Part shown: one piece after another, positions 1-64,000 of the stretch
Position numbering within the stretch: position 1 is the first letter of the stretch
How the letters are laid out: each line of letters starts with the position of its first letter
DNA from: Acidobacteriota bacterium
GTDB lineage: Bacteria; Acidobacteriota; Terriglobia; Acidiferrales; UBA7541
NCBI GenBank assembly: GCA_013289585.1
Contig: JABCZR010000006.1
Coordinates: forward strand, 62,001-126,000
DNA: 64,000 bases
Reading direction: 5' to 3'
Program-made: the position numbers and the translations under genes
The notes under the pieces: generated by a model
Seen by the model: the letters and a program-made list of their open reading frames with translations, nothing else
What the model was told of the DNA's origin: nothing
Databases searched by the model: none

Positions 1-2
1 TC

Positions 3-242
3 CTGCGGGGCATGTTAGCTCCTACCCGTGCCGAATCGGGATGCAAATTGTATGAACTCTATGAGTCAGACTCGAAGGGACGCTTCTATTTCTACGAAAT
101 ATGGGAGAGTCAAACTGCGCTCGATAAACACGCAGCCAGCCCTCACTTTAAGCACTTGGAGCAGACTGTCGGCGAACTAGTGCAGGAGCCCTTCGATGTA
201 AATATCTTGGAGAGGGTTTTGACCCGCTCCGCAGCATTGTGA
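3..242 (+). CDS. Antibiotic biosynthesis monooxygenase (ABM) domain protein, 3' part
   Basis: The frame is open to the left edge of the window, so the N-terminus is missing and the ATG at position 12 is probably internal. The visible ~80 residues match the second half of small YgiN/ABM-type dimeric alpha-beta barrel proteins. They contain the family's APTRAESGC turn, then the FYFYEIWESQTALDKH block, where WES is the hallmark, then ASPHF. Members act on quinols or related aromatic substrates without cofactor, or simply bind small hydrophobic molecules; the substrate here is unknown. The next gene starts 62 bases downstream on the same strand, so co-transcription with the aldo/keto reductases is likely. 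Confidence 0.8.
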   Translation: MRGMLAPTRAESGCKLYELYESDSKGRFYFYEIWESQTALDKHAASPHFKHLEQTVGELVQEPFDVNILERVLTRSAAL

Positions 243-304
243 ATTCTGCAGTCTACGCGAAGAGTCGAAAGCGAGACAAAATTAAGAGGAGGAGAACATA
301 CGTC

Positions 305-1387
305 GTGAGTGTCAAGAACGATCCATATCCTCAAGAGGACTCGCGTCAACCAAATCTCGGGCTGGTGGCGAGAACTCATGATGCAGCGGGTGCCGGAGTG
401 TCGCGCCGGGAATTCCTGGGATTAGCGGCGGCGTCTATTTTCCTTGCGCACGCTGACCACCAGTCCCCGGGTTCAGAATCCAGGAACGGCATTCCTTATC
501 GGACGCTGGGCCGTAGCGGAGAGAGAGTTTCGCTCATCGGGCTCGGTGGCTATCATCTCGGCAAACAAGCGGAACCCCAGGAAAGTATTCGCATCATCCG
601 TACGGGTCTTGATGAGGGCATCAATTTTCTCGACAACTGCTGGGACTACAACGGCGGCGAGAGTGAAATCCGCATGGGCAACGCGCTACGCGATGGCTAT
701 CGCCAAAAGGCTTTTCTGATGTCCAAGATCGATGGGCGCACGAAAGCTGCCGCTGCAAGCCAAATCAGTGAATCCTTGCGCCGTCTTCAGACTGACCGGA
801 TCGATCTGCTCCAATTTCATGAGGTTATTCGCGACACCGATCCAGATCGCATTTTTGCCGAAGGCGGCGCAATGGCAGCCATCCTGGAGGCGCAAAAGGC
901 AGGCAAAGTTCGCTTTATCGGCTTCACAGGCCACAAGAGTCCGGACATTCATTTGAAAATGCTGGAAACCGCTTCAAATCATAACTTCACGTTTGATGCC
1001 GTTCAGATGCCTCTCAATGTCATGGACGCGCACTTCAACAGTTTTGAAAAGAAGGTTCTGCCGGCCTTGCTCAAGAGCGATATCGGGGTCCTGGGTATGA
1101 AGCCCATGGGCGACCACTTCATTCTCGACAGCAAAACAGCTACCGCGGTGGAGTGCCTTCACTATGCCATGAATCTTCCCACCAGTGTGGTGATCACGGG
1201 CTGCGATTCGCTCCCGATTCTTCAGCAAGCGCTTGAAGCTGCTCGCAGTTTCCAGCCGATGAATTCGTCCCAAGTCGCAGCTCTTTTGGCAAAAACAGCA
1301 AAGGCTGCGGAAGCCGGGCGGTTCGAGCTTTATAAAACGAGCCACCAGTTCGACGGCACCTACGCCAACCCGCAGTGGCTTGGCTAG
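305..1387 (+). CDS. Tat-exported aldo/keto reductase
   Basis: This is an NAD(P)H-dependent oxidoreductase of the aldo/keto reductase (AKR) family, of about 360 residues. I chose the GTG at 305 because a strong AGGAGGAG site (287-294) lies ten bases upstream; an in-frame ATG at 239 has no such site and overlaps the previous gene. The start gives a twin-arginine signal (SRREFLGLAAASIF) near residues 33-46, so the protein should be exported folded. AKR landmarks follow: the LGLGGYHLG turn, NFLDNCWDYNGGESE with the Asp and Tyr of the catalytic tetrad, the Lys in LMSKIDGR and the His in LLQFHEV. It is the first of three consecutive AKR genes. The substrate cannot be told from sequence. Confidence 0.85.
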   Translation: MSVKNDPYPQEDSRQPNLGLVARTHDAAGAGVSRREFLGLAAASIFLAHADHQSPGSESRNGIPYRTLGRSGERVSLIGLGGYHLGKQAEPQESIRIIRTGLDEGINFLDNCWDYNGGESEIRMGNALRDGYRQKAFLMSKIDGRTKAAAASQISESLRRLQTDRIDLLQFHEVIRDTDPDRIFAEGGAMAAILEAQKAGKVRFIGFTGHKSPDIHLKMLETASNHNFTFDAVQMPLNVMDAHFNSFEKKVLPALLKSDIGVLGMKPMGDHFILDSKTATAVECLHYAMNLPTSVVITGCDSLPILQQALEAARSFQPMNSSQVAALLAKTAKAAEAGRFELYKTSHQFDGTYANPQWLG

Positions 1388-1425
1388 AAGGGAACCATTT
1401 CCAATTAAGCAGGGAGAGGGACAAC

Positions 1426-2457
1426 ATGCTGGAATATATCAACATTAAAGGCACGACTCTCCAGAGTTCGCGAATCGCACTCGGCACTTGGGCCATCGGC
1501 GGCTGGATGTGGGGTGGAAGCGACGAGAAAGACTCCATTCGCACCATTCATGCGGCACTGGATCAAGGCATCAATTTAATCGACACTGCACCCATCTACG
1601 GTCAGGGGCGCTCCGAAGAAATCGTGGGCAAAGCCTTGCTCCAAAACGGTGGCCGCGAGGATGTCATCCTGGCCACGAAAGTGGGGATCGACTGGAGCAC
1701 CGGCAGAATCGAGCGCAACTCTTCGCGCCGGCGCATTCTGCAGGAGCTCGAGGATTCGCTCCGTCGCCTTCAGACGGATTACATCGATCTGTATCAGGTG
1801 CATTGGCCCGACCCCCTCGTCCCGATCGAGGAGACAGCCTCCACTCTTCGCGAACTATACGAGCAGGGAAAGATTCGCGCCATCGGAGTGAGCAATCATT
1901 CGCCTGAAGAGTTGGCGCGTTTCGAATCTGCCGCGCCATTGCACACCATTCAGCCGCCTTACAATCTCTTCGAACGCGAAATCGAGCGCGATGTTTTGCC
2001 GTACGCTCACGGCCGCGGCATCACCGCGCTCACCTATGGCGCACTCTGCCGCGGATTATTAAGTGGCGCCATGAATGCAAGTCGTCTGTTTGCGAAAGAC
2101 GATATGCGCAAGACCACGGATCCCAAATTTCGTCAGCCGCATTTCGCTGAGTATCTGGATGCAGTCAGCAGGCTGGACGAATTCGCTCGCGAGAACTATG
2201 GTAAGCGCGTGATCCATCTGGCGGTTCGCTGGCTGCTCGACCAGCCGGGCGTTGGCATCGCGCTCTGGGGCGCGCGGCATCCCGAACAGCTCGTGCCCAT
2301 CAACGAGGTAAGCGGCTGGTCGCTGACAAAATCTGATTTCACCGCGATTGACGCCATTCTTCGCGACAGTATTCACAATCCAGTCGGGCCGGAGTTTATG
2401 GCACCCCCGGCTCGCGAAATGGCGAAGCCCGTGACGATCGGCGTGGGACAAAGCTGA
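1426..2457 (+). CDS. Aldo/keto reductase
   Basis: This is a cytoplasmic AKR of 343 residues, resembling the YhdN/general stress protein 69 branch. The ATG at 1426 is preferred over an in-frame ATG at 1375, which would overlap the previous gene; it has a GGGAGAGGG ribosome site just upstream. Visible landmarks are LGTWAIGGWMWGG near the N-terminus, the catalytic Asp and Tyr in INLIDTAPIYGQGRSE, Lys in ILATKVG, His in YQVHWPDP, and the C-terminal NADP-binding segment around the GIALWGARHPEQL block. It probably reduces an aldehyde or ketone, or oxidises the alcohol; the physiological substrate is unknown. It lies 38 bases after the first AKR and 23 before the third, so the three form an operon. 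Confidence 0.88.
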   Translation: MLEYINIKGTTLQSSRIALGTWAIGGWMWGGSDEKDSIRTIHAALDQGINLIDTAPIYGQGRSEEIVGKALLQNGGREDVILATKVGIDWSTGRIERNSSRRRILQELEDSLRRLQTDYIDLYQVHWPDPLVPIEETASTLRELYEQGKIRAIGVSNHSPEELARFESAAPLHTIQPPYNLFEREIERDVLPYAHGRGITALTYGALCRGLLSGAMNASRLFAKDDMRKTTDPKFRQPHFAEYLDAVSRLDEFARENYGKRVIHLAVRWLLDQPGVGIALWGARHPEQLVPINEVSGWSLTKSDFTAIDAILRDSIHNPVGPEFMAPPAREMAKPVTIGVGQS

Positions 2458-2480
2458 AGCCAAATTTTTGGAGGCCAATC

Positions 2481-3359
2481 ATGAATAAGAAGAATCTTTC
2501 TTCAAGCCTAGCGGGAGATATTTCTCTTGACGGGAAACTCTCCGTGCATCGTCTTGGCTTCGGCGCAATGCGCCTGACCGGCGAAGGCATTTGGGGACCG
2601 CCAAAAGATCGCAAAGGCGCGTTAGCGGTTCTTCGCCGGGCCGTGGAGCTTGATATCAATTTCGTTGACACCGCGGATTCCTACGGTCCACACGTTAGCG
2701 AGGAACTGATTGCCGAAGCGTTGTTTCCTTACCCGGCTGGCCTTGTAATTGCCACTAAGGGTGGCTGGAACCGCCCCGGCCCGAACCAGTGGACGCACGA
2801 TGCCACCCCCGCGCACCTTCGCAAGGCAGTTGAAGGAAGTCTAAAGAGATTGCGCCTGGACCGCATCGACGTCTATCAATTGCATATTCCGGATCCAGTC
2901 GTGTCGTTTGAGGCGTCGGTGGAAACTTTGGCTCAATTGCGAAGCGAAGGGAAGATTCACATGGTGGCGTTGTCCAACGTCACGCAAGAGCACATCGAGC
3001 GAGCACGCAAAATCGTCCCCATCGCGTCGGTGCAGAACCGCTATAGCTTTGCAGATCGCGAATGGGATTACGTGGTGGACTATTGTGAGCGCAATGGAAT
3101 TGCCTTTATTCCTTGGTTCCCACTGGGAGCAGGTAAAGTTGCCGGCGAAGTGCTTGATCGAATCGCCCGGGCACACAGTGCCAGCCCAACTCAGATAGCG
3201 CTGGCCTGGCTCCTGCGCCGATCTCCCATTATGCTGCCCATCCCAGGGACTTCCTCGATCGATCATCTCGAGCAGAACGTCGCGGCTGCTTCCCTGCGCT
3301 TAAGTGATGAAGAATTCCAAAAGCTCTTTACGGTTCCCGCGCTGGCCGCGTCACGATGA
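2481..3359 (+). CDS. Aldo/keto reductase (YdbC-like)
   Basis: This third AKR of the operon has 292 residues. A GGAGG site sits seven bases before the ATG. It resembles E. coli YdbC/pyridoxine 4-dehydrogenase-type reductases in length and in the motifs LGFGAMRLTG, FVDTADSYGPHVSEE (catalytic Asp and Tyr), IATKGG (Lys) and DVYQLHIPDP (His). The C-terminal IPGTSSIDHLEQN segment is the typical cofactor 2'-phosphate-binding region. Why three AKRs are stacked behind an ABM protein is unclear. A redox step on an aromatic or aldehyde intermediate is possible but not shown. The gene ends 191 bases before the convergent sigma factor gene, and I see nothing recognisable in that gap. Confidence 0.87.
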   Translation: MNKKNLSSSLAGDISLDGKLSVHRLGFGAMRLTGEGIWGPPKDRKGALAVLRRAVELDINFVDTADSYGPHVSEELIAEALFPYPAGLVIATKGGWNRPGPNQWTHDATPAHLRKAVEGSLKRLRLDRIDVYQLHIPDPVVSFEASVETLAQLRSEGKIHMVALSNVTQEHIERARKIVPIASVQNRYSFADREWDYVVDYCERNGIAFIPWFPLGAGKVAGEVLDRIARAHSASPTQIALAWLLRRSPIMLPIPGTSSIDHLEQNVAAASLRLSDEEFQKLFTVPALAASR

Positions 3360-3550
3360 AGGGGTTTGTGACTTCTTCACAGGTTTGCCGAATTGCCTCT
3401 CAACGGAAGAAATAGCGCTGGGCAGACTATCAATGCGAATTGGCGCCACGGGAGCATACGACCGGCGCTGACTGTTGGTGGCTATGTTCTTATTCAAAAG
3501 CGGAGGACCACACCAGACCCATCGCCTCGCGAAATGGTCGGGACCAGGTG

Positions 3551-4189
3551 TCAGCAGCGCTGCGCCTGTCCTGGACCAGCCGGATAGACTCCCCACAGGA
3601 GCTCAGCACTTATTGCGCTACGCAACTTCCGGCGACCCTGGAAGACACGTGCCTTCACGGCAGTAATTGACGTGCCCAAAATCTCAGCCGTTTCCTCGAT
3701 AGATCTTTCCTCGATGTCGCGGAGAAGGATGGTGGTTCGAATTTTTGGACCCAATCGATTAATCGCTTTTGTTAAGAGGTCCATGCGCTCGCCTTGCCAA
3801 CAAGACTCTTCGGGGCTTGGGCTCTGGTCAACGAACGCCTCCGAGCTCGAATTCATGCCGTCATCAGCGCTCTCGGGCAAGACTTCGAAAACTCCTCGCC
3901 TTCGACGGAGCAACATGAAGGCTTCGTTCATGACGATGCGTATCAGCCATGTAGAGAATCGGGACTTTTCTTGAAACGTGTCAAGATACAGGAACACCTT
4001 GTGAAAACTCTCCTGCGCCACATCTTCGGCATCCTGCTGGTTATTCGTAATGCGTTGTGCGACGGCGAGAACTCTCCCTTGGTGACGAAGAACCAATTCC
4101 TCGAAAGCCCGAGTATCTCCCCGCTTTGCGGCAGCCACCAAGGCGCCGTCGGAGTCATTGCTGCTACTGGTTGCATAAGACGTTTTCAT
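3551..4189 (-). CDS. RNA polymerase sigma factor, sigma-70/ECF type
   Basis: This is a 212-residue ECF-like sigma factor. The ATG at 4189 is preceded by GGAGGATC, while the open frame upstream of it has no good start. Region 2 is visible as RAFEELVLRHQGRVLAVAQR, then DAEDVAQESFHKVF (the core-binding helix) and FSTWLIRIVMNEA. Region 4 contains LRDIEERSIEETAEILG and the DNA-recognition segment TSITAVKARVFQGRRKLR. A charged 30-residue linker separates the two regions. I see no anti-sigma factor gene next to it, so its regulation cannot be read from this window. It is convergent with the aldo/keto reductase operon. Confidence 0.9.
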   Translation of the reverse strand: MKTSYATSSSNDSDGALVAAAKRGDTRAFEELVLRHQGRVLAVAQRITNNQQDAEDVAQESFHKVFLYLDTFQEKSRFSTWLIRIVMNEAFMLLRRRRGVFEVLPESADDGMNSSSEAFVDQSPSPEESCWQGERMDLLTKAINRLGPKIRTTILLRDIEERSIEETAEILGTSITAVKARVFQGRRKLRSAISAELLWGVYPAGPGQAQRC

Positions 4190-4722
4190 GAAATTGATCC
4201 TCCACCGCCACTGCGACGCAAAGTAAGAGAAACTAACTAGCGTGCTAGCCAAAGTGCATATCGAATGGATTGAAATATCGTCCACTGATGGTGCGCACGC
4301 AGAATGCGATACCAATCGAGAATGGATAGGGGTTTCATGGTTGTGCTCCTGTCTGCGTCCCATCTTCTAGTCTTGCGTTGCATTCAGATGGAGGCTTGCT
4401 CCCCGCGAATTTTGTTCGCCGGAAAATGCTGGCCGCCACTTGAAAGGCAATTGGAGTGCCGGAGACTGCGGCTGGCGAGGACAGCCTGGAACTGACTGGC
4501 AGAATGAGAGATAACATCGTTTCGGGCGTGCCATGGCGACGTCAGTTGATGTCCAAACAGTCGGAGTGTTGGCATTCCGTCTATTCGGTTGGACTAACCG
4601 GGGGCCACATCTCCGTCAGAGAAGGCTAACATGCGCCACATTGCCCCCTGGCCCGAGCAAGGCACTCTCTGATGTAAGATTCGCGTTGCAGGGGGCAACA
4701 CTCTGCTTCGCCGAGGAGAAGC
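4190..4722. other. Intergenic region between divergent sigma factor and histidine kinase genes
   Basis: These 533 bases separate two divergently read genes. Short open frames occur on both strands, but none has a plausible ribosome site or a recognisable protein. Promoters for both flanking genes should lie here, but I could not pick out a convincing -35/-10 pair. Confidence 0.5.
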
Positions 4723-6306
4723 ATGCGCACGTCAAATCCTCTTCTGTGGCCCAAGCCGCCCGCGATTTGGAGCTATGGGATCGCTGTTCTTTCCGTTCCC
4801 GCGGTCCTATTCATTTCATGGTGGCCGGCGCTTCATTTACGGGATGCTCCCGTGTCGCTCTTTCTTTGCGCGGTAGTATTGAGCGCTTGGTTCGGTGGAG
4901 TCTGGCCAGGATCGCTCGCGACGGCGCTCTCTGCCCTCGCTTTCTACTATTACTTTTTGCCGCCGACTCATTCGCTGGCTCCAAAACCCGAAGAAATGCC
5001 GCGCCTTCTCATCTTCATGGTGTCAGCGCTATTTGTCGGATCGCTGAGCGTCGCGCAAAGGCGCGCCACGGAGTCGCTCAGACACGCCCGCGATGACCTC
5101 AAAGTAACAATTCAAGAGCTCCAGAATACCAACGAGGCATTGCAAGCAGAGAGCCGTGAGCGCAAATCCGCGGAGGAATCGTTGCGGCGAAGCGAGGGCT
5201 ATCTTGCGGAAGCGCAGAGGCTCAGCCACACGGGCAGTTGGGCGTCGATACCTGCCAGGGGTGAGATCAAGTACTTCTCCGAAGAATGCTACCGCGTATT
5301 GGGTTTTGATAGGCACGGTGGACAACCGCGATACGAAGCGTTCTTTCAGCGCGTCCATCCGGATGATCAAGCCAAACTTAGCGAAGCAGTAGAGAGAGCA
5401 GGGCGTGAGAGCACGGAGTTCGAGCTGGATTACCGAATCGTACATCCCGGTGGCGAGATCAGAGACATCCACGTGGTAGGGCATCCCGTTCCAAGCCCAA
5501 ATGGCGATTTCGTTGAATTCGTTGGTACCGTGATGGACGTAACCGAGCGCAAGCGGGCGGAGGAAGAACGCGAGAGATTGCGCCAAGCGAACGCGGATCT
5601 CGCACGCGTCAACCGCATGACCACCATGGGGGAGCTGACGGCTTCACTGGCGCACGAAGTGAATCAGCCGATTGCCGCTGCCGTCACCAGCGCCAATAGT
5701 TGTTTCCACTGGCTGGCGAGCGACGTCCCAAATCTCGAGAGGGCTCGTGCCGCCGCCACAAGGATCGTGAAAGACGCAACGCGGGCCGCGGAAATCATCA
5801 GCCGAGTTCGCCTCCTCTTCCAAAAAGGTACTCAGCAGTTGGAATTGATCGACGTAAACGAAGTCATTGAAGAGATGATCGTCCTGCTGCGCGGAGAGGC
5901 AACGCGATACTCGATATCAGTCCGGACAGAATTGGCGGAAGATCTTCCCCCGGTCATGGGAGATCGCGTGCAAATGCAGCAGGTCATGATGAACCTCATG
6001 ATGAACAGCGTTGATGCGATGAAGACTGTGGACGGGACGCGGGAGCTCGCCATCCAGTCGCAGCGAGCGGAGAAAGAGCAACTTCTGGTGTCCGTCAGCG
6101 ATACCGGCGTTGGGCTGCCCCCACAGCAGACGGACCAGATCTTCAATGCGTTCTTTACGACCAAGCCTCATGGCACCGGCATGGGACTGAGGATCTGCCG
6201 CTCCATCATCGAGTCGCATGGCGGCCGCTTGTGGGCTACCGACAACTCTCCGCGTGGAGCGAGCTTTCATTTCGCTCTATCTACGAAAATCGAGGCAAGG
6301 GAATGA
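4723..6306 (+). CDS. Membrane-bound sensor histidine kinase with PAS domain
   Basis: This 527-residue two-component sensor starts at an ATG preceded by GAGGAGA. Residues ~18-112 form a compact DUF4118-like bundle of membrane helices (KdpD-type). A coiled coil (~115-160) and one PAS/PAC domain (~165-275, ending VMDVTERKRAE) follow. The HisKA domain has the phosphoacceptor His311 in [13 protein letters not shown]. The HATPase domain shows [10 protein letters not shown] (N box), DTGVGLP (G1) and [12 protein letters not shown] (G2). Its C-terminal ~245 residues are close to those of the kinase at 10025-11614, roughly 85% identical by eye. It has no response regulator beside it and converges on the monooxygenase operon. 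Confidence 0.92.
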   Translation: MRTSNPLLWPKPPAIWSYGIAVLSVPAVLFISWWPALHLRDAPVSLFLCAVVLSAWFGGVWPGSLATALSALAFYYYFLPPTHSLAPKPEEMPRLLIFMVSALFVGSLSVAQRRATESLRHARDDLKVTIQELQNTNEALQAESRERKSAEESLRRSEGYLAEAQRLSHTGSWASIPARGEIKYFSEECYRVLGFDRHGGQPRYEAFFQRVHPDDQAKLSEAVERAGRESTEFELDYRIVHPGGEIRDIHVVGHPVPSPNGDFVEFVGTVMDVTERKRAEEERERLRQANADLARVNRMTTMGELTASLAHEVNQPIAAAVTSANSCFHWLASDVPNLERARAAATRIVKDATRAAEIISRVRLLFQKGTQQLELIDVNEVIEEMIVLLRGEATRYSISVRTELAEDLPPVMGDRVQMQQVMMNLMMNSVDAMKTVDGTRELAIQSQRAEKEQLLVSVSDTGVGLPPQQTDQIFNAFFTTKPHGTGMGLRICRSIIESHGGRLWATDNSPRGASFHFALSTKIEARE

Positions 6307-6344
6307 GCCCGACGGTTAATTCGTAATGTGAATTACAATTCGAT

Positions 6345-7367
6345 TCAAGATAGGAGAGCGACGGAAGTCGAAGGTTGCAGTCCCATGCTAGACAGGTATT
6401 CCCGATAGTATTTGTCGATCTTCCTGGTCACACCCTCGAGCGGCGCCATTTGAGCATCTTCCGATTTCCCCTCAAACAGCGGAGCAAATGCCTGCAAGGC
6501 ACGTGCAGCAACCGGATGCCACTTCTCGATCCAGCCTTGAATGGTGTGGCTGTTCCGCGGATTGTCCTCGATCACCATCCGGGCCAGGACCTGGCTCCAT
6601 TCCCGATGCCACCGACAGTCTTCGTTAAGCGAATAAAAGACTTGACCGAGCAAATGGTCACCCTCACGGAGTGCAAGTTCGCTGAGGTAGTTCATAAACA
6701 TCTCGTCCATCAAGGGCTTGAGCACGAGGTTTAGTCCAACGAAAGATTCTCCCCAGTCGTAACAAATGAGCAATTTCTCAATCGCGATGCGCAAAGGCTG
6801 CCACAGCATATCGGTCTGCCAGCGCGCCTTGCTATCGCTAGCGAAACCACGATAAAGGTGTTGAAGCTGCCGGACCCGGTAGGCAATTCTCTGCACGCGC
6901 CGCATTTCGTCTCCCGCTTGCAAGGTCGCGGTGATGACAATGCGTCCGCTGGGAGCCATTTGTCCAACGTAAGATGCCAGCATCTGCAGGCCGTGTCCTG
7001 GATATCGCAGAGGAGCAACAACGCGAGAAAGAACATGCAGCCAGCGAGGTGAAAGCTGGCCATCGTAACCGCTTGAATCGATCTCTTCCAGGATGCCGTC
7101 GACGAAAATTTCCTTATCTCTTTGGATCTCGGTGTACTTTGTGTAAGTAGTCTCGCGTGGATCGCGGAAATTTTCCCACGAAGAGCAGGTGAGAGGCGAC
7201 TCCTGCTGGAAGCGTTTGTACCAGTCCAAGAGGGGCACGTCGAGTTCGAACCTCTTACCGGTGAAGCCCTCGCCGGTGTAGCAGAGGAGTTTTGAAGTCA
7301 CAATTTCATATTCAGTTGGCATCCGCCTTTGTTGCAGAAGGTGCCAGTATGTCTTTTGCTGTGCCAT
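6345..7367 (-). CDS. tmoE: Toluene/alkene-type monooxygenase hydroxylase beta subunit (TmoE-like)
   Basis: This is the beta subunit of the diiron hydroxylase, a helical scaffold that pairs with the alpha subunit and carries no iron itself. The motif YWHLLQQRRMPTEYEIVTSK near the N-terminus matches the start of known TmoE proteins, as do the SPLRYPGHGLQM-like block, YVGQMAPSG, DWGESFVGLNLVLKP in the middle, and IQGWIEKWHPVA near the C-terminus. The ATG at 7367 gives 340 residues, close to the usual ~330. The frame stays open to a TTG at 7433 overlapping tmoD, so an N-terminal extension of 22 residues cannot be excluded. It is the last gene of the operon; the reductase gene (tmoF) that usually follows is absent. 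Confidence 0.87.
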   Translation of the reverse strand: MAQQKTYWHLLQQRRMPTEYEIVTSKLLCYTGEGFTGKRFELDVPLLDWYKRFQQESPLTCSSWENFRDPRETTYTKYTEIQRDKEIFVDGILEEIDSSGYDGQLSPRWLHVLSRVVAPLRYPGHGLQMLASYVGQMAPSGRIVITATLQAGDEMRRVQRIAYRVRQLQHLYRGFASDSKARWQTDMLWQPLRIAIEKLLICYDWGESFVGLNLVLKPLMDEMFMNYLSELALREGDHLLGQVFYSLNEDCRWHREWSQVLARMVIEDNPRNSHTIQGWIEKWHPVAARALQAFAPLFEGKSEDAQMAPLEGVTRKIDKYYREYLSSMGLQPSTSVALLS

Positions 7368-7417
7368 GAAGCTCTCTGGAACGGAAAAAGGAGTCAGGTT
7401 CAACGCATAGTCTGGGC

Positions 7418-7711
7418 CTAAGCGAACCGCCAAGCCGCGTCGTCCTGATTCAGCTGAAACGAGCCCTTGAAGGCCGACATCACCGTCTCCAATTCCCCTG
7501 GAAACCGAAAGGACCGTCCCAAATGCATTTCAATGGCCGAACGAGTGACGACGCAGTATTGCGGAACCAACACTCTAATGTAGGCGCCCCGGTCTACGAC
7601 GATGACGTCCTGGTTCAGGTCCTTGATTGCAGCGACAATAGCGTTAGCGATAGGCCCCGAAAGGAGAACGGGGCCTACCCGATCATAGATTTCTGGTACC
7701 TGGCCAGTCAT
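7418..7711 (-). CDS. tmoD: Toluene-monooxygenase effector/coupling protein (TmoD-like, MmoB/DmpM family)
   Basis: This is a 97-residue cofactor-free regulatory protein that binds the hydroxylase and couples electron use to substrate oxidation. It matches the family in length and pattern: VGPVLLSGPIANAIVAAI near the N-terminus, the VVDRGAYIRV strand, then RSAIEMHLGRSFRFPGELE. The start codon overlaps the stop of the upstream ferredoxin gene (ATGA), a sign of translational coupling and equal expression. Confidence 0.86.
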   Translation of the reverse strand: MTGQVPEIYDRVGPVLLSGPIANAIVAAIKDLNQDVIVVDRGAYIRVLVPQYCVVTRSAIEMHLGRSFRFPGELETVMSAFKGSFQLNQDDAAWRFA

Positions 7712-8058
7712 CGTTCATTCTCTCTGCCCGCGGCGGATTCTCCGGACCTCTCATCATCCAGATCGAGAAGAATGTCGCTGCTCTCGATTCTTACTGGGAA
7801 TACCCTCAAGCAGGTGCTCTGAGGATTTATGCCATGCCCCGTGCACACATCGAACTCCCAATGGTGCCTCGCACAACGGAGAGTCCTTCCTATCAGGCTG
7901 CCCTCGCTCAGCCGGCTCTTCTGGTGGGGGCAAGCGTCAGAATAGGCATAGACGTGGTCACCAACGTTGACCAGCAGAACGCTATTCCCATCCACATCCA
8001 GAGCCATCATTTCACCGCTCCAAAGGTCGTCTAATGACGCGACTCTTCTGAGGCTCAT
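7708..8058 (-). CDS. tmoC: Rieske [2Fe-2S] ferredoxin of the monooxygenase (TmoC-like)
   Basis: This 116-residue ferredoxin carries electrons from a reductase to the diiron hydroxylase. The Rieske ligands are visible as Cys43-Pro-His45 and Cys62-x-x-His65 (CPHQ and CARHHW). The block EGSLIGRTLRCARHHWEF and the GHGINPQ segment match TmoC-type ferredoxins closely. The ATG overlaps the upstream gene's TGA, and an AGGAGG site inside that gene sits nine bases before the start. The last ~20 residues (EERSGESAAGRENER region) form a polar tail. The partner NADH reductase is not encoded in this window. Confidence 0.92.
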   Translation of the reverse strand: MSLRRVASLDDLWSGEMMALDVDGNSVLLVNVGDHVYAYSDACPHQKSRLSEGSLIGRTLRCARHHWEFDVCTGHGINPQSTCLRVFPVRIESSDILLDLDDERSGESAAGRENER

Positions 8059-8300
8059 AGCGTATGCCTCCTAATCACGTCAAAGCGATCCAACGCCTGC
8101 AACCCTGCCTGTACGACTGTGAGCCCGGGATCAATGGCCTTGCCGTCGTAAAGGAAGTCGACATTATCGCTGTGGGGGACTCGAATGTTAGCGGCATCCT
8201 GAAGTTTTCTTGCGAGCTGCAGTACTGTTTCGCCCTCCTCGGCGAGCATGAGAAGCCCAAGGGTGTCACCTTCCAGGAAGCCATAGAGAGGAATGGACAT
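8055..8300 (-). CDS. tmoB: Toluene-monooxygenase hydroxylase gamma subunit (TmoB-like)
   Basis: This is the small gamma subunit of the hydroxylase complex, 81 residues from the chosen ATG. The start at 8300 has AGGGG nine bases upstream. Two in-frame codons further up (ATG at 8306, start of the open frame at 8354) are too close to that site or overlap tmoA. The sequence begins MSIPLYGFLEGDTLGLLML, then has a ubiquitin-like pattern ending with FDVIRRHTL; TmoB proteins have the same fold and size. Its stop overlaps tmoC. It lies 20 bases after tmoA and is part of the same message. Confidence 0.82.
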   Translation of the reverse strand: MSIPLYGFLEGDTLGLLMLAEEGETVLQLARKLQDAANIRVPHSDNVDFLYDGKAIDPGLTVVQAGLQALDRFDVIRRHTL

Positions 8301-8320
8301 ATACATTTTCCCCTTTGCCG

Positions 8321-9814
8321 CTAGGCGACAGATGCTTTTTTGGTTGCGAGCCACTCATAGGCACCATGATAGACGTCTTTGCCCCAAGTGTCGGGGGTAA
8401 GCCGGAAATACTCTGTCAGCAGGTCAGGAAGGTGAGCGGGGGCTTCTCCCGAAAGAACACGCTTTACGAGGTCCTTATGATTGGCATATCTCTCTGGCTC
8501 CCGCAAGAAGATCCAGCGACATGGCGCGGAGCAGAATATGTACTTGCGCCCGTCTTTGGTGAGTACGTTCGCCGTATTCTTGCGCGGAGTGCCGGCGCTC
8601 AGCGGGAGCTGGCACAGATCGCAAAACGTTGGCATGGCACTGCCATGCACGGCTAACTCATTTGCAGCTCCGGGACCAACCGTTCTCCAACGCTCAGCCA
8701 CCTGCTCCCAAACGGCATCCATATCGTCCCAGTATTTGGGATATTTCTGGCGCAACCATTTCCGCTCAGCGGGACTCGGTATCACAAAATCGAACCACAA
8801 AGTAGCGCGATAAGTGTAGGCGCTGGCATAGATCGCGTGATGATAGATATTGAGTTCGTCTTCAAAAATGTCCCAATACCAAGGTTTCTTGAGGCCAAAT
8901 TCATCAAGCGTGCGCAGATACTGATCGATGATCCACTCTTCCATGAATTCCTTGAATGAATAAGGGCGTTGTTCCAGAGCCGTCAGATAATCCGTGGAGA
9001 GTCCGGTTAAAATCGAGAACATGCGCCAGCTTCGCCAGAACCATTTGTCGAGGAGGTATTGCACGTACTCGGGATCGTGTTTCATCATCACTTCGAGCAC
9101 GGGGTGCCCGATCTGAGCATGCCGAGCTTCATCGGTTTGAATGCTAGTGACCATCCTCTCGAACATGTGGTCGCTAGATTCGCGAGCGAGCGAAGCCAAT
9201 CCAACAAATTGCAAATTGGTGAACCCGGTTTCCAGAACGAAATTCGTGCCGATGGCGAACTCGATTGCGTTTTGTCCCGTTGTCAATTCATCAAAGAAGT
9301 GCCGGGCAGCGACTGCGAACCAATTATTGGTGTGGTAGAACTTGTGCGCCCAATCGAACTGGGAATCCCAGCGCACTAAAGGGTGGAAGAGTAGCAGAGG
9401 AATCTGAGTATGACGATATTCATCAAGGGCCCCAAAGGTCGACATGGTTCGCCAAGCGCTGTCGCGGCCAAACCTCGCACCTCGCAGACTGCCTATGACG
9501 CCGGTAAACTCCGCTAGCGGCAATGCGGCTGCATGCACCTTTAGACTATTCAACCATGGCGCAGCCAGCTTCTGAATATTTTCCAGGCGGCCGATTGCGT
9601 CGCGAACCGCATAGACCGCCATGTCTTTTTCGTATTGGTTGTCGACGTATTCGCGATAGGAAGTCTTAAAGGATTCTTCCCAGTCTTTCCATTCTGCATG
9701 AGGAAGCCAGGGGTGCCCGCTGATCACCTGTGGGAAGACTTCGTCTTCTCGCACATAGGTGTAGTCCCAATCCAGCTTACGGGCCAAAGGCAGCCATTCC
9801 TCTCTGTTAAGCAT
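8321..9814 (-). CDS. tmoA: Toluene/alkene-type monooxygenase hydroxylase alpha subunit, diiron (TmoA-like)
   Basis: This is the catalytic subunit of a soluble diiron monooxygenase, 497 residues, with a GAGGAG site before the ATG. All six iron ligands are present at the spacing of toluene 4-monooxygenase minus two: Glu102, Glu132, His135 (DEYRH), Glu195 (LETGFTN), Glu229 and His232 (DEARH). The block FKEFMEEWIIDQ and KPWYWDIFEDE are also typical. A C-terminal segment carries Cys398, Cys401, Cys428 and Cys432 in a YHS/zinc-ribbon-like arrangement. Ala101 stands where T4MO has the active-site Gly103. Activity on toluene itself is not proven; phenol, benzene or alkenes are also substrates in this family. 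First gene of the operon. Confidence 0.93.
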   Translation of the reverse strand: MLNREEWLPLARKLDWDYTYVREDEVFPQVISGHPWLPHAEWKDWEESFKTSYREYVDNQYEKDMAVYAVRDAIGRLENIQKLAAPWLNSLKVHAAALPLAEFTGVIGSLRGARFGRDSAWRTMSTFGALDEYRHTQIPLLLFHPLVRWDSQFDWAHKFYHTNNWFAVAARHFFDELTTGQNAIEFAIGTNFVLETGFTNLQFVGLASLARESSDHMFERMVTSIQTDEARHAQIGHPVLEVMMKHDPEYVQYLLDKWFWRSWRMFSILTGLSTDYLTALEQRPYSFKEFMEEWIIDQYLRTLDEFGLKKPWYWDIFEDELNIYHHAIYASAYTYRATLWFDFVIPSPAERKWLRQKYPKYWDDMDAVWEQVAERWRTVGPGAANELAVHGSAMPTFCDLCQLPLSAGTPRKNTANVLTKDGRKYIFCSAPCRWIFLREPERYANHKDLVKRVLSGEAPAHLPDLLTEYFRLTPDTWGKDVYHGAYEWLATKKASVA

Positions 9815-9903
9815 GTGCGCTCCTCAGGACTGCGAGGTCGACCGCCAGTGGCGATAGTGAGCTACCGCGTGGTCCTTGCATCTGCAAATTGGAAAGGAAT
9901 CGC

Positions 9904-9933
9904 AGTATACTCACGTGCTGGCAATCGCGTCAA
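9904..9933 (-). promoter_or_regulatory. Candidate sigma70 promoter of the monooxygenase operon
   Basis: On the minus strand a -35 TTGACG (9928-9933) and a -10 TATACT (9904-9909) are separated by 18 bases. Transcription would start near 9897, about 83 bases before the tmoA start codon. I found no sigma54-type GG-N10-GC element on this strand in the gap, so the nearby sigma54 activator may not act here. Confidence 0.45.
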
Positions 9934-10024
9934 TACAGCACAGCGGCGCAACTTTTGACTGACACTATTTTCCTCAGCCTCTGCATCGGAACTTCAGGGC
10001 CGCGGTCAAGACAGGGGGACGCCA

Positions 10025-11614
10025 ATGATACAGTCACGGTCCAACGAGCCCCTTGGGCAGGGGGCAGCACCCGCGCGAACTCCCGTGGCTCCGCAAGCAA
10101 GCGAATTTCACTTGGGCAGGGTAATCGATGCGATTCCGGGATTGGTGTGGACCTCTTTACCAAACGGCGAAGTCGAATTCTGTAACCGCGCGTATCTTGA
10201 CTACACGGGGATGTCTTTAGGCGAGGTCAGAGGGGAAGAATTGGCCGCAGCCATACACGCCCTAGACAAAACCGCATTTTTGGATAAATGGCGAGCGGCC
10301 TTAGCGCGGGGTGAATTATTTGAAGCTGAGGCGCGGATGCGCCGAGCCGACGGATGCTATCGCTGTTTTTTGATTCGGGCGGTGCCTTTACGCGAGTCCA
10401 ATGGAGCAATTAGTCGCTGGTACGGTACCAATGTCGACATCGAAGACCTGAAGCGGGCACAAAAAGAAATCGTTGAACGAAAGCACACCGAAGAACGACT
10501 ACTCGAGAGCGAGAGTCGGTTCCAGATGATGGCTGATACGGCGCCAGTGTTGATTTGGATGACGGGAACGGATGGCCTTTGCAATTATTTCAACAAGCCG
10601 TGGCTCGAGTTCACTGGCCGGAGTATGGAGCAAGAAGTCGGCATAGGATGGACGGAAGGCGTACATCCAGAAGATGTGCAAGGATGCTTCGACGGGTTTT
10701 TGCCTGCATTCCATGCCCGGAAGCCTTTCAGAATGGAATATCGCCTCAAGCGAGCTGATGGCGAATACCGCTGGGTAATTGAAAGTGGGATTCCGAGATA
10801 CACCGGGGACGGGGAGTTCGCGGGATATATCGGCTCAAACATCGACATTACGGATCTCAAGCGCGCAGAACAAGAGCGCGAGAGATTGCGCCAGGTACAA
10901 GCCGATCTCGCACGCGTCAACCGTATGACCACCATGGGCGAGCTGACTGCCTCCCTGGCGCACGAAGTCAATCAACCGATTGCGGCTGCGGTCACCAGCG
11001 CTAACAGTTGTATCCGCTGGCTGGAGGCCGATGTCCCAAATCTCGACAAGGCCCGCGCGGCCGCCTCAAGGATAGTGAAAGACGGAACGCGGGCAGCGGA
11101 AATTATCACCCGAATTCGCCTCCTCTTCCAAAAAGGTACTCAACAGTTGGAATTGGTTGACGTAAACAAAGTCATTGAAGAGATGATCGTCCTGCTGCAC
11201 GGGGAGGCAACGCGATACTCGATATCAGTCCGGACAGAATTGGCGGAAGATCTTCCCCGGGTCATGGGAGATCGCGTGCAATTGCAGCAGGTCCTGATGA
11301 ACCTGATGATGAACAGCGTCGATGCGATGAAGAGTGTGGACGGGACGCGGGAACTCGGCATCCAGTCGCAGCGAGCGGAAAACGAGAGACTTCTGGTGTC
11401 GGTGAGCGATACCGGCGTGGGGCTGCCCCCAGGACAGGCGGACCAGATCTTCAATGCGTTCTTCACCACCAAACCTCACGGTACCGGCATGGGACTGCGG
11501 ATCTGCCGCTCCATCGTTGAATCGCATGGCGGTCGCTTGTGGGCTGCCGACAACCATGAGGGCGGGGCGAGCTTTTATGTCAGTTTACCAACCAAAGTTG
11601 AGCCACATGGATGA
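10025..11614 (+). CDS. Soluble sensor histidine kinase with two PAS domains
   Basis: This 529-residue kinase has no membrane helix. Two PAS/PAC domains lie at ~30-145 (ending [12 protein letters not shown]) and ~165-280 (ending [12 protein letters not shown]). HisKA has His313 in [13 protein letters not shown], and the HATPase carries [17 protein letters not shown] and [11 protein letters not shown]. The architecture resembles FixL/TodS-type cytosolic sensors of gases, redox state or aromatic ligands. No heme-binding signature is evident to me. It overlaps the FixJ-like regulator by four bases and is divergent from tmoA, so a role in controlling the monooxygenase is plausible but inferred. 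The catalytic half is nearly a copy of the kinase at 4723-6306, whereas the sensor halves are unrelated. Confidence 0.92.
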
Positions 11615-12240
11615 CGTCCTCTGGTACCCCCACGGTGTTCATCATTGATGACGATGCCGCAGTTAGGGCCTCCATTCAAGACCTGTTGGAGTCGTGCGGA
11701 TTGCGTTCCGAGGCCTTCGAGACGGCGGAACAGTTTCTACAAAGCAAGCGGTCGGATGGGCCAAGTTGCCTGGTGCTGGACGTAAGGCTTCCCGGAGTCA
11801 ACGGTCTGGACTTTCAGCGTCGGTTGGCTGACGCGGGTTTCCACATTCCCATTATCTTCATTACCGGCCACGGTGACATTCCGATGACGGTAAAGGCTAT
11901 GAAGTCCGGAGCGGTCGAATTCCTGACCAAACCTTTCCTAGACCACGACTTGCTAGCTGCGATCCAACAGGCTTTGGAGCGCGACCAGGCGACGCGCCAA
12001 AAGCAGAGTAACCTTGCCGAATTGCGAGAACGCTACCAGACGCTGACCGCACGCGAGCGCCAGGTCATGGGCCTGGTGGTTTCGGGCATGCTCAACAAGC
12101 AAATAGCTGGTGAGCTCGGGAACAGCGAAGTTACGGTGAAGATCCAACGCGGCCGGGTGATGAAGAAGATGAAAGCCGGATCTCTGGCGGAATTGGTGAA
12201 GATGGCGGGGCTATTGGGGGTTCCGCCCGGCGAGAAATAG
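11611..12240 (+). CDS. FixJ/NarL-type response regulator
   Basis: This 209-residue regulator is translated from an ATG overlapping the kinase stop (ATGA), so the two almost certainly form a pair. The receiver domain has Asp13-15, phosphoacceptor Asp57 (LVLDVRLPG), Thr85 and Lys107 (LTKPF). The block [19 protein letters not shown] is typical of the FixJ/TodT class. A C-terminal LuxR-type helix-turn-helix spans [20 protein letters not shown] and the recognition helix [14 protein letters not shown]. It should bind DNA as a phosphorylated dimer. TodT/TmoT regulators of toluene pathways belong to the same class. Confidence 0.92.
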
Positions 12241-12294
12241 CATAATACCAACGTGTGATTGCGCCAGTTCCGGCGAAACTGGTAGTTTTCTGCC

Positions 12295-12672
12295 ATGGTC
12301 GATCAGAACAGAACCAAGTTGGTCGTCATTGTCGATGACGATGATTCGATGCGCAGCGCGGTGCAGGACTTGCTGGAGGCGGTCGGGTTGCCAGCAAGAG
12401 GCTTTGCTTCCGCCGAGGAGTTCCTCAGCTCCGGCAAACAGCACGAGACCGCATGCCTGATCACGGATATCCGCATGCCGGGAATGTCCGGTCTCGACCT
12501 GCAGGCGCACTTAAACGCTGAACGTTGCAGGATCCCGATCATCTTCATTACGGCGCATGGCGATGAGAAAATGCGCTTGCAGGCACGCAGAGAAGGCGCC
12601 GTAGAATTTCTGTCCAAACCGTTCGACAATGAAGTTTTGCTCGATGGTGTTCGAGCCGCTCTGGAAAGCTAA
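12295..12672 (+). CDS. Receiver-only response regulator
   Basis: This is a single-domain receiver protein of 125 residues. It has the acidic cluster Asp14-17, phosphoacceptor Asp58 (LITDIRMPG), Thr in FITAHGDEK and Lys in LSKPF. No DNA-binding domain is fused. The sequence most resembles the receiver half of FixJ-type regulators ([21 protein letters not shown]). No clear ribosome site precedes the ATG. A sigma54 AAA+ protein without a receiver starts 44 bases downstream, so the two together hold the parts of an NtrC-type regulator. It may instead act as a phosphate sink for the adjacent kinase. Confidence 0.88.
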
Positions 12673-12716
12673 GCCCGCAAGTAGAGGTGCGCATCAGTAC
12701 GCGCAGGAGGTCTTAC

Positions 12717-13721
12717 GTGGCTGCTGTTGTAAGATTTGGATCCGCCGACCAGGAAGGCAATCCGCGCAGATTCGAGCAGATCATCGGCAGGAGTCCTGCT
12801 CTGGAATCGGTGCTCGAACAGGTCGAACAGGTCGCGTCCACGGATTCCACCGTTCTCATCCAGGGAGAGACTGGCACTGGCAAGGAGCTGATCGCGCGGG
12901 CTGTTCACGACTCCAGTTCACGGTTCGCGCGACCGTTCATCAAGCTGAATTGCGCTGCCATTCCATTTGATTTACTGGAAAGCGAGCTATTTGGCCATGA
13001 GAAAGGCGCCTTTACAGGTGCCATAGCACAAAAGGTTGGTCGCTTCGAATTGGCCGACAAAGGAACGCTCTTCCTGGACGAAGTAGGTGACATTCCGTTG
13101 GGACTGCAGCCGAAACTGCTGCGGGTCCTGCAGGAGCAGGAGTTCGAACGCTTGGGCGGCACTCGGACTCACCAGGTGGACGTTCGGCTCGTGGCGGCAA
13201 CCAACCGGAATTTGGCGGAGATGGTCAAACGCAACGAATTTCGCAGCGACCTGTACTACCGATTGAATGTGTTTCCGATCCCGCTGCCACCGCTGCGGGA
13301 ACGGCGCGAAGACATTCCGGCGCTGGTCTCGCATTTTGTGGAGCTTTATGGCCGCCGGATGGGTAAGCACATCGAACATGTTCCTCCAGACACGATGTCC
13401 GCACTTACCTCGTATCTGTGGCCGGGAAACATTCGCGAGCTTCAGAATTTCATCGAGCGGAGCGTAATCGTTACTTCAGGCAATGTCCTGCACCCGCCTC
13501 TAACGAGTTTGAACAGCGCCGCTGCGGTAGAATCGATCGGGGCCATAACCCTGGAGGACGCGGAGCGCGACCACATTCTCAAGACTCTCGAGCAAACCCG
13601 ATGGGTAGTCTCCGGCCCGAACGGGGCGGCCGCGCGTTTGGGAATCAAGAGGTCCACCCTTTACTTCCGGATGCAAAAGCTTGGCATTTCACGTACGAAT
13701 AGAAATCTCCTTTCCACGTAA
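12717..13721 (+). CDS. Sigma54-dependent transcriptional activator, AAA+ and Fis domains only
   Basis: This 334-residue sigma54 activator has no N-terminal sensor domain. The GTG at 12717 is chosen because AGGAGG lies six bases upstream; an ATG at 12687 lacks a site. The AAA+ core is complete: Walker A GETGTGKE (~50-57), the sigma54-contacting loop GAFTGA (~97-102), Walker B LFLDEVGD (~118-125) and the arginine-finger region around [20 protein letters not shown]. The C-terminus is a Fis-type helix-turn-helix ([20 protein letters not shown]). Regulation probably comes from the receiver encoded just upstream or from protein partners. It should drive sigma54 promoters, but none was identified here. 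Confidence 0.92.
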
Positions 13722-14067
13722 GCAAATTCGCTCTCAGCCGAGGATCGGTCATCAATTGACTGCCCCGTTGACTGACCCCGCCTCTGCAGCAACCACGACG
13801 CACCAGCGATCCCATCTCCAGCCGGCCTGAATCCGAAGCTTTCTGACCCACAATCAGATAAATCACCACCTGGGCCTGTCAGCATGCGGAGCCACGTCTA
13901 GCGGGCTGGCATCCTCTACCGCACCATCGTCCGTGTCGGCCTCTACTTTCAGTCACTTACGCAATGAAAACATTTGGTAACGCTTTTGCATTCTCCTGTT
14001 CTGTCGCTTGACGCACCGAGAACTTTGGTGGCGACGGAAATATGGGAAAAAGCCTGGAGAATGTGAC
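13722..14067. other. Intergenic region
   Basis: These 346 bases lie between the sigma54 activator and the DUF3300 gene. The TTGACTG heptamer occurs twice near 13755-13775. I see no RNA gene or convincing terminator, and no clear promoter. Confidence 0.5.
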
Positions 14068-15123
14068 ATGAGCATTGTGAAAATTTCTAAGCAGGCGTTA
14101 GTCGTACTTCTCTGCGGGTTACTTGTGGAATTTACCGCGCAGGTGGATGCATATGGCTTCGTAGCCCAATCGAATGACCAACCGGCCGCTTCGCCCGCGA
14201 AACAGTTTCCCCAGGAGTTGCAGCAACTTGTTGCCCCGATCGCTTTATACCCGGACGCTTTGGTAGCTCAAATTTTGGCCGCTTCGACGTATCCGACTCA
14301 GATCGTTGAGGCAGACCGCTGGATGCAGGGGCATTCCAAACTCAAGGGCGAAGAGCTAGCCAATGAAATCGACAAGCAGGATTGGGATCCGAGTGTAAAG
14401 GCCATGGCGCAGTTTCCTTCGGTTCTCGAAAATATGGACAAGAACCTACCCTGGACCTCGTCGCTCGGCGAGGCCTATATCAACCAGCCGCAGGATGTTA
14501 CAGATGCGGTGCAATTCCTGCGCCAGCAAGCCCATAACGCCGGCCGTCTGAACAGCAACGAACAGGAGAAGGTGACCACGCAAGGCAGCACGATCGTCAT
14601 TGAACCTGCCAATCCAGAAGTGGTCTACGTCCCAGCCTATGATCCTTGGCTCGTGTACGGCTACCCAATTGTTGCCTATCCAGGCTGGTATCCCGTTCCC
14701 GGGATTTTTTGGAGCGGCATCGGCCTTAGCTTTGGAATTGGATTTGGCATCGGCTACTTCGGAGGATTTGGGTGGGGCTGGGGCCACTGGGGATATGACT
14801 GGCATGGTCGACGGGCATTCTTCGACCATCACGCCTTTGTCTCGCATAGCAATGAGTTCGGTCATGGGGGGTTCCATCATGGTGATTTCGGTCACGGTGA
14901 CGCCCATGGCGGCGGATTCCATGGGTCTTCGAGTTTTCACGGAGGCTCGGGCTTTCACGGAGGATCCAGCTTTCATGCCCAGTCAGGAACGCGCTCCGGT
15001 GTGTTCAGCGGCTTTGATCATGGCGGCAATGTCCGAGGCTTCTCTTCCCGCGGGCAGGCGAGTTTTGGAGGTGGCTCCCATGGAGGTGGTTTCCACGGGG
15101 GCGGAGGCGGACGCCATCGGTAA
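14068..15123 (+). CDS. DUF3300 secreted protein with Gly/His-rich tail
   Basis: The ATG at 14068 follows a GGAG site and starts a 351-residue protein with a signal peptide (hydrophobic core VVLLCGLLVEFTA). The DUF3300 domain is clear: LQQLVAPIALYPDALVAQIL, then STYPTQIVEADRW and DWDPSVKAMAQFP, with VVYVPAYDPWLVYG at its end. A glycine/tryptophan-rich hydrophobic stretch follows at about 220-260. The last ~100 residues are a repeat-like tail built of His, Gly, Ser and Phe (HGGFHHGDFGHG pattern), likely unstructured and able to bind metal. The function of DUF3300 is not established. In many genomes it is next to DUF2950, as here. Confidence 0.88.
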   Translation: MSIVKISKQALVVLLCGLLVEFTAQVDAYGFVAQSNDQPAASPAKQFPQELQQLVAPIALYPDALVAQILAASTYPTQIVEADRWMQGHSKLKGEELANEIDKQDWDPSVKAMAQFPSVLENMDKNLPWTSSLGEAYINQPQDVTDAVQFLRQQAHNAGRLNSNEQEKVTTQGSTIVIEPANPEVVYVPAYDPWLVYGYPIVAYPGWYPVPGIFWSGIGLSFGIGFGIGYFGGFGWGWGHWGYDWHGRRAFFDHHAFVSHSNEFGHGGFHHGDFGHGDAHGGGFHGSSSFHGGSGFHGGSSFHAQSGTRSGVFSGFDHGGNVRGFSSRGQASFGGGSHGGGFHGGGGGRHR

Positions 15124-15178
15124 TCAAATTTACCAGGCGGTAGAAGTTATCGAGAATCTAAGAATGGAGGGGAATACC

Positions 15179-16138
15179 ATGCTGCGCAGAATTTTGATTT
15201 TGGTTCAACTTGAATCCCAGAAGTTTTTTCGATTTGGCGTGTCCGTTCTGTTCGCACTTTCCTTGGGCTTTTCGCCCGCGCCGACGTTCGCACAGGAGTC
15301 GGGGCAGCGAACCTTCAGCTCCGCCGAAGATGCCAGTCGCGCTCTCTTTGACGCCATGCAGGCACAGGACGAACAGGCTCCCTTGAGCATCCTCGGGCCG
15401 GCCGCGAAAGATATTCTCTCGTCCGGCGACCCCGATGAAGATTTGAATGCTCGCGTCGGCTTCGTCGTCAAATACCAGGAGATGCATCGCTTCGTAACAG
15501 AGGCGAACGGATCTGTAAGCCTGATCGTGGGCGCCGAAAACTGGCCGTTTCCAATTCCGCTCGTGAATAATCACGGCGCATGGTTCTTCGATACTGCCGC
15601 GGGTAAAGACGAGATTCTATTCCGGCGCATCGGCAAAAATGAACTGGCCGCCATAGACGCGATCCGCGAGTTAGGCGCGGCGCAAAACCAATATTTTGCG
15701 CACCCGCCGGTTAATCTTCCCAATCAATTCGCGCAGAAACTGGTCAGCGATGAAGGCCGGCACAATGGTCTGTACTGGCACGGTGCCAGCGATGAGTTCG
15801 ATAGCCCAATCAACCCCCTCATCGCTTACGCACGCCAAAATCTCCCGACGGACCAAGTTGGCGAGCATGTTCCTTTCAATGGCTATATGTTTCGGATACT
15901 CACGAGCCAAGGACCACATGCGCCGGGCGGAGCCAAGAACTACATCGTCGATGGCATGATGAGCAAAGGATTCGCCTTCGTCGCTTACCCTGTGGAGTAC
16001 CGCTCCTCGGGTGTGATGACTTTTATTGTCGACGCATCCGGAACCATTTACGAAAAGGACCTCGGCACCGACACTACAAAGCTTGCCCGAGCGATGACCA
16101 GCTTTGACCCGGATTCTACCTGGCACAAGGTGGAATGA
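15179..16138 (+). CDS. DUF2950 secreted protein
   Basis: This 319-residue protein starts at an ATG with GGAGGGG just upstream; the longer open frame back to 14600 overlaps DUF3300 and is rejected. An N-terminal signal peptide is visible (FGVSVLFALSLGFSPAPTFA). DUF2950 landmarks are FSSAEDASRALFDAMQAQDE, PFPIPLVNNHGAWFFDTAAG, GKNELAAIDAIRELGAAQNQ and, near the end, AYPVEYRSSGVMTFIVD. The family is periplasmic and its role is unknown. Its stop overlaps the start of the multicopper oxidase by four bases. Confidence 0.87.
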   Translation: MLRRILILVQLESQKFFRFGVSVLFALSLGFSPAPTFAQESGQRTFSSAEDASRALFDAMQAQDEQAPLSILGPAAKDILSSGDPDEDLNARVGFVVKYQEMHRFVTEANGSVSLIVGAENWPFPIPLVNNHGAWFFDTAAGKDEILFRRIGKNELAAIDAIRELGAAQNQYFAHPPVNLPNQFAQKLVSDEGRHNGLYWHGASDEFDSPINPLIAYARQNLPTDQVGEHVPFNGYMFRILTSQGPHAPGGAKNYIVDGMMSKGFAFVAYPVEYRSSGVMTFIVDASGTIYEKDLGTDTTKLARAMTSFDPDSTWHKVE

Positions 16139-17652
16139 AGATGGCTTGTAGGCCTTCCATGTCCCGACTTACTACCTTTGCGCGAATCGCTGTCGCCGTC
16201 ATCGCTATCGCGGCGGCAGCGGTTTTCTGTTTGCTCGAACTCGTGGCTAAGCCGTCAGGCCAATTTCCGAACCCTCCGGAGCTTCGCGCGAAACACCATA
16301 CACTCTCGTTCACGCTCCACGCTGGGATCACAAAGGATGGAAAGAACTCCTTCTACTTTGATGGCCAGCCAAACGCTCCGACCCTGCGCCTTTCGCCGGG
16401 AGATCAACTAAAGATTAACTACATCAACGAACTTCCTGCCAAGCCTCAGGAAAGTTGCGCGATTCCTCCGTGCATGGACATGACGAATCTGCATTTTCAC
16501 GGCCTCACGGTTTCCCCCGACGCTCCTCAGGACGACGTCTTGGACATGATGGCCAGGCCTGGACAAACACTCCGCTACACGGTGCAGATTCCTCAAGGCC
16601 ATCCTCCGGGATTGTATTGGTATCACACGCATCCTCATGGAGAGAGCCACCGACAAGTGCTTGACGGCATGTCTGGCGCGATCCTGATCGAGGGAATTGA
16701 ATCCTATTTTCCTCCCCTGGTCGGTCTGCCCGAACGCGTCCTCGTTCTGCGTGGCCGCTCCGTTGTGAACGACCCTGAGTCAGCTAATTTGAAACGCAGC
16801 GTTGAACTCAGTTCGGATATTTGTGGCGCGGAATCGGAGCCGACTGAAGAGGTCTTCACGGTAAACGGAGCCGTGCGGCCTCAAATTGAAATCGCTCCTG
16901 GTGACCGCCAGTTTTGGCGCGTCGTGAACGCTTCGGCCGATCGCTACGTGGACCTGCAGCTTGAAGGGCAAACATTTGAAATCGTGGCCATGGATGGAAT
17001 GCCCATCGCCTTGCACGACCCGAATCATCGAACCCGTAGCGCCGAACATGTCTTGTTGCCACCCGCGGGCAGGCTTGAAGCCATTGTCACCGGTCCATCA
17101 GCCGGCACGGCCAGGCGCCTGATCTCACGTTGCGTAGATACCGGACCGGATGGTGATCCGAATCCAGCGATGGTATTGGCGGATATAATTCCGCGGTCTA
17201 CGGCAAACTCACTGGCCAGGGCTGCAAAGAGTTCGCTCAAACCTGAATTCAAAACGCTCGACCTGGTGGCCGAAGAAAAAGCGCCTCCTCGATTCACGGT
17301 GACGTTCACGGAAGACAAAAAAAGTTTCTACATCAACGGAAAAAAGTTCGCGTCCGACGACGCCCCCATGGTGCGGGCAAAAGTTGGCTCGTTTCAACAT
17401 TGGCGGGTCGTCAATGCCACTGGTGAATTGCATCCGCTGCATATCCATCAAGTCCATTTTCTGGCGTACGCCGAAAACGGCCAATCCATTGCCGAACCTG
17501 TGTGGCTCGACACGGTGAATGTTCCAACCGGCGGCTCCGTCGACGTCATCATGGACTTCACCGATCCCGTAATCAGGGGCATGTCCGTCTTTCACTGCCA
17601 TCTCCTCAATCACGAAGACAAGGGGATGATGGCGAAAATCCTCTTCGAATGA
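16135..17652 (+). CDS. Multicopper oxidase
   Basis: This is a secreted or membrane-anchored laccase-like oxidase of 505 residues with one N-terminal hydrophobic helix (~15-36). Four copper-binding motifs are complete: HFHG (His120, His122), HTHPH (His164-168), HPLHIH (His433-438) and HCHLLNHEDKGMM (His487-493), with a Met as probable axial ligand of the type 1 copper. Three cupredoxin domains fit the length. Substrates of the family include phenols, Cu(I), Fe(II) and Mn(II); which applies is unknown. It is translationally coupled to DUF2950 upstream and to a SpoIIE phosphatase downstream (both ATGA). The His-rich DUF3300 tail nearby could be linked to copper handling, which is speculative. 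Confidence 0.92.
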   Translation: MKMACRPSMSRLTTFARIAVAVIAIAAAAVFCLLELVAKPSGQFPNPPELRAKHHTLSFTLHAGITKDGKNSFYFDGQPNAPTLRLSPGDQLKINYINELPAKPQESCAIPPCMDMTNLHFHGLTVSPDAPQDDVLDMMARPGQTLRYTVQIPQGHPPGLYWYHTHPHGESHRQVLDGMSGAILIEGIESYFPPLVGLPERVLVLRGRSVVNDPESANLKRSVELSSDICGAESEPTEEVFTVNGAVRPQIEIAPGDRQFWRVVNASADRYVDLQLEGQTFEIVAMDGMPIALHDPNHRTRSAEHVLLPPAGRLEAIVTGPSAGTARRLISRCVDTGPDGDPNPAMVLADIIPRSTANSLARAAKSSLKPEFKTLDLVAEEKAPPRFTVTFTEDKKSFYINGKKFASDDAPMVRAKVGSFQHWRVVNATGELHPLHIHQVHFLAYAENGQSIAEPVWLDTVNVPTGGSVDVIMDFTDPVIRGMSVFHCHLLNHEDKGMMAKILFE

Positions 17653-18854
17653 GTGACCTGGTACATCCCGTCGTCCGAAACTCGCGGCATCCGGAGCTGC
17701 GCGGTCTTCGTGAAAGGGTTCCGTTGCTGTCCCTTTTGCGGAGGGATGTGATTTCCAATAGACCAGCATGGCTGCCACTCGCATTGGTCTTGGCGGCGAT
17801 CGCCGGGGTCGCTTATGTAGACCATATCGTTGTTTCGCTCTCCCTCGTTTACCTCTACACCCTGCCCATCACCGTTGGCGCGATTTTCTTGCGCAAGGAA
17901 ATCAGCTACGGCCTTATCGTGGCGTGCATCTTATTTCACTATTTTTTCCACTATTTCGATCCCCCGCGGCACATCCACTTGGGACTCCGCATCTTCCACG
18001 ATCTCTCAGCGCTGTTCTGTCTCACGGTCGTTGTTTATGTGCTCCAGCGGTATATCGAGCGGCAGGAGTCGCTTGTCAAAACCATTGAGCAGCAACGTGA
18101 CAGCCTTCTTAAGGACGTGGAGCTGGCCGCGGAAGTTCAGCGCTTGTTTCTTCCCTCAGGAAAACCAGCAATCGCTGGACTCGAAATAGCCGGAATGATG
18201 CAGCCTGCGCGTGGTATCGGCGGCGATTACTACGACTATTTCCCCATCGACGCGCATACCATTCAGATTGTCATCGCCGACGTATCTGGAAAAGGAGTTT
18301 CCGCTGCCCTCCTGATGTCCGCGACGGCAGCAGGTATGCGGCTGGAAGCAAATCGCGATCGAAACATGCTGCAACAAGTGGAAAGGTTGAATACCGAGAT
18401 CGGCGCCGTGTCTGATCCCGAAAAGTACGTGACGTTGCTGGTTGGGGAAATCGACACAAACAAACGGATAATCCACTACGTGAACTGTGGCCACAATCCC
18501 GCGCTGCTGTTTCGAGCAAAAACCGGGGCGCTTACCCGCATGGACTCGTCTTGTCCACCTATTGGACTGGCTCCAGAAGAAATCTGTGAACTAGCCTCGG
18601 AAAATCTTGCCGCTGGCGATGTCTTGGTTTTCTACACCGATGGAGTCACTGAGGCAGAAAACCGGCTCGGCGAAGAATTCAGCATGGAACGCCTTTCCGC
18701 CACGGTGCTCCGCGATTCTTCGCTATCTGCCGAGGACCTTATGACGAATATCTACCACGCCGCGGCAGATTTTTGCGGCGATAACTTCGGCGACGATGTA
18801 ACTATCCTCGTCGTCAAATGCAACTTCGACCGCTCCTCGATTCCTGGTTCGTAG
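17649..18854 (+). CDS. Membrane PP2C/SpoIIE-type serine phosphatase
   Basis: This is a 401-residue protein phosphatase of the RsbU/SpoIIE type. The ATG overlaps the multicopper oxidase stop. Residues ~38-140 hold about four membrane helices (LPLALVLAAIAGVAYV, LVYLYTLPITVGAIFL and others). A coiled coil (~140-170) leads into the PPM phosphatase domain with metal-binding motifs GGDYYDYF, DVSGKGVSAALLMS, the FYTDGVTEAEN loop and GDDVTILVV near the end. Such enzymes dephosphorylate STAS anti-anti-sigma factors. A STAS protein exists at 56775-57122 but is far away, so partnership is only a guess. Confidence 0.92.
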   Translation: MSDLVHPVVRNSRHPELRGLRERVPLLSLLRRDVISNRPAWLPLALVLAAIAGVAYVDHIVVSLSLVYLYTLPITVGAIFLRKEISYGLIVACILFHYFFHYFDPPRHIHLGLRIFHDLSALFCLTVVVYVLQRYIERQESLVKTIEQQRDSLLKDVELAAEVQRLFLPSGKPAIAGLEIAGMMQPARGIGGDYYDYFPIDAHTIQIVIADVSGKGVSAALLMSATAAGMRLEANRDRNMLQQVERLNTEIGAVSDPEKYVTLLVGEIDTNKRIIHYVNCGHNPALLFRAKTGALTRMDSSCPPIGLAPEEICELASENLAAGDVLVFYTDGVTEAENRLGEEFSMERLSATVLRDSSLSAEDLMTNIYHAAADFCGDNFGDDVTILVVKCNFDRSSIPGS

Positions 18855-19144
18855 GACTTTCCTTGAGTGTGACACTTTGTCTCCCGTCGTGACCTGGTCT
18901 GGAACCCCTTCCTTTTTCCTCTTTCGGAAGTTGCCTGCCATCCGGTAGACACGCTGCCAGCGTGCTGACAATCATCCAATGCGCTGGACTCCTTGCCCCT
19001 TGCTCCCTGTGCTTAAGTCTCCGGCCAATCTCGTTAAGAGCTATTGTTTTCAATCACTTCCGTGATTCCTGCTCATTCTGCGCAATGGCATCCGGGCTGC
19101 ATTCCTAGTATCCGAAGCAAGAAAAACTATTTGAAGGAGATCAC

Positions 19145-19855
19145 ATGCGAAAGTTTTTGACCAATCTGACGTGCATTTTATTTGTCGTTGCCCCGTTCTT
19201 CGCTGAACTGGCTAGCGCAGCGGACCAAACCAAAGATGACGACCGGCTAAGAAACTGTGGAACGGTATTGAAGGAAGTTCTCGACATTCCCGACAACATC
19301 CCCCAGGACTTGCTCGACAAGGCAGATTGCGTTGTTGTTTTTCCTTCTGTGTTAAAGGCTGCTTTTATTGTGGGCGCAAGCTATGGTCGAGGCTCCATGT
19401 CGTGCCGCACCGGTGAAGACTTCAGGGGACCTTGGGGCGCTCCCACAATGATGGCTCTGGAGGGCGGCAGCTTTGGCTTTCAGATCGGTGGAGAGGCTAC
19501 GGATTTTGTGCTGCTTGTGATGAACGAACGCGGCGCGAGGGGCATTCTCGCCAGTAAGGTCAAGCTGGGGGCTGACGCTTCCGTGGCCGCAGGCCCCGTC
19601 GGCCGCGATTCATCGGCCGAAACGGACGCGACCTTGCGCGCCGAAATCTTGAGCTACTCACGGGCGCGCGGCCTGTTTGCCGGCGTCTCCCTCGAAGGTT
19701 CCACGATCCGTCCGGACAATAGCGACAACCAGCGTGTGTACGGCAGAAAGATCCCGGCGAGCAATATTGTTCTGTCACGAAGAGTCGCCGTCCCTCCAGC
19801 AGCCAAGCAACTGGTTTCGACCCTGGATGACAAGACCCCGGCGCACAGGCCGTAG
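19145..19855 (+). CDS. SYLF-domain (Ysc84-like) lipid-binding protein
   Basis: This 236-residue protein has a signal peptide (FLTNLTCILFVVAPFFAELASA) and a GAAGGAG ribosome site. SYLF-domain features include the segment IPQDLLDKADCVVVFPSVLK near the N-terminus, GASYGRGSMSCR, the FGFQIGGEATDFVLLVMN strand pair, KVKLGADASVAAGPVGR and YSRARGLFAGVSLEGS. The SYLF family binds phosphoinositides in eukaryotes; bacterial members are periplasmic or surface proteins of unclear role. It stands alone, 290 bases after the phosphatase gene and 58 before the RND permease start. Confidence 0.88.
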   Translation: MRKFLTNLTCILFVVAPFFAELASAADQTKDDDRLRNCGTVLKEVLDIPDNIPQDLLDKADCVVVFPSVLKAAFIVGASYGRGSMSCRTGEDFRGPWGAPTMMALEGGSFGFQIGGEATDFVLLVMNERGARGILASKVKLGADASVAAGPVGRDSSAETDATLRAEILSYSRARGLFAGVSLEGSTIRPDNSDNQRVYGRKIPASNIVLSRRVAVPPAAKQLVSTLDDKTPAHRP

Positions 19856-19913
19856 CGCCAATTTGCCCAGTGCAGTCCGGCCATGCCGGGCGGAAAGAGC
19901 AGCGCCAAAAATC

Positions 19914-22900
19914 ATGTGGATAGTACGACTAGCATTGCGGCGGCCTTACACGTTTGTGGTGGTGTCGATACTCATCCTTATTCTGGGTGGGCTGGCGATT
20001 GTTCGGACACCCACCGACATTTTCCCGAACATCAACATTCCTGTAGTTAGCATCATCTGGAACTACAACGGCCTCGTACCCGAAGACATGAGCGATCGCA
20101 TCGTTAGCGTTACAGAGCGAGCGCTCACCACCACCGTCGACAACATCGAGCACATCGAATCGCAATCGCTTTATGGGGTTGCTGTTGTGAAAGTATTTCT
20201 CCAGCCGACCGCGAACATTCAACAAGGCATTGCACAGATTACGGCGGTCTCTCAGACCCAGCTCAGGCAGTTGCCTGCGGGGACGACGCCCCCTCTCATT
20301 CTTGCCTACAGCGCATCGAGTGTGCCGGTTCTCCAGCTGGCCCTTTCGGGACAGAACCTGTCTGAGCAAGAGCTCAACGACTATGGCCTGAATTTCATTC
20401 GCACGCAGCTCATCACCGTGCCTGGCGCATCCGTGCCCTATCCCTATGGCGGTAAACAACGCCAGGTGCAAGTGGACCTGAATACCACCGCGTTGCAGTC
20501 GAAAGGCTTGTCTGCGTTGGATGTAGTCAACGCGATCAGCGTGCAAAACCTGATTCTGCCCACGGGAACATCCAAGATCGGGTCTAAGGAATACGATGTT
20601 TCCATTCCTAACGCAGCGCCCCAGACGATTACCGACCTGAACCGAATCCCGATCAAGACCGTTGGCGACACCACGATTTACATCAAGGATGTCGCCTGGG
20701 TGCGCGACGGCTTTCCCCCGCAGACGAATATCGTACGCGTCAACGGACAGCGCTCCGTGTTGCTAACCATCCAAAAGGCGGGCAATGCCTCAACCCTGGA
20801 TGTAATCGCCGGCATCAAGGCTCTTCTGCCGCAAATTAAAACCACGGTTCCACCACAGCTCGATATAGCTCCGCTGGCGGATCAATCCATTTTCGTTCGC
20901 GGCGCGATCAGTGGTGTCGTCCGGGAGACGCTGATTGCTGCGTGTCTGACGGCTTTCATGATTCTCGTTTTTCTGGGTAGCTGGCGAAGCACCGTCATCA
21001 TCGCGACCTCCATCCCTCTGGCAATCCTGACCTCCATCATTGTGCTTAGCGCGATCGGAGAAACGATCAATATTATGACCCTCGGTGGACTCGCTCTGGC
21101 GGTCGGCATCCTGGTGGACGACGCGACCGTTGAGGTCGAGAACATCAATCGCAACCGCGAGGCGGAACCGGAGAAGGACATGGATGAAGTTGTCCTCGAC
21201 AGCGCTTCGCAAATCGCCACACCTGCCTTCGTGTCCACCTTGTCGATCTGCATTGTGTTTGCCCCGATGTTCTTGCTGTCCGGTGTCGCACGGTATCTCT
21301 TCGTGCCGCTCGCGGAAGCCGTAGTCTTCGCTATGTTGGCCTCCTATTTCCTGTCGCGGACCATCGTTCCGACCATGGCCAAGTATTTGTTGCGCGGAGA
21401 TAAGCACGAAGCGGGCGACGCCAGCCGCAACCCGTTTGTGCGGCTTCAGAGGCGTTTTGAAAAGGCGTTCGAAGGCTTCCGTCACAGCTATCGTGGCTTG
21501 CTGGAGATTTGCCTTCATCATAGGGCTCTTTTCTTGATGGTGTTCTTTGCGGCTTGCCTTGGCTCTCTCGCGATTCTGATTCCCTGGTTAGGCCGGGACT
21601 TCTTTCCCAGCGTTGACAGCGGCTCTTTCAAGCTTCATCTGCGTGCGCCTACCGGAATGCGCATCGAGGAAACCGCCAACCTCTGCGATCAGGTCGAACA
21701 GTCGATCCGACGGCAGATTCCCGCAAGCGAAGTCAACAACGTCATTGACAACATAGGTCTGCCCTACAGCGGCATCAATCTTTCTTACAGCAATTCAGCT
21801 CCCATCGGCACATCCGATGCCGACATTCTTGTGACTCTTTCCGCCAAGCACCATCCCACGGATGACTACATTCACCAACTTCGTCTGAACCTTCCAAAAC
21901 AGTTTCCCGGGGTTAGTTTCGCGTTTCTGCCTGCGGATATGGTCAGCCAAATCCTGAATTTCGGCTTGCCGGCCCCGATCGACGTCCAAGTCGTGGGAAA
22001 CGACCTCGAGGGAAACCAACGCTATGCAGATGCGTTGCTCAGCAAGTTGAAATACGTCTCAGGAACGGCAGACTTGCGGATCCAGCAGCCTTTCGATCAG
22101 CCTTATCTGCGCCTGCGGGTCGAGCGTACCAAAGCGGAGCAGCTTGGTTTCACGGCTCACGATATTGCGCAAAATCTTCTGGTGTCGCTGAGTGGCAGCT
22201 TCCAGACCTCACCGACATTCTGGGTTGACCCCAAGAATCGTGTCAGCTATCAAATCGCCACCCAGACGCCGCAATATCGCGCCGACACACTGCAGGATGT
22301 TGAGAACATCCCGATCACCGGCACGGACCCGACGGCTCCTCCATCGCTCATGGCCAGTCTGGTATCAACGCAGCGCGGGGCAGGAATGGCAGTGGTTTCT
22401 CATTACAACGTAGCGCCCGTCATTGACATCTTTGGCGCTACTACGGGACGCGACCTGGGTGGCGTAGCTGGCGACATTAACAAGATTATTGACGACACAC
22501 GCCAGCAATTACCGCGAGGTTCTCGCGTCGTAGTCCGCGGGCAGGTTCAGACCATGCAAGCGTCCTACGTCGGTCTTCTGGGTGGCCTTGCGTTCTCGAT
22601 CGTGCTCGTCTACCTGCTCATCGTTGTCAACTTTCAGTCCTGGTTGGATCCTTTCATCATGATTTCCGCCCTGCCCGCAGCACTCGCAGGCATCGCGTGG
22701 TTTCTGTTCATAACGCACACCACTCTCAGCGTGCCCGCGCTCATGGGGGCCATCATGTGCATGGGCGTAGCCACCTCCAACAGCATCCTGGTCGTGAGCT
22801 TTGCTACGGAAAAAATGCAGGAAGGAAGCGATTCCATTAGCGCTGCACTGGAGGCAGGCTTCACGCGCTTTCGACCTGTGCTGATGACCGCTCTGGCCAT

Positions 22901-23078
22901 GATCATCGGCATGGTGCCTATGGCCCTCGGACTGGGGGACGGCGGGGAGCAAAATGCGCCTCTTGGCCGGGCAGTTATAGGTGGGCTGCTTTTCGCCACG
23001 GTTTCTACCCTGTTCTTTGTCCCAGCGTTTTTCAGCGTTCTCCAGGGGTCGCGCAGGCAGCCAGCTCAAACGGATTAA
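19914..23078 (+). CDS. RND efflux transporter permease (AcrB/HAE-1 type)
   Basis: This inner-membrane proton antiporter of 1054 residues exports drugs or other small molecules. The ATG at 19914 starts the typical MWIVRLALRRPYTFVV helix; the open frame before it overlaps the SYLF gene. The sequence shows two repeated halves, each with one membrane helix, a large periplasmic loop and a bundle of helices. TM4 carries LGGLALAVGILVDDATVEVENI with the proton-relay Asp pair. The second half ends with the GRAVIGGLLFATVSTLFFVP block. Adaptor and outer-membrane genes follow directly, an uncommon order since the adaptor usually comes first. There is no regulator gene beside it. Confidence 0.93.
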   Translation: MWIVRLALRRPYTFVVVSILILILGGLAIVRTPTDIFPNINIPVVSIIWNYNGLVPEDMSDRIVSVTERALTTTVDNIEHIESQSLYGVAVVKVFLQPTANIQQGIAQITAVSQTQLRQLPAGTTPPLILAYSASSVPVLQLALSGQNLSEQELNDYGLNFIRTQLITVPGASVPYPYGGKQRQVQVDLNTTALQSKGLSALDVVNAISVQNLILPTGTSKIGSKEYDVSIPNAAPQTITDLNRIPIKTVGDTTIYIKDVAWVRDGFPPQTNIVRVNGQRSVLLTIQKAGNASTLDVIAGIKALLPQIKTTVPPQLDIAPLADQSIFVRGAISGVVRETLIAACLTAFMILVFLGSWRSTVIIATSIPLAILTSIIVLSAIGETINIMTLGGLALAVGILVDDATVEVENINRNREAEPEKDMDEVVLDSASQIATPAFVSTLSICIVFAPMFLLSGVARYLFVPLAEAVVFAMLASYFLSRTIVPTMAKYLLRGDKHEAGDASRNPFVRLQRRFEKAFEGFRHSYRGLLEICLHHRALFLMVFFAACLGSLAILIPWLGRDFFPSVDSGSFKLHLRAPTGMRIEETANLCDQVEQSIRRQIPASEVNNVIDNIGLPYSGINLSYSNSAPIGTSDADILVTLSAKHHPTDDYIHQLRLNLPKQFPGVSFAFLPADMVSQILNFGLPAPIDVQVVGNDLEGNQRYADALLSKLKYVSGTADLRIQQPFDQPYLRLRVERTKAEQLGFTAHDIAQNLLVSLSGSFQTSPTFWVDPKNRVSYQIATQTPQYRADTLQDVENIPITGTDPTAPPSLMASLVSTQRGAGMAVVSHYNVAPVIDIFGATTGRDLGGVAGDINKIIDDTRQQLPRGSRVVVRGQVQTMQASYVGLLGGLAFSIVLVYLLIVVNFQSWLDPFIMISALPAALAGIAWFLFITHTTLSVPALMGAIMCMGVATSNSILVVSFATEKMQEGSDSISAALEAGFTRFRPVLMTALAMIIGMVPMALGLGDGGEQNAPLGRAVIGGLLFATVSTLFFVPAFFSVLQGSRRQPAQTD

Positions 23079-23111
23079 CAAGCACTAGACAAAAATCTTT
23101 GTGGAGTCACT

Positions 23112-24332
23112 ATGTCGCAACAAATTGAAGAGACAAAACAAACCGGCGGGCCAACACCCGCTTCGGACGATGTGGGAAGACCGCAGCGCCCGCGCAGACG
23201 ATGGCTGGGTCTGGCGATTGTTTTGATCGCCGTCTCCGCCCTGCTGGTCTCAGGCATCTTGTCCCGTGTCAAGGCGCGCACGGCGCTGAACGCAGAGACC
23301 GCGCAGGTGGCTCTCACGCCGGTGTCGGTTGTATCACCAAAACAAACTGCTCCTACACAGGAAATCATCCTCCCCGGGAATGTGCAGCCGTTCATCACTT
23401 CGCCGATCTACGCGCGGACCAACGGCTATTTGAGGAAGTGGTACGTCGACATTGGCGGACGTGTCAAGCAAGGTCAGCTTTTGGCCGTTATTGAGACTCC
23501 GGAAGTCGACCAGCAACTCCAGCAGGCCCGCAGCAACCTGCTCACCGCGCAAGCAAACCTCGAGCTCGCCGCGATCACCAAATCCCGCTACCAGGGACTC
23601 TTGAAAAGCAAAGCTGTAGCCCAGCAGGACGTGGATAATGCTGTCGGTACTTACAACGCGAACAAAGCAATTGTCGAGGCCGACCAGGCAGCGGTAGACC
23701 AGTACACGGCATTGGTGTCATTCGAAAAAGTCTACGCTCCGTTCGACGGCGTCGTCACCGCTCGGAACACGGATATCGGCGACCTCATTAACTCCGGCAG
23801 CGGCGGTGGGGTTAAAACCGATCTCTTCCACGTCGCTCAACCCGGAAAGCTGCGCGTCTACGTAAACGTCCCGGAGGAATACTCACAAGGAGTCAAAGTC
23901 GGCATGACCGCGGATCTCAGTCTGGCTGAATTTCCAGGCCGCAGATTTAGCGGAAAACTCGTCCGCACAGCTGATGCCATTACTGTCACAACCCGCACCC
24001 TGTTGATCGAAATCGATGTGGATAATCCTACTGGCACACTGCTCACCGGCTCTTATGCAGAGGTCCACCTGGCAGTCGCGAGCCAGGCCTCCACTTTCCT
24101 ACTTCCGGTCAATACTCTGATATTTCGCTCGGAGGGTTTACGAGTCGCCCTTGTGAAGGATGGAAAAGTCACGCTTACTGCGGTGACTCCTGGGCACGAT
24201 TTCGGCAATCAAATAGAGATCGTCTCCGGCCTCAAGCTGGACGATCAGGTCATTATCAACCCACCCGATTCCATCGTTACCGGACAACAAGTCCAAATCG
24301 TTCAGGCAACATTACCAGGAGATATCAAGTGA
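23112..24332 (+). CDS. RND efflux periplasmic adaptor (membrane fusion protein)
   Basis: This 406-residue adaptor has a GGAG site before its ATG. The N-terminal ~30 residues are polar, then one membrane anchor (WLGLAIVLIAVSALLVSGIL) follows. The lipoyl/barrel-sandwich domain begins near PGNVQPFITSPIYARTNGYL and GGRVKQGQLLAVIETPEVD, followed by an alpha hairpin (LLTAQANLELAAITKSRYQG) and the second lipoyl half FEKVYAPFDGVVTARNTDIG. Beta-barrel and membrane-proximal domains complete it. It should bridge the permease upstream and the outer-membrane channel downstream. Confidence 0.93.
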   Translation: MSQQIEETKQTGGPTPASDDVGRPQRPRRRWLGLAIVLIAVSALLVSGILSRVKARTALNAETAQVALTPVSVVSPKQTAPTQEIILPGNVQPFITSPIYARTNGYLRKWYVDIGGRVKQGQLLAVIETPEVDQQLQQARSNLLTAQANLELAAITKSRYQGLLKSKAVAQQDVDNAVGTYNANKAIVEADQAAVDQYTALVSFEKVYAPFDGVVTARNTDIGDLINSGSGGGVKTDLFHVAQPGKLRVYVNVPEEYSQGVKVGMTADLSLAEFPGRRFSGKLVRTADAITVTTRTLLIEIDVDNPTGTLLTGSYAEVHLAVASQASTFLLPVNTLIFRSEGLRVALVKDGKVTLTAVTPGHDFGNQIEIVSGLKLDDQVIINPPDSIVTGQQVQIVQATLPGDIK

Positions 24333-25831
24333 AACGTCCTCGAAATAAGACCTTGGTCGAGAAGGCACGGCGAACACCCTGGCTTGTCGTTCTGCCGGCA
24401 ATAGCCCTACTCCAGATCTGCGGATGCACGGTTGGACCAACATATAAGCGGCCTACCGCAGAAGTTCCTCCAGCCTACAAGGAGGTAGCCAATTGGAAGC
24501 AGGCTCAGCCGAACGACCAGAACCTCGGCGGCAACTGGTGGGAGATGTTTCAGGACCCGCAACTGAATTCCCTCGAATTGCAGGTCAATGTCTCCAACCA
24601 GAATTTGAAGATTGCCGAGGCTCAATATACCCAGGCTCGGGCGATGCTGCGCTATAACCGCGCGGCTTATTTCCCCACGATCAACGGGGGCGCGAGCGCC
24701 ACGCGAAACAAAATCTCTAGCAATCGGCCTCCTAGCCTCTCCACCAATGGCGCTACTTATAACGATTTTCAAATTCCATTCGAATTGTCTTACGAAGTCG
24801 ACGTCTGGGGACGAGTACGCCGCACCGTTGAATCCTCTCGTGCTCAGACGCAAGCCAGCGCAGCAGACTTGGCCTCCGTGAACTTGTCCATGCACGCTCA
24901 GTTGGCCTTGTTCTACTTTCAGGCCCGCACACTTGATGCCGAGGAACAGCTTCTGAATTCGACCGTGACGCAGTACGAACAAGCACTGGAATTGATTGAG
25001 AACCGGTTCGCCGGAGGCCTGGCTTCCGACCTGGAAGTTCAACAGGCCAGAACTCAACTTGAGACAACTCGCGCTGAGGCGGTCGATGTGGGAGTGGCCC
25101 GCGCTCAGTACGAGCACGCAGTGGCCGTTCTGATTGGGAAGCCTCCAGCCGAGTTCAGTCTCGCCGCTCTTCCCCTCACAGTACCTCCCCCTCCGATTCC
25201 GCCTGGTCTACCGTCGGAATTGCTTGAGCGGCGTCCGGATATTGCAGCGGCAGAAAGGCTGATGGCCTCGGCCAACGCGCAAATCGGTGTAGCCAAGGCG
25301 GCGTATTATCCGACAATCAGTTTAGGCGCCACAGGAGGTTTCGAAAGTGGTGTCATTGGTACGCTCTTGTCTGGCCCGAGCGCGCTCTGGTCGGTGGGCA
25401 GTTCCGCAATAGCGCCCATTTTTGATGGTGGCCGTCGCCGTGCCAACCTGGATCAAGCCATAGCAGCCTACGATCAGACGGTCGCCAACTATCGCGAAAC
25501 AGTGCTGACAGGTTTCCAACAAGTCGAGGACAACGTCGCCGCGTTGCGCATCCTGGAGCACGAAGCGCAGGTTCAGGACAAAGCAGTAGTTGCCGCTCAG
25601 AACTACCTGGAACTTGCGAATACTCGGTACAAGGGTGGCGTCACGAGTTACCTGGAAGTAACGACTGCGCAGAGCGCCGCTCTTTCGGATGAACTCACCG
25701 CCGTGAACATTCTTGGCCGCCGCATGGTGGACGCAGTGACCCTTATCCAAGCTCTTGGTGGCGGCTGGGATCGCTCGTCTTTGCCCGCCCGCCCCGAATG
25801 CTGCGGCAAACTGACCAGCAGCTCAAAGTGA
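24329..25831 (+). CDS. Outer-membrane efflux lipoprotein (NodT/OprM type)
   Basis: This is a TolC-like outer-membrane channel of 500 residues. It starts with GTG overlapping the adaptor's TGA (GTGA), so the two are translationally coupled. A lipoprotein signal ends at the lipobox Cys in LLQICGCTVGPTYKRP, the usual NodT family opening. Two OEP repeats are visible, the first around NLKIAEAQYTQARAMLRYNR and the second around ASANAQIGVAKAAYYPTISL, each with long helical hairpins. The C-terminal ~25 residues after the ALGGGWDR block are a short tail. It completes a three-part efflux pump. Confidence 0.93.
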   Translation: MKRPRNKTLVEKARRTPWLVVLPAIALLQICGCTVGPTYKRPTAEVPPAYKEVANWKQAQPNDQNLGGNWWEMFQDPQLNSLELQVNVSNQNLKIAEAQYTQARAMLRYNRAAYFPTINGGASATRNKISSNRPPSLSTNGATYNDFQIPFELSYEVDVWGRVRRTVESSRAQTQASAADLASVNLSMHAQLALFYFQARTLDAEEQLLNSTVTQYEQALELIENRFAGGLASDLEVQQARTQLETTRAEAVDVGVARAQYEHAVAVLIGKPPAEFSLAALPLTVPPPPIPPGLPSELLERRPDIAAAERLMASANAQIGVAKAAYYPTISLGATGGFESGVIGTLLSGPSALWSVGSSAIAPIFDGGRRRANLDQAIAAYDQTVANYRETVLTGFQQVEDNVAALRILEHEAQVQDKAVVAAQNYLELANTRYKGGVTSYLEVTTAQSAALSDELTAVNILGRRMVDAVTLIQALGGGWDRSSLPARPECCGKLTSSSK

Positions 25832-26001
25832 TCTTCTCCTGCCTTCGCCAGTGGTGAAATCAAGCAAAACTCCTTTGCATAACATCCAACTCTAGGTGCC
25901 GCTTCGATTCGTGCTAAGCCCGCTGCGTTCTTGAAGACGCTCATTAGTCGAGCGTCTCCGAATTCCTGATTTCACATGCGAGGAAGAGCAGGGTCAAGCT
26001 G

Positions 26002-26331
26002 TTAGAATTCCTTCGTCGTTTTTCGAGGATAAAAACCGCCCGCGGGTTTTCGCGAATGAGTGTCGCGGTACTCGTCCAGCTCTACTTCGCTGATCCGGTA
26101 ATGCGATTGCGGCGGATGGTTCGAATAAGTGGCCAGCTCACGGTGGAGCTTGGCGGAGCAGATATCCGGAGCGTCTTGAAAACGCACGCGGCGCGAGTTG
26201 AATGCCTCGTTCACGATCGCCAGTGTGAATTCGCGAGTTTCATTCGAGGCTTGCCGGACGACAAAACTGTACTCACGCACAAGAGCCTTCGCCTCGAAGC
26301 CGACGTACTGGACGTTTACGAATTCCTTCAT
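26002..26331 (-). CDS. Small conserved-looking protein of unknown function, coupled to XRE regulator
   Basis: I do not recognise this 109-residue protein. Its start overlaps the stop of the XRE regulator (ATGA), so it is very likely real and made with it. It has a mixed alpha/beta pattern starting with FVNVQYVGFEAKALVREYSF, a central charged helix around FTLAIVNEAFNSRRVRFQDA and a basic C-terminus (the RKPAGGFYPRKTTKEF tail). No membrane segment, signal, Cys pair or catalytic motif is evident. The arrangement of regulator first and small protein second could be a regulator with its partner or a toxin-antitoxin-like pair, but nothing in the sequence proves this. Confidence 0.65.
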   Translation of the reverse strand: MKEFVNVQYVGFEAKALVREYSFVVRQASNETREFTLAIVNEAFNSRRVRFQDAPDICSAKLHRELATYSNHPPQSHYRISEVELDEYRDTHSRKPAGGFYPRKTTKEF

Positions 26332-27404
26332 ATAACCCTCTTCGTTCCAGCCGCTGAATCATTTCGCGGCCTTGGTTTGTGGTTCCTGCCCGCGCTGCCT
26401 CTTTTTGCTGTCCAGCGCTGTATGGCCCCTTTTCTGCCCTCAAGCTGAAGCTGCTTTTCGATGCCGCTCGCCTCCAGATAGGTGTGCATCGGAGCGACGG
26501 ACCCTCCCGGTTGGGACCGGCCAGGCTTTTTGTCCCGCAGGACGTGGGCCGCGATCGCACGGAAATGAAGCGGGTCTCTGAGATTTTGCAATTCCCGGTA
26601 ATAATAGAGCGCTGTGGGTTGCCTTCCTTTGAATTTCAGGTTTTTCAAGAACTCGATTTCTTCTTCCGTCGCGCCACCGCTAACACCCTGGTGCCGGAGG
26701 AATTCCTTAAGTCCCGGCTCTTCTTCCCGCTTGACCGGCTCCTGTTCGACAAACTCAATTTTCTTGGCGTATCCGGGAATCAACCGCCGATTCAGTACAA
26801 TCTCCATGCCAAAGGTTGCAAGGTTTATGTCCCAGGATTCGATGAGCGGATCCACAAAAGCGGCCCAGTTTTGCACCGACACCTTAAAGGCATCTGCATC
26901 CATGAATTCATCCAAGGTGATCCGCATCGCTTCATAGCTGCGGCCGCTCAGCCGGGCCACGGAGCGGAGCCATTTCTCACTCTCCACCTCGGCATTCACC
27001 ACTCTCTTGACCACGTCCAAGAGCTTTTGGGTAACCAGCCGTTCGAGATCGCCGAACGGCTCCTTTTCAAAAATCGCCCGTACCTGTTTTACATTCTCGC
27101 GACGGCATTTGAGGAGAATCATCTCCCGCACTTCTCGGAACAGGGGTGCCGGAGAGCCGCCCAGGCTCCTCTTCAACTCTTCCCTGCGCTGGTGGTCTGC
27201 GAGCTTGGCGAGTTCACCGCCGGGGAATTTCAGAAACTTTCCCATTTTGCCGTAGATTTTTGTTCGACCGGTAGCGGGCGGCGATTTCTTCCCGGTGAGC
27301 AACTGGGAAATGTAGGACTCCGTGACGCCGGCGGCGGCGGCAAGATTTCTCTGCTCCAGGCCCAACTCTTCCAGCCGCTGTTTGATCACCAGGCAGACAT
27401 CCAC
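26328..27404 (-). CDS. XRE-family helix-turn-helix protein with long C-terminal domain
   Basis: This 358-residue protein starts at a GTG with AGGGAG ten bases upstream. Residues ~5-50 are a Cro/CI helix-turn-helix (LGLEQRNLAAAAGVTESYIS, then QLLTGKKSPP). The next ~250 residues are mostly helical and highly charged and match no family I can name. The C-terminal ~60 residues are basic and probably disordered. Two inverted repeats in its own promoter look like autoregulatory sites. A 109-residue protein is coupled downstream. The long non-DNA-binding part suggests ligand or protein sensing. Confidence 0.8.
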   Translation of the reverse strand: MDVCLVIKQRLEELGLEQRNLAAAAGVTESYISQLLTGKKSPPATGRTKIYGKMGKFLKFPGGELAKLADHQRREELKRSLGGSPAPLFREVREMILLKCRRENVKQVRAIFEKEPFGDLERLVTQKLLDVVKRVVNAEVESEKWLRSVARLSGRSYEAMRITLDEFMDADAFKVSVQNWAAFVDPLIESWDINLATFGMEIVLNRRLIPGYAKKIEFVEQEPVKREEEPGLKEFLRHQGVSGGATEEEIEFLKNLKFKGRQPTALYYYRELQNLRDPLHFRAIAAHVLRDKKPGRSQPGGSVAPMHTYLEASGIEKQLQLEGRKGAIQRWTAKRGSAGRNHKPRPRNDSAAGTKRVI

Positions 27405-27424
27405 GCCGTTCGCTCCCTAGGAAG

Positions 27425-27493
27425 TTAACTATTTTTAGTTAATTGCATTAGTTCTTGTAAAGATACTATCAGATATGACTTGACAAATCAAGT
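27425..27493 (-). promoter_or_regulatory. Promoter of the XRE regulator with two inverted repeats
   Basis: On the minus strand a -35 TTGATT (27486-27491) and -10 TAGTAT (27463-27468) are 17 bases apart. A perfect inverted repeat with arms ACTTGA/TCAAGT and a CAAA spacer (27478-27493) covers the -35 box. A second perfect repeat, TTAACTA/TAGTTAA with a four-base spacer (27425-27442), lies just downstream of the expected start. The octamer AGTTAATT occurs beside both repeats. This is the layout of a self-repressing operator, inferred from sequence only. Confidence 0.5.
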
Positions 27494-27606
27494 TAATTCT
27501 ACGACACTGAAATAGGATATCCGGCAATTTCAGGCTACTTCGACTGGGGAGAGTTATCTTCACCCCTGCTAAGCCAACTGAAGTTCGAACGGGCAAAGAG
27601 GAACTC

Positions 27607-27888
27607 ATGGACCTATTCGCATGGATTTTCACTGGAGTCGTTGTTGGATGGGTGGCTGGAAAAGCTCTCCAAGGCAAAAGTTATGGTTCGGCGAGGGATT
27701 TCATCATGGGCGTTGGTGGAGCAGCATCAGGGGTCTTCCTGATGAATGCTCTGGGCTTCCCCGGGTACCCAAGAGTCTTTCTTTCCACTCTTTTAGCGAT
27801 GGTAGGTGCTGTGCTCATGACCAGCCACGTTGCGATGGCGGATGGAAGACGGATCCTCGCTTACGATCTCGATTCATCCTCGAGGTGA
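27607..27888 (+). CDS. GlsB/YeaQ/YmgE-family small membrane protein
   Basis: This 93-residue protein has three membrane helices: LFAWIFTGVVVGWVAGKAL, the FIMGVGGAASGVFLM segment and FLSTLLAMVGAVLMTSHVAM. The Gly-rich pattern matches the GlsB/YeaQ/YmgE stress-response family, in which a glycine-rich three-helix core is conserved. Function is not established; expression is often stress-induced. GAGGAA sits close to the ATG. The last ~15 residues form a polar tail. Confidence 0.82.
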   Translation: MDLFAWIFTGVVVGWVAGKALQGKSYGSARDFIMGVGGAASGVFLMNALGFPGYPRVFLSTLLAMVGAVLMTSHVAMADGRRILAYDLDSSSR

Positions 27889-28038
27889 ACGACCAAAGTG
27901 TAGACAGGCAATCCGTCCGGGGTTATTCGCGACTCAGTCAAGGTTTCGAAGAGGGGAAACAGTCTTTACCAATTGCATGTCAGTAGGCCCGATTCGCAAA
28001 CAAGTACCTCATCCATCTTGAAGCGTTGGAAAGCCCAA

Positions 28039-28545
28039 ATGTCAGACTCAAACAGAACAGGAACCATCCTCATCCGGACCGGCACGCCCCTTCCGCCTGG
28101 CCTAATCCTCGAGACGGAACCATTTTTGACCGGTTGGGACGCCGTCAAGAAACTGGACGGATATGGGCTGGGCCGAAGAATGCAAGAGCTGAACTGGAAT
28201 CTTTTCTATCTGGCCGGTGAAATCCGGGCGACGGTTGTCGGCCGGCGCAACGACGCAGCCACGCGCAAAGCTGTCAAACAAATCCTCGCGAAACTTAAGG
28301 GCCGCAAGTTCAACGCACTTGAAATCACGAAAGTGGCCACGAGCCGATTCTTCGGTGTGCCGTACCTTAGAGTCTTCGCGCACTCACGACATATTCAAGC
28401 TAGCCAATACCTGGCCCCGGCAAAAGATTCCTTCTTGAAAACGTCCGGTGCCTCGGCAGCGCAACTCGGACGCGGGAGCACCGGGCAAGAAGTTCGCAGC
28501 GATAGCGAAACCAAGCAACTTGCTGCCGCAGTTTCCGGGTCTTAA
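28039..28545 (+). CDS. Conserved-looking protein of unknown function
   Basis: I do not recognise this protein. The ATG at 28039 gives 168 residues; an in-frame start at 27973 would add 22. The central part has an alpha/beta pattern with GLGRRMQELNWNLFYLAGEI and ATVVGRRNDAATRKAVKQIL, then LKGRKFNALEITKVATSRFF. The C-terminal ~50 residues are rich in Ser, Ala and Gly. No signal peptide is seen. It is followed 21 bases later by a secreted unknown protein, so the two may be co-transcribed. Confidence 0.65.
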   Translation: MSDSNRTGTILIRTGTPLPPGLILETEPFLTGWDAVKKLDGYGLGRRMQELNWNLFYLAGEIRATVVGRRNDAATRKAVKQILAKLKGRKFNALEITKVATSRFFGVPYLRVFAHSRHIQASQYLAPAKDSFLKTSGASAAQLGRGSTGQEVRSDSETKQLAAAVSGS

Positions 28546-28566
28546 GAGTCACAGGGAGATACCGCA

Positions 28567-29241
28567 ATGAAATCTATACGAATTTTGGCTTTTACCTTTC
28601 TGGTTTTATTGCTCGCCGCCCCGACGCTCTTCGCACAGGATCTCTCCAAGTATCGGCAGTTTGCCATCGGAATGAGCCTGCCAAAGGTGCTCGAGCGTAC
28701 CGAGCAAAAAATGGCCGATGTAAAAGTGGTTCACCAAAGCCCCGCGTTGATTCAGGAAGTGACTTGGTGGCCGCCTAATGTCCCTGGAACATCGTTTCAT
28801 TCGGATAGTGCGCGCGAGATTCTGTTCTCGTTTTCGAATGGCGAGCTCTACATGATTTCGGTGACCTATGACCAGGGCGCCCTTGAGGGACTTACATCTG
28901 AAGACATCGTTCAGTCCATCTCCGCCAAGTATGGCGCGCCGGCAAAGCCCATGACAGAGATGAGCGTAGCGACCAACGACCTCCAGAATGCAAGAGAGAA
29001 GATCATCGCGCGCTGGGAAGATTCCCAGTATTCCTTGAGCCTTCATCGTTCCATTTTCTCCAGTGACTTTGTGCTGGTGATTTCTTCCCTGCGCCTGAAT
29101 GCGGAAGCCAACGAGGCGATCGCCAAGGCTGCCAAGATGGAAGAGCAGGAAGGCCCGCAGAAGGAAATCGAACGGCAGCAGAAGGAAGCCGCTGACCTCG
29201 CAGCCGCCCGGCTAAAGAACCAGAAGACGTTTCGCCCGTAG
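28567..29241 (+). CDS. Secreted protein of unknown function with coiled-coil tail
   Basis: The 224-residue product has a signal peptide (ILAFTFLVLLLAAPTLFAQ) and a GGGAGAT site before its ATG. The body contains FAIGMSLPKVLERTEQKM and a beta-rich region with REILFSFSNGELYMISVTYD, reminiscent of SmpA/BamE-like small folds, but I cannot assign a family. The last ~45 residues are a charged helix (KMEEQEGPQKEIERQQKE), probably a coiled coil. Periplasmic location is likely. Confidence 0.72.
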   Translation: MKSIRILAFTFLVLLLAAPTLFAQDLSKYRQFAIGMSLPKVLERTEQKMADVKVVHQSPALIQEVTWWPPNVPGTSFHSDSAREILFSFSNGELYMISVTYDQGALEGLTSEDIVQSISAKYGAPAKPMTEMSVATNDLQNAREKIIARWEDSQYSLSLHRSIFSSDFVLVISSLRLNAEANEAIAKAAKMEEQEGPQKEIERQQKEAADLAAARLKNQKTFRP

Positions 29242-29551
29242 CCTTGGCCTAACAACCTGCTCCGAGAACCAGGCTGGCAAACGATTTTCCATAAATTTAG
29301 ATAGACGCAATGTTCTGTTTAGGACTGAACGCGTCCGAAGCAACTCAACAATTTCATTTTTCCAACCACAGGGCGGATTCCCGAACTCTGCAGGGCCATT
29401 TCGTGACTTTGTTTCTTCTCCCCACCAAGCTTTCTCAGCGAATCCTTGCTTACCCGATCACCAGATGGGCGTCTATTCGCAACGGGGGTGTAACCCGGCG
29501 CAAGGCCGGCGCATTCACCAGTCAGTTTTTTTGAGAGGAGATGGTCACCAT
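29242..29551. other. Intergenic region
   Basis: These 310 bases precede the DUF2911 gene. A CCGG-flanked small hairpin-like sequence occurs near 29493-29511. No RNA gene or strong promoter could be identified. Confidence 0.4.
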
Positions 29552-30640
29552 ATGCGCAAAGTGTGTAAGTTTCTCTTGAGCATAACAATAGGATTCAGCG
29601 TCCTGGCGGGAAATACCCAGGCGCAATTCAAGAATGGAAGCCAGCCTACCGAGCTAAACATTCCTCGAGTCAGTCAGCGCGGGTCCGTGACGCAGCGCAT
29701 CGGACTGACGGATATCACTATCACCTATCACCGGCCAGAGGTGGGAGGACGCGAGATCTGGGGCAAGACGGTCCCCTATGGCAAGGTCTGGCGCGCAGGC
29801 GCGAATGAAAATACCACCATCAACTTTGCCGACGACGTCACTGTGGAAGGAAAACCGCTTCCTGCAGGCACATACGGGCTTCACATGATTCCTGACAAAG
29901 ATCAGTGGATCATCATTTTCTCGAAGAATTCGACCTCCTGGGGCAGCTTCAGCTATGACGAAAAAGAAGATGCTCTGCGCGTGACCGTGAAGCCGCGCGG
30001 GGATGAATCTTTCAATGTGCTGACCTACACGTTCGACGACATCAAGCCTGATTCCGCGACCGCGACTCTTCGCTGGGAAAAGGTTGCGGTGCCCTTCAAC
30101 GTGACAGTGGACGTGAAGGCCGTGGTGCTGCGAAGCATCCAAAAGGAGCTGCGTAGCGTTGGCGGATTCACCTGGGCCGGCTACGATGAAGCAGCGCAAT
30201 GGTGCTTGGACAACAATTACAACCTGGAACAAGCCCTGAAATGGGAAGACACGTCTATTCAAAATGAGGACCGCTTCGAAAACTGGGAAACCAAATCCCG
30301 CATCTACGCGGCGATGGGCCGCAAGGAAGACGCCGCGAAAGCGCTCTCGACCGCCCTCGACAAAGCTACCGCGGTTCAACTCTATGTCTATGCGCGCGGC
30401 TTGCAGCGACAAGGAGATGCCAAGCGCGCCTTCGAGCTCTATCCCCAGGTCCCAAAGAAAGATCCGAACAGCTGGATCAGCCACCTGGCGCTCGCGCGAG
30501 TCGATTCGAACACCGGCGACTTTACAGGCGCAGCCAAGGAAATGACCATGGCTATCAATGGGGCGCCTGATGCGACAAAGCCTTTTCTCCAGCCGCTGTT
30601 GAAGCGCCTGGAATCCAAGGACGACATAAACAAGAATTAG
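29552..30640 (+). CDS. DUF2911 secreted protein with C-terminal helical repeats
   Basis: This 362-residue product starts at the ATG at 29552, which gives a proper signal peptide (FLLSITIGFSVLAGNTQAQ); AGGAG lies 12 bases upstream. The DUF2911 domain fills about residues 35-185, with ITITYHRPEVGGREIWGKTV, YGKVWRAGANENTTINF, then LPAGTYGLHMIPDKDQWIII and WGSFSYDEKEDALRV. The second half (~200-355) is helical and TPR-like (RKEDAAKALSTALDKATAVQ). The family is common in Bacteroidota and Acidobacteriota; function unknown. The region just downstream carries a strong hairpin that could terminate this gene. Confidence 0.88.
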   Translation: MRKVCKFLLSITIGFSVLAGNTQAQFKNGSQPTELNIPRVSQRGSVTQRIGLTDITITYHRPEVGGREIWGKTVPYGKVWRAGANENTTINFADDVTVEGKPLPAGTYGLHMIPDKDQWIIIFSKNSTSWGSFSYDEKEDALRVTVKPRGDESFNVLTYTFDDIKPDSATATLRWEKVAVPFNVTVDVKAVVLRSIQKELRSVGGFTWAGYDEAAQWCLDNNYNLEQALKWEDTSIQNEDRFENWETKSRIYAAMGRKEDAAKALSTALDKATAVQLYVYARGLQRQGDAKRAFELYPQVPKKDPNSWISHLALARVDSNTGDFTGAAKEMTMAINGAPDATKPFLQPLLKRLESKDDINKN

Positions 30641-30695
30641 TACGTTTTAGGATTTGAAGTTTTTTTCACGAAAGAAAACCGAGCTGGAAAGAGAG

Positions 30696-30728
30696 GGAGG
30701 CCGCCGAGACTACTCCGCAGCCTCCTTT
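30696..30728. terminator. Candidate bidirectional terminator
   Basis: A 13-bp stem (30696-30708 with 30713-30725, two mismatches) closes on an ACTA loop and is followed by TTT. It lies between two convergent genes, the DUF2911 gene and gabD. The T run is short, so this is a probable rather than certain terminator. Confidence 0.6.
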
Positions 30729-30736
30729 CTCTGCTC

Positions 30737-32230
30737 TTACGCCGTAATCCCGCCGAAGCACATATATTTTATTTCGAGGAATTCATCCATTCCGTACTTG
30801 GAGCCTTCGCGGCCAAGACCGGATTCCTTCACTCCACCGAAAGGCGCGACCTCTGTCGAAATAACCCCGCTATTGATGCCCACAATTCCGTATTCAAGTG
30901 CTTCAGCGACGCGCCAAACGCGTGCGATGTCTCGCCCATAGAAGTACGCGGCCAGCCCGAACTCGGTGTCATTGGCCAGCGCAACGGCTTCTGCTTCCGT
31001 CCGGAACCGGAAAAGCGGCGCCACAGGGCCAAAGGTCTCTTCCCTTGCAACGGCCATTTGCGGCGTCACATCCGTAAGAACAGTCGGTTCGAAAAACCTT
31101 CCGCCTAGCGCATGTCGATGCCCGCCAACGAGCACTTTCGCGCCCTTGGACTGCGCGTCACGAATATGGCTTTCCACTTTTTGAACCGCGGCGTCGTCGA
31201 TCAGTGGTCCTTGCGTGGCGCCTGCTTCCATTCCCGGCGCAGGCTTCAGCACCTTTACCGCAGTAGCAAGCTTCGCCGCGAACGCGTCGTAAACCGTGTC
31301 CTGTACAAGGACGCGATTGGTGCACACGCAAGTTTGGCCCGTATTTCGATACTTCGATGCGATGGCGCCCTCGACCGCGGCGTCCAAGTCCGCATCGTCA
31401 AAAACGATGAACGGCGCGTTCCCGCCCAGCTCAAGCGAGAGCTTCTTCACCGTGCCGGCGCATTGAGCCATCAGAAGTTTTCCAATTTCGGTGGAACCGG
31501 TAAACGAGAGCTTTCGAACGATGGGATTCGAAGTCAGTTCCCCGCCAATTTCCGTTGCCGAGCCCGTCAGCACATTGAACACACCCTTCGGCACTCCGGC
31601 ACGCTCCGCAAGCTCCGCGAGTGCGAGCGCCGAAAACGGCGTCTGCGAAGCCGGCTTCAACACCACCGTGCAACCGGCGCCAAGCGCGGGTCCTGCCTTG
31701 CGCGTAATCATTGCCAACGGAAAATTCCACGGCGTGATGCATGCGACCACTCCGATCGGCTGCTTGATGACCACAATTCTCTTGTCCGCTTGATGCTGTG
31801 GAATCGTGTCGCCATAAACGCGCTTGGCCTCTTCCCCAAACCACTCCAGAAACGCAGCCGCGTAAGCAACTTCCCCTTTTGACTCCGCCAGAGGCTTCCC
31901 TTGCTCGAGCGTCATCAGCCGCGCAAGATCGTCCTGGTTTTCCATCATCAGGTCGAACCAGCGTCGCAGAACTCCTGCACGTTCCTTGGCCGTTTTTTTG
32001 CTCCACGCCGGAAATGCCCGGTTCGCTGCTTCGATCGCCTGCCTCGTTTCTGTGGAACCGAGCTTAGGCACTCGACCAATGATTTCGCCCGTAGCGGGGT
32101 TATCGACGTCGATCATCTGGCCTGACTTTGCCTGGATCCACTGCCCATCCAGGTAGCACGCTTCACGGAACAATCGCGTGTCTTTGAGTTCACTCACTGC
32201 GCTGGCAAATTTTGTGGCCATCTCTTGCAT
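30737..32230 (-). CDS. gabD: Succinate-semialdehyde dehydrogenase (NAD(P)+)
   Basis: This enzyme oxidises succinate semialdehyde to succinate, the last step of GABA breakdown. The ATG at 32230 has AGGAG seven bases upstream; the frame open to 32341 has no site. The 497-residue chain is a typical aldehyde dehydrogenase with the Rossmann segment ITPWNFPLAMITRKAGPAL, catalytic Glu267 in LELGGNAPF and nucleophile Cys301 in NTGQTCVCTNR. The GabD-like features are the FTGSTEIGKLLMAQCA stretch and the C-terminal FGGVKESGLGREGSKYG block. Last gene of the minus-strand polyamine/GABA operon, directly after GabT. Confidence 0.93.
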   Translation of the reverse strand: MQEMATKFASAVSELKDTRLFREACYLDGQWIQAKSGQMIDVDNPATGEIIGRVPKLGSTETRQAIEAANRAFPAWSKKTAKERAGVLRRWFDLMMENQDDLARLMTLEQGKPLAESKGEVAYAAAFLEWFGEEAKRVYGDTIPQHQADKRIVVIKQPIGVVACITPWNFPLAMITRKAGPALGAGCTVVLKPASQTPFSALALAELAERAGVPKGVFNVLTGSATEIGGELTSNPIVRKLSFTGSTEIGKLLMAQCAGTVKKLSLELGGNAPFIVFDDADLDAAVEGAIASKYRNTGQTCVCTNRVLVQDTVYDAFAAKLATAVKVLKPAPGMEAGATQGPLIDDAAVQKVESHIRDAQSKGAKVLVGGHRHALGGRFFEPTVLTDVTPQMAVAREETFGPVAPLFRFRTEAEAVALANDTEFGLAAYFYGRDIARVWRVAEALEYGIVGINSGVISTEVAPFGGVKESGLGREGSKYGMDEFLEIKYMCFGGITA

Positions 32231-32303
32231 ATCAAACTCCTGGGAATTCCGGTTCATTAGATGCCAGCAACAGTGGTCTGGCACGCTGACGTTCCGGCCA
32301 TGG

Positions 32304-33653
32304 CTAGGCGTGAGAAAGCACGGCCTGTTTGCGTTCAACAACGGAAGCCAGCGCAGCCTCGACCACGTTCAGCCCTTCGTCGAACTGTTCGTCGGTTATG
32401 ACCAGTGGAACAAGAATGCGCAGCACATTGTTGAACGTCCCGGCAGTGATGGTAATGAGGCCGTGTTCGTAGCAATAATTTGCAATCTGCTTGGTCTCGG
32501 AATCCGCAGGCTCGCGTGTCTGCGCGTTGCGGACCAATTCGATGGCGCACATGCCGCCCAGGCCGCGAACCTCGCCGACCAATGGCCATTTTTTTTGCCA
32601 GCCTCGGGCCCGCTGTTCGAAATGTTTTCCGATCGCCGTGGACCGTGCGAGCAAACCGTCTTTCTCGATCGTTTCGATCGCGGCTAGCGCCGCGGCGCAC
32701 GAAACCGGGTGTCCACAGTACGTGCCCCCGAGGGCGCCTACTCCTGGCGCGTCCATGATTTCGGCGCGGCCCGTCACCGCGGCGATGGGCATACCTCCGC
32801 CCAACGACTTCGCCATAGTGATCAGGTCCGGCTCAATCCCGAAATGTTCCGACGCGAACCATTTGCCGGTACGCGCGAATCCCGATTGCACTTCGTCCGC
32901 GATGAAAAGTATTCCGTGTTTGCGGCAGATATTCTGCAGCAATTGGAAGTAATCACGCGGCGGAATGATGAAGCCGCCTTCTCCGAGCACCGGCTCTGCG
33001 ATCACTGCCGCGACCGATTCGGCCGCCACCGTGCGCTTGAAAGCATCCTCGAGATAATGCGCAAATGTCTCCGCTGTGGCTCCGGCTTCCCCGCGGTATG
33101 GATAGGCAAAAGGAATCCGGTAGATATCGCTGGCAAACGGCTCGAAGCCCGCTTTGTATGGATGCGTTTTGCTGGTAAGCGACATCGCCAGTAATGTGCG
33201 GCCGTGAAAGGCATCCTCGAAGCAAATAACCGCAGGCCGCTTCGTATAAGCACGCGCGATTTTGATGGAGTTTTCAATCGCCTCCGCGCCGGAGTTCAGG
33301 AGGATTGTCTTCTTCGCAAAATTGCCGGGAGCGAGCGAGTTCAACTTCTCGGCCACCGCGACGTAGCTTTCGTAAGGAGTAACCGCAAAGCAGAGATGCA
33401 AGTGCTTCTCGAGTTGCTCGCGGATCACGGACATCACGCGCGGCGACCGGTGCCCGATATTAAGGCAGCCGATGCCACCCGCGAAATCGATGTAGCGGTT
33501 GCCATCAACATCTTCAATGACCGCGCCATTCGCGCTCGCGGCAAATACAGGCGTGGCATTCGAAGGGCCACGAGGTATTGCAGCTTCACGGCGCGCCATC
33601 AAAGCGCGCGAACGCGGGCCCGGAATTTCCGTTTTTATTTGTATTGTCGCCAT
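32304..33653 (-). CDS. gabT: 4-aminobutyrate (GABA) aminotransferase
   Basis: This class III PLP aminotransferase of 449 residues moves the amino group of GABA to 2-oxoglutarate, giving succinate semialdehyde for GabD. The start at 33653 follows AAGGAAA. Visible features: LLNSGAEAIENSIKIARAYT (PLP phosphate contact), EDAFHGRTLLAMSLT, Asp253 in IADEVQSGF and PLP Lys282 in MAKSLGGGMP. The LNIGHRSPRV and the GGTYCGHPVSCAAALAAIE blocks are typical of GabT. It could also accept 5-aminovalerate. It lies 73 bases upstream of gabD. Confidence 0.9.
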   Translation of the reverse strand: MATIQIKTEIPGPRSRALMARREAAIPRGPSNATPVFAASANGAVIEDVDGNRYIDFAGGIGCLNIGHRSPRVMSVIREQLEKHLHLCFAVTPYESYVAVAEKLNSLAPGNFAKKTILLNSGAEAIENSIKIARAYTKRPAVICFEDAFHGRTLLAMSLTSKTHPYKAGFEPFASDIYRIPFAYPYRGEAGATAETFAHYLEDAFKRTVAAESVAAVIAEPVLGEGGFIIPPRDYFQLLQNICRKHGILFIADEVQSGFARTGKWFASEHFGIEPDLITMAKSLGGGMPIAAVTGRAEIMDAPGVGALGGTYCGHPVSCAAALAAIETIEKDGLLARSTAIGKHFEQRARGWQKKWPLVGEVRGLGGMCAIELVRNAQTREPADSETKQIANYCYEHGLITITAGTFNNVLRILVPLVITDEQFDEGLNVVEAALASVVERKQAVLSHA

Positions 33654-33676
33654 TTTTGTTTTCCTTGCGTTGAAAT

Positions 33677-35158
33677 CTAGTACCACCCGATCGGGGTCTC
33701 GTCCAGATTGACGAAGACCTGCTTCGTTTCGAGATATTCTTCCATTCCCCAGGGACCCAGCTCGCGTCCGAACCCAGACTGCTTGTACCCGCCCCACGGC
33801 GCTTCCACGTAAGTCGGCTGCATATGGTTGACCCACACGATGCCCGCGCGCAGCGATTTCACCACGCGAAACGCCTTGTAGATATCGCGGGTCCAGACCG
33901 CCGCGGCGAGACCGTACGGAGTGTCGTTGGCGATTCGAATGGCTTCCGGCTCGCCTTCGAACGCAATTACGGATGCGACAGGACCGAAAATCTCTTCGCG
34001 GGAAATACGCGCGCTGTTATCCACGTCGTAGAAAATGGTCGGCTCGACATAGTAGCCCTTGCCGAACTCCTTCGGCCGCCCGCCGCCAATTGCGACTTTA
34101 GCTTCCTTCTTGCCCAGATCAAGATAAGAGCTGACGCGGTCGTATTGTTCCTTACTGACCAGCGGCCCCATCTTTGTCTCGCGCTCCAGGGGCGGCCCCA
34201 GCTTGATACGCTTGGCCTTTTCCGTCATGGCTTCGACGAATTTTGTATAGATTTTCTTTTCCACCAGGATGCGGCTCCCTGCGGAGCAAACTTCGCCTTG
34301 ATTGATGAATATTCCGAACAGCGCCCCATCCACGGCGGATTCCCAATCCGCACCCTCGAAGAAAATATTCGGCGACTTGCCGCCCAGCTCAAGCGTGACG
34401 CGCTTGAGCGTATCCGCAGCGCTCTTCACGATAACTTTTCCAACCGCCGCGCTTCCCGTAAACGCAATTTTGTCCACACCCGGATGTGCAACCAGCGCAG
34501 CACCCGCCGTTTCCCCAAAACCGTTAACAATATTGACTACGCCGGGGGGCAGGCCGAGCTCTTCAAACCAGTTGGCCACCTCCATCATGCTGAGCGGGGT
34601 CTGCTCGGCAGGCTTCAGGACGCACGTGCACCCCGCCGCAATCGCCGGCGCAAGCTTCCAGGCGGCCATAACCAGCGGGTAGTTCCACGGAATAATCTGC
34701 CCTGCGACTCCCACGGGTTCGCGAAGAGTGAAGCTCAGCGCATTCGCCGGTACCGGATTTACATGGCCCAGAACTTTGTTTGCCAGGCCGGCATAGTATT
34801 CGAAACAGGTTGCAGCGTCAGCGATGTCGTATTCCGCTTCGACGATGGGCTTACCGGAATTGCGGCATTCCAGCTCCGCTAGCTGAGCCGCGTTCGCCCG
34901 AATTTTCTCAGCGAGCTTGTAGAGAAGGCGGCCTCTCTCCGCGGCACTCGTCTGCGGCCACGGCCCGGAATCAAACGCCGCACGCGCTGCCTTCACGGCC
35001 TGGTCGACATCCGCTGCCGCGCCCGAGGCCACCTGCGCGATCACCTCTTCCGTCGATGGATCGTAGACGGGAAACATCGCACCCGAAGAACTCTTAACCC
35101 ACTGTCCGTTGATATAGTTCTGATAAGCTCGAACCACAGTTTTCGCGCTGCTCGACAT
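33677..35158 (-). CDS. Aldehyde dehydrogenase, aminoaldehyde/betaine-aldehyde type
   Basis: This is a 493-residue NAD+-dependent aldehyde dehydrogenase. The ATG at 35158 has GGGAGG five bases away; a GTG one codon earlier is possible. Catalytic residues are Glu257 (LELGGKSPN) and Cys291 (NQGEVCSAGSR). The C-terminal WVNHMQPTYVEAPWGGYKQS segment is close to betaine- and 4-aminobutyraldehyde dehydrogenases (BetB, PuuC and PatD relatives). Its place between an aminotransferase and GabT suggests oxidation of 4-aminobutanal to GABA. Betaine aldehyde cannot be ruled out, but no choline or glycine-betaine genes are near. Confidence 0.88.
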   Translation of the reverse strand: MSSSAKTVVRAYQNYINGQWVKSSSGAMFPVYDPSTEEVIAQVASGAAADVDQAVKAARAAFDSGPWPQTSAAERGRLLYKLAEKIRANAAQLAELECRNSGKPIVEAEYDIADAATCFEYYAGLANKVLGHVNPVPANALSFTLREPVGVAGQIIPWNYPLVMAAWKLAPAIAAGCTCVLKPAEQTPLSMMEVANWFEELGLPPGVVNIVNGFGETAGAALVAHPGVDKIAFTGSAAVGKVIVKSAADTLKRVTLELGGKSPNIFFEGADWESAVDGALFGIFINQGEVCSAGSRILVEKKIYTKFVEAMTEKAKRIKLGPPLERETKMGPLVSKEQYDRVSSYLDLGKKEAKVAIGGGRPKEFGKGYYVEPTIFYDVDNSARISREEIFGPVASVIAFEGEPEAIRIANDTPYGLAAAVWTRDIYKAFRVVKSLRAGIVWVNHMQPTYVEAPWGGYKQSGFGRELGPWGMEEYLETKQVFVNLDETPIGWY

Positions 35159-35179
35159 CACTGCCTCCCAAAATCCACG

Positions 35180-36634
35180 TCAAAGCGCCGAAGCCGCCGC
35201 CAGTTTCCGCGCGGCCTTGCGCCGGCCATACACAAAAAAGAAGAACGCCGCGAGGCCGATGAAAAACAGCGTGCCGCCGAACATCCAGATCTCATAGGAC
35301 AGGATTGACTTGATCTGCTGCGCCGGAAAAAAAACCAGAGTAATCCCCAAGAGTGTGGTCGTGAATCCGCTGAAACCGGCGGCGAGCAATGTCGTTTTGC
35401 CGTAACGGCCTCTTGCAAAACTCTCGCTGAAGGCAATCTTTAATAGTGCGCCAAACATATAAAGAAATGGGATTAGTTGCAGCACCACGGCGAGAGACAG
35501 CAGTTTCTGAAATGTCTCCTGCACTCCAGCGCCCGTAAAGGAAAAATTGATGACCACCAGTATCAAGGAAACTGCCGCGTGGACGATCAGCGCGGCATAC
35601 GGCGTGGCATACTTCGGATGGACCTTGCCGAGCCACGATGGCATGTAGGAATCGAGGCCGGCGACAAAGGGAATCCGCGCCGATCCACCCAGCCACGCGG
35701 AACCAATCCCGGCGATCGAAACGCTTAACAGGAATGCAAAGGGTGCGACAATCCAATTTGCTCCAACCCGGCTCGCCATGTGCCCTACGGCTTGCACAAT
35801 CCCTTGCAGCACGCTGATATCATTCTTGCTCACAGCAATCAGCAGCGTCAGCGTGGCCCCGATATACAGCAAGCCGGAGAGAACGCCGCCCCACGCCACA
35901 GCTCCCGGTAGCGTTTTTTGTGGATTCTCGATTTCATCGCCCATGATGGAAGCGAGTTCCAGCCCGACGAGGCCAAAACAGATCACCCCAAAGGAATTCA
36001 GCACAAAACGAGGGTTCGCCGGAATCTGAAAATCAGCGGCCGTCACCGTGGTGCCAAACCGCAGCCAGACCGTGATGCCGAGACCAATCAGAACCGCCGC
36101 GGCAACTCCCGTTCCGATCGCCCCGAGGTTGTTGAGCCACTTGCCGACCCCCAGGCCCACCACGTTCAACACCACCAGGAGCAGCAGCAAAATCAGGGAA
36201 GCCGCCAGTGCAAAGGATTTGTTGTCCGCCAGCTTTTCGTGCCCGGGCCCCAGAACGAAGACGGACACGCCTACGAAATAAAGCATCACCGTCGGGACAT
36301 ACATCATGTTGTTCGTCCAGTAGCACCAGCCGGAGAGAAAGCCGTGGAAGTCGCCGAATACTTCCTTGGCCCAGAGGTACACGCCACCCTCGCCCGGAAA
36401 GCGGTGCGCGAGCTCAATGACCGCAATGCCCTGCGGCCAGAAGAACAGCAAAAGGGAGATGATCCACAACCAGACCGTGACGCCGCCATTGGCAGCGATC
36501 GAAGGAACTACGTTGAGGTTGAAAACCGCTACAACAAAAAGCAGAACGAGGTCCCAGCGTCCCAAAACCCGCCGCAAGTGTGTTGCTACTTCCACCTCGG
36601 GCGCCGTGGGTGTCGTGATGACCTCGTTCGGCAA
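35180..36634 (-). CDS. APC-superfamily amino acid/polyamine permease
   Basis: This is a membrane permease of 484 residues with about 12 helices. It begins at TTG with CAGGAG upstream; no ATG occurs near the start of the domain. The first helix has LVLLFVVAVFNLNVVPSIAA, followed by the FPGEGGVYLWAKEVFGDFHG loop typical of the APC family. Helix 6 contains FGVICFGLVGLELASIMGDE with the substrate-gating Glu. The substrate is likely GABA, glutamate, putrescine or a related amine, judged by neighbours. It is 18 bases upstream of the aldehyde dehydrogenase. Confidence 0.88.
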   Translation of the reverse strand: MPNEVITTPTAPEVEVATHLRRVLGRWDLVLLFVVAVFNLNVVPSIAANGGVTVWLWIISLLLFFWPQGIAVIELAHRFPGEGGVYLWAKEVFGDFHGFLSGWCYWTNNMMYVPTVMLYFVGVSVFVLGPGHEKLADNKSFALAASLILLLLLVVLNVVGLGVGKWLNNLGAIGTGVAAAVLIGLGITVWLRFGTTVTAADFQIPANPRFVLNSFGVICFGLVGLELASIMGDEIENPQKTLPGAVAWGGVLSGLLYIGATLTLLIAVSKNDISVLQGIVQAVGHMASRVGANWIVAPFAFLLSVSIAGIGSAWLGGSARIPFVAGLDSYMPSWLGKVHPKYATPYAALIVHAAVSLILVVINFSFTGAGVQETFQKLLSLAVVLQLIPFLYMFGALLKIAFSESFARGRYGKTTLLAAGFSGFTTTLLGITLVFFPAQQIKSILSYEIWMFGGTLFFIGLAAFFFFVYGRRKAARKLAAASAL

Positions 36635-36668
36635 CGGTGTTTTCTCCTGGGTTTCCTACGGAAGCCGA

Positions 36669-38051
36669 TCAGTGTCCGGCCGCACCCACAAAAGCGAGGC
36701 CGCGCTCTTGCTGCGCCTTCGCAAGAGCGGGCGCGACCTCTTCGAATACCAAAAGATGCTTGTCAATATCCGCCTCGGTGTGCTGCACCGAGATCGTCCA
36801 TTGCTCATCCCACCAGTAGGGCTGTGCGAGCACGCCGCGGTTCACCATGGCAAACCAGTAGTGCCGCCACAGATCCACGTCGATCTTGGTCCAGTCGCGA
36901 TAGTTGCGGATCTCCTGCGGATAAAGCATCAACGCGCCGTTGACGCCGGCGCTAGCCACATAGGCCGTCAACCCGGACTTCGCCACGATGCCCCGGTAGC
37001 CTTCGGTGAGCTTCTTGCTGAGTTTGCCGACGTGCGCATAGTTTTCGCGCGTTAGCACTTCACGAAACGTCGCCAGCCCCGCGGCCATCGCCACGCGATT
37101 CGTGTTGTACGTACCGCCGTGAAAAACTTTGTGCTGCGAGATCAAGTCCATCACCGCCCGGCTCGATCCAAACGCACCCAACGGCAAGCCGCCGCCGATG
37201 GACTTTGCCAGGCAGATCATGTCCGGCTTCACGCCAAAAAAATCGCTCGCACCGCCCCACGCAAGCTTCGCTCCGGTCTTGACTTCATCAAAAATCAGCA
37301 GCGCGCCATTCTTTGTGCAGATATCCCGCAGCCCTTGCAAGAATCCAGCCTGCGGCATGCACAAACCAACGTTCATCATTATCGGCTCAAGAATGATCGC
37401 GGCAATCTGCCCGGGATACTGCTTGAAACGATTCTCGACGCTCTTCAGGTTGTTGAAACTCGCAACGACAACGTTCTCCAGCGCGCTCTTCGGTATGCCA
37501 CCCCCGCCGGGAACAGAATTAGGAGCGTCTGGATCGCCGTACTCTTCGGCCTTCGGCTTGACGCTCACCAGCGCCGTGTCATGCAACCCGTGGTAGGACC
37601 CCTCGAATTTCAGAATCTTGTCGCGTCCCGTAGCCGCGCGCGCGATGCGGCAAGCGTGCATCGTAACTTCCGTCCCGCTCGATCCAAACCGCACCATATC
37701 CACCGGATACCGCGCACAGATCTCCTCCGCAAGCTCCCATTCCTGCTCATGCGGCATTCCGAAGGTCGTTCCTTCGTGCAATTTCTGTTCGACGGCCTTC
37801 ACCACCGCAGGGTGGCAATGCCCGGCCATCAACGCGCCAAAGCACAGGTTGTGATCCACGTATTCGTTTCCGTCGACATCGTGAATCCGGCCCGCATTTC
37901 CGTCCTTTACGAAAATCGGATAAGGCTCATAGTGCCGGTAATTGCTGGCTACGCCCAGCGGGATTCTTTGCAGTGCTCGCTTGTGCGCCGCGGCGGACTT
38001 TGGCGTCCGCTTTTCGTACGTCGCGATTTCCTTCTGTAGTCCGTCGTGCAT
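36669..38051 (-). CDS. Class III aminotransferase (HemL-like)
   Basis: This 460-residue PLP enzyme falls in the glutamate-1-semialdehyde aminomutase-like branch: YRHYEPYPIFVKDGNAGRIH, RFGSSGTEVTMHACRIARA, EGSYHGLHDTALVSVKP, Asp255 (LIFDEVKTG) and PLP Lys283 (LAKSIGGGLP). As first gene of a GABA-degrading operon it more likely works as an omega-aminotransferase than in heme synthesis. Putrescine, spermidine or another amine is a likely donor, but this is inferred from context. TTGGAG precedes the ATG. A true HemL for heme would normally be near other hem genes, and there are none here. Confidence 0.85.
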   Translation of the reverse strand: MHDGLQKEIATYEKRTPKSAAAHKRALQRIPLGVASNYRHYEPYPIFVKDGNAGRIHDVDGNEYVDHNLCFGALMAGHCHPAVVKAVEQKLHEGTTFGMPHEQEWELAEEICARYPVDMVRFGSSGTEVTMHACRIARAATGRDKILKFEGSYHGLHDTALVSVKPKAEEYGDPDAPNSVPGGGGIPKSALENVVVASFNNLKSVENRFKQYPGQIAAIILEPIMMNVGLCMPQAGFLQGLRDICTKNGALLIFDEVKTGAKLAWGGASDFFGVKPDMICLAKSIGGGLPLGAFGSSRAVMDLISQHKVFHGGTYNTNRVAMAAGLATFREVLTRENYAHVGKLSKKLTEGYRGIVAKSGLTAYVASAGVNGALMLYPQEIRNYRDWTKIDVDLWRHYWFAMVNRGVLAQPYWWDEQWTISVQHTEADIDKHLLVFEEVAPALAKAQQERGLAFVGAAGH

Positions 38052-38186
38052 TTGCGTACTCCAAGGTGGGTTAGCCGTTTTCGGTTATCCCGGACAGGTC
38101 TGTTCCCTGCGGTCAGTGTGTGCGCGGATAAAACAGTGTGGCGTTGAGGCTTCGCCAGACTCTTACCATCTTACGCCTTCTCGGTC

Positions 38187-38217
38187 CCCGGCAAGTCAAG
38201 CCCCCTCTCTTGCCGGG
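38187..38217. repeat. Inverted repeat in the gap after the TonB receptor gene
   Basis: Nine-base perfect arms CCCGGCAAG and CTTGCCGGG are separated by 13 bases. It lies between the end of the TonB receptor and the aminotransferase gene. No T run follows on the minus strand, so it is a poor terminator; it might be an operator or RNA structure. Confidence 0.4.
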
Positions 38218-38319
38218 CGCGATTGTTGAGTCCTGAATTCCGCACCAAATAGCCGTCTTCCGCGAGCCGCGCTTTGGTGAGCATGTAGATTCGTTTCGGA
38301 CGCTTTCTTTGCAGCTCCC

Positions 38320-41300
38320 TCAGAAAAGCAGTTTCAGCCCAAACTGCAGCAACCGCGGATCGCGCGTCTTCTGCGGCTGTCCAAAGGTCGTCCCCTGGTT
38401 TCCAGAGTTCCCATCGATGCTGTAGAACTGCGTATGGTTGAACAAGTTGAAAATCTCCGTCCGGAATTCCAGCCTCACCCTTTCTCCAATTGGGGTGTCC
38501 TTGAAAATGCCCATATCCCAGTTGTTGATCGGCGAATTGCAGCAAACGGTCCGCGGCGCATTCCCGAATGTTCCAGCCGCCACGTTATTATCGAATTGAT
38601 TCGGATCGAATCCAAAACCTGTCGTGCGCGGATTTGTCTGCTGTACCGGCCCAAGCAGGTTCGGTTTCCCGGGGCATTCGAATCCCTGGATGCTCCCCTC
38701 CAGCTCGCTATCGTTGCAATTGTTGATCAAAACCGGGAACCCGGTCTGAAAGGTGTAAATCCCGGACACTTGCCAGCCATTCAAGGCCTTGCCGGCAAAT
38801 CCCTCTTTCTTCGGCACCGGCAAGTCCCAGACGTAGTTGAAAACGAAGCGATGCCGCGCATCGTAAAGCGATGGACCATACGTCGCATTGAAATTGGTCG
38901 GGTTTAAAATCTCCTCGAAGCTCGAGGCGTTATCCAGTGATTTGCTGTACGTGTACGACGCCTGGAACTGCAGCCCATGGGAGAAGCGCTTCTCGAGAAG
39001 TGTTTGCAGTGAATTGTAGTTGGAATGCGCTGCCGTGTCCTCGTTGAAGATACTCCCGAAAACCGGTGTACCATCAGCAGGACAGCCGCTCGTTAGCGGA
39101 TTTTGACCCAGCGGATTGCAATTTGGCGATGAGTAGGGACGCAAGCCAACCAAATTAATCGGCGTACCTCCCGGTGCGCCCGTGATGGTGCAGCCAGTCG
39201 GAGTCGGGCCCGAGATGGGGCAAGGAATGTTGGCCCCTCCGGGTGTTGGCCCGGCAATGTAGGGCAGATGAAGAACCGATTGGAATGGCAGCGTGAATTG
39301 ATATTGGCTGTCCTCGCCGAATGCGCCACAGCTTTGCCCCGCGATCGCATTGATATCGTTGCAAGTTTGCGCGTTCGCGGCATTCTGATCGTAAATGGCC
39401 AGGAGCCGGTGTCCCTGCGAACCGACATAGCCAACTTGAAGCAGGATATTGGCTGGCAGTTCGCGCTTGATCGTCAAGTTGTACTGCGCGGAATACTGCG
39501 TCCGCATATTCGTTGGAAATTGTCCGAACAGCAGAATCGATCGATACAGCGACCAGTCCACCGGCTGATTTCGCGGTGGTGTCAGAAAACCATTCGAAAC
39601 GTTTGGTTTCGTCGTTCCCTCTTGGGATACAAAGGGTGCATCCAGGATCGGATTCGAGATGGAGTTACTGATGCCGAATGGCGGTTCGGCAACGAACTGT
39701 TCGAGCACCAGTTGTTCAACCGGGTTGTAGAAAAGGCCCCACCCCATGCTGATGCTCGTCTTGCCCGGGCCACCGGTCAACATTGCGAGGGTGCCATCTT
39801 TCCAGTCGGGACTCCAACTCAGTCCGATTCGGGGTGCGAAGGACTTGTAGTAGGTGTTGATCAGACCGCCAGGGACACCCTTATCGCCCGGCACCACCAG
39901 TCCTGTCGGCGTGGTGCCCGTGTTGTTGCAGTCGGGTGTCGGCGCGTTCGGTACCTGAAACTGAGGAAGCTGTGCAAAGGTCGCGACGCTTATCGCGGAA
40001 AGTTGACAAGGGTAAACCAGCGAGTTCTGCCCAGGATTAAACCTCTGCACTTTTTGACCGATGTCTGTCAGCGGCGTATTCATCTCCCAGCGGAGACCAT
40101 AATTCAGCGTAACGTTTGATTTGATCTTCCAGCTGTCCTGGGCGAACAGGTAGACCGAAGTGCTCCGGACCAACTCCTTGTTTCCGGAACCCTGCGAATA
40201 GGAGACCGGCAAGCCCAGCAGGTAGTTGGCATACGGGTCGCCTGACCCCGTGTCGTTGGGGCCGCCCGTGCCTAAAATGTATTCGCCATTCACGTTGAAA
40301 TAGACCGTCTGATCAAATTTCTGATAGCGGGTATCCGCCCCAAACTTGAGACTGTGGTGGCCGATGATCTTGCTGTAATTGTCACTGAACTGGAATGTAT
40401 TGCCCGTCTGCGGCAATTGTCCTTCGAAGTTGTTTCCAAAGAGACCGGTTGTGCCATTCAGGGTGAAAAACGGCACCCCCTCGAACTGCGATCCCAGTCC
40501 GGGGTGAATGCCGCATCCGAATTGGCCTGGACACTGCGGCACATTGGGAGTCGTCGTCGAACCGAGCGGGTTCAAGTTCGCATCGACCAGCGCCGTATCT
40601 GTGGTCCCGGTGAAGCAGAACGCCGAGGCCGCTCCGCTTCCGCAAGAAGCGGTCACCAGATTCGTTGTGGTCGGAGTATAAAATTGGGGTTCCGCCTCAC
40701 GGAACAGTGTGAACCGGAATTCATTCACAGCGGTAGAGCCGATCGTCCACGTATGGCTCGCATTTATTTGCTGCACGTGCGAAATGATCCGGCCGCCGAA
40801 ATTGCCTAGCGAAGCTCCGGCAAGCTGAAAAATCGCAAAAGGATCAAGCGTGTTGTCGTTATCGTAGTAGTAGTAGACCGAGAGCTTCTGGTCCTTGTTC
40901 AGGATCTGGTCGAAATGTATCTGGAACTGGTCGCCTCGATCCGTGGACTTGGCAACGTTCTGAACCTGCGAACTCGCGCCTCCCGAGCCCGGCAGAAACT
41001 TCAGTAGGCTCACCGCAACCGGGTCAAAGCACTGTACGGGAACCACGCCGCCCGTGAAAATGGAGTCGTACAGTTGTGGATTTCCTGCAGCTACTTGAGC
41101 CAAGCTGGCCTGTTGGGCCGGCAAAAGGCTTGACCCGCACCCCGTTCGATTCTGAAAAATGCTAGCTACTGTCGGATCCGTCAGAGTTCCCGTAAACGGA
41201 GCTCCAAAGTTTCCGGCCAGATCGGCTCCGGTTGGCACAGGCACGGGCTGCGACACGATTCCTCGCACGATACGCCGTCCTTCGTATGAACCAAAGATGA

Positions 41301-42228
41301 ATGTCTTGTCTTTCTTGATGGGCCCGCCAATCGTTCCGCCAAACTGGTTTTGATTGAAGGGGGGTTTTGGCGTCGGCTGGAATGAGAATCCGTGCGCATT
41401 CAGCACTGTGTTGCGGAAGAACTCATACGCGCTCCCATGCCAATCGTTCGTGCCGGACTTGGTCACCACGTTGACGACCGCGCCCGAATTGCGCCCGTAC
41501 TCGGCGTCAAAGGAGTTCGTAATAACGCGAAATTCCTCGACGCTGTCCGGGGAAGGCTGCACCGCGGGCAGATTCGCGAACAGGTCATTGCCGTCGCCGC
41601 CATTCACGGAATAATTGTTCGCGCGGCCGCGGCCGCCATTCACTGTTACGACGCCCGCCTTGTCCGACCCATAAAAGAGGTTATTTCCAATCTGCGACTG
41701 CACGCCCGGCTGCAATTGCAGCAACTGATATACATCGCGTTCGTTCAGCGGCAGTTGCGTCGAGGAGCGCTCGTTGACCACCGCGCCAAGCTGTGTCGAT
41801 GTCGTATCGATGACTGGTGGAGCGCCAGTGACTTCAACCGTGTCCACCGCCGCTCCAACTTGAAGCGTAATGTCCACACTCAGAACTTCATTCAGATTGA
41901 GAACAATCCCCTTACGCACATACTTCTTGAATCCCGTCGACTGCGCATCGAGTTCGTAAGTCCCCACTGGAACTTCCAGAAAGATATATTCCCCATTGGT
42001 GCCCGCTTCCGAATCACGCGTCGCATGGGTCGCCTCATTGATGAGCGTCACCTTGGCGCTTGCGATCGCCCCGCCACTGGGATCCATCACCGTGCCGCGG
42101 ATGCGCCCGCCGGTGCTCTGCGCGCCCGCAAAAGGCGCGGCCAGAAGCATCGCTAGCCCAAAAATCAGAATGAACCAGGTGCCCTTGCAGCATGACGAAC
42201 GTCGCCGCATTCCTGCATCAACCTTCAT
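38320..42228 (-). CDS. Oar-like TonB-dependent receptor with carboxypeptidase-regulatory domain
   Basis: This outer-membrane protein of 1302 residues follows a signal peptide (WFILIFGLAMLLAAPFAGAQ). Residues ~38-125 are a carboxypeptidase-regulatory/CNA-B-like beta sandwich (GRIRGTVMDPSGGAIASAKV). The plug domain follows, with LPLNERDVYQLLQLQPGVQS and VNGGRGRANNYSVNGGDGND, then DSVEEFRVITNSFDAEYGRN. A long 22-strand barrel ends with FGLKLLF, whose terminal Phe is the BAM signal. AGGGGTGAG precedes the ATG. The type is abundant in Acidobacteriota, where such receptors are thought to import sugars, siderophores or peptides. Its ligand is unknown; being flanked by polyamine genes makes an amine-containing substrate conceivable. 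Confidence 0.92.
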   Translation of the reverse strand: MKVDAGMRRRSSCCKGTWFILIFGLAMLLAAPFAGAQSTGGRIRGTVMDPSGGAIASAKVTLINEATHATRDSEAGTNGEYIFLEVPVGTYELDAQSTGFKKYVRKGIVLNLNEVLSVDITLQVGAAVDTVEVTGAPPVIDTTSTQLGAVVNERSSTQLPLNERDVYQLLQLQPGVQSQIGNNLFYGSDKAGVVTVNGGRGRANNYSVNGGDGNDLFANLPAVQPSPDSVEEFRVITNSFDAEYGRNSGAVVNVVTKSGTNDWHGSAYEFFRNTVLNAHGFSFQPTPKPPFNQNQFGGTIGGPIKKDKTFIFGSYEGRRIVRGIVSQPVPVPTGADLAGNFGAPFTGTLTDPTVASIFQNRTGCGSSLLPAQQASLAQVAAGNPQLYDSIFTGGVVPVQCFDPVAVSLLKFLPGSGGASSQVQNVAKSTDRGDQFQIHFDQILNKDQKLSVYYYYDNDNTLDPFAIFQLAGASLGNFGGRIISHVQQINASHTWTIGSTAVNEFRFTLFREAEPQFYTPTTTNLVTASCGSGAASAFCFTGTTDTALVDANLNPLGSTTTPNVPQCPGQFGCGIHPGLGSQFEGVPFFTLNGTTGLFGNNFEGQLPQTGNTFQFSDNYSKIIGHHSLKFGADTRYQKFDQTVYFNVNGEYILGTGGPNDTGSGDPYANYLLGLPVSYSQGSGNKELVRSTSVYLFAQDSWKIKSNVTLNYGLRWEMNTPLTDIGQKVQRFNPGQNSLVYPCQLSAISVATFAQLPQFQVPNAPTPDCNNTGTTPTGLVVPGDKGVPGGLINTYYKSFAPRIGLSWSPDWKDGTLAMLTGGPGKTSISMGWGLFYNPVEQLVLEQFVAEPPFGISNSISNPILDAPFVSQEGTTKPNVSNGFLTPPRNQPVDWSLYRSILLFGQFPTNMRTQYSAQYNLTIKRELPANILLQVGYVGSQGHRLLAIYDQNAANAQTCNDINAIAGQSCGAFGEDSQYQFTLPFQSVLHLPYIAGPTPGGANIPCPISGPTPTGCTITGAPGGTPINLVGLRPYSSPNCNPLGQNPLTSGCPADGTPVFGSIFNEDTAAHSNYNSLQTLLEKRFSHGLQFQASYTYSKSLDNASSFEEILNPTNFNATYGPSLYDARHRFVFNYVWDLPVPKKEGFAGKALNGWQVSGIYTFQTGFPVLINNCNDSELEGSIQGFECPGKPNLLGPVQQTNPRTTGFGFDPNQFDNNVAAGTFGNAPRTVCCNSPINNWDMGIFKDTPIGERVRLEFRTEIFNLFNHTQFYSIDGNSGNQGTTFGQPQKTRDPRLLQFGLKLLF

Positions 42229-42245
42229 GACTCACCCCTGTGCCG

Positions 42246-42304
42246 CGAAGATTTTTGATGATCGATTCTTCGAGGTTGCTGTGCCCCGTAAACCTTACTA
42301 TAAT
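42246..42304 (+). promoter_or_regulatory. Promoter of the MerR-XRE-cupin regulator and possible operator
   Basis: A -35 TTGCTG (42276-42281) and a perfect -10 TATAAT (42299-42304) are 17 bases apart. Transcription would begin near 42311, about 22 bases before the GTG start. Directly upstream is an inverted repeat with arms CGAAGA/TCTTCG (42246-42251, 42267-42272), a candidate operator. The opposite strand drives the TonB receptor gene. Confidence 0.55.
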
Positions 42305-42332
42305 CCAGCAAACTTAGAGAAAGCCGGGACCG

Positions 42333-43163
42333 GTGTCAAGCAGAAAGAATTTATCCGGAGAATCCGCGAAGCGCATATTGCGCGGCCCCTTGCGCATCAG
42401 CCAAGTGGCCCGCCGCGTCGGCATTTCTTCCTCCGCCCTCCGTGCCTGGGAAGCCCTGGGCCTCGTCGCGCCACAGCGAACTCAGAGCCGCTATCGTCTT
42501 TATTCCGAAGCCGACGTGCGCCTTCTCCAGCGCGCGATTTTTCTTCGCCGTTCCCGCGGTCTCAATCCCGCCGCCATCGTCCACGTTCTTAAGCGCCAGG
42601 GCCTGGTGTCCGCTCCCGCAGAGTCTGCGGCGCACCCCGGCCAGCGTTTTCGCCGTCTCCGCACGCGCCGCGGACTCTCGCTCGCCCAGGTCGCACGAGC
42701 CACCGGCGTTTCTGTCGGATTTCTCAGCGGCCTGGAGCGTGGCCAGATGCGTTCTTCGATCGCCACCCTTCGCCGCATCGCTCGTTTCTACCGCACGAAT
42801 ATCCTTTCGCTCTTCGAAACCGCAGGTGAACAGCCGCGTCTCGTCCGCCCGAACCAGCGAAAAATCCTTGAAACCACTCCCGGCGTACGCATGGAACTGC
42901 TCGCCTGGGGCCACACCGCTATGGAGCCGCATCTCTTCCGCGTCAAACCCGGCGGAGGGAGCGGCGAACCTTACTCCCACGAAGGCGAAGAATTCCTGCA
43001 CATTCTCCGAGGAGACTTCGAGATCTGGCTGGACGGAAAAGAACATTATCGCCTGAAACCGGGGGACAGTCTTTATTTCGAAAGCTCGACCCCGCATCGC
43101 TGGAAGAATCCGGGACGGGTGGAAACCTGGCTGCTGTGGATCAACACGCCGCCAACATTCTGA
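42333..43163 (+). CDS. MerR-XRE-cupin fusion transcriptional regulator
   Basis: This 276-residue protein carries three modules. Residues ~20-90 are a MerR-type winged helix (RISQVARRVGISSSALRAWE, then YRLYSEADVRLLQRAIFLRR). Residues ~104-160 are an XRE helix-turn-helix (RRGLSLAQVARATGVSVGFL, then SGLERGQMRSS). Residues ~200-270 are a cupin (PYSHEGEEFLHILRGDFEIW, SSTPHRW with His216 and His255). XRE-cupin proteins include PuuR, the putrescine-responsive repressor of E. coli. The MerR part added in front is unusual. Start is a GTG just behind a strong promoter with only a weak ribosome site, so the first ~15 residues are uncertain. It leads the plus-strand polyamine import operon. Confidence 0.85.
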   Translation: MSSRKNLSGESAKRILRGPLRISQVARRVGISSSALRAWEALGLVAPQRTQSRYRLYSEADVRLLQRAIFLRRSRGLNPAAIVHVLKRQGLVSAPAESAAHPGQRFRRLRTRRGLSLAQVARATGVSVGFLSGLERGQMRSSIATLRRIARFYRTNILSLFETAGEQPRLVRPNQRKILETTPGVRMELLAWGHTAMEPHLFRVKPGGGSGEPYSHEGEEFLHILRGDFEIWLDGKEHYRLKPGDSLYFESSTPHRWKNPGRVETWLLWINTPPTF

Positions 43164-43215
43164 TTTTCCCTTGGAACTGCGGAAGATATTGGGTGCAGGG
43201 TACGCGGGAGGGTAG

Positions 43216-44277
43216 ATGAAAATTCGCAGATCGTTTCTCGGGCTTCTGGCTCTGACACTGGCTTGCGGCGCTTGCCAGAAAAAAGCAGATTCCCTCAGCC
43301 TGCTCGTCTGGGAAGGCTACGCCGACGCCTCCTTCGTTCGCCCTTTCGAGGAAGCCCATCACTGCAAAATCGTCGCCTCTTACATGGGTTCCAGCGACGA
43401 ACTCGTCGCCAAACTCCGCGGCGGCAGCGCCTCCAATTACGACGTCATCTCGCCTTCCAGCGACGTTGCCGCTTCCATCACGCGCGCTGGCCTCGCTGCC
43501 CCCCTCGATTTGTCCAAGGTGCCGTCCTACAACCAGCTCTCGCAAAAGCTCCGCGATATGCCCCTCGTCAAAGCCAACGGCCACGTCTACGGTGTCCCCT
43601 TCATGTGGGGACCGAATCCGCTTCTCTATGACACCACGGCCTTCGCTCAGCCGCCGGACTCCTGGACTATTTTCTGGGACCCGAAATACAAACAGAAAAT
43701 TTCCGTTTGGGATGATCTCTCGACGCTCTACATGGCGGCCCAGGTTCTCGGGTTCGACAAGCCGGATCCGTCGCAGCTCTACAATCTGAACGACGAGCAG
43801 CTCGCCGCCGTCAAGAAAAAACTGATCGAGCTGAAGCCCAACATTCGAAAGATCTGGTCCACTGGTGGAGAGCTGACCAACCTCTTCCAAAATCATGAAA
43901 TCGTTCTCGCCATGGGTTGGCCGCTCAATACCAACGACCTAATGAAATTGAATTTTCCTATCGGTGAAACGATCCCCAAGGAAAACACCACAGGATGGAT
44001 TGATCATTTGATGATCACTTCCGCAAGCAGCCACAAGGACCTCGCCCAGGCATTCCTCGAATATATGATTGAAGCGAAAACGCAGAAGCTCGTGGCGGAC
44101 CGCACGCATTACACGCCTGCAAATCCCCTGGCAGCCCAATTTCTCAGCTCGGAGGAAGTAAAAGTCCTGCATCTCGACAACCCCGACGCTTACATGCAAC
44201 GCATCTATTTCTGGCAGGACGTTCCGCGGCGCGCGAAGTACAACGAAATCTGGAATGAAGTCAAAGCTGCTCAGTGA
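43216..44277 (+). CDS. potD: Polyamine ABC transporter substrate-binding lipoprotein (PotD-like)
   Basis: This 353-residue protein has GGGAGGG before the ATG and a lipoprotein signal ending at the Cys of LTLACGAC. The mature part has the PotD/PotF fold: [20 protein letters not shown] at the start, then [19 protein letters not shown] and [16 protein letters not shown]. The C-terminal [20 protein letters not shown] is typical. It should bind putrescine, spermidine or a related polyamine in the periplasm. The stop overlaps the ATPase gene (GTGA), coupling the two. Confidence 0.9.
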
Positions 44278-45353
44278 GTTTCGCCATAGCCAACCCGCAA
44301 TCACTCGACACTGCAACCCCCGCTGTGCTCCTTGAGGTGCGGGACGTAGCCAAGCGTTTTGGCGCTCGCGAAGTGCTCAAGAGCATCTCCCTGAATATCG
44401 CTCCCGGTGAATTTCTTACCCTGCTCGGCGAAAGTGGCTCCGGAAAGACGACGCTTCTTCGCTTGATCGCCGGATTCGAACAGCCGACCGCTGGTGAAAT
44501 CTGGATGAGCGGCGAACGGCTCGACGCCCTCCCGCCCTACAAACGCCGCGTGAACACCGTTTTCCAGAACTACGCGCTCTTCCCGCATCTGAGCGTGCGA
44601 GACAATGTCGCATACGGTCTGCGCGTCAAGAGCACTCCCGCCAGCGAAATCGGCGGGCGTGTGGACCACGCTCTCCGCATGGTCAAGATGGAAGAGTTCG
44701 CCGACTCCCGCCCGTCCAAATTGAGCGGCGGCCAGCAACAACGCGTTGCCCTCGCCCGCGCACTCGTCAATCGCCCCCAGCTTCTTCTGCTCGACGAGCC
44801 GCTCTCCGCCCTCGACGCCAATCTCCGCAAACAGATGCAGGGCGAATTGAAAACCCTCCAGCGCGAGCTTGGCATCACTTTTCTCTTTGTCACACACGAC
44901 CAGGACGAAGCCATGGCGCTTTCTGACCGCATCGCGTTGTTGCGCGGCGGCGCGCTCGAGCAGGTTGCCTCGGGCCGCGAAATCTACGCCCATCCAACGA
45001 CCGCCTACACCGCCCAGTTCATCGGCCAAACCAATTTGCTGCGAGCTGAAGTTCGCGACGGCGTCGCTGTCTGCGGCGCACTGCAATGGCCCGCCGAAGG
45101 CGAGAGTGGCGCTGCCGTTTTCTCCCTGCGCCCGGAGGCCATTCAACTCGCTTCCGCTGGCATTTCGATCCCCGGCACCGTGCATTTCCGCGCCGCCATG
45201 CAGCAGCAGTTTTACAGCGGTGCCAGTGAGTTGCTCGAAGTCACCTGCGCCGGCGGCCAACTCCTGCGCGTGCGCGTTCCCGCACAGGGCCCGCTTTTCG
45301 GTGAGCACGACTTTGTCTTCGCAGCCGCGGACGCCATCCGCGTCCAGGAGTAA
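44274..45353 (+). CDS. potA: Polyamine ABC transporter ATP-binding protein (PotA-like)
   Basis: This 359-residue ATPase starts with GTG overlapping the potD stop. Walker A is GESGSGKTT, the signature [15 protein letters not shown], Walker [13 protein letters not shown] and the switch His in [10 protein letters not shown]. The C-terminal TOBE region ([12 protein letters not shown]) is found in the PotA/CysA group. It powers uptake through the two permeases that follow. Confidence 0.93.
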
Positions 45354-45371
45354 TGCTCCTTATCTTTGCCT

Positions 45372-46217
45372 ATGTACTCGCGCGCCTATAAAACGATCGT
45401 CTCTCTCCCACCCCTTCTCTGGGTTGGCGTTTTTCTGCTGCTTCCCTACGCTTTAATGTTTGCCCATAGCTTTTGGGCGGTGCGCGATGGAACCGTGGTG
45501 CACCAATGGAACCTGAACAATTATCACACCCTGTTTTCGAAACCCGTCTACCTCGAAGTCCTTCTGCGCACCATGCGTATCGCCGCTTCCGTCACTTTGT
45601 GCTCTCTGCTCCTCGGCTACCCGCTCGCCTATTACCTGTCATTTCATTCCGGCGCCCGCAAGGAATTGCTCTACCAGCTCGTGATCGTGCCCTTGTGGGT
45701 GAGCTACTTAGTCCGCGGCTACGCCTGGAAAACCATTCTAGGCAGCGAAGGCGTCCTCAATGGCTTCCTCCAGTATCTGCATCTCACCCACGAGCCTGTG
45801 TCGTTTCTGCTCTACAGCCCCTTCGCAGTCGTCCTTATGCTCACTCACATCTACACGCCATTCGTTTTTTTGCCCATCTACGCCGCGCTCGAGCACATTC
45901 CCCGCCCGCTCGTCGAAGCCTCGCAGGATCTCGGCGCCGGCTCCGCTCAGACTTTTCTTCGCGTTATTTTTCCCCTCTCTATTCCCGGGCTTGTTGCCGG
46001 AGCCACCTTCGCTTTCGTTCTCTCGCTTGGCGATTTCCTCGCACCTCTTCTCGTCGGCGGCGCTTCCAGCACCATGATCTCGAACGTGGTGCAGAGCCTC
46101 TTCGGTGCGGCACTCGATTGGCCTCTTGGGGCCGCAATCTCCGTCTGTATCGTGATCGTCATCATTTCTCTTCTTTTTCTCACCGAGCGCCTGGAAAAGC
46201 GGTGGTCCTTCAAATGA
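45372..46217 (+). CDS. potB: Polyamine ABC transporter permease (PotB-like)
   Basis: This 281-residue membrane protein has six helices. The ATG at 45372 is two codons inside a TTG start of the longest frame; the site upstream is weak. The cytoplasmic EAA loop that contacts the ATPase is visible as EHIPRPLVEASQDLGAGSAQ followed by FLRVIFPLSIPGL. The family is PotB/PotH. It is coupled to the next permease by ATGA. Confidence 0.9.
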   Translation: MYSRAYKTIVSLPPLLWVGVFLLLPYALMFAHSFWAVRDGTVVHQWNLNNYHTLFSKPVYLEVLLRTMRIAASVTLCSLLLGYPLAYYLSFHSGARKELLYQLVIVPLWVSYLVRGYAWKTILGSEGVLNGFLQYLHLTHEPVSFLLYSPFAVVLMLTHIYTPFVFLPIYAALEHIPRPLVEASQDLGAGSAQTFLRVIFPLSIPGLVAGATFAFVLSLGDFLAPLLVGGASSTMISNVVQSLFGAALDWPLGAAISVCIVIVIISLLFLTERLEKRWSFK

Positions 46218-47035
46218 GCCCCAGCACTCCAACTCGCCGGTCTCGACTGCTCACCATCTACGCCGCTCTTGTCTTCGCCTTCATCTATCTCCCCATCGTT
46301 ATCCTCATCCTTTACTCCTTCAATCGCGACGGCGTCGGCGGTTTCCCGCCCCGTCATTTCACGTTCGAATGGTATCGCCAGCTCTTTGCCGACGGCCCCA
46401 TCTGGGATTCCGTATTGAACAGCCTCATCGTTGCCGCCGGCAGCGTAGTGCTCTCGCTGACTTTGGGCCTCCTCGCGGCCCTCGCGCTCGACCGCGCAAA
46501 CTTTCCAGGCAAAGCTCTCTTCCGCCGCCTTGTGCTCCTGCCCTTGATTCTCCCCGGCATCATCACCGGCCTTTCTCTTCTGATGTTCGCCGTGGTCTCT
46601 GGAGTCCAGCTCAGCCTCTTCACCGTCTTCCTCGGCCACGGTACCGCGCTCATTTCCGTCGCCACGACCGAGCTTTTCGCCGGCCTCCAAAAAATGGATC
46701 GCGCCCAGGAGGAAGCCTCGCTCGATCTCGGCGCAACACCCTGGCAAACCTTCTGGCGCGTCACCCTCCCGAATCTCAAACTCTCCTTGATCGCAGCTGG
46801 CCTGCTGATCTTCACCCTCTCCATGGATGAGATCGCCGTCACCTTTTTCTTGATCGGCCGCGACAATACTCTTCCACTCGAAATCTGGGGCCGCCTCCGC
46901 CGCGGTATCACCCCGGAAATCAACGCTGTCTCCACACTGATCTTCGCCGTCTCCGTCGGCCTCATCGTCATTTGGTACCGCGTGCGCACGCGCGGTCTCG
47001 GCGCCGACGCACAGGAACTTCTCGAACGACCCTAG
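46214..47035 (+). CDS. potC: Polyamine ABC transporter permease (PotC-like)
   Basis: This second permease has 273 residues and overlaps the potB stop (ATGA). A much longer open frame back to 45473 runs inside potB and is not real. The EAA loop is KMDRAQEEASLDLGATPWQT followed by FWRVTLPNLKLSLIAAG. The first helix LLTIYAALVFAFIYLPIVIL and the FNRDGVGG segment are typical of PotC. It is followed eight bases later by the amine oxidase gene. Confidence 0.9.
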   Translation: MSPSTPTRRSRLLTIYAALVFAFIYLPIVILILYSFNRDGVGGFPPRHFTFEWYRQLFADGPIWDSVLNSLIVAAGSVVLSLTLGLLAALALDRANFPGKALFRRLVLLPLILPGIITGLSLLMFAVVSGVQLSLFTVFLGHGTALISVATTELFAGLQKMDRAQEEASLDLGATPWQTFWRVTLPNLKLSLIAAGLLIFTLSMDEIAVTFFLIGRDNTLPLEIWGRLRRGITPEINAVSTLIFAVSVGLIVIWYRVRTRGLGADAQELLERP

Positions 47036-47043
47036 GAGGATGT

Positions 47044-48591
47044 ATGCCGTCGTCGCGCCGTGATTTCATCAAGTTCGTTGTTGTCGGCTCAGTCGCCGCC
47101 GGTTGTCCGGTCGACGCCACTCTGTTGCCAGCATCCGATTCGAGCTCGGCCACCTCCCCTCTTGTTCAGGGCGAGCACTTTGAGATTTGTCACCAGGTCC
47201 GCGACGGCCATCAATTCGAACACCCGGACGCCACCCGCAAAGCCGATATCGTCATCGTAGGCGGTGGCGTCGCCGGCCTCTCCGCCACCTACTTCCTTGG
47301 CGGCAAAGACTGGCTGCTCCTTGAAAAAGAAGACCACTTCGGCGGAAACGCTTACCAGGAAGAATACGGTGGCCAGCCCTTCGCCACCGGCTCCGCGTAC
47401 GCCTACCGCAACGACGAAGGCGACCAGCTCGCAAAGGAAATCGGCCTCAACCTTCTTCCCATCAACAATCCCGACCCAACGATCGTGAACAAAACCTTCG
47501 TTCCCGACACCTGGAAAGCCGGTCTCGACCAATTGCCGTATCCCAAGCAGGTCCGCGAAAGTTTCAAGAAATTCCGCGACGACATTATGAAGATCAAACT
47601 TCGCGAAAAGATGAACGAGCTCGACGCCCAGCCGTTCACAAATTTTACCGGCTCCTACGCGCCCGAACTTACCCAGTGGTGGGATGCCTACGGCCCTTCG
47701 AATTGGGGAGCCACCACCGAAGACACCTCAGCTTTCCTGGGCGTCTCCGCCATGCAGGATTTGATCAACGGCGGTGATGCCACGCGCGTGATCCTCCCCG
47801 GCGGCCTCGGTTGCATCACTCACAAGCTCGTCGAAGTCCTTCAGCCGAAATATAAGGAGCGCATGCTCGGCGACGTAACCGTCGTCGCCGTCATCCAGGA
47901 CAAAGACAGCGTCCGCGTAACTTATATCCATGAAGGCAAGCTCACCAGCGTCGCCGCTAAGATAGTCTTGATGTGCACACCCAAGCACATCACCTCTCGC
48001 ATCGTGCTGCCACTGCCCTATGAACAAAAAGCCGCCATGCGCCGCTTCCGCTACGCGCCCTATCCCGTCGTCAACGTGATCTTTGACAAGCCCGTCTATA
48101 ATCGCGGCTACGACAACTGGTGTCCCGGCAATTCCTTTACAGATTTCATCGTCGCCGACTGGACCGTCCGCAATAATCCCGGCTACAAGCAGAGATTCAA
48201 CATTCTCTCCTTCTATACCCCGCTTCGTGAAAATCAGCGTGCCACTTTGTTGAGCGAAGACGATTGCAAATCGCTGGCCGCTCGCGTCCTCGCCGATTTC
48301 CAGAAGCTCATGCCCGGGTTCAACGCCAATCCCGCCGAAGTGCGCATCTACCGCCGCGGCCATCCCATGTTCATGGGCACTCCCGGCCACTACACAAAAG
48401 ACCGCATCGCGGCTTCCTATCCCATGGACCGCATCTTTTTTGGCAACGCCGACTCCGGCGGCCCCGAATCGCTCACTTCCGAATCCGTCCGCCTGTCCAG
48501 AGTCGGCGCCGAGTGGGCCGGACTCATCCTCGCCGGCAAGCCCGGCTCGAGGGAATTGGCGGAGAAAGCGCTGGCTGCAAATCCAGAGTAA
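47044..48591 (+). CDS. Tat-exported FAD-dependent amine oxidase
   Basis: This 515-residue flavoprotein starts with an ideal AGGAGG four bases upstream of the ATG. The N-terminus is a twin-arginine signal (SRRDFIKFVVVGSVAAG), so the folded enzyme should be exported. The dinucleotide-binding motif IVGGGVAGLSATYFLGG is at ~71-87, followed by LLLEKEDHFGGNAY. The C-terminal FAD contact region includes IFFGNADSGGPESL. Amine oxidases of this type deaminate primary, secondary or polyamines, making aldehyde, ammonia and peroxide. Position in the Pot operon suggests a polyamine substrate, though protoporphyrinogen- or phytoene-like oxidases share the fold. Confidence 0.85.
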   Translation: MPSSRRDFIKFVVVGSVAAGCPVDATLLPASDSSSATSPLVQGEHFEICHQVRDGHQFEHPDATRKADIVIVGGGVAGLSATYFLGGKDWLLLEKEDHFGGNAYQEEYGGQPFATGSAYAYRNDEGDQLAKEIGLNLLPINNPDPTIVNKTFVPDTWKAGLDQLPYPKQVRESFKKFRDDIMKIKLREKMNELDAQPFTNFTGSYAPELTQWWDAYGPSNWGATTEDTSAFLGVSAMQDLINGGDATRVILPGGLGCITHKLVEVLQPKYKERMLGDVTVVAVIQDKDSVRVTYIHEGKLTSVAAKIVLMCTPKHITSRIVLPLPYEQKAAMRRFRYAPYPVVNVIFDKPVYNRGYDNWCPGNSFTDFIVADWTVRNNPGYKQRFNILSFYTPLRENQRATLLSEDDCKSLAARVLADFQKLMPGFNANPAEVRIYRRGHPMFMGTPGHYTKDRIAASYPMDRIFFGNADSGGPESLTSESVRLSRVGAEWAGLILAGKPGSRELAEKALAANPE

Positions 48592-48652
48592 GATGCCCAC
48601 TGCATTTGGAACCGGAAGAAAGCGAAATTTCTCGCGGAGCGTGGCCCAACTT

Positions 48653-50359
48653 ATGGCAACCGGCGACTTTCAACGATGGAAGTCTGTACTCTTCTCGGCA
48701 GTCCTGCTCTTCGCCATCGCTCCTCTCCCCGCACAGCAAATACAGCAGCCCTTCGATATCGTCATCACCAACGGCCACATCATCGACGGCACCGGCTCTC
48801 CCTGGTATTCCGGAGACGTCGGAATTCGCGACGGCAAGATCGCCTCGATTGGCAATCTGACCGCCGCAACCCGCAATCGCACCATCGATGCTCATGGCAC
48901 GGTCGTAGCTCCCGGCTTCATCGACATGCTCGGACAGTCCGAGCTCACCATCCTCGTCGACCCGCGCCTGCCCTCCAAGATCTACCAGGGGATCACCACG
49001 GAAATCACCGGCGAAGGCGAATCCGTCGCACCACTCAACGACGCCATGATTCGCGCCGATCGGGAGCAGTACGATCACTATCGCCTTCAGGCCAACTGGC
49101 GGTCGTTTCGTGATTATTTTGCCCTGCTCGAGAAGCAGCGCATCGGCATTAATATCGCCAGCTACGTAGGAGCTACCAGCGTCCGCCGCATGGTGCTTGG
49201 CGACAACGACGTCCAGCCCGCTCCCGCACAGCTTGAACAAATGAAATCGCTCGTAGCCCAGGCGATGCACGATGGCGCGATCGGCGTTTCTACATCCCTC
49301 CAATACGCTCCCGCTCCCTACGCTAATACCGAAGAACTGATTGCCCTGGCATCCGAAGCCTCCAGGTTCGGCGGCATCTATGCCACCCACATGCGTAACG
49401 AGGGCACCAGCGTTCTTCCCGCGATCGATGAAGCCTTGCGCATTGGCCGCGAAGCCCGTATCCCCGTAGAAATCTGGCATATCAAGGTGGCCGGCAAACC
49501 CAGCTGGGGCCACATGCCCGAAGTCGTTGCCAAAATAAACGCCGCCAGAGCACAGGGCATCGATGTCTCCGCGAATACCTACGCCTACACTGCCTGGTTC
49601 AACGACTTCTCCGCTTTCATCCCTCCCTGGGCCCACGATGGAGGCAATGCCAAACTCATCGAGCGTCTAAAAGATCCCACAACGCGCGCCCGCATCCGCA
49701 AGGACATGCTCACGCCCTCCGACCAGTGGGACAATGAATGGAACGAGATTCCTGGCCCCGATGCGATCCTTATCGGCGTCGTACACAATCCCCAGTTGCT
49801 CCCCTTGCAAGGCAAGACCCTCGCCGAGATCGCAAAAATCTGGAACAAGGACCCCATGAACGCGCTCTTCGACTTTCTCATCGAAGATCACGCCCTCACC
49901 GAGGTCGCCGTCTTCGGCATGTCCGAGCCGGATGTCGCCCTCGCGCTCCAGCAGCCTTGGGTCTCTATCGACAACGACTCCTCCGGCACTTCGCCAGACG
50001 GCATCCTCGGGCAGGAACATCCTCATCCCCGCGCGTACGGCACATTCCCTCGCATCTTGCGCATCTACGTCCGCGAAACTCACCTGCTTACCCTCGAAGA
50101 CGCCATCCGAAAATTCTCTGCCCTGCCCGCTCAACGCATGCGCTTGAGCGACCGCGGCGTTTTGAAGGCCGGCATGCATGCCGACGTCGTCATCTTCGAT
50201 CCTGCAACCATCCATGACGCCGCTACCTTTGAGAAACCTAATCAATTGTCGGAAGGAATGGAATATGTGCTCGTGAATGGCGTGCCGGTCATCGATAAGG
50301 GTAAAATGACCGGCGTGCTGCCCGGCAGGGTGCTCCGCGGCCCCGGTTATGTGCCATAA
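48653..50359 (+). CDS. D-aminoacylase-like amidohydrolase lacking the usual HxH motif
   Basis: This protein resembles N-acyl-D-amino-acid deacylases and other amidohydrolases. The ATG at 48653 opens a signal peptide (SVLFSAVLLFAIAPLPAQ) and gives 568 residues; an ATG at 48593 would add 20. Typical family parts are DIVITNGHIIDGTGSPWYSG, VAPGFID, YATHMRNEG with a metal His, WHIKVAGKPSWGH, DNDSSGTSPDG and HPHPRAYGTFPRILRIYVRE. The HxH pair expected right after GFID is missing: the sequence reads GFIDMLGQSE. The Cys/Lys bridging region is also altered (GITTEITGEGES). It may use one metal or act on another bond. Probably periplasmic and the last gene of the Pot operon. Confidence 0.85.
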   Translation: MATGDFQRWKSVLFSAVLLFAIAPLPAQQIQQPFDIVITNGHIIDGTGSPWYSGDVGIRDGKIASIGNLTAATRNRTIDAHGTVVAPGFIDMLGQSELTILVDPRLPSKIYQGITTEITGEGESVAPLNDAMIRADREQYDHYRLQANWRSFRDYFALLEKQRIGINIASYVGATSVRRMVLGDNDVQPAPAQLEQMKSLVAQAMHDGAIGVSTSLQYAPAPYANTEELIALASEASRFGGIYATHMRNEGTSVLPAIDEALRIGREARIPVEIWHIKVAGKPSWGHMPEVVAKINAARAQGIDVSANTYAYTAWFNDFSAFIPPWAHDGGNAKLIERLKDPTTRARIRKDMLTPSDQWDNEWNEIPGPDAILIGVVHNPQLLPLQGKTLAEIAKIWNKDPMNALFDFLIEDHALTEVAVFGMSEPDVALALQQPWVSIDNDSSGTSPDGILGQEHPHPRAYGTFPRILRIYVRETHLLTLEDAIRKFSALPAQRMRLSDRGVLKAGMHADVVIFDPATIHDAATFEKPNQLSEGMEYVLVNGVPVIDKGKMTGVLPGRVLRGPGYVP

Positions 50360-50474
50360 CTGGCGCCCCTGGTTGCGCCCTGAGACATGTGCTGATTCGC
50401 ACTAACAGCTTGACCCGAGTTGATTCATAATGTCGGCACGCTTCGTGCCCCGCAGCATGTCCCCCGGAGGAATG

Positions 50475-50825
50475 ATGGCTGATCGCTTGGACGATTTTCA
50501 GAAATTTCGCGCCGACCTGAATGAAGAGATCCTCGGCTGCGGCCATCTTGGCATCAAGCGCTTCTTTGCTCTGGATCACCAAGCCTACGAACCCGGCCCC
50601 CTCGGTACCAAGAACAAGGAACTGCTCGGCCTCGTCGCCTCCGCTGTCCTCCGATGCGATGATTGCATCACTTATCATCTCGTCCGCTGCGGCGAAGAAG
50701 GCTGGAAGCGCGACGAAGTCATTGACGCGCTCAACGTCGCTCTGATTGTCGGCGGTTCCATCACTATCCCGCATGTGCGCCGCGCCTTCGCACGCATGCG
50801 CGAAATCAACGGCCTTCAGCCCTAG
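50475..50825 (+). CDS. Carboxymuconolactone decarboxylase/AhpD-like protein
   Basis: This small helical protein has ~116 residues from the ATG at 50475; starts at 50472, 50457 and 50430 are possible because GGAGG is very close to the chosen codon. The AhpD signature CDDCITYHLV (two Cys and a His) is present, preceded by the ELLGLVASAVLR helix. Such proteins act as peroxidases or thiol-disulfide partners or as decarboxylases. With an amine oxidase nearby that makes peroxide, an antioxidant role is possible but not shown. It is read in the same direction as the amidohydrolase, 115 bases after it. Confidence 0.83.
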   Translation: MADRLDDFQKFRADLNEEILGCGHLGIKRFFALDHQAYEPGPLGTKNKELLGLVASAVLRCDDCITYHLVRCGEEGWKRDEVIDALNVALIVGGSITIPHVRRAFARMREINGLQP

Positions 50826-50845
50826 CTAGAGGACACAAATCGAAA

Positions 50846-51490
50846 ATGAGCGCGACACCCAGTCAAACGCTTGCACCACCGCCGGGAATCGGCACCAGGC
50901 TCCGAAACACGCTTATCGGCGCCTTCTTCGTCCTGATACTGCTTGTCCCCAAGCTCCTTCAATTGCGCCGCAACGAGCACTCCTGGACCTTCTTCCGCAT
51001 TCTCCTGGGACTCTCCGGAGCTTCTCTCATCATCCTGCCCATCGGCTTGGGGAACAGCTATGTTCTCTCGCTTCTCGGCATGGGCATGTTCGTCGCCGCC
51101 ATTCTCCTCCCGCCGGCGAAAACGGAAATCAGCGTTGACGAAAAAGCCCGCGAACTCGGTGCCCTGGTCGTCGTCAACGGCGGCCAATATCAGCCTATGG
51201 ACGCTGATCTTGCAGCCGTACAGCTCTTTGTCGCGGCGGAACGCATCTCGGTGCTCGATGACCACTTCCGGCCGCTGCTGGTCGTTCCGGTCAACGAACT
51301 CATCTCGGCGCGTGCTGAAGAATCCCATGGAAGCTGGGTCCTCAAACTGGTTTGGGCCAATCGCGCCGCAGAATTCTATTATCGCGGCATCTTCGCCGAG
51401 CACCTCGCCCGCGTCGCCGAGAGCACTATCCAAAGCGTGATGCGTCCCGCTCTCCCGGTAATCCCTCAGGCCCGCGCTGCCAGCGCCTGA
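50846..51490 (+). CDS. Membrane protein of unknown function
   Basis: This 214-residue protein has three hydrophobic segments near the N-terminus (LIGAFFVLILLVPKLLQ, the LLGLSGASLIILPIGLG stretch, SYVLSLLGMGMFVAAILLPP). A cytoplasmic or periplasmic alpha/beta domain follows from ~95 with ARELGALVVVNGGQYQPM, LQLFVAAERIS-like strands and VWANRAAEFYYRGIFAEHLA. I cannot name the family. It starts 20 bases after the AhpD-like gene. Confidence 0.7.
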   Translation: MSATPSQTLAPPPGIGTRLRNTLIGAFFVLILLVPKLLQLRRNEHSWTFFRILLGLSGASLIILPIGLGNSYVLSLLGMGMFVAAILLPPAKTEISVDEKARELGALVVVNGGQYQPMDADLAAVQLFVAAERISVLDDHFRPLLVVPVNELISARAEESHGSWVLKLVWANRAAEFYYRGIFAEHLARVAESTIQSVMRPALPVIPQARAASA

Positions 51491-51557
51491 TTCTTCTTTC
51501 GCTTCCTATTCCTGCGAAGTCGCCCGTGATGCCGCCAAACTATGTCACAATCTAACC

Positions 51558-51803
51558 ATGGCGCGTGGATGGGAAAGCAAGGACGTGGAGTCGCAGGTCG
51601 AAGCAACGCAGGCGCCGGTGCACAAGCCCGGCTCAAACCCCAAGACTCCCGAACAACTGAAGAATGATCAGGAACGCAAGGACCTGCAGCTATCGCGCAC
51701 CCGCATCGTAAATGATCTAGCTACCGCCACCCACCCCCAGCATCGCAAATCTCTCGAAGCCGCCCTAGCCCACCTCGACAAAAAAATCGCCGATCTCAGC
51801 TAG
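51558..51803 (+). CDS. Small charged protein of unknown function
   Basis: This 81-residue protein is polar and helical, with a proline-rich N-terminal half (VEATQAPVHKPGSNPKTPEQ) and a C-terminal coiled-coil-like hairpin (SRTRIVNDLATATHPQHRKS, then LEAALAHLDKKIADLS). No domain is recognised. The gene stands alone with an ATG after a weak site. Confidence 0.6.
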   Translation: MARGWESKDVESQVEATQAPVHKPGSNPKTPEQLKNDQERKDLQLSRTRIVNDLATATHPQHRKSLEAALAHLDKKIADLS

Positions 51804-51924
51804 CGTTCTGGTAGATTCAAGTTTCAGGTGAGAGCCTGAGCCGCGCGTATTTTGGACTGCGGCAGTCGAGAAAGCGCGAGAAAAGCACCCGCACTCGAGG
51901 AAAACAAACCTCGTCTCTCATTCA

Positions 51925-53028
51925 TCACCGGACAAAATCCCCCGCCAGCCCCCAGAAATCATTCACGTAGTAGTGCGACAGCACGTTTCCGAACAGGTAG
52001 CAAACACCCTGGCACGGCGGAATATCCCCATAAATCTTCTTCCCGCGCGAGAAAATCCTCTTCAGCGAACCATCCCGCAGCAAATTTCCCGCCACCTTGT
52101 GCAACGGCTCGCAAGGATAAAAAACATCCCCGTTCGGATAAACCCGCGGAAACATCGTCGGATAACACTGGAAATCCCCAAACCGCAGCAGCGTTTCGAT
52201 CGTCCGTGGCGTGCCATTGATCGGCTGCGCCCCGCTCCGCCGCCGCTCAATGATCTTGTCTACCAGCGCGCGGTACCTGGCGTTCTTCAGCAGCGCCAGA
52301 TTCGGCATTTTCTCCATCTGCGCCGATTGCGCCGCAAACACAAATCCTTGCTCGCCGCACCAGTCCAGCAGCCGCTCCACTTCACCAATATTCCATTCCT
52401 CGATCACCGTGCTGATCGTAATTCTTCGCGGGCTCCCCAGTACTTCCTTCGCAAGCTCGAGATTTTCCAGAACCTTGGGCAACGCCGCCGGTTTCGAAAG
52501 CGGATTCGTTGGATCCGCTGCCAGCGCATCCAGGCTGACCACCAGCCCTGTCACCGCCTTCAAGATCCGCGGTTTCCGATCCAGCAACGTTCCGTTTGTA
52601 ATCATTAACAGCGATCGGTACTTACATTCGAATCGCGCCGCATCCGCCAATTCCTCGATATCCGGCCGCAGCGTCGGCTCCCCGCCCGTAATCACAATCG
52701 AATCTGTCTCTTTTCGAATGCGCTTCAGCAGACGGATCGTTCCCGCCGTCGGCAGCTCCTCGCTGAATACGTCCGGTTCTTTTTGCGTGCAGTAGCTGCA
52801 CGCCAGGTTGCACTTGTGCGTCACATAAAACGTAACCGCATAAGGCGCGACCACCTTTGTTCGTAATACATGCCGTCGCCACGCATTCCGGAAATAAAGC
52901 TGAAAATTCTTCGCCACAAACGGCGCCTGTCGAACCAGCCCCCGCAACAGCTCGCGCTTCGTCGGCGTCCTCTTGTCCAGTTCACATAGAGGAACGAAAT
53001 TCCCCGCTCTGGTGGCCTTGGTATCCAT
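51925..53028 (-). CDS. Radical SAM protein with SPASM-like C-terminus
   Basis: This protein has 367 residues from the ATG at 53028; a GTG nine codons earlier is possible. The 4Fe-4S motif is CNLACSYC (Cys73, Cys77, Cys80). The SAM-binding GGEP motif is seen in SIVITGGEPTLRPDIEEL. The C-terminal part has extra Cys residues in FQCYP, FYPCEPLH and PPCQGVCYL, which could hold an auxiliary cluster as in SPASM/twitch proteins. Such proteins modify peptides, lipids or cofactors. No precursor peptide or maturase partner was found next to it, so the substrate is unknown. Confidence 0.88.
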   Translation of the reverse strand: MDTKATRAGNFVPLCELDKRTPTKRELLRGLVRQAPFVAKNFQLYFRNAWRRHVLRTKVVAPYAVTFYVTHKCNLACSYCTQKEPDVFSEELPTAGTIRLLKRIRKETDSIVITGGEPTLRPDIEELADAARFECKYRSLLMITNGTLLDRKPRILKAVTGLVVSLDALAADPTNPLSKPAALPKVLENLELAKEVLGSPRRITISTVIEEWNIGEVERLLDWCGEQGFVFAAQSAQMEKMPNLALLKNARYRALVDKIIERRRSGAQPINGTPRTIETLLRFGDFQCYPTMFPRVYPNGDVFYPCEPLHKVAGNLLRDGSLKRIFSRGKKIYGDIPPCQGVCYLFGNVLSHYYVNDFWGLAGDFVR

Positions 53029-53166
53029 GGTCTTCCCATTATCCTTGAATCCCACGCCACATTCAGTTTTTGACTCTCATCGAGGTGTGCTTAGCAGGTG
53101 TACTTCTGGCTGGCGATCTGTGTCCGCGATTCCGACATCCAATGCAGTCCTAATTGAGGAAGCTCA

Positions 53167-53191
53167 GTTCTCTGTTCTCTGTTCTCTGTTC
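53167..53191. repeat. GTTCTCT tandem repeat
   Basis: The heptamer GTTCTCT occurs three times in a row plus GTTC, at the 3' edge of the MBL-PilZ gene. Related pyrimidine-rich strings occur near 57240-57275 and 58019-58040. Confidence 0.7.
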
Positions 53192-54359
53192 AATCCGTAA
53201 ACACTACCCCCACCGCGCTATGTCCCTTCTCCGCCCCCGCATCAATCCGCACCACATACCCGCGCAGCTGCATCGATTGCACCCCGTCCGTTCCCGGAGC
53301 TTCCATGGTCACCTGCAGCTCCGATTGTAGCCGCGGTAAATTCTCCAGCGAAATCAGCGCGCCTTGAAGCGATAGATCCCTCACCATGGTCTCTTCCTCG
53401 AATTGCTTTCCGCCTTCGGTCACGCCGCGTACCTTCGCTCGGAACTGCGCTTCGCGCCGGAGCGCCGTTCGCGTTCCCGGCATGTGCGCTTGCACGCCGT
53501 CTCCCGCTCCGCCTAGCGTGATCACCATTCCTTCGCTCGCCGCAAAGACGGAATCAAACTCCTCGCGCGCCTGCCTCAGCAGCGAATCCACCATGCGATC
53601 CGTGGAATCCGGATCGTGATGGAAAAGCACCAGCGTCTTCGCCCCCACTTCGCGCGCCACGCGCACCCCCTCCCGCCACGAGGAGTGCCCCCATCCTTTC
53701 CTCGTCGTCGCCAGCTGCTCCGGCGTGAATTGTGCATCGTTGATGAATATGTCCGCGCCCTCCGCTAGCTCGCGCAGATTCTCTTCCAATTTCGGGTCTC
53801 CCGGCTCATTATCCGTGGCGTAAGCCACCGTGCCCGCCGGCGTTTCGATTCGAAACCCCAGGCAGCCCTGCGGATGATTCAGCCACCGCGCCGTAATCTT
53901 GCTGTCGCGAATCGTAAACGAATCTCCCCCGTCCACTTCTTTGAATTTTCGTTTTGCATTCATCGCCGACAAATCCACCGGAAAATACGGCAGCGCCATC
54001 TGCGCTTCGAACACCTGCTTCAAACTGTCGCGCCCCAGAAATTTCGATCGAAAACTGTAAAAATGAAATTCGTTGTTTTCCACGTACAGCGGAGCAAAAA
54101 ACGGAATCCCCTGGATGTGATCCCAGTGGTAATGCGTCACAAAAATGTGCGTTTCGGGATTCTTTTCGCCGTTTGGCGCCGCCCACCTGCTACCCAGCAT
54201 GCGCAATCCTGTCCCGCAATCCAGGATGAATTGCGTCCCGTCCGGCGCAATCAGTTCCAGGCAAGGCGTGTTCCCGCCAAAGCGCCACGTCGCCGGGTCT
54301 ACCGTCGGCGTGGAGCCGCGTACTCCCCAAAAACTTAATTTGGCGATAGGAGCGGTCAT
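53190..54359 (-). CDS. MBL-fold hydrolase fused to a PilZ domain
   Basis: This 389-residue protein has an N-terminal metallo-beta-lactamase fold with the zinc motif THYHWDHIQG (HxHxDH), FWGVRGSTPTVDPATWRFGG at its start, the VAYATDNEPG strand and the LVLFHHDPDSTD His near residue 250. The class is close to RNase Z-like phosphodiesterases. Residues ~295-389 are a PilZ domain: basic LRREAQFRAK and the DLSLQGALI motif (DxSxxG), expected to bind cyclic di-GMP or serve as an interaction module. Hydrolysis of a cyclic nucleotide or phosphodiester under c-di-GMP control is a reasonable guess. It starts 202 bases from the divergent CDF gene. Confidence 0.88.
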   Translation of the reverse strand: MTAPIAKLSFWGVRGSTPTVDPATWRFGGNTPCLELIAPDGTQFILDCGTGLRMLGSRWAAPNGEKNPETHIFVTHYHWDHIQGIPFFAPLYVENNEFHFYSFRSKFLGRDSLKQVFEAQMALPYFPVDLSAMNAKRKFKEVDGGDSFTIRDSKITARWLNHPQGCLGFRIETPAGTVAYATDNEPGDPKLEENLRELAEGADIFINDAQFTPEQLATTRKGWGHSSWREGVRVAREVGAKTLVLFHHDPDSTDRMVDSLLRQAREEFDSVFAASEGMVITLGGAGDGVQAHMPGTRTALRREAQFRAKVRGVTEGGKQFEEETMVRDLSLQGALISLENLPRLQSELQVTMEAPGTDGVQSMQLRGYVVRIDAGAEKGHSAVGVVFTD

Positions 54360-54561
54360 TTTATCGGCGATGCGAAACTACGCAATCCATGAATGCAAAA
54401 CCCCTGCGTGCGGGCTCGTCTCACGCCAACACGCGCGAAACGGGAAGCTCGTTTCATGGTCGCAGTCACCGGGGGGACCGTCAATCCATTCCGGGAGTGG
54501 GCGTGTCAAACTGCCCAATAAGCAGGTAGCAAGGCTGCAGAGCGTGCCGCGTGTGAGTAGA

Positions 54562-55557
54562 ATGGTGTGCATGGACGCCCATTCCCTCGGCCATGATCAC
54601 AGTCAGCCCGGCCATTCGCATGATCATGGCCATGCTCACGGAGACCACGGCCACGCAGGTCACGTCCACCCCACGCTGCGCCCCGCCATTCTGGGCTGGG
54701 CCATGGTCGCCACTCTCGGGCTCGTCGTCGCGGAAGTTTTCGGCGGCATCCTCGGTCGAAGCGTCGCTCTTTTAAACGACGCGGTTCACAATCTTTCCGA
54801 TGTCCCCGCAATCGGCATTTCCTATCTCGCCATGCGCTGGGCCCAGCGCCCCGCTGACTCCGAGAAAACCTACGGCTACCATCGCGCGGGCACTCTCGCG
54901 GCATACACCAACGCCTTCGTTCTCGTTTTGCTTTCACTTTGGCTCGGCTATGAAGCCACCCAGCGTTTCCGTTCTCCCGTCGAAGTGGTCGAGAGCTGGA
55001 TGATCTGGACTTCCATCGCCGCACTTGCCGTGAATGGCGGCATCACCCTCGCCCTCGTTCGCGGCCGCGGCGATCTCAATCTCCGCAGTATCCTCGTTCA
55101 CAATTTCGGCGACGCCCTTTCAAATATTGCCATCATCGTTGGCGCGGTCGTCATTCACGTCACCGGCGCCCATTGGATCGACCCGCTTCTCGGTCTCGCC
55201 ATCGGCTTGCTCGTCTTGTGGTCCAGCATCGGCATCCTGCGCGAATCCTCGCACATCCTTCTCGAAGGCCGCCCTCGCGAGCTGCGCGTCGAAGACGTCG
55301 CCCGCGCCATTCTCACCATCGACGGCGTCCAGGAAGTCCATGACGTTCACATCTGGTCTCTCGGCGGCGACCACAACGCGCTTAGCCTCCATGCCCGCAT
55401 TCCAGACATGCATCTTGACGAATGCGAACACCTTCTCGCCTCCATCAAACAGGCTGCCTCGCAAAAATTTGGAATTGAACACACCACCGTGCAGTTGGAG
55501 CGAGCGGGTCTCCCGGCAAAATCAGGCTACGTCATGCCCGAGCCGGCCAAGAACTAG
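54562..55557 (+). CDS. Cation diffusion facilitator (zinc/cobalt efflux)
   Basis: This 331-residue transporter is of the CzcD/ZitB kind. A His-rich N-terminal tail (HDHGHAHGDHGHAGHVHP) precedes six membrane helices. The transport metal sites are LLNDAVHNLSD in helix 2 and the HNFGDALSN motif in helix 5. A C-terminal cytoplasmic domain (VQEVHDVHIWSLGGDHNALS) completes it. The start is at one of two ATGs (54562 or 54571); a longer frame from 54145 lies antisense to the MBL gene and is rejected. It exports Zn(II), Co(II) or similar ions by proton antiport. Confidence 0.92.
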   Translation: MVCMDAHSLGHDHSQPGHSHDHGHAHGDHGHAGHVHPTLRPAILGWAMVATLGLVVAEVFGGILGRSVALLNDAVHNLSDVPAIGISYLAMRWAQRPADSEKTYGYHRAGTLAAYTNAFVLVLLSLWLGYEATQRFRSPVEVVESWMIWTSIAALAVNGGITLALVRGRGDLNLRSILVHNFGDALSNIAIIVGAVVIHVTGAHWIDPLLGLAIGLLVLWSSIGILRESSHILLEGRPRELRVEDVARAILTIDGVQEVHDVHIWSLGGDHNALSLHARIPDMHLDECEHLLASIKQAASQKFGIEHTTVQLERAGLPAKSGYVMPEPAKN

Positions 55558-55560
55558 TTC

Positions 55561-56331
55561 TTACACCGGTAGGCGAAAATTCAAACCGCGTTGTTCGTTG
55601 AATTGTTGCGTCGCGTCAAGGTCCAGCGCATCACGCGACAGGCTCCGGCGTAATCCCTCGCTGGTGATGTACCGCAGGGTCCCGTTTTCCCACGCGTAGG
55701 CCACCGCAAAAAACAGCGTGCCATCCCGGCGCACAAAAACAAATTCTCCCGGCTGCGGCTGTGCAGTGTCCGGTGTTTCCACCACAGTCGCTTGCGTCGG
55801 TCGGGATGCTCTCGGCCGCCGTGCCGTTTCTGCAATGTTGGACTCTGTATCCTGCGCTTGTGGTGGCTCCGCTACGTCGTCTTGCTCATCGACAACAGTC
55901 GAACCCGGAATATAAAATCCGCCACCCGCAAATGGAAAAAAGAACGGGATCTGATTTCCGAACCGCCCTCCTCCTACTGCTCCTGGTCCGCAGATCGCCG
56001 CCAGGTGCGGCACATCAAATCCCAGTCCCGGCACGGTGCTGCAACCCGGCTTCAGTCCATGGTTCCCGTCAACGATATGCTGCCTCGAGCCCATTGGCCG
56101 GCCCGTGTTCCGGATCGTCGTCCGCGGGTGCGTCGAGCCCGTCGTCACCATCATCCTCGTACTTGGAGTCGCAGCTCTGGCTCCAGTTGGCGCGACATGC
56201 GCAACCATTGGCGGTGCGGCCATGGAATGAACGCCTCCAGCCATCATCGCCCTGCCTTGTGCCTGCACATGTATCGGAAATATCGCGACGAAACCTGCAA
56301 AGAGACTTGCTGGAAGTATATGCCGGCCCAT
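55561..56331 (-). CDS. Secreted protein of unknown function, low-complexity with conserved C-terminus
   Basis: From the ATG at 56331 this is a 256-residue protein with a signal peptide (LPASLFAGFVAIFPIHVQAQ). An in-frame GTG at 56370 would add 13 residues. The N-terminal half is rich in Met, Gly, Ala, Thr and Pro; the middle has a hydrophobic NQIPFFFPFAGGGFYIPG segment; the C-terminal ~65 residues look ordered (FVFVRRDGTLFFAVAYAWEN, then LRYITSEGLRRSLSRDALDL). I do not recognise the domain. Its stop is only three bases from that of the convergent CDF gene. Confidence 0.72.
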   Translation of the reverse strand: MGRHILPASLFAGFVAIFPIHVQAQGRAMMAGGVHSMAAPPMVAHVAPTGARAATPSTRMMVTTGSTHPRTTIRNTGRPMGSRQHIVDGNHGLKPGCSTVPGLGFDVPHLAAICGPGAVGGGRFGNQIPFFFPFAGGGFYIPGSTVVDEQDDVAEPPQAQDTESNIAETARRPRASRPTQATVVETPDTAQPQPGEFVFVRRDGTLFFAVAYAWENGTLRYITSEGLRRSLSRDALDLDATQQFNEQRGLNFRLPV

Positions 56332-56390
56332 GGTTACCGCCCCAAGCCCCCAAATCACCGGGGCTTTCACTTACCCTTCACTAATTAAAG

Positions 56391-56711
56391 ATGCGCCTCC
56401 TGGGCTTTAGGTTTCAAGCCCTGTCTTCAGCCCGTCGCACCCCTGCCGACCTTTTCCATTGCCGGTGGATGTGCTATAACCGTCGGGCCGTGGAACGCGC
56501 CCCGAATCTGGAGCTAGCTCAGGTTCTCCGTCCGTCCGCACAGCCAGCATCTCCACCGGCTGTGCTCTCGCAGAGTGCCCAGAGTCAGCCCGCTCCCCTT
56601 GACGACGCTTCGCGGTATTGTCCAGTCTGCTCGCAGAGGTTAGAGTCGCGCCGGTGCAAGCTGATCTGTCCGGTCTGCGGTTATTACATGTCCTGCGCGG
56701 ACTATTATTGA
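56391..56711 (+). CDS. Small zinc-ribbon protein of unknown function
   Basis: The frame encodes 106 residues whose C-terminal third is a double CxxC zinc ribbon (YCPVCSQRLESRRC followed by LICPVCGYYMSCADYY). The N-terminal part is Pro/Ala/Ser-rich and looks unstructured. The real start is uncertain; an ATG at 56469 would give 80 residues with the zinc ribbon intact. No ribosome site is strong. Confidence 0.65.
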   Translation: MRLLGFRFQALSSARRTPADLFHCRWMCYNRRAVERAPNLELAQVLRPSAQPASPPAVLSQSAQSQPAPLDDASRYCPVCSQRLESRRCKLICPVCGYYMSCADYY

Positions 56712-56774
56712 TATCCTTGACGGCTCCGGCACAGGTTGCCGCCGGAACCCCTTTCCGATGAGGAGGAAAATAAC

Positions 56775-57122
56775 GTGGCTTTGAAGATGACGAACCGCGA
56801 AGTGGATGGCGTGTCCGTGGTGGCTCTGGACGGCCGGATTGTGCTCGGCGAAGAAAGCAACGCGCTGCGCGAAAAAGTGAAGAGCCTGATCGCCGAGGGC
56901 AAAAAGAAAATCGTCCTCAACATGGACAACATCACCTTCATTGACAGCGCCGGCCTCGGCACCCTTGTCGCCGCGCATCACAGCGTTAAGTCGCAGGGTG
57001 CATCGCTCCGCCTCTGCCACCTCGGCAGCAAGTTTCAGGAAGTTCTGCAAATCACCAAGCTGCTTACCGTCTTCGATGTTTACAACTCCGAAGCCGAAGC
57101 CGTCGCCAGCTTCTCCAAGTAG
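56775..57122 (+). CDS. STAS-domain anti-sigma factor antagonist
   Basis: This 115-residue STAS protein starts with GTG eight bases after an AGGAGG site; an upstream ATG at 56736 lacks one. The core shows VDGVSVVALDGRIVLGEES, IVLNMDNITFIDSAGLGTLV with the phosphorylatable Ser in DSAGLG, and LLTVFDVYNSEAEAVASF. It resembles SpoIIAA/RsbV proteins that release sigma factors from anti-sigma kinases. No anti-sigma kinase or phosphatase is adjacent. A SpoIIE-type phosphatase is encoded at 17649-18854. Confidence 0.9.
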   Translation: MALKMTNREVDGVSVVALDGRIVLGEESNALREKVKSLIAEGKKKIVLNMDNITFIDSAGLGTLVAAHHSVKSQGASLRLCHLGSKFQEVLQITKLLTVFDVYNSEAEAVASFSK

Positions 57123-57207
57123 TTTTTATCTCTCAAGCAAGAATTCTTTGCCGGAAAATCGTCTCCCCCATCGGGGACTATCCAGCACGCTCATCTTTCA
57201 ACGTAGG

Positions 57208-57225
57208 GGCACGTCTCCGCGTGCC
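57208..57225. repeat. Palindromic intergenic element
   Basis: Arms GGCACG and CGTGCC flank a six-base spacer, preceded by GTAGGG. It looks like a degraded copy of the short palindromic repeats that begin GTAGGGGCACG in many bacterial genomes. Confidence 0.4.
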
Positions 57226-57308
57226 TCCTCGTTTCCTGGTCTCTGTATCCTGATCCCTGATTCCTGATCTCTCCTTTCCAGGTGGTATCTTCTTTTCGCG
57301 AACCTCCT

Positions 57309-58019
57309 ATGAAGCACGCATCAAAACGGGTCGCCAAGACCTTCAAAGCCACTCTCGAGCACATGCCCTCCAACCTCGGATGGATCATTGTCCGCATTCC
57401 CCTCGACGTCCCCAAAATCTGGGGAACCCGCGGCAGTCTCAAGGTGAAGGGCGAAATCAACGGCTTCGCCTTTCGCACCTCGCTCTTTCCCACCGGCAAG
57501 GGTTATCATTTTTTGCTCGTCACCAAGAAGATGCAGGCTGGCGCCAATGCCACGGCCGGAAGTGTCGCGCAATTCCATATCCAACCCCACACCGAGAAGC
57601 GCTTCGTCACTGTTCCTCCCGAACTCCGGCGCATCCTCAACGAAGAACGCTCCTTCCGACTCTGGTATGGCCAGTTCACGCGCTCCATGCGTAGATGGAT
57701 TGCGAATTGGATCACACAAGTTAAGAGCCCCGAAGCCCGCATCCGCCGCGCCGAAAAAGTCGCCGAACAGCTTCTCTCCACAATGGAGGCCGAGCGCGAA
57801 CTTCCGCCCATCTTGAAGCTCGCCTTCTCCCGCGATCCGCGCGCCTTCGCAGGCTGGCAACGCATGTCTCCAACTCGCCGCCGCGGCCACCTTCTTGCCA
57901 TCTTCTATTACCGTACCCCGGACGCCCGCGACCGCCGCATCGCCAAAATGCTCGAAGACGCCCTCGCCTTCGCCGAAAAGGGCACCGCGAAGGACTCGGC
58001 GCGACTCACCGCTAACTGA
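57309..58019 (+). CDS. DUF1905/YdeI-like protein
   Basis: This 236-residue protein starts at the ATG at 57309 (a GTG at 57282 is the alternative; neither has a good ribosome site). Residues ~10-100 form a DUF1905 domain: FKATLEHMPSNLGWIIVRIP and GTRGSLKVKGEINGFAFRTS, then FLLVTKKMQAGANATAGSVA. The rest resembles the YdeI/OmpD-associated family, with WYGQFTRSMRRWIANWITQV and a C-terminal helical RRGHLLAIFYYRTPDARDRR block. Function is not known; some relatives are named bacteriocin-protection proteins. Confidence 0.78.
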   Translation: MKHASKRVAKTFKATLEHMPSNLGWIIVRIPLDVPKIWGTRGSLKVKGEINGFAFRTSLFPTGKGYHFLLVTKKMQAGANATAGSVAQFHIQPHTEKRFVTVPPELRRILNEERSFRLWYGQFTRSMRRWIANWITQVKSPEARIRRAEKVAEQLLSTMEAERELPPILKLAFSRDPRAFAGWQRMSPTRRRGHLLAIFYYRTPDARDRRIAKMLEDALAFAEKGTAKDSARLTAN

Positions 58020-58065
58020 TCTCTGTTCCCTGATCTCCGGATTTAGCAAACACTGCCGAACGGCA

Positions 58066-58590
58066 TCACGTCTCCGGTAGCCCCGTCTTTCCCGAGATAG
58101 AAATCCCCGCCGGCGCCGGCCTAGCAGCCAGCACAAGGAGCGTCGAGGTCCCGTGTGCCAATACTCGCCCATCCTGCGCCAGCACTCGCGCTTCGGCGGA
58201 AACAATCTGCCTTCCCGCCGATACCACCCGCCCTTCTGCGCGCACTCGCCCGGTGTCCGCCTTAATCGGCCTCGAAAAGTTAGCCTTGGTTTCGATGGTG
58301 GTGTAGACCGCGCCAGGCGGCAGCAGCGAAAAGGCCGCGCATCCGGTAACGCTGTCAATCAGCGTCAGCGCCCAGCCGCCGTGCACCGTGCCCATCGGAT
58401 TGAGCAGATGCGGTCCGGGTTCGCCCTCAAACACCGCGAAGCCATCGCCAACCTCGACAATTCGGAACGTCATCGGCTCCGCGATTGGTGGCTGCGGTAG
58501 CCGCCCATCAATAATCCCTTGCAGAAACTCCTTGCCGCTCATGCTCGCTACTTCTTGAGGATTGGCCAAGCCGAACCGGCGTGTCGTCAT
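58066..58590 (-). CDS. PaaI-type hotdog thioesterase
   Basis: This 174-residue thioesterase starts at the ATG at 58590, with GAGG upstream. Hotdog landmarks are LLNPMGTVHGGWALTLIDSV (the HGG loop), AVYTTIETKANFSRPIKADT and RVRAEGRVVSAGRQIVSAEA. These enzymes split acyl- or phenylacetyl-CoA esters. Which CoA ester is used here cannot be told. A SnoaL-like gene follows on the same strand upstream. Confidence 0.85.
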   Translation of the reverse strand: MTTRRFGLANPQEVASMSGKEFLQGIIDGRLPQPPIAEPMTFRIVEVGDGFAVFEGEPGPHLLNPMGTVHGGWALTLIDSVTGCAAFSLLPPGAVYTTIETKANFSRPIKADTGRVRAEGRVVSAGRQIVSAEARVLAQDGRVLAHGTSTLLVLAARPAPAGISISGKTGLPET

Positions 58591-58660
58591 GTCTGCCTCA
58601 CTGAGGCCATCAGATGCATCGGCCTTGATCGTGGATGCGCAAGATGGCTCGACTCCATTT

Positions 58661-59077
58661 CTACCCTGACTCCTCCATGCCGTGCTCCAGTTGGCGTTGG
58701 TATTCCGCGCTATCGAACTCTCCTTGCGACTCCGCAATCAGCCCATCCTCCCCAATCTTCCACTTCTCGAATCCGCTGAACCGAACGCGGTGCCCGGTCC
58801 CTCCCGGCCCGGTATTAGTGCCGATGAAGGTCCAGTGATACACCACGCGTTCGCCTTCAATAAGGATATCGTCCATCCGCAACTCCATATCCGGAAACGC
58901 GCTCATGAATCCCTGCGCCACCTCCGTGATGGCGCGTTGCCCCACGTTGGAAGCGCCATTGACGCTCAGCGATCCGTTCGCCGCGAAAAACCCAGCCACA
59001 CTCGCAGCGTCGCGGCTGCACCACGCCGCCGTATACCTCTGGGCAAGATCCCTCAAGAATGCTGGTTCACGAATCAT
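58661..59077 (-). CDS. SnoaL-like/NTF2-fold protein
   Basis: This 138-residue protein starts at the ATG at 59077; an ATG ten codons upstream is possible. The NTF2-like cone fold is indicated by FLRDLAQRYTAAWCSRDAAS, VAGFFAANGSLSVNG, FMSAFPDMELRMDDILIEG and VYHWTFIGTNTGPGGTG. Members include polyketide cyclases, ester cyclases and steroid isomerases, and many are of unknown function. Confidence 0.8.
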   Translation of the reverse strand: MIREPAFLRDLAQRYTAAWCSRDAASVAGFFAANGSLSVNGASNVGQRAITEVAQGFMSAFPDMELRMDDILIEGERVVYHWTFIGTNTGPGGTGHRVRFSGFEKWKIGEDGLIAESQGEFDSAEYQRQLEHGMEESG

Positions 59078-59567
59078 CCGTGTTTCTCTCAATCCCGAGG
59101 GCCGCATTCCTCCATCAGAACGCCGCTCCCTCTTTTCGCAAGGTTTCTAATCTCTGCCTTCTCATTTCCATTTTCAAATCTCGGCAGTTCCTTGGTCCAT
59201 CCTCCCGGCTTTCAACAGATTACAATTCCATTCGAACGGTACGTAAATATAAATTAACAAATGGTAAATATTTATGCTATTCCCTCCCATGTTTGTCCCT
59301 CCACATCACCGTCAACTGGCTTCACGGCGGCCCACCGTCCTTCGTCTGCCCCAGGCAGCGCAAGCTGTCCGCTGCCGTTCGCTCCATCCCTCCCATTGGC
59401 CGCATCACCGTGCCAACTCATCCGTTTTTTCTCTCTTTCATTTCAATCGCCTGCGCACTCTTTTATTTTCCGTAGGTAACTCCTTTGCTTGCCACTCATA
59501 CGAAAACAGCCGGCGTGGGCCCCAAATCTTCCCATTATGGAACTTCGCTCATGCTTCCTATTACTCG

Positions 59568-59592
59568 CTCTTTGCGCTCTTTACGCAAAGAG
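59568..59592. repeat. Inverted repeat
   Basis: Perfect nine-base arms CTCTTTGCG and CGCAAAGAG surround a seven-base loop. It lies in a long gap and is not followed by a T run. Confidence 0.6.
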
Positions 59593-59721
59593 TCTTTCAC
59601 AACTCTTTTGCCATCAGGAGGTTCCGCACTCTTTCTAGAAACTGCCGGGTGTCACCCCCAAGCTCTCATCCCCGTCCACACGGAATGGTCGCCGCCAAGG
59701 GAACCCGCATACCCCCGCTCA

Positions 59722-59806
59722 CCACGCGCAGAATCCTCCTTTACTTTCATCCACTTACAAATGCCCCCTCGCGCAACTCCTTTCCTTTGACATCCTTACA
59801 AATGCC
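59722..59806 (-). repeat. Imperfect ~40-bp tandem repeat
   Basis: Read on the minus strand, two units begin with GGCATTTGTAAG, followed by a GATG-containing stretch, AAAGGAG and a TGCGCG box. The units span 59767-59806 and 59722-59765. They differ by small insertions and substitutions. Short repeats of this style occur between genes in Acidobacteriota as far as I recall. Confidence 0.55.
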
Positions 59807-59926
59807 GGGCGGTATGGGGGTGCAGGGTTTGGTTCGGACGACCATGGTCACTACTGAGGAACGGCGCGATTCGAGGCCTGTCTCTTTTCTCTACTTCACT
59901 TCCTTATTTCGTTGCTTGCCCCGTTT

Positions 59927-61273
59927 CTAGCTCTCCACTCGATACATCGCGATCCCGCTCATCAGCTTGGGATAAAAATCCGTCGACTTCTGCGGCATCA
60001 CCTCCCCCGAAGTCGCGATCTTCATCACCTGCTCGACCTCGCACGCGTTCAGCAGAAACGAGATTTGCGCGCGCCCGCTATCCACGGCATCCATCGCCGC
60101 GCTAGCTTCCCGCTCGTACGTCAGGTTGGCCTCCGCCGTCACCGCTTGCGGAGTAATCCCCAGCGCCGGCTCCAGGATTCCCTCGTGGAGCAGTACTACG
60201 TCCAGTTCCCGCTGCAGCGGCGAAACGTTTGGCAGCAACTGCGCCAGGTTGACGCCTTCGCGAAGCGTTAGCACGTAGAACGCGCGCTTCTGCGATTCCA
60301 CCGCGGGATACACGCCGATCGCCCGCTTCGCGCGCGCGCTCGAAAGCTTCGAGAGAAAATTCCTTCGCGCCTCTGCCTTCTTTCCTTCGTCCGAAAATGG
60401 AAAAGTTTCTGCCGAGAACCATGGCTCCAGATATCGTCGCACCCCGCTCCACGAAAAATCATGGATGTGCGCCGCCACGCGGTGCCCCGGCAAAATCGTC
60501 AGCCCCTCGCTGCACGTATTGAAAAAGCTCATCATCGCCCGCTCGTATGGCGCGTCTGGATCGATCCTCCCCGCGTGCGTGGGATGCTCGTTCCGGTATT
60601 TCAGCGCGGTCTCGTAGCGGTGATGCCCGTCGGCAATCACCAGCTTCTGATCCTTCATCGTTGCTTGAATCGCCGCCACGCGCTGCGGCTCAGCAATCAC
60701 CCACAACCGGTGCACCACTCCATACTCGTCACGCATTTCCGTAGCCGGAGCTCCTGCCGCCTCGGCTTCGGTCAAGATCCCGTCAATGCTGTGCTGCGCG
60801 TCCGAATACAGCATGAAAAGCTGGCCCGTGCTTATTTTTGTGTGGCGAAGAAGTTCCAGCCGGTCCGCCTTCGGCCCCGAGAGTGTGTGCTCGTGCCGGA
60901 AAACCACTTTCGCGGAATATTCTTCCAGCTTCCCTGCGCCGATAAATCCGCGCCGCGTCCGCCGCTCATCCGTTCCCGGCACCATGTATTCCTGCGTGTA
61001 GGCGTAGAAAGAAGGCGCGGGATCCTGCACCACCACATTATTGCGAATCCAATCCTCGATGGCCGCCGCCGCGCGCGTGTAAACATTATTCTGCGGCGTG
61101 TCGCCCGGATGGACCCTGCCTTTCTCCACCGTAATCAGGTTGTGCGGATCCGCGGCGTAATATTTTTCCTGCATCGCCGGAGAAATCTTGTCGTAGGGCT
61201 GCGTCAGTACGCGGTCAAAAGGGGCGCGCGCTGGGTCGTAGCGAAATGCGCGGAAGGGATAAACCTGGGCCAT
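59927..61273 (-). CDS. DUF1015 family protein
   Basis: This 448-residue protein starts at the ATG at 61273 with a GGAG site six bases upstream. DUF1015 motifs: YPFRAFRYDPARAPFDRVLT at the start, PYDKISPAMQEKYYAADPHN, the VVFRHEHTLSGPKADRLELL block and the strongly conserved VIADGHHRYETALKYRN around residue 210. Its length is typical of the family. The function is not established; an enzymatic role is likely because of the conserved His and Arg residues. It is divergent from the HAD phosphatase gene, 156 bases away. Confidence 0.9.
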   Translation of the reverse strand: MAQVYPFRAFRYDPARAPFDRVLTQPYDKISPAMQEKYYAADPHNLITVEKGRVHPGDTPQNNVYTRAAAAIEDWIRNNVVVQDPAPSFYAYTQEYMVPGTDERRTRRGFIGAGKLEEYSAKVVFRHEHTLSGPKADRLELLRHTKISTGQLFMLYSDAQHSIDGILTEAEAAGAPATEMRDEYGVVHRLWVIAEPQRVAAIQATMKDQKLVIADGHHRYETALKYRNEHPTHAGRIDPDAPYERAMMSFFNTCSEGLTILPGHRVAAHIHDFSWSGVRRYLEPWFSAETFPFSDEGKKAEARRNFLSKLSSARAKRAIGVYPAVESQKRAFYVLTLREGVNLAQLLPNVSPLQRELDVVLLHEGILEPALGITPQAVTAEANLTYEREASAAMDAVDSGRAQISFLLNACEVEQVMKIATSGEVMPQKSTDFYPKLMSGIAMYRVES

Positions 61274-61429
61274 GAATTCTCCGGAATCCTTTTTTACCGC
61301 CTGCGAATCCACCTAGTTTACGCGAACTCGCGGAAATCCCGAAAAGGCCCGATCATTTATTTTTTGTGGAATTTTGATGGGAAACGGATGACCGCTGAAA
61401 AAGCCCCGCCATATTACAATAGAGTGTTC

Positions 61430-62107
61430 ATGGCTGCTCCAAATCTCTCTTCTGTTCGCGCTCTCATCTTCGATCTCGACGGCACGCTCATCGATTCACA
61501 GCGCGACTTGATTCGCTCCGTCAATGCCACCCTGCAGGAAATGGGCCGCGAGGAGCTTCACGAAGACACCATCTCCGGCTACATCGGCCACGGTGCGCCA
61601 CAGCTGGTCAGCCGCGCTTTGGGCGAAAACGCCAGCAATCATGAATGCAACCGGGCCCTGCAATTCTTCCTCGCCCATTACAACGAGCACAAACTGGATT
61701 CCACCTGCGCCTACGCCGGCGTCCCCGAAGCGCTCGAACTCCTCGCGCATTATCCGATGGCCATTCTCACCAACAAACCGGTGCGCGTCAGCATGCGTAT
61801 TTTAGAGGGTCTCGGCCTCGCGAAATATTTTCGCGCCGTCTACGGCGGCAACAGTTTTGAAACAAAAAAACCCGATCCCCTTGGCGCGCAAACCATCCTG
61901 CGTGAATTCGCTGCCTCGCCAAACGAAGCCCTGCTCATCGGCGATTCCGAAGTCGACGTGCAAACCGCACGCAACGCCGGCACCCTCGCCGCCGCGGTAA
62001 CCTACGGCTTCGGCACCCACGACCGCGCCGCCCACCCCGCCGACATCTATCTCGACCGCCTCACCGATCTCGTTCCACTGCTTGGAGTTGGAGCTGGGCG
62101 AAAATAA
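61430..62107 (+). CDS. gph: HAD-family phosphatase, phosphoglycolate-phosphatase-like
   Basis: This 225-residue HAD hydrolase starts at the ATG at 61430. The open frame back to 60461 overlaps DUF1015 antisense and is not used. Motif I is IFDLDGTLIDSQ (nucleophile Asp), motif II is the Thr in MAILTNKP, motif III the Lys of TKKPDPLG and motif IV IGDSEVDVQTA. A helical cap lies between motifs I and II. It resembles Gph, which removes phosphoglycolate, although close relatives act on other small phosphates. Confidence 0.88.
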   Translation: MAAPNLSSVRALIFDLDGTLIDSQRDLIRSVNATLQEMGREELHEDTISGYIGHGAPQLVSRALGENASNHECNRALQFFLAHYNEHKLDSTCAYAGVPEALELLAHYPMAILTNKPVRVSMRILEGLGLAKYFRAVYGGNSFETKKPDPLGAQTILREFAASPNEALLIGDSEVDVQTARNAGTLAAAVTYGFGTHDRAAHPADIYLDRLTDLVPLLGVGAGRK

Positions 62108-62113
62108 ATTGAA

Positions 62114-64000
62114 CTACTTTTTCGTGGATGCAACCATTCCCGTGGACCCACCGGCGACTTCGAGGATGAAAGAGGTCTGGTCATTCGTAAGCACAAAAAG
62201 CCGCTTGCCGTCCTCGGAAAAAAGATCCGCGGAGACGCGGTCTGCAAACAGGAATTCGTTCGTCTGCTTGAGCGTGCGCAAGTCATACACGGCGAGTTTT
62301 CCCCTCCCGTTCGCCAGACACAACCGGTCGCCATTGCGGGAGATCTGCGGCCGGTACCCGAACCATTTTGCTTTTTGCTCTCCCGTGGAAATCGAATAAA
62401 GCAGCACGCGGTTCCAATTATCCGTTACCAGGAGCCAGTCCCCCGCGGCCTCCTGATGTTCGGGCCGAAAGGAAAACTTTCCGGTGCGCACCACGGCTCC
62501 TCCCGCCACGGTTCCGTCGCGCGCATTCAGAACTTCGAGGAAGTAGTCGGTGTCCCCCGGATTTTCCTTGTTCCACAATGCTTGCAGCTTTGCGTCGCGG
62601 GCCAGTTCATCGCGCAGGCCATCCGCCCTGGCGTTCCACACAAGGACCAGTTTTCCGTTCGACGCCGATCCCGAAACAGACGGGCCCTGCTTTGGAAAAC
62701 TGCGGGACCACAGTGGTTTTGCCGTGGCCATGTCCAGCGCGTCCAAGTCGAAATTTCGGCGCCCGCTGTGGTTCTTGTCGTTGTGCTTCGTGCGCAGAAA
62801 AACGTCCCCAAAAAAAGTAACGTCATCGTCCTTGTCGATCTGGCGATCCCGCAATTGTTTTGTCACCGGGCTCAGAACCACCATGGCGCGCGAATCTTTC
62901 TCGAATTCTGGGAAATCCAGGAAGAAAACTTCATTCGGGGCGTAATACGCATTTTGAAAACCGCGAACGAGACCGACCCGCGCATTTGTGTCCAGGTCCC
63001 ACACTCCGCCGCGTGTGCTGCTGGACATCGCCAGCCATTTCAAGTCGGGCGAAGCCGTGTAGCTCCGGAGCGCCCCCAATTTTCCGAGCGGAAGTTGGAG
63101 TTTGTTGTTTGCTGTGAGGTCCCCGATTTTATAAAGGCCGATTTCGCCATTCAGGCGCTCGCTCACCCACACATCACCCCACACATCGGTGGCGGACATG
63201 CGATTTGCATAAACCAATTTCTTCTGGCTCAGATCGAATGCTCCGACGGGACTCTCTTTCAGAGGACGCATCAAGATGTACTTTGGATTCGACGCCGAAA
63301 ACAGGCTGCTGCCGCCGAGTGGCATGCGGTCGAGCACCTTGCCGGAAGGAAATTCGACCAGCGGAGATTTCTGAGGATCCAGGGAGTCGACGCCCAGAAT
63401 TCGATCGGGACCGGCAAAAGTGAAGGCGTATGCCATCGCAGTGTACAGCGCCCCCGAGATATTGATTTTCTTCCGGGTGGAGAGGTCGAGGATTACTTCT
63501 TCTTTGGTCCGGGAGGACGCGGCAAAGTAACGGCCGTCGGGCGAGAAGCGCAACGTGACCACTTCCTGATGTGTAAGAAAATAAAGCCATTTGAACAACC
63601 TGCCGTAACCGCTGAAGCCCGAATCAAAGTCAAAAAAATTCTCTTTTCTGAAAATGGCCTCACCGCTTGCCACGTCGTAGAGGGCGAGATCCGGCTTGTT
63701 GCCGAAGCAAGCGAGAAATTTTGCATCCGGAGAAAGTTCGGTCTGGCGGCAGCCGCCGATCGCGGGAACGTCGGAGACACCGGTTTGTTCCTGGCGATCG
63801 ATGTCCCAGGTTTCCACGCGCAGCCCGGAACTGAAAAATACAACCTGTTGCGAGTCCGGGGAGAACTGCGCGGTTTGCGCGTCCGCGGCGTCAATGCGAA
63901 ACACAAACTTCAGCGGCTCGCGCGTCATTACGTAAATGCCGCCTTCGTCCTGTGCGAGCAGGTATTTTCCGTCCTGGCTGAAACGAAAATGTTCGATATC
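62114..64000 (-). CDS. WD40/PQQ-like beta-propeller protein, 3' part
   Basis: The frame has no stop up to the right edge. The codons before the ATG at 63928 continue the same kind of repeat (FSQDGKYLLAQDEGG), so that ATG is internal and the N-terminus lies outside. At least 629 residues are visible. They hold repeated blade motifs such as FSPDSQQVVFFSSG, LSPDAKFLACFGN, FSPDGRYFAASSR and ISRNGDRLCLANGRG, each ending in a strand. No enzymatic motif is evident. Such proteins act as scaffolds or sensors, and the missing part could carry a signal peptide or another domain. It is convergent with the phosphatase, six bases from its stop. Confidence 0.8.
   Translation of the reverse strand, partial: DIEHFRFSQDGKYLLAQDEGGIYVMTREPLKFVFRIDAADAQTAQFSPDSQQVVFFSSGLRVETWDIDRQEQTGVSDVPAIGGCRQTELSPDAKFLACFGNKPDLALYDVASGEAIFRKENFFDFDSGFSGYGRLFKWLYFLTHQEVVTLRFSPDGRYFAASSRTKEEVILDLSTRKKINISGALYTAMAYAFTFAGPDRILGVDSLDPQKSPLVEFPSGKVLDRMPLGGSSLFSASNPKYILMRPLKESPVGAFDLSQKKLVYANRMSATDVWGDVWVSERLNGEIGLYKIGDLTANNKLQLPLGKLGALRSYTASPDLKWLAMSSSTRGGVWDLDTNARVGLVRGFQNAYYAPNEVFFLDFPEFEKDSRAMVVLSPVTKQLRDRQIDKDDDVTFFGDVFLRTKHNDKNHSGRRNFDLDALDMATAKPLWSRSFPKQGPSVSGSASNGKLVLVWNARADGLRDELARDAKLQALWNKENPGDTDYFLEVLNARDGTVAGGAVVRTGKFSFRPEHQEAAGDWLLVTDNWNRVLLYSISTGEQKAKWFGYRPQISRNGDRLCLANGRGKLAVYDLRTLKQTNEFLFADRVSADLFSEDGKRLFVLTNDQTSFILEVAGGSTGMVASTKK

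Follow-up and report, generated by a model that had tools for sequence, protein, structure and literature searches.

A MerR-XRE-cupin fusion protein as the probable local off-switch of a divergent polyamine/GABA gene cluster in Acidobacteriota

The analysed DNA, a stretch of 64,000 nucleotides from an Acidobacteriota contig (JABCZR010000006.1) referred to below as the window, contains a divergent polyamine/GABA/succinate cluster with a regulator gene (42333–43163, plus strand). Downstream of the regulator, and in the same orientation, lie genes encoding a PotD/PotF/YdcS-like binding protein (43216–44277), a PotA-like ATPase (44274–45353; 379.8 bits, cut-off 482), a PotB-like permease (45366–46217; 207 bits, cut-off 348), a PotC-like permease (46214–47035; 173.1 bits, cut-off 326), a flavin amine oxidase-like protein (47041–48591) and an amidohydrolase. 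Polyamine transporter models were the best or near-best NCBIfam matches of the pot-type proteins. Since all of these matches, including those of the binding protein, were below the curated cut-offs, a polyamine role is likely rather than established. The amine oxidase-like protein scored above the Pfam cut-off for Amino_oxidase and begins, as judged by eye, with a Tat-like N-terminus, which suggests that it perhaps oxidizes amines in the periplasm. Its best NCBIfam match was PigB (95.3 bits vs. a cut-off of 850).

The minus strand carries, read from the distal end towards the regulator, gabD, gabT and the genes for an aldehyde dehydrogenase, a GadC-like permease, a class-III aminotransferase and an outer-membrane receptor. 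The receptor (38320–42228), divergent from the regulator, is of the Oar/TonB type with CarboxypepD_reg and OMP_b-brl_4 domains. The aminotransferase (36669–38051) is HemL-like (383.7 bits, HemL cut-off 527.3), the GadC-like amino-acid permease (35180–36634) scored below curated cut-offs and the betaine-/aminobutyraldehyde-like aldehyde dehydrogenase (33677–35161) below equivalog cut-offs. Two open reading frames hold the GABA transaminase GabT (32304–33836, the true start lying inside the frame; 582.9 bits, cut-off 506.65) and the NADP-dependent succinate-semialdehyde dehydrogenase GabD (30737–32341; 875.3 bits, cut-off 828). The genome contained 10 matches to the GabT profile and only the copy from this locus exceeded the cut-off. 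Neither a synthetase nor a hydrolase for gamma-glutamyl-putrescine was recognised in a scan of 12 neighbours (best 25 matches per protein), and the PuuC model was matched only below its cut-off. A separate 358-aa open reading frame at 26328–27404 of the window possesses an N-terminal HTH_3 domain (E = 1.7e-07), with no further Pfam match at E ≤ 1e-5.

The regulator is 276 aa long, counted from a GTG start that was kept as an NTG codon and is uncertain, and consists of a MerR-type winged helix, an XRE/Cro-type HTH and a cupin barrel, in this order. The MerR_1 match (residues 21–88, plus-strand positions 42393–42596) reached 61.2 bits (E = 1.1e-16; Pfam cut-off 21.6), with R37, W39, E40, G43, L44, P47, R49, R55 and Y57 conserved. 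The HTH_3 match (residues 107–157; 54.3 bits, E = 1.3e-14, cut-off 23) lies within an HTH of about residues 103–160 (42639–42812, plus strand), in which R110 and E135 are conserved at 0.99. The Cupin_2 match (residues 201–270; 42933–43142, plus strand) had 68.9 bits (E = 3e-19, cut-off 27.2). The original prediction of these three domains in one chain was confirmed, the MerR part included, as was the position between the pot operon and the receptor. By the succession of HTH_3 and Cupin_2 the protein belongs to the XRE-cupin class and by its winged helix above the Pfam cut-off to the MerR family. The cupin residues H216, E220 and H255, which are conserved (E220 is D in the paralogues), could form a 2-His-1-Glu metal site with Y214 replacing the first cupin His. 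The AF2 model (mean pLDDT 69, pTM 0.39) supports the three domains, and the geometry between the domains in it is unusable.

Across 28 loci all three codon positions of codons 1–7 were conserved and codons 8–19 had no coding signature. The first base of the start codon was G in 25, A in two and C in two of the 29 genus loci. A conserved, frame-independent TGTCAAG (42334–42340, unstranded) is located here and may be a second DNA contact. It was also kept in four loci from other genera (L096–L099), in two of which (L096 and L098) the reading frame that follows runs, by eye, into a stop before the MerR domain. The stretch 42333–42353 may contain the true start or an overlapping DNA or RNA element. 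The assignment of the MerR domain is independent of the choice of start because this domain begins at residue 21.

Among characterised systems, the best NCBIfam match was PuuR of E. coli (NF007408), described as the repressor of putrescine-to-GABA genes (PMC7901475, PMC9397018). The XRE-cupin part of the regulator (residues 100–276) aligned to the end of the PuuR profile, but the score was 64.6 bits vs. the equivalog cut-off of 211, and the MerR domain is an addition. The proposed likeness to PuuR thus stood for the XRE-cupin part and did not extend to the equivalog score or, among the 12 neighbours scanned, to the gamma-glutamyl enzymes. HTH_3 and Cupin_2 are also common to ErfA, PauR, PsdR and PA0535 of Pseudomonas, which are described as adjoining their target genes, binding palindromic operators and controlling metabolite catabolism (PMC7901475); no MerR head is described for them in the main text of that paper, whereas the regulator has one. 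The canonical winged helix is shared with HspR/FtsR/CarH-like MerR heads, but the HspR score (49.1 bits) was below the equivalog cut-off of 105 bits. The V. cholerae XRE-cupin regulator 1Y9Q was both the best PDB sequence match, confined to the XRE-cupin part (residues 104–257), and the best fold match by E-value, followed by chains of the HppE epoxidase. The whole-model TM-scores of these fold matches were low (0.24–0.31), the domain orientation in the model being unreliable.

Apart from the regulator itself, its own genome gave no full-length match; the five others, at E ≤ 0.001, were partial and weak. Matches at E ≤ 1e-20 were detected in 33 of 61 genomes (its own included), comprising 31 of the 36 genomes of the window's genus, one of the same family (G036) and one of the same class (G058). 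In the class, 45 of 298 genomes matched at E ≤ 1e-40, counting genus members and paralogues. Acidobacteriota and Pseudomonadota were sampled as whole phyla, with strict limits and the best six candidates per genome scored, which makes the counts lower bounds: at least 17 of 396 acidobacterial genomes matched at E ≤ 1e-20, at least 15 of them with the MerR part (own genome counted), and at least 10 of 398 pseudomonadotal genomes at E ≤ 1e-28, at least seven with the MerR part. Shorter relatives of the XRE-cupin type alone accounted for two of the 17 and three of the 10 matches, respectively. Orthologues did not start after the MerR part, and all six homologues scanned with Pfam, from both phyla, likewise had MerR, XRE and cupin domains in this order. 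In the family of G759 (taken as Rhizobiaceae) 26 of 161 genomes matched, one match covering the query only from residue 70. PLSDB yielded 121 plasmid records at E ≤ 1e-30, all with at least 80% query coverage and 82 from Sinorhizobium; the records listed, where annotated, read 'MerR family transcriptional regulator' (rhizobial plasmids).

The MerR-XRE-cupin fusion is recurrent in two phyla. A tree was built from 76 rows, 70 of them fused and six, on long branches, unfused; it required two changes for the fused rows. One origin of the fusion was found in 4% of bootstrap trees, and the starred branches were compatible with a single origin. No published description of this architecture was found in the open-licence PMC literature, where the papers on rhizobial GABA regulation also yielded no MerR-XRE-cupin protein. 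The original prediction likewise knew of no such chain among described regulators; the fusion itself, being found in two phyla, is not unique.

The surroundings of the regulator were compared in relatives. The divergent receptor was present at 22 of 23 genus loci, the remaining contig beginning inside the regulator, and PotD was located downstream of the regulator at 18 of 23. Among the genus loci without PotD, two (L038 and L052) end within 1.9 kb, whereas three (L040, L041 and L054) are pot-free over 6–8 kb and retain the left arm. The whole arrangement of pot operon, regulator and receptor was conserved within the genus and also in some further genera of the class. In several genus members an additional gene separates PotD from the regulator (L044 8746–10581, L048 8845–10572, L040 8845–10569); the one in L048 encodes an Amidohydro_3 protein (E = 6.9e-104).

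When the genus and the paralogue clade were set aside, 23 of 28 loci had a GabT-like gene in the fetched flank (11/13 in Acidobacteriota, 6/7 in Pseudomonadota genomes and 6/8 on alphaproteobacterial plasmids), and in the fetched flank of the other five none was seen; the paralogues had none (0/4). Five of seven neighbouring GabT-like genes that were checked scored above the TIGR00700 cut-off and two just below. Among the 15 loci outside Acidobacteriota, 12 had GabT and one, L113, had the potDABC set, in the order gabT-regulator-potDABC. The transporter encoded near the regulator varies between a pot ABC system, a sodium-solute symporter and an amino-acid permease. Because GabT recurs while the transporters vary, GABA use is the commonest shared theme and pot-type import a local addition. 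The polyamine context originally assigned to the locus was correct and too narrow, the cluster including gab genes.

The regulator was not detected in five of the 36 genus genomes. Three of these (G018, G025 and G028) retain the aminotransferase, GadC and gab genes: G018 also has the pot genes, with neither receptor nor regulator found there, G028 is also without pot, and in G025 the contig ends at the aminotransferase and gab side. The other two (G005 and G026) have no aminotransferase either.

Upstream of the regulator a new element is proposed here, the dyad CTTRC-N9-GYAAR, which is predicted from the alignments to be the operator. The window copy has the core CTTAC-TATAATCCA-GCAAA (42294–42312, unstranded; extended dyad 42291–42315) and covers the -10 box in the promoter of the regulator gene itself: a plus-strand TATAAT (42299–42304) was recognised by eye inside the operator spacer. 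A possible -35 box, TTGCTG (42276–42281, plus strand), is weak (3/6 to consensus, by eye) and, if accepted, gives a promoter spacer of 17 bp (42282–42298), with 16–18 bp in relatives by eye. A conserved TTAGAGAAAG (42314–42323, plus strand) forms the right flank of the operator and may serve as a Shine-Dalgarno sequence. The near-invariant upstream block with TATAAT inside the dyad aligned in 28 of 29 genus loci, and in the 29th (L032) it sits farther upstream; such conservation is expected anyway, given that the element overlaps the -10 box, the start codon and the possible Shine-Dalgarno.

The dyad was perfect in family f11 (AACCTTGC-N9-GCAAGGTT). When all 5-base arms with spacers of 0–20 were enumerated group by group, CTTGC-N9 was joint first in f11 (8/8). 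In rhizobia TTGCA-N7, which is the same dyad, was first (9/26) and CTTGC-N9 second (5/26), and in other Proteobacteria TTGCA-N7 was joint first (4/9). The exact CTTGC-N9-GCAAG, from which the window copy differs at two positions, was absent from the genus (0/28), other genera of the family (0/9) and distant Acidobacteriota (0/9). With a degenerate score, chosen after the sites had been seen and controlled by spacers of 3–17, N9 was found in 27/28 genus loci, 8/8 of f11, 15/26 rhizobia and 6/9 other Proteobacteria, vs. at most 3, 7, 7 and 3 for any other spacer. The degenerate N9 dyad was weak or missing in the remaining genera of the family (3/9), in distant Acidobacteriota (1/9), in the paralogues (0/4) and in 11 of the 26 rhizobia. 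The loci are related and some come from one genome, so that the motif counts are not independent. In 55 loci a relaxed pattern had 31 occurrences within 18 kb upstream, compared with 12 in the 926 kb from elsewhere. In Proteobacteria the like arms have the same spacing around a different spacer sequence and lie mostly 90–200 bases before the MerR domain, and at least nine of 35 proteobacterial loci have a second dyad 31–33 bp from the first. In Acidobacteria TGTCAAG is about 34 bp from the dyad centre and is kept regardless of the reading frame.

The zero-mismatch extended dyad had one match in the whole genome, the window operator itself. With three mismatches allowed, 101 and 84 matches were obtained vs. 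210 and 200 for the reversed-pattern control, and since they are fewer than in the control, such looser matches are meaningless. Core sites with one mismatch were not enriched in the window (16 vs. 17.6 expected). The divergent side itself, whose receptor gene starts about 65 bp from the operator core, showed no separate copy of the operator. Four one-mismatch extended sites were found elsewhere in the genome (C7:46300, C11:69434, C7:178593 and C23:88470), and the genes around the first three were inspected. The C7:46300 site precedes a gene for a CoA-acylating methylmalonate-semialdehyde dehydrogenase (571.1 bits, cut-off 448.5); as a second regulon member it was rejected, as only nine of 30 genus loci scored ≥8.5 and the strictly conserved part is promoter-like. 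A perfect CTTGC-N9-GCAAG at 36707–36725 was also rejected: it falls within the reading frame of the aminotransferase, 73 nt upstream of where the permease gene starts, and only L058 among the 22 other genus loci had a like site at the apparently equivalent place.

The three domains, the gabT partnership and the dyad of fixed spacing in two phyla, which in Acidobacteria lies over a -10-like TATAAT, make it reasonably likely that the regulator is a local autorepressor of the polyamine/GABA catabolic locus, binding the dyad over its own -10 box and released by GABA or a close relative. A presumed dimer would occupy CTTRC-N9-GYAAR. Because the dyad covers the -10 box (-35 and -10 being 17 bp apart), binding should block the polymerase, which would cause autorepression and shut off the putative regulator-pot-amine oxidase operon; this occlusion reading applies to Acidobacteria, in which the overlap was seen. 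The divergent side, from the receptor through the aminotransferase, GadC and aldehyde dehydrogenase genes to gabT and gabD, would probably be co-repressed. The cupin would bind GABA or a close relative (putrescine, aminobutyraldehyde or succinic semialdehyde), upon which the regulator would leave the DNA; since most orthologues have gabT(D) in common, GABA or a relative is the preferred candidate, and putrescine is a possible ligand. The Pseudomonas XRE-cupin regulators are likewise described as local, promoter-occluding repressors thought to leave DNA upon sensing a pathway metabolite (PMC7901475), and autoregulation via palindromes is reported to be frequent among XRE regulators (PMC12565409). 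In our best reading the regulator is PuuR-like in its logic, yet not PuuR.

Other explanations were weighed against this one. A putrescine-sensing repressor of the PuuR type, with the pot genes as the main target and the gab genes carried along, would agree with the best NCBIfam match, with PotD after the regulator at most genus loci and with the gabT-regulator-potDABC order in another phylum. The low PuuR score, the predominance of GabT over potDABC outside Acidobacteriota (12/15 vs. 1/15), the three of 23 genus loci that are pot-free with the left arm kept and the pot proteins under the curated polyamine cut-offs make it unlikely, and the putrescine-specific role first proposed was not upheld. 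It is highly improbable that the MerR head activates transcription by twisting a promoter with an over-long spacer, even though its canonical residues are conserved and the ACCTTGC-type arms resemble MerR operators. Classical MerR promoters have a spacer of 19–20 bp, whereas that in the window is 17 bp if the weak -35 box is correct, and the dyad lies over the -10 box, not between -35 and -10. MerR proteins also have a long dimerisation helix after the DNA-binding domain; in the AF2 model it is absent, helix 79–88 being followed by a low-confidence linker (94–100) and the XRE domain from residue 102, and the regulator has XRE and cupin domains in place of the MerR coiled coil or effector domain. 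A reading in which the conserved element is just core promoter and translation start, or acts as RNA, while the regulator has its site at another place, was judged very unlikely: the element holds the -10 box, a possible Shine-Dalgarno and the start, and its conservation extends into codons 1–7, but similar arms at the same spacing surround a different spacer sequence in Proteobacteria.

It is possible, though doubtful, that one head alone binds DNA and the other acts as a dimerisation or protein-contact module. Known XRE-cupin regulators are described as binding by the XRE part alone (PMC7901475), and Acidobacteria have a single strong dyad. However, canonical residues are kept in the recognition segments of both heads across two phyla, and TGTCAAG and the second proteobacterial dyad suggest more DNA contacts. 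Between f11 and rhizobia, which share the arms and differ in the centre, identity was 43% in the MerR and 32% in the XRE domain (recognition helices 53% and 44%); between the genus and f11, which differ in the arms and share centre and flank, the recognition helices were 57% (MerR) and 86% (XRE) identical. These patterns fit, circumstantially, an assignment of the CTTGC arms to the MerR heads and of the centre or flank to the XRE heads, which is suggestive only. Extending the autorepressor reading, a dimer might place four HTH units on a composite operator. The MerR heads would then contact the CTTGC-N9-GCAAG arms and the XRE heads either the central bases or a further element at a distance of about three helical turns, and both phyla would have retained a GABA switch of high specificity that acts at one site; this is put forward tentatively and with less than even confidence.

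The regulator of this soil bacterium is probably an uncharacterised local off-switch for the use of polyamines and GABA as food. If so, it would be a common regulator of the GABA/polyamine genes of Acidobacteria and of gabTD-linked rhizobia, often on large plasmids, that is unstudied in the open-licence PMC literature and whose predicted operator is testable in culturable strains. The protein would further offer a naturally occurring combination of two unlike DNA-binding folds in a single metabolite-sensing chain, with which the gain of specificity by composite operators could be studied.

Several related loci differed from the common type. A paralogous MerR-XRE-cupin clade occurs in some genus members (G019, G017, G024 and G015; L108–L111). 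A receptor-like gene adjoins these copies, their fetched flanks contained no GabT, the N9 dyad was not seen, and the copy in G015 was divided between two matches. L036, titled Betaproteobacteria (BOG isolate), carries the acidobacterial locus at about 87% identity, and the match in its genome (G452) has contig coordinates identical to those in G006 of the same genus, the record being probably a mislabelled MAG. In G543 (L119 9347–11236) the regulator type is joined to an enzyme in a four-domain fusion of MerR_1, HTH_3, Cupin_2 and Proline racemase (PF05544, E = 2.7e-45).
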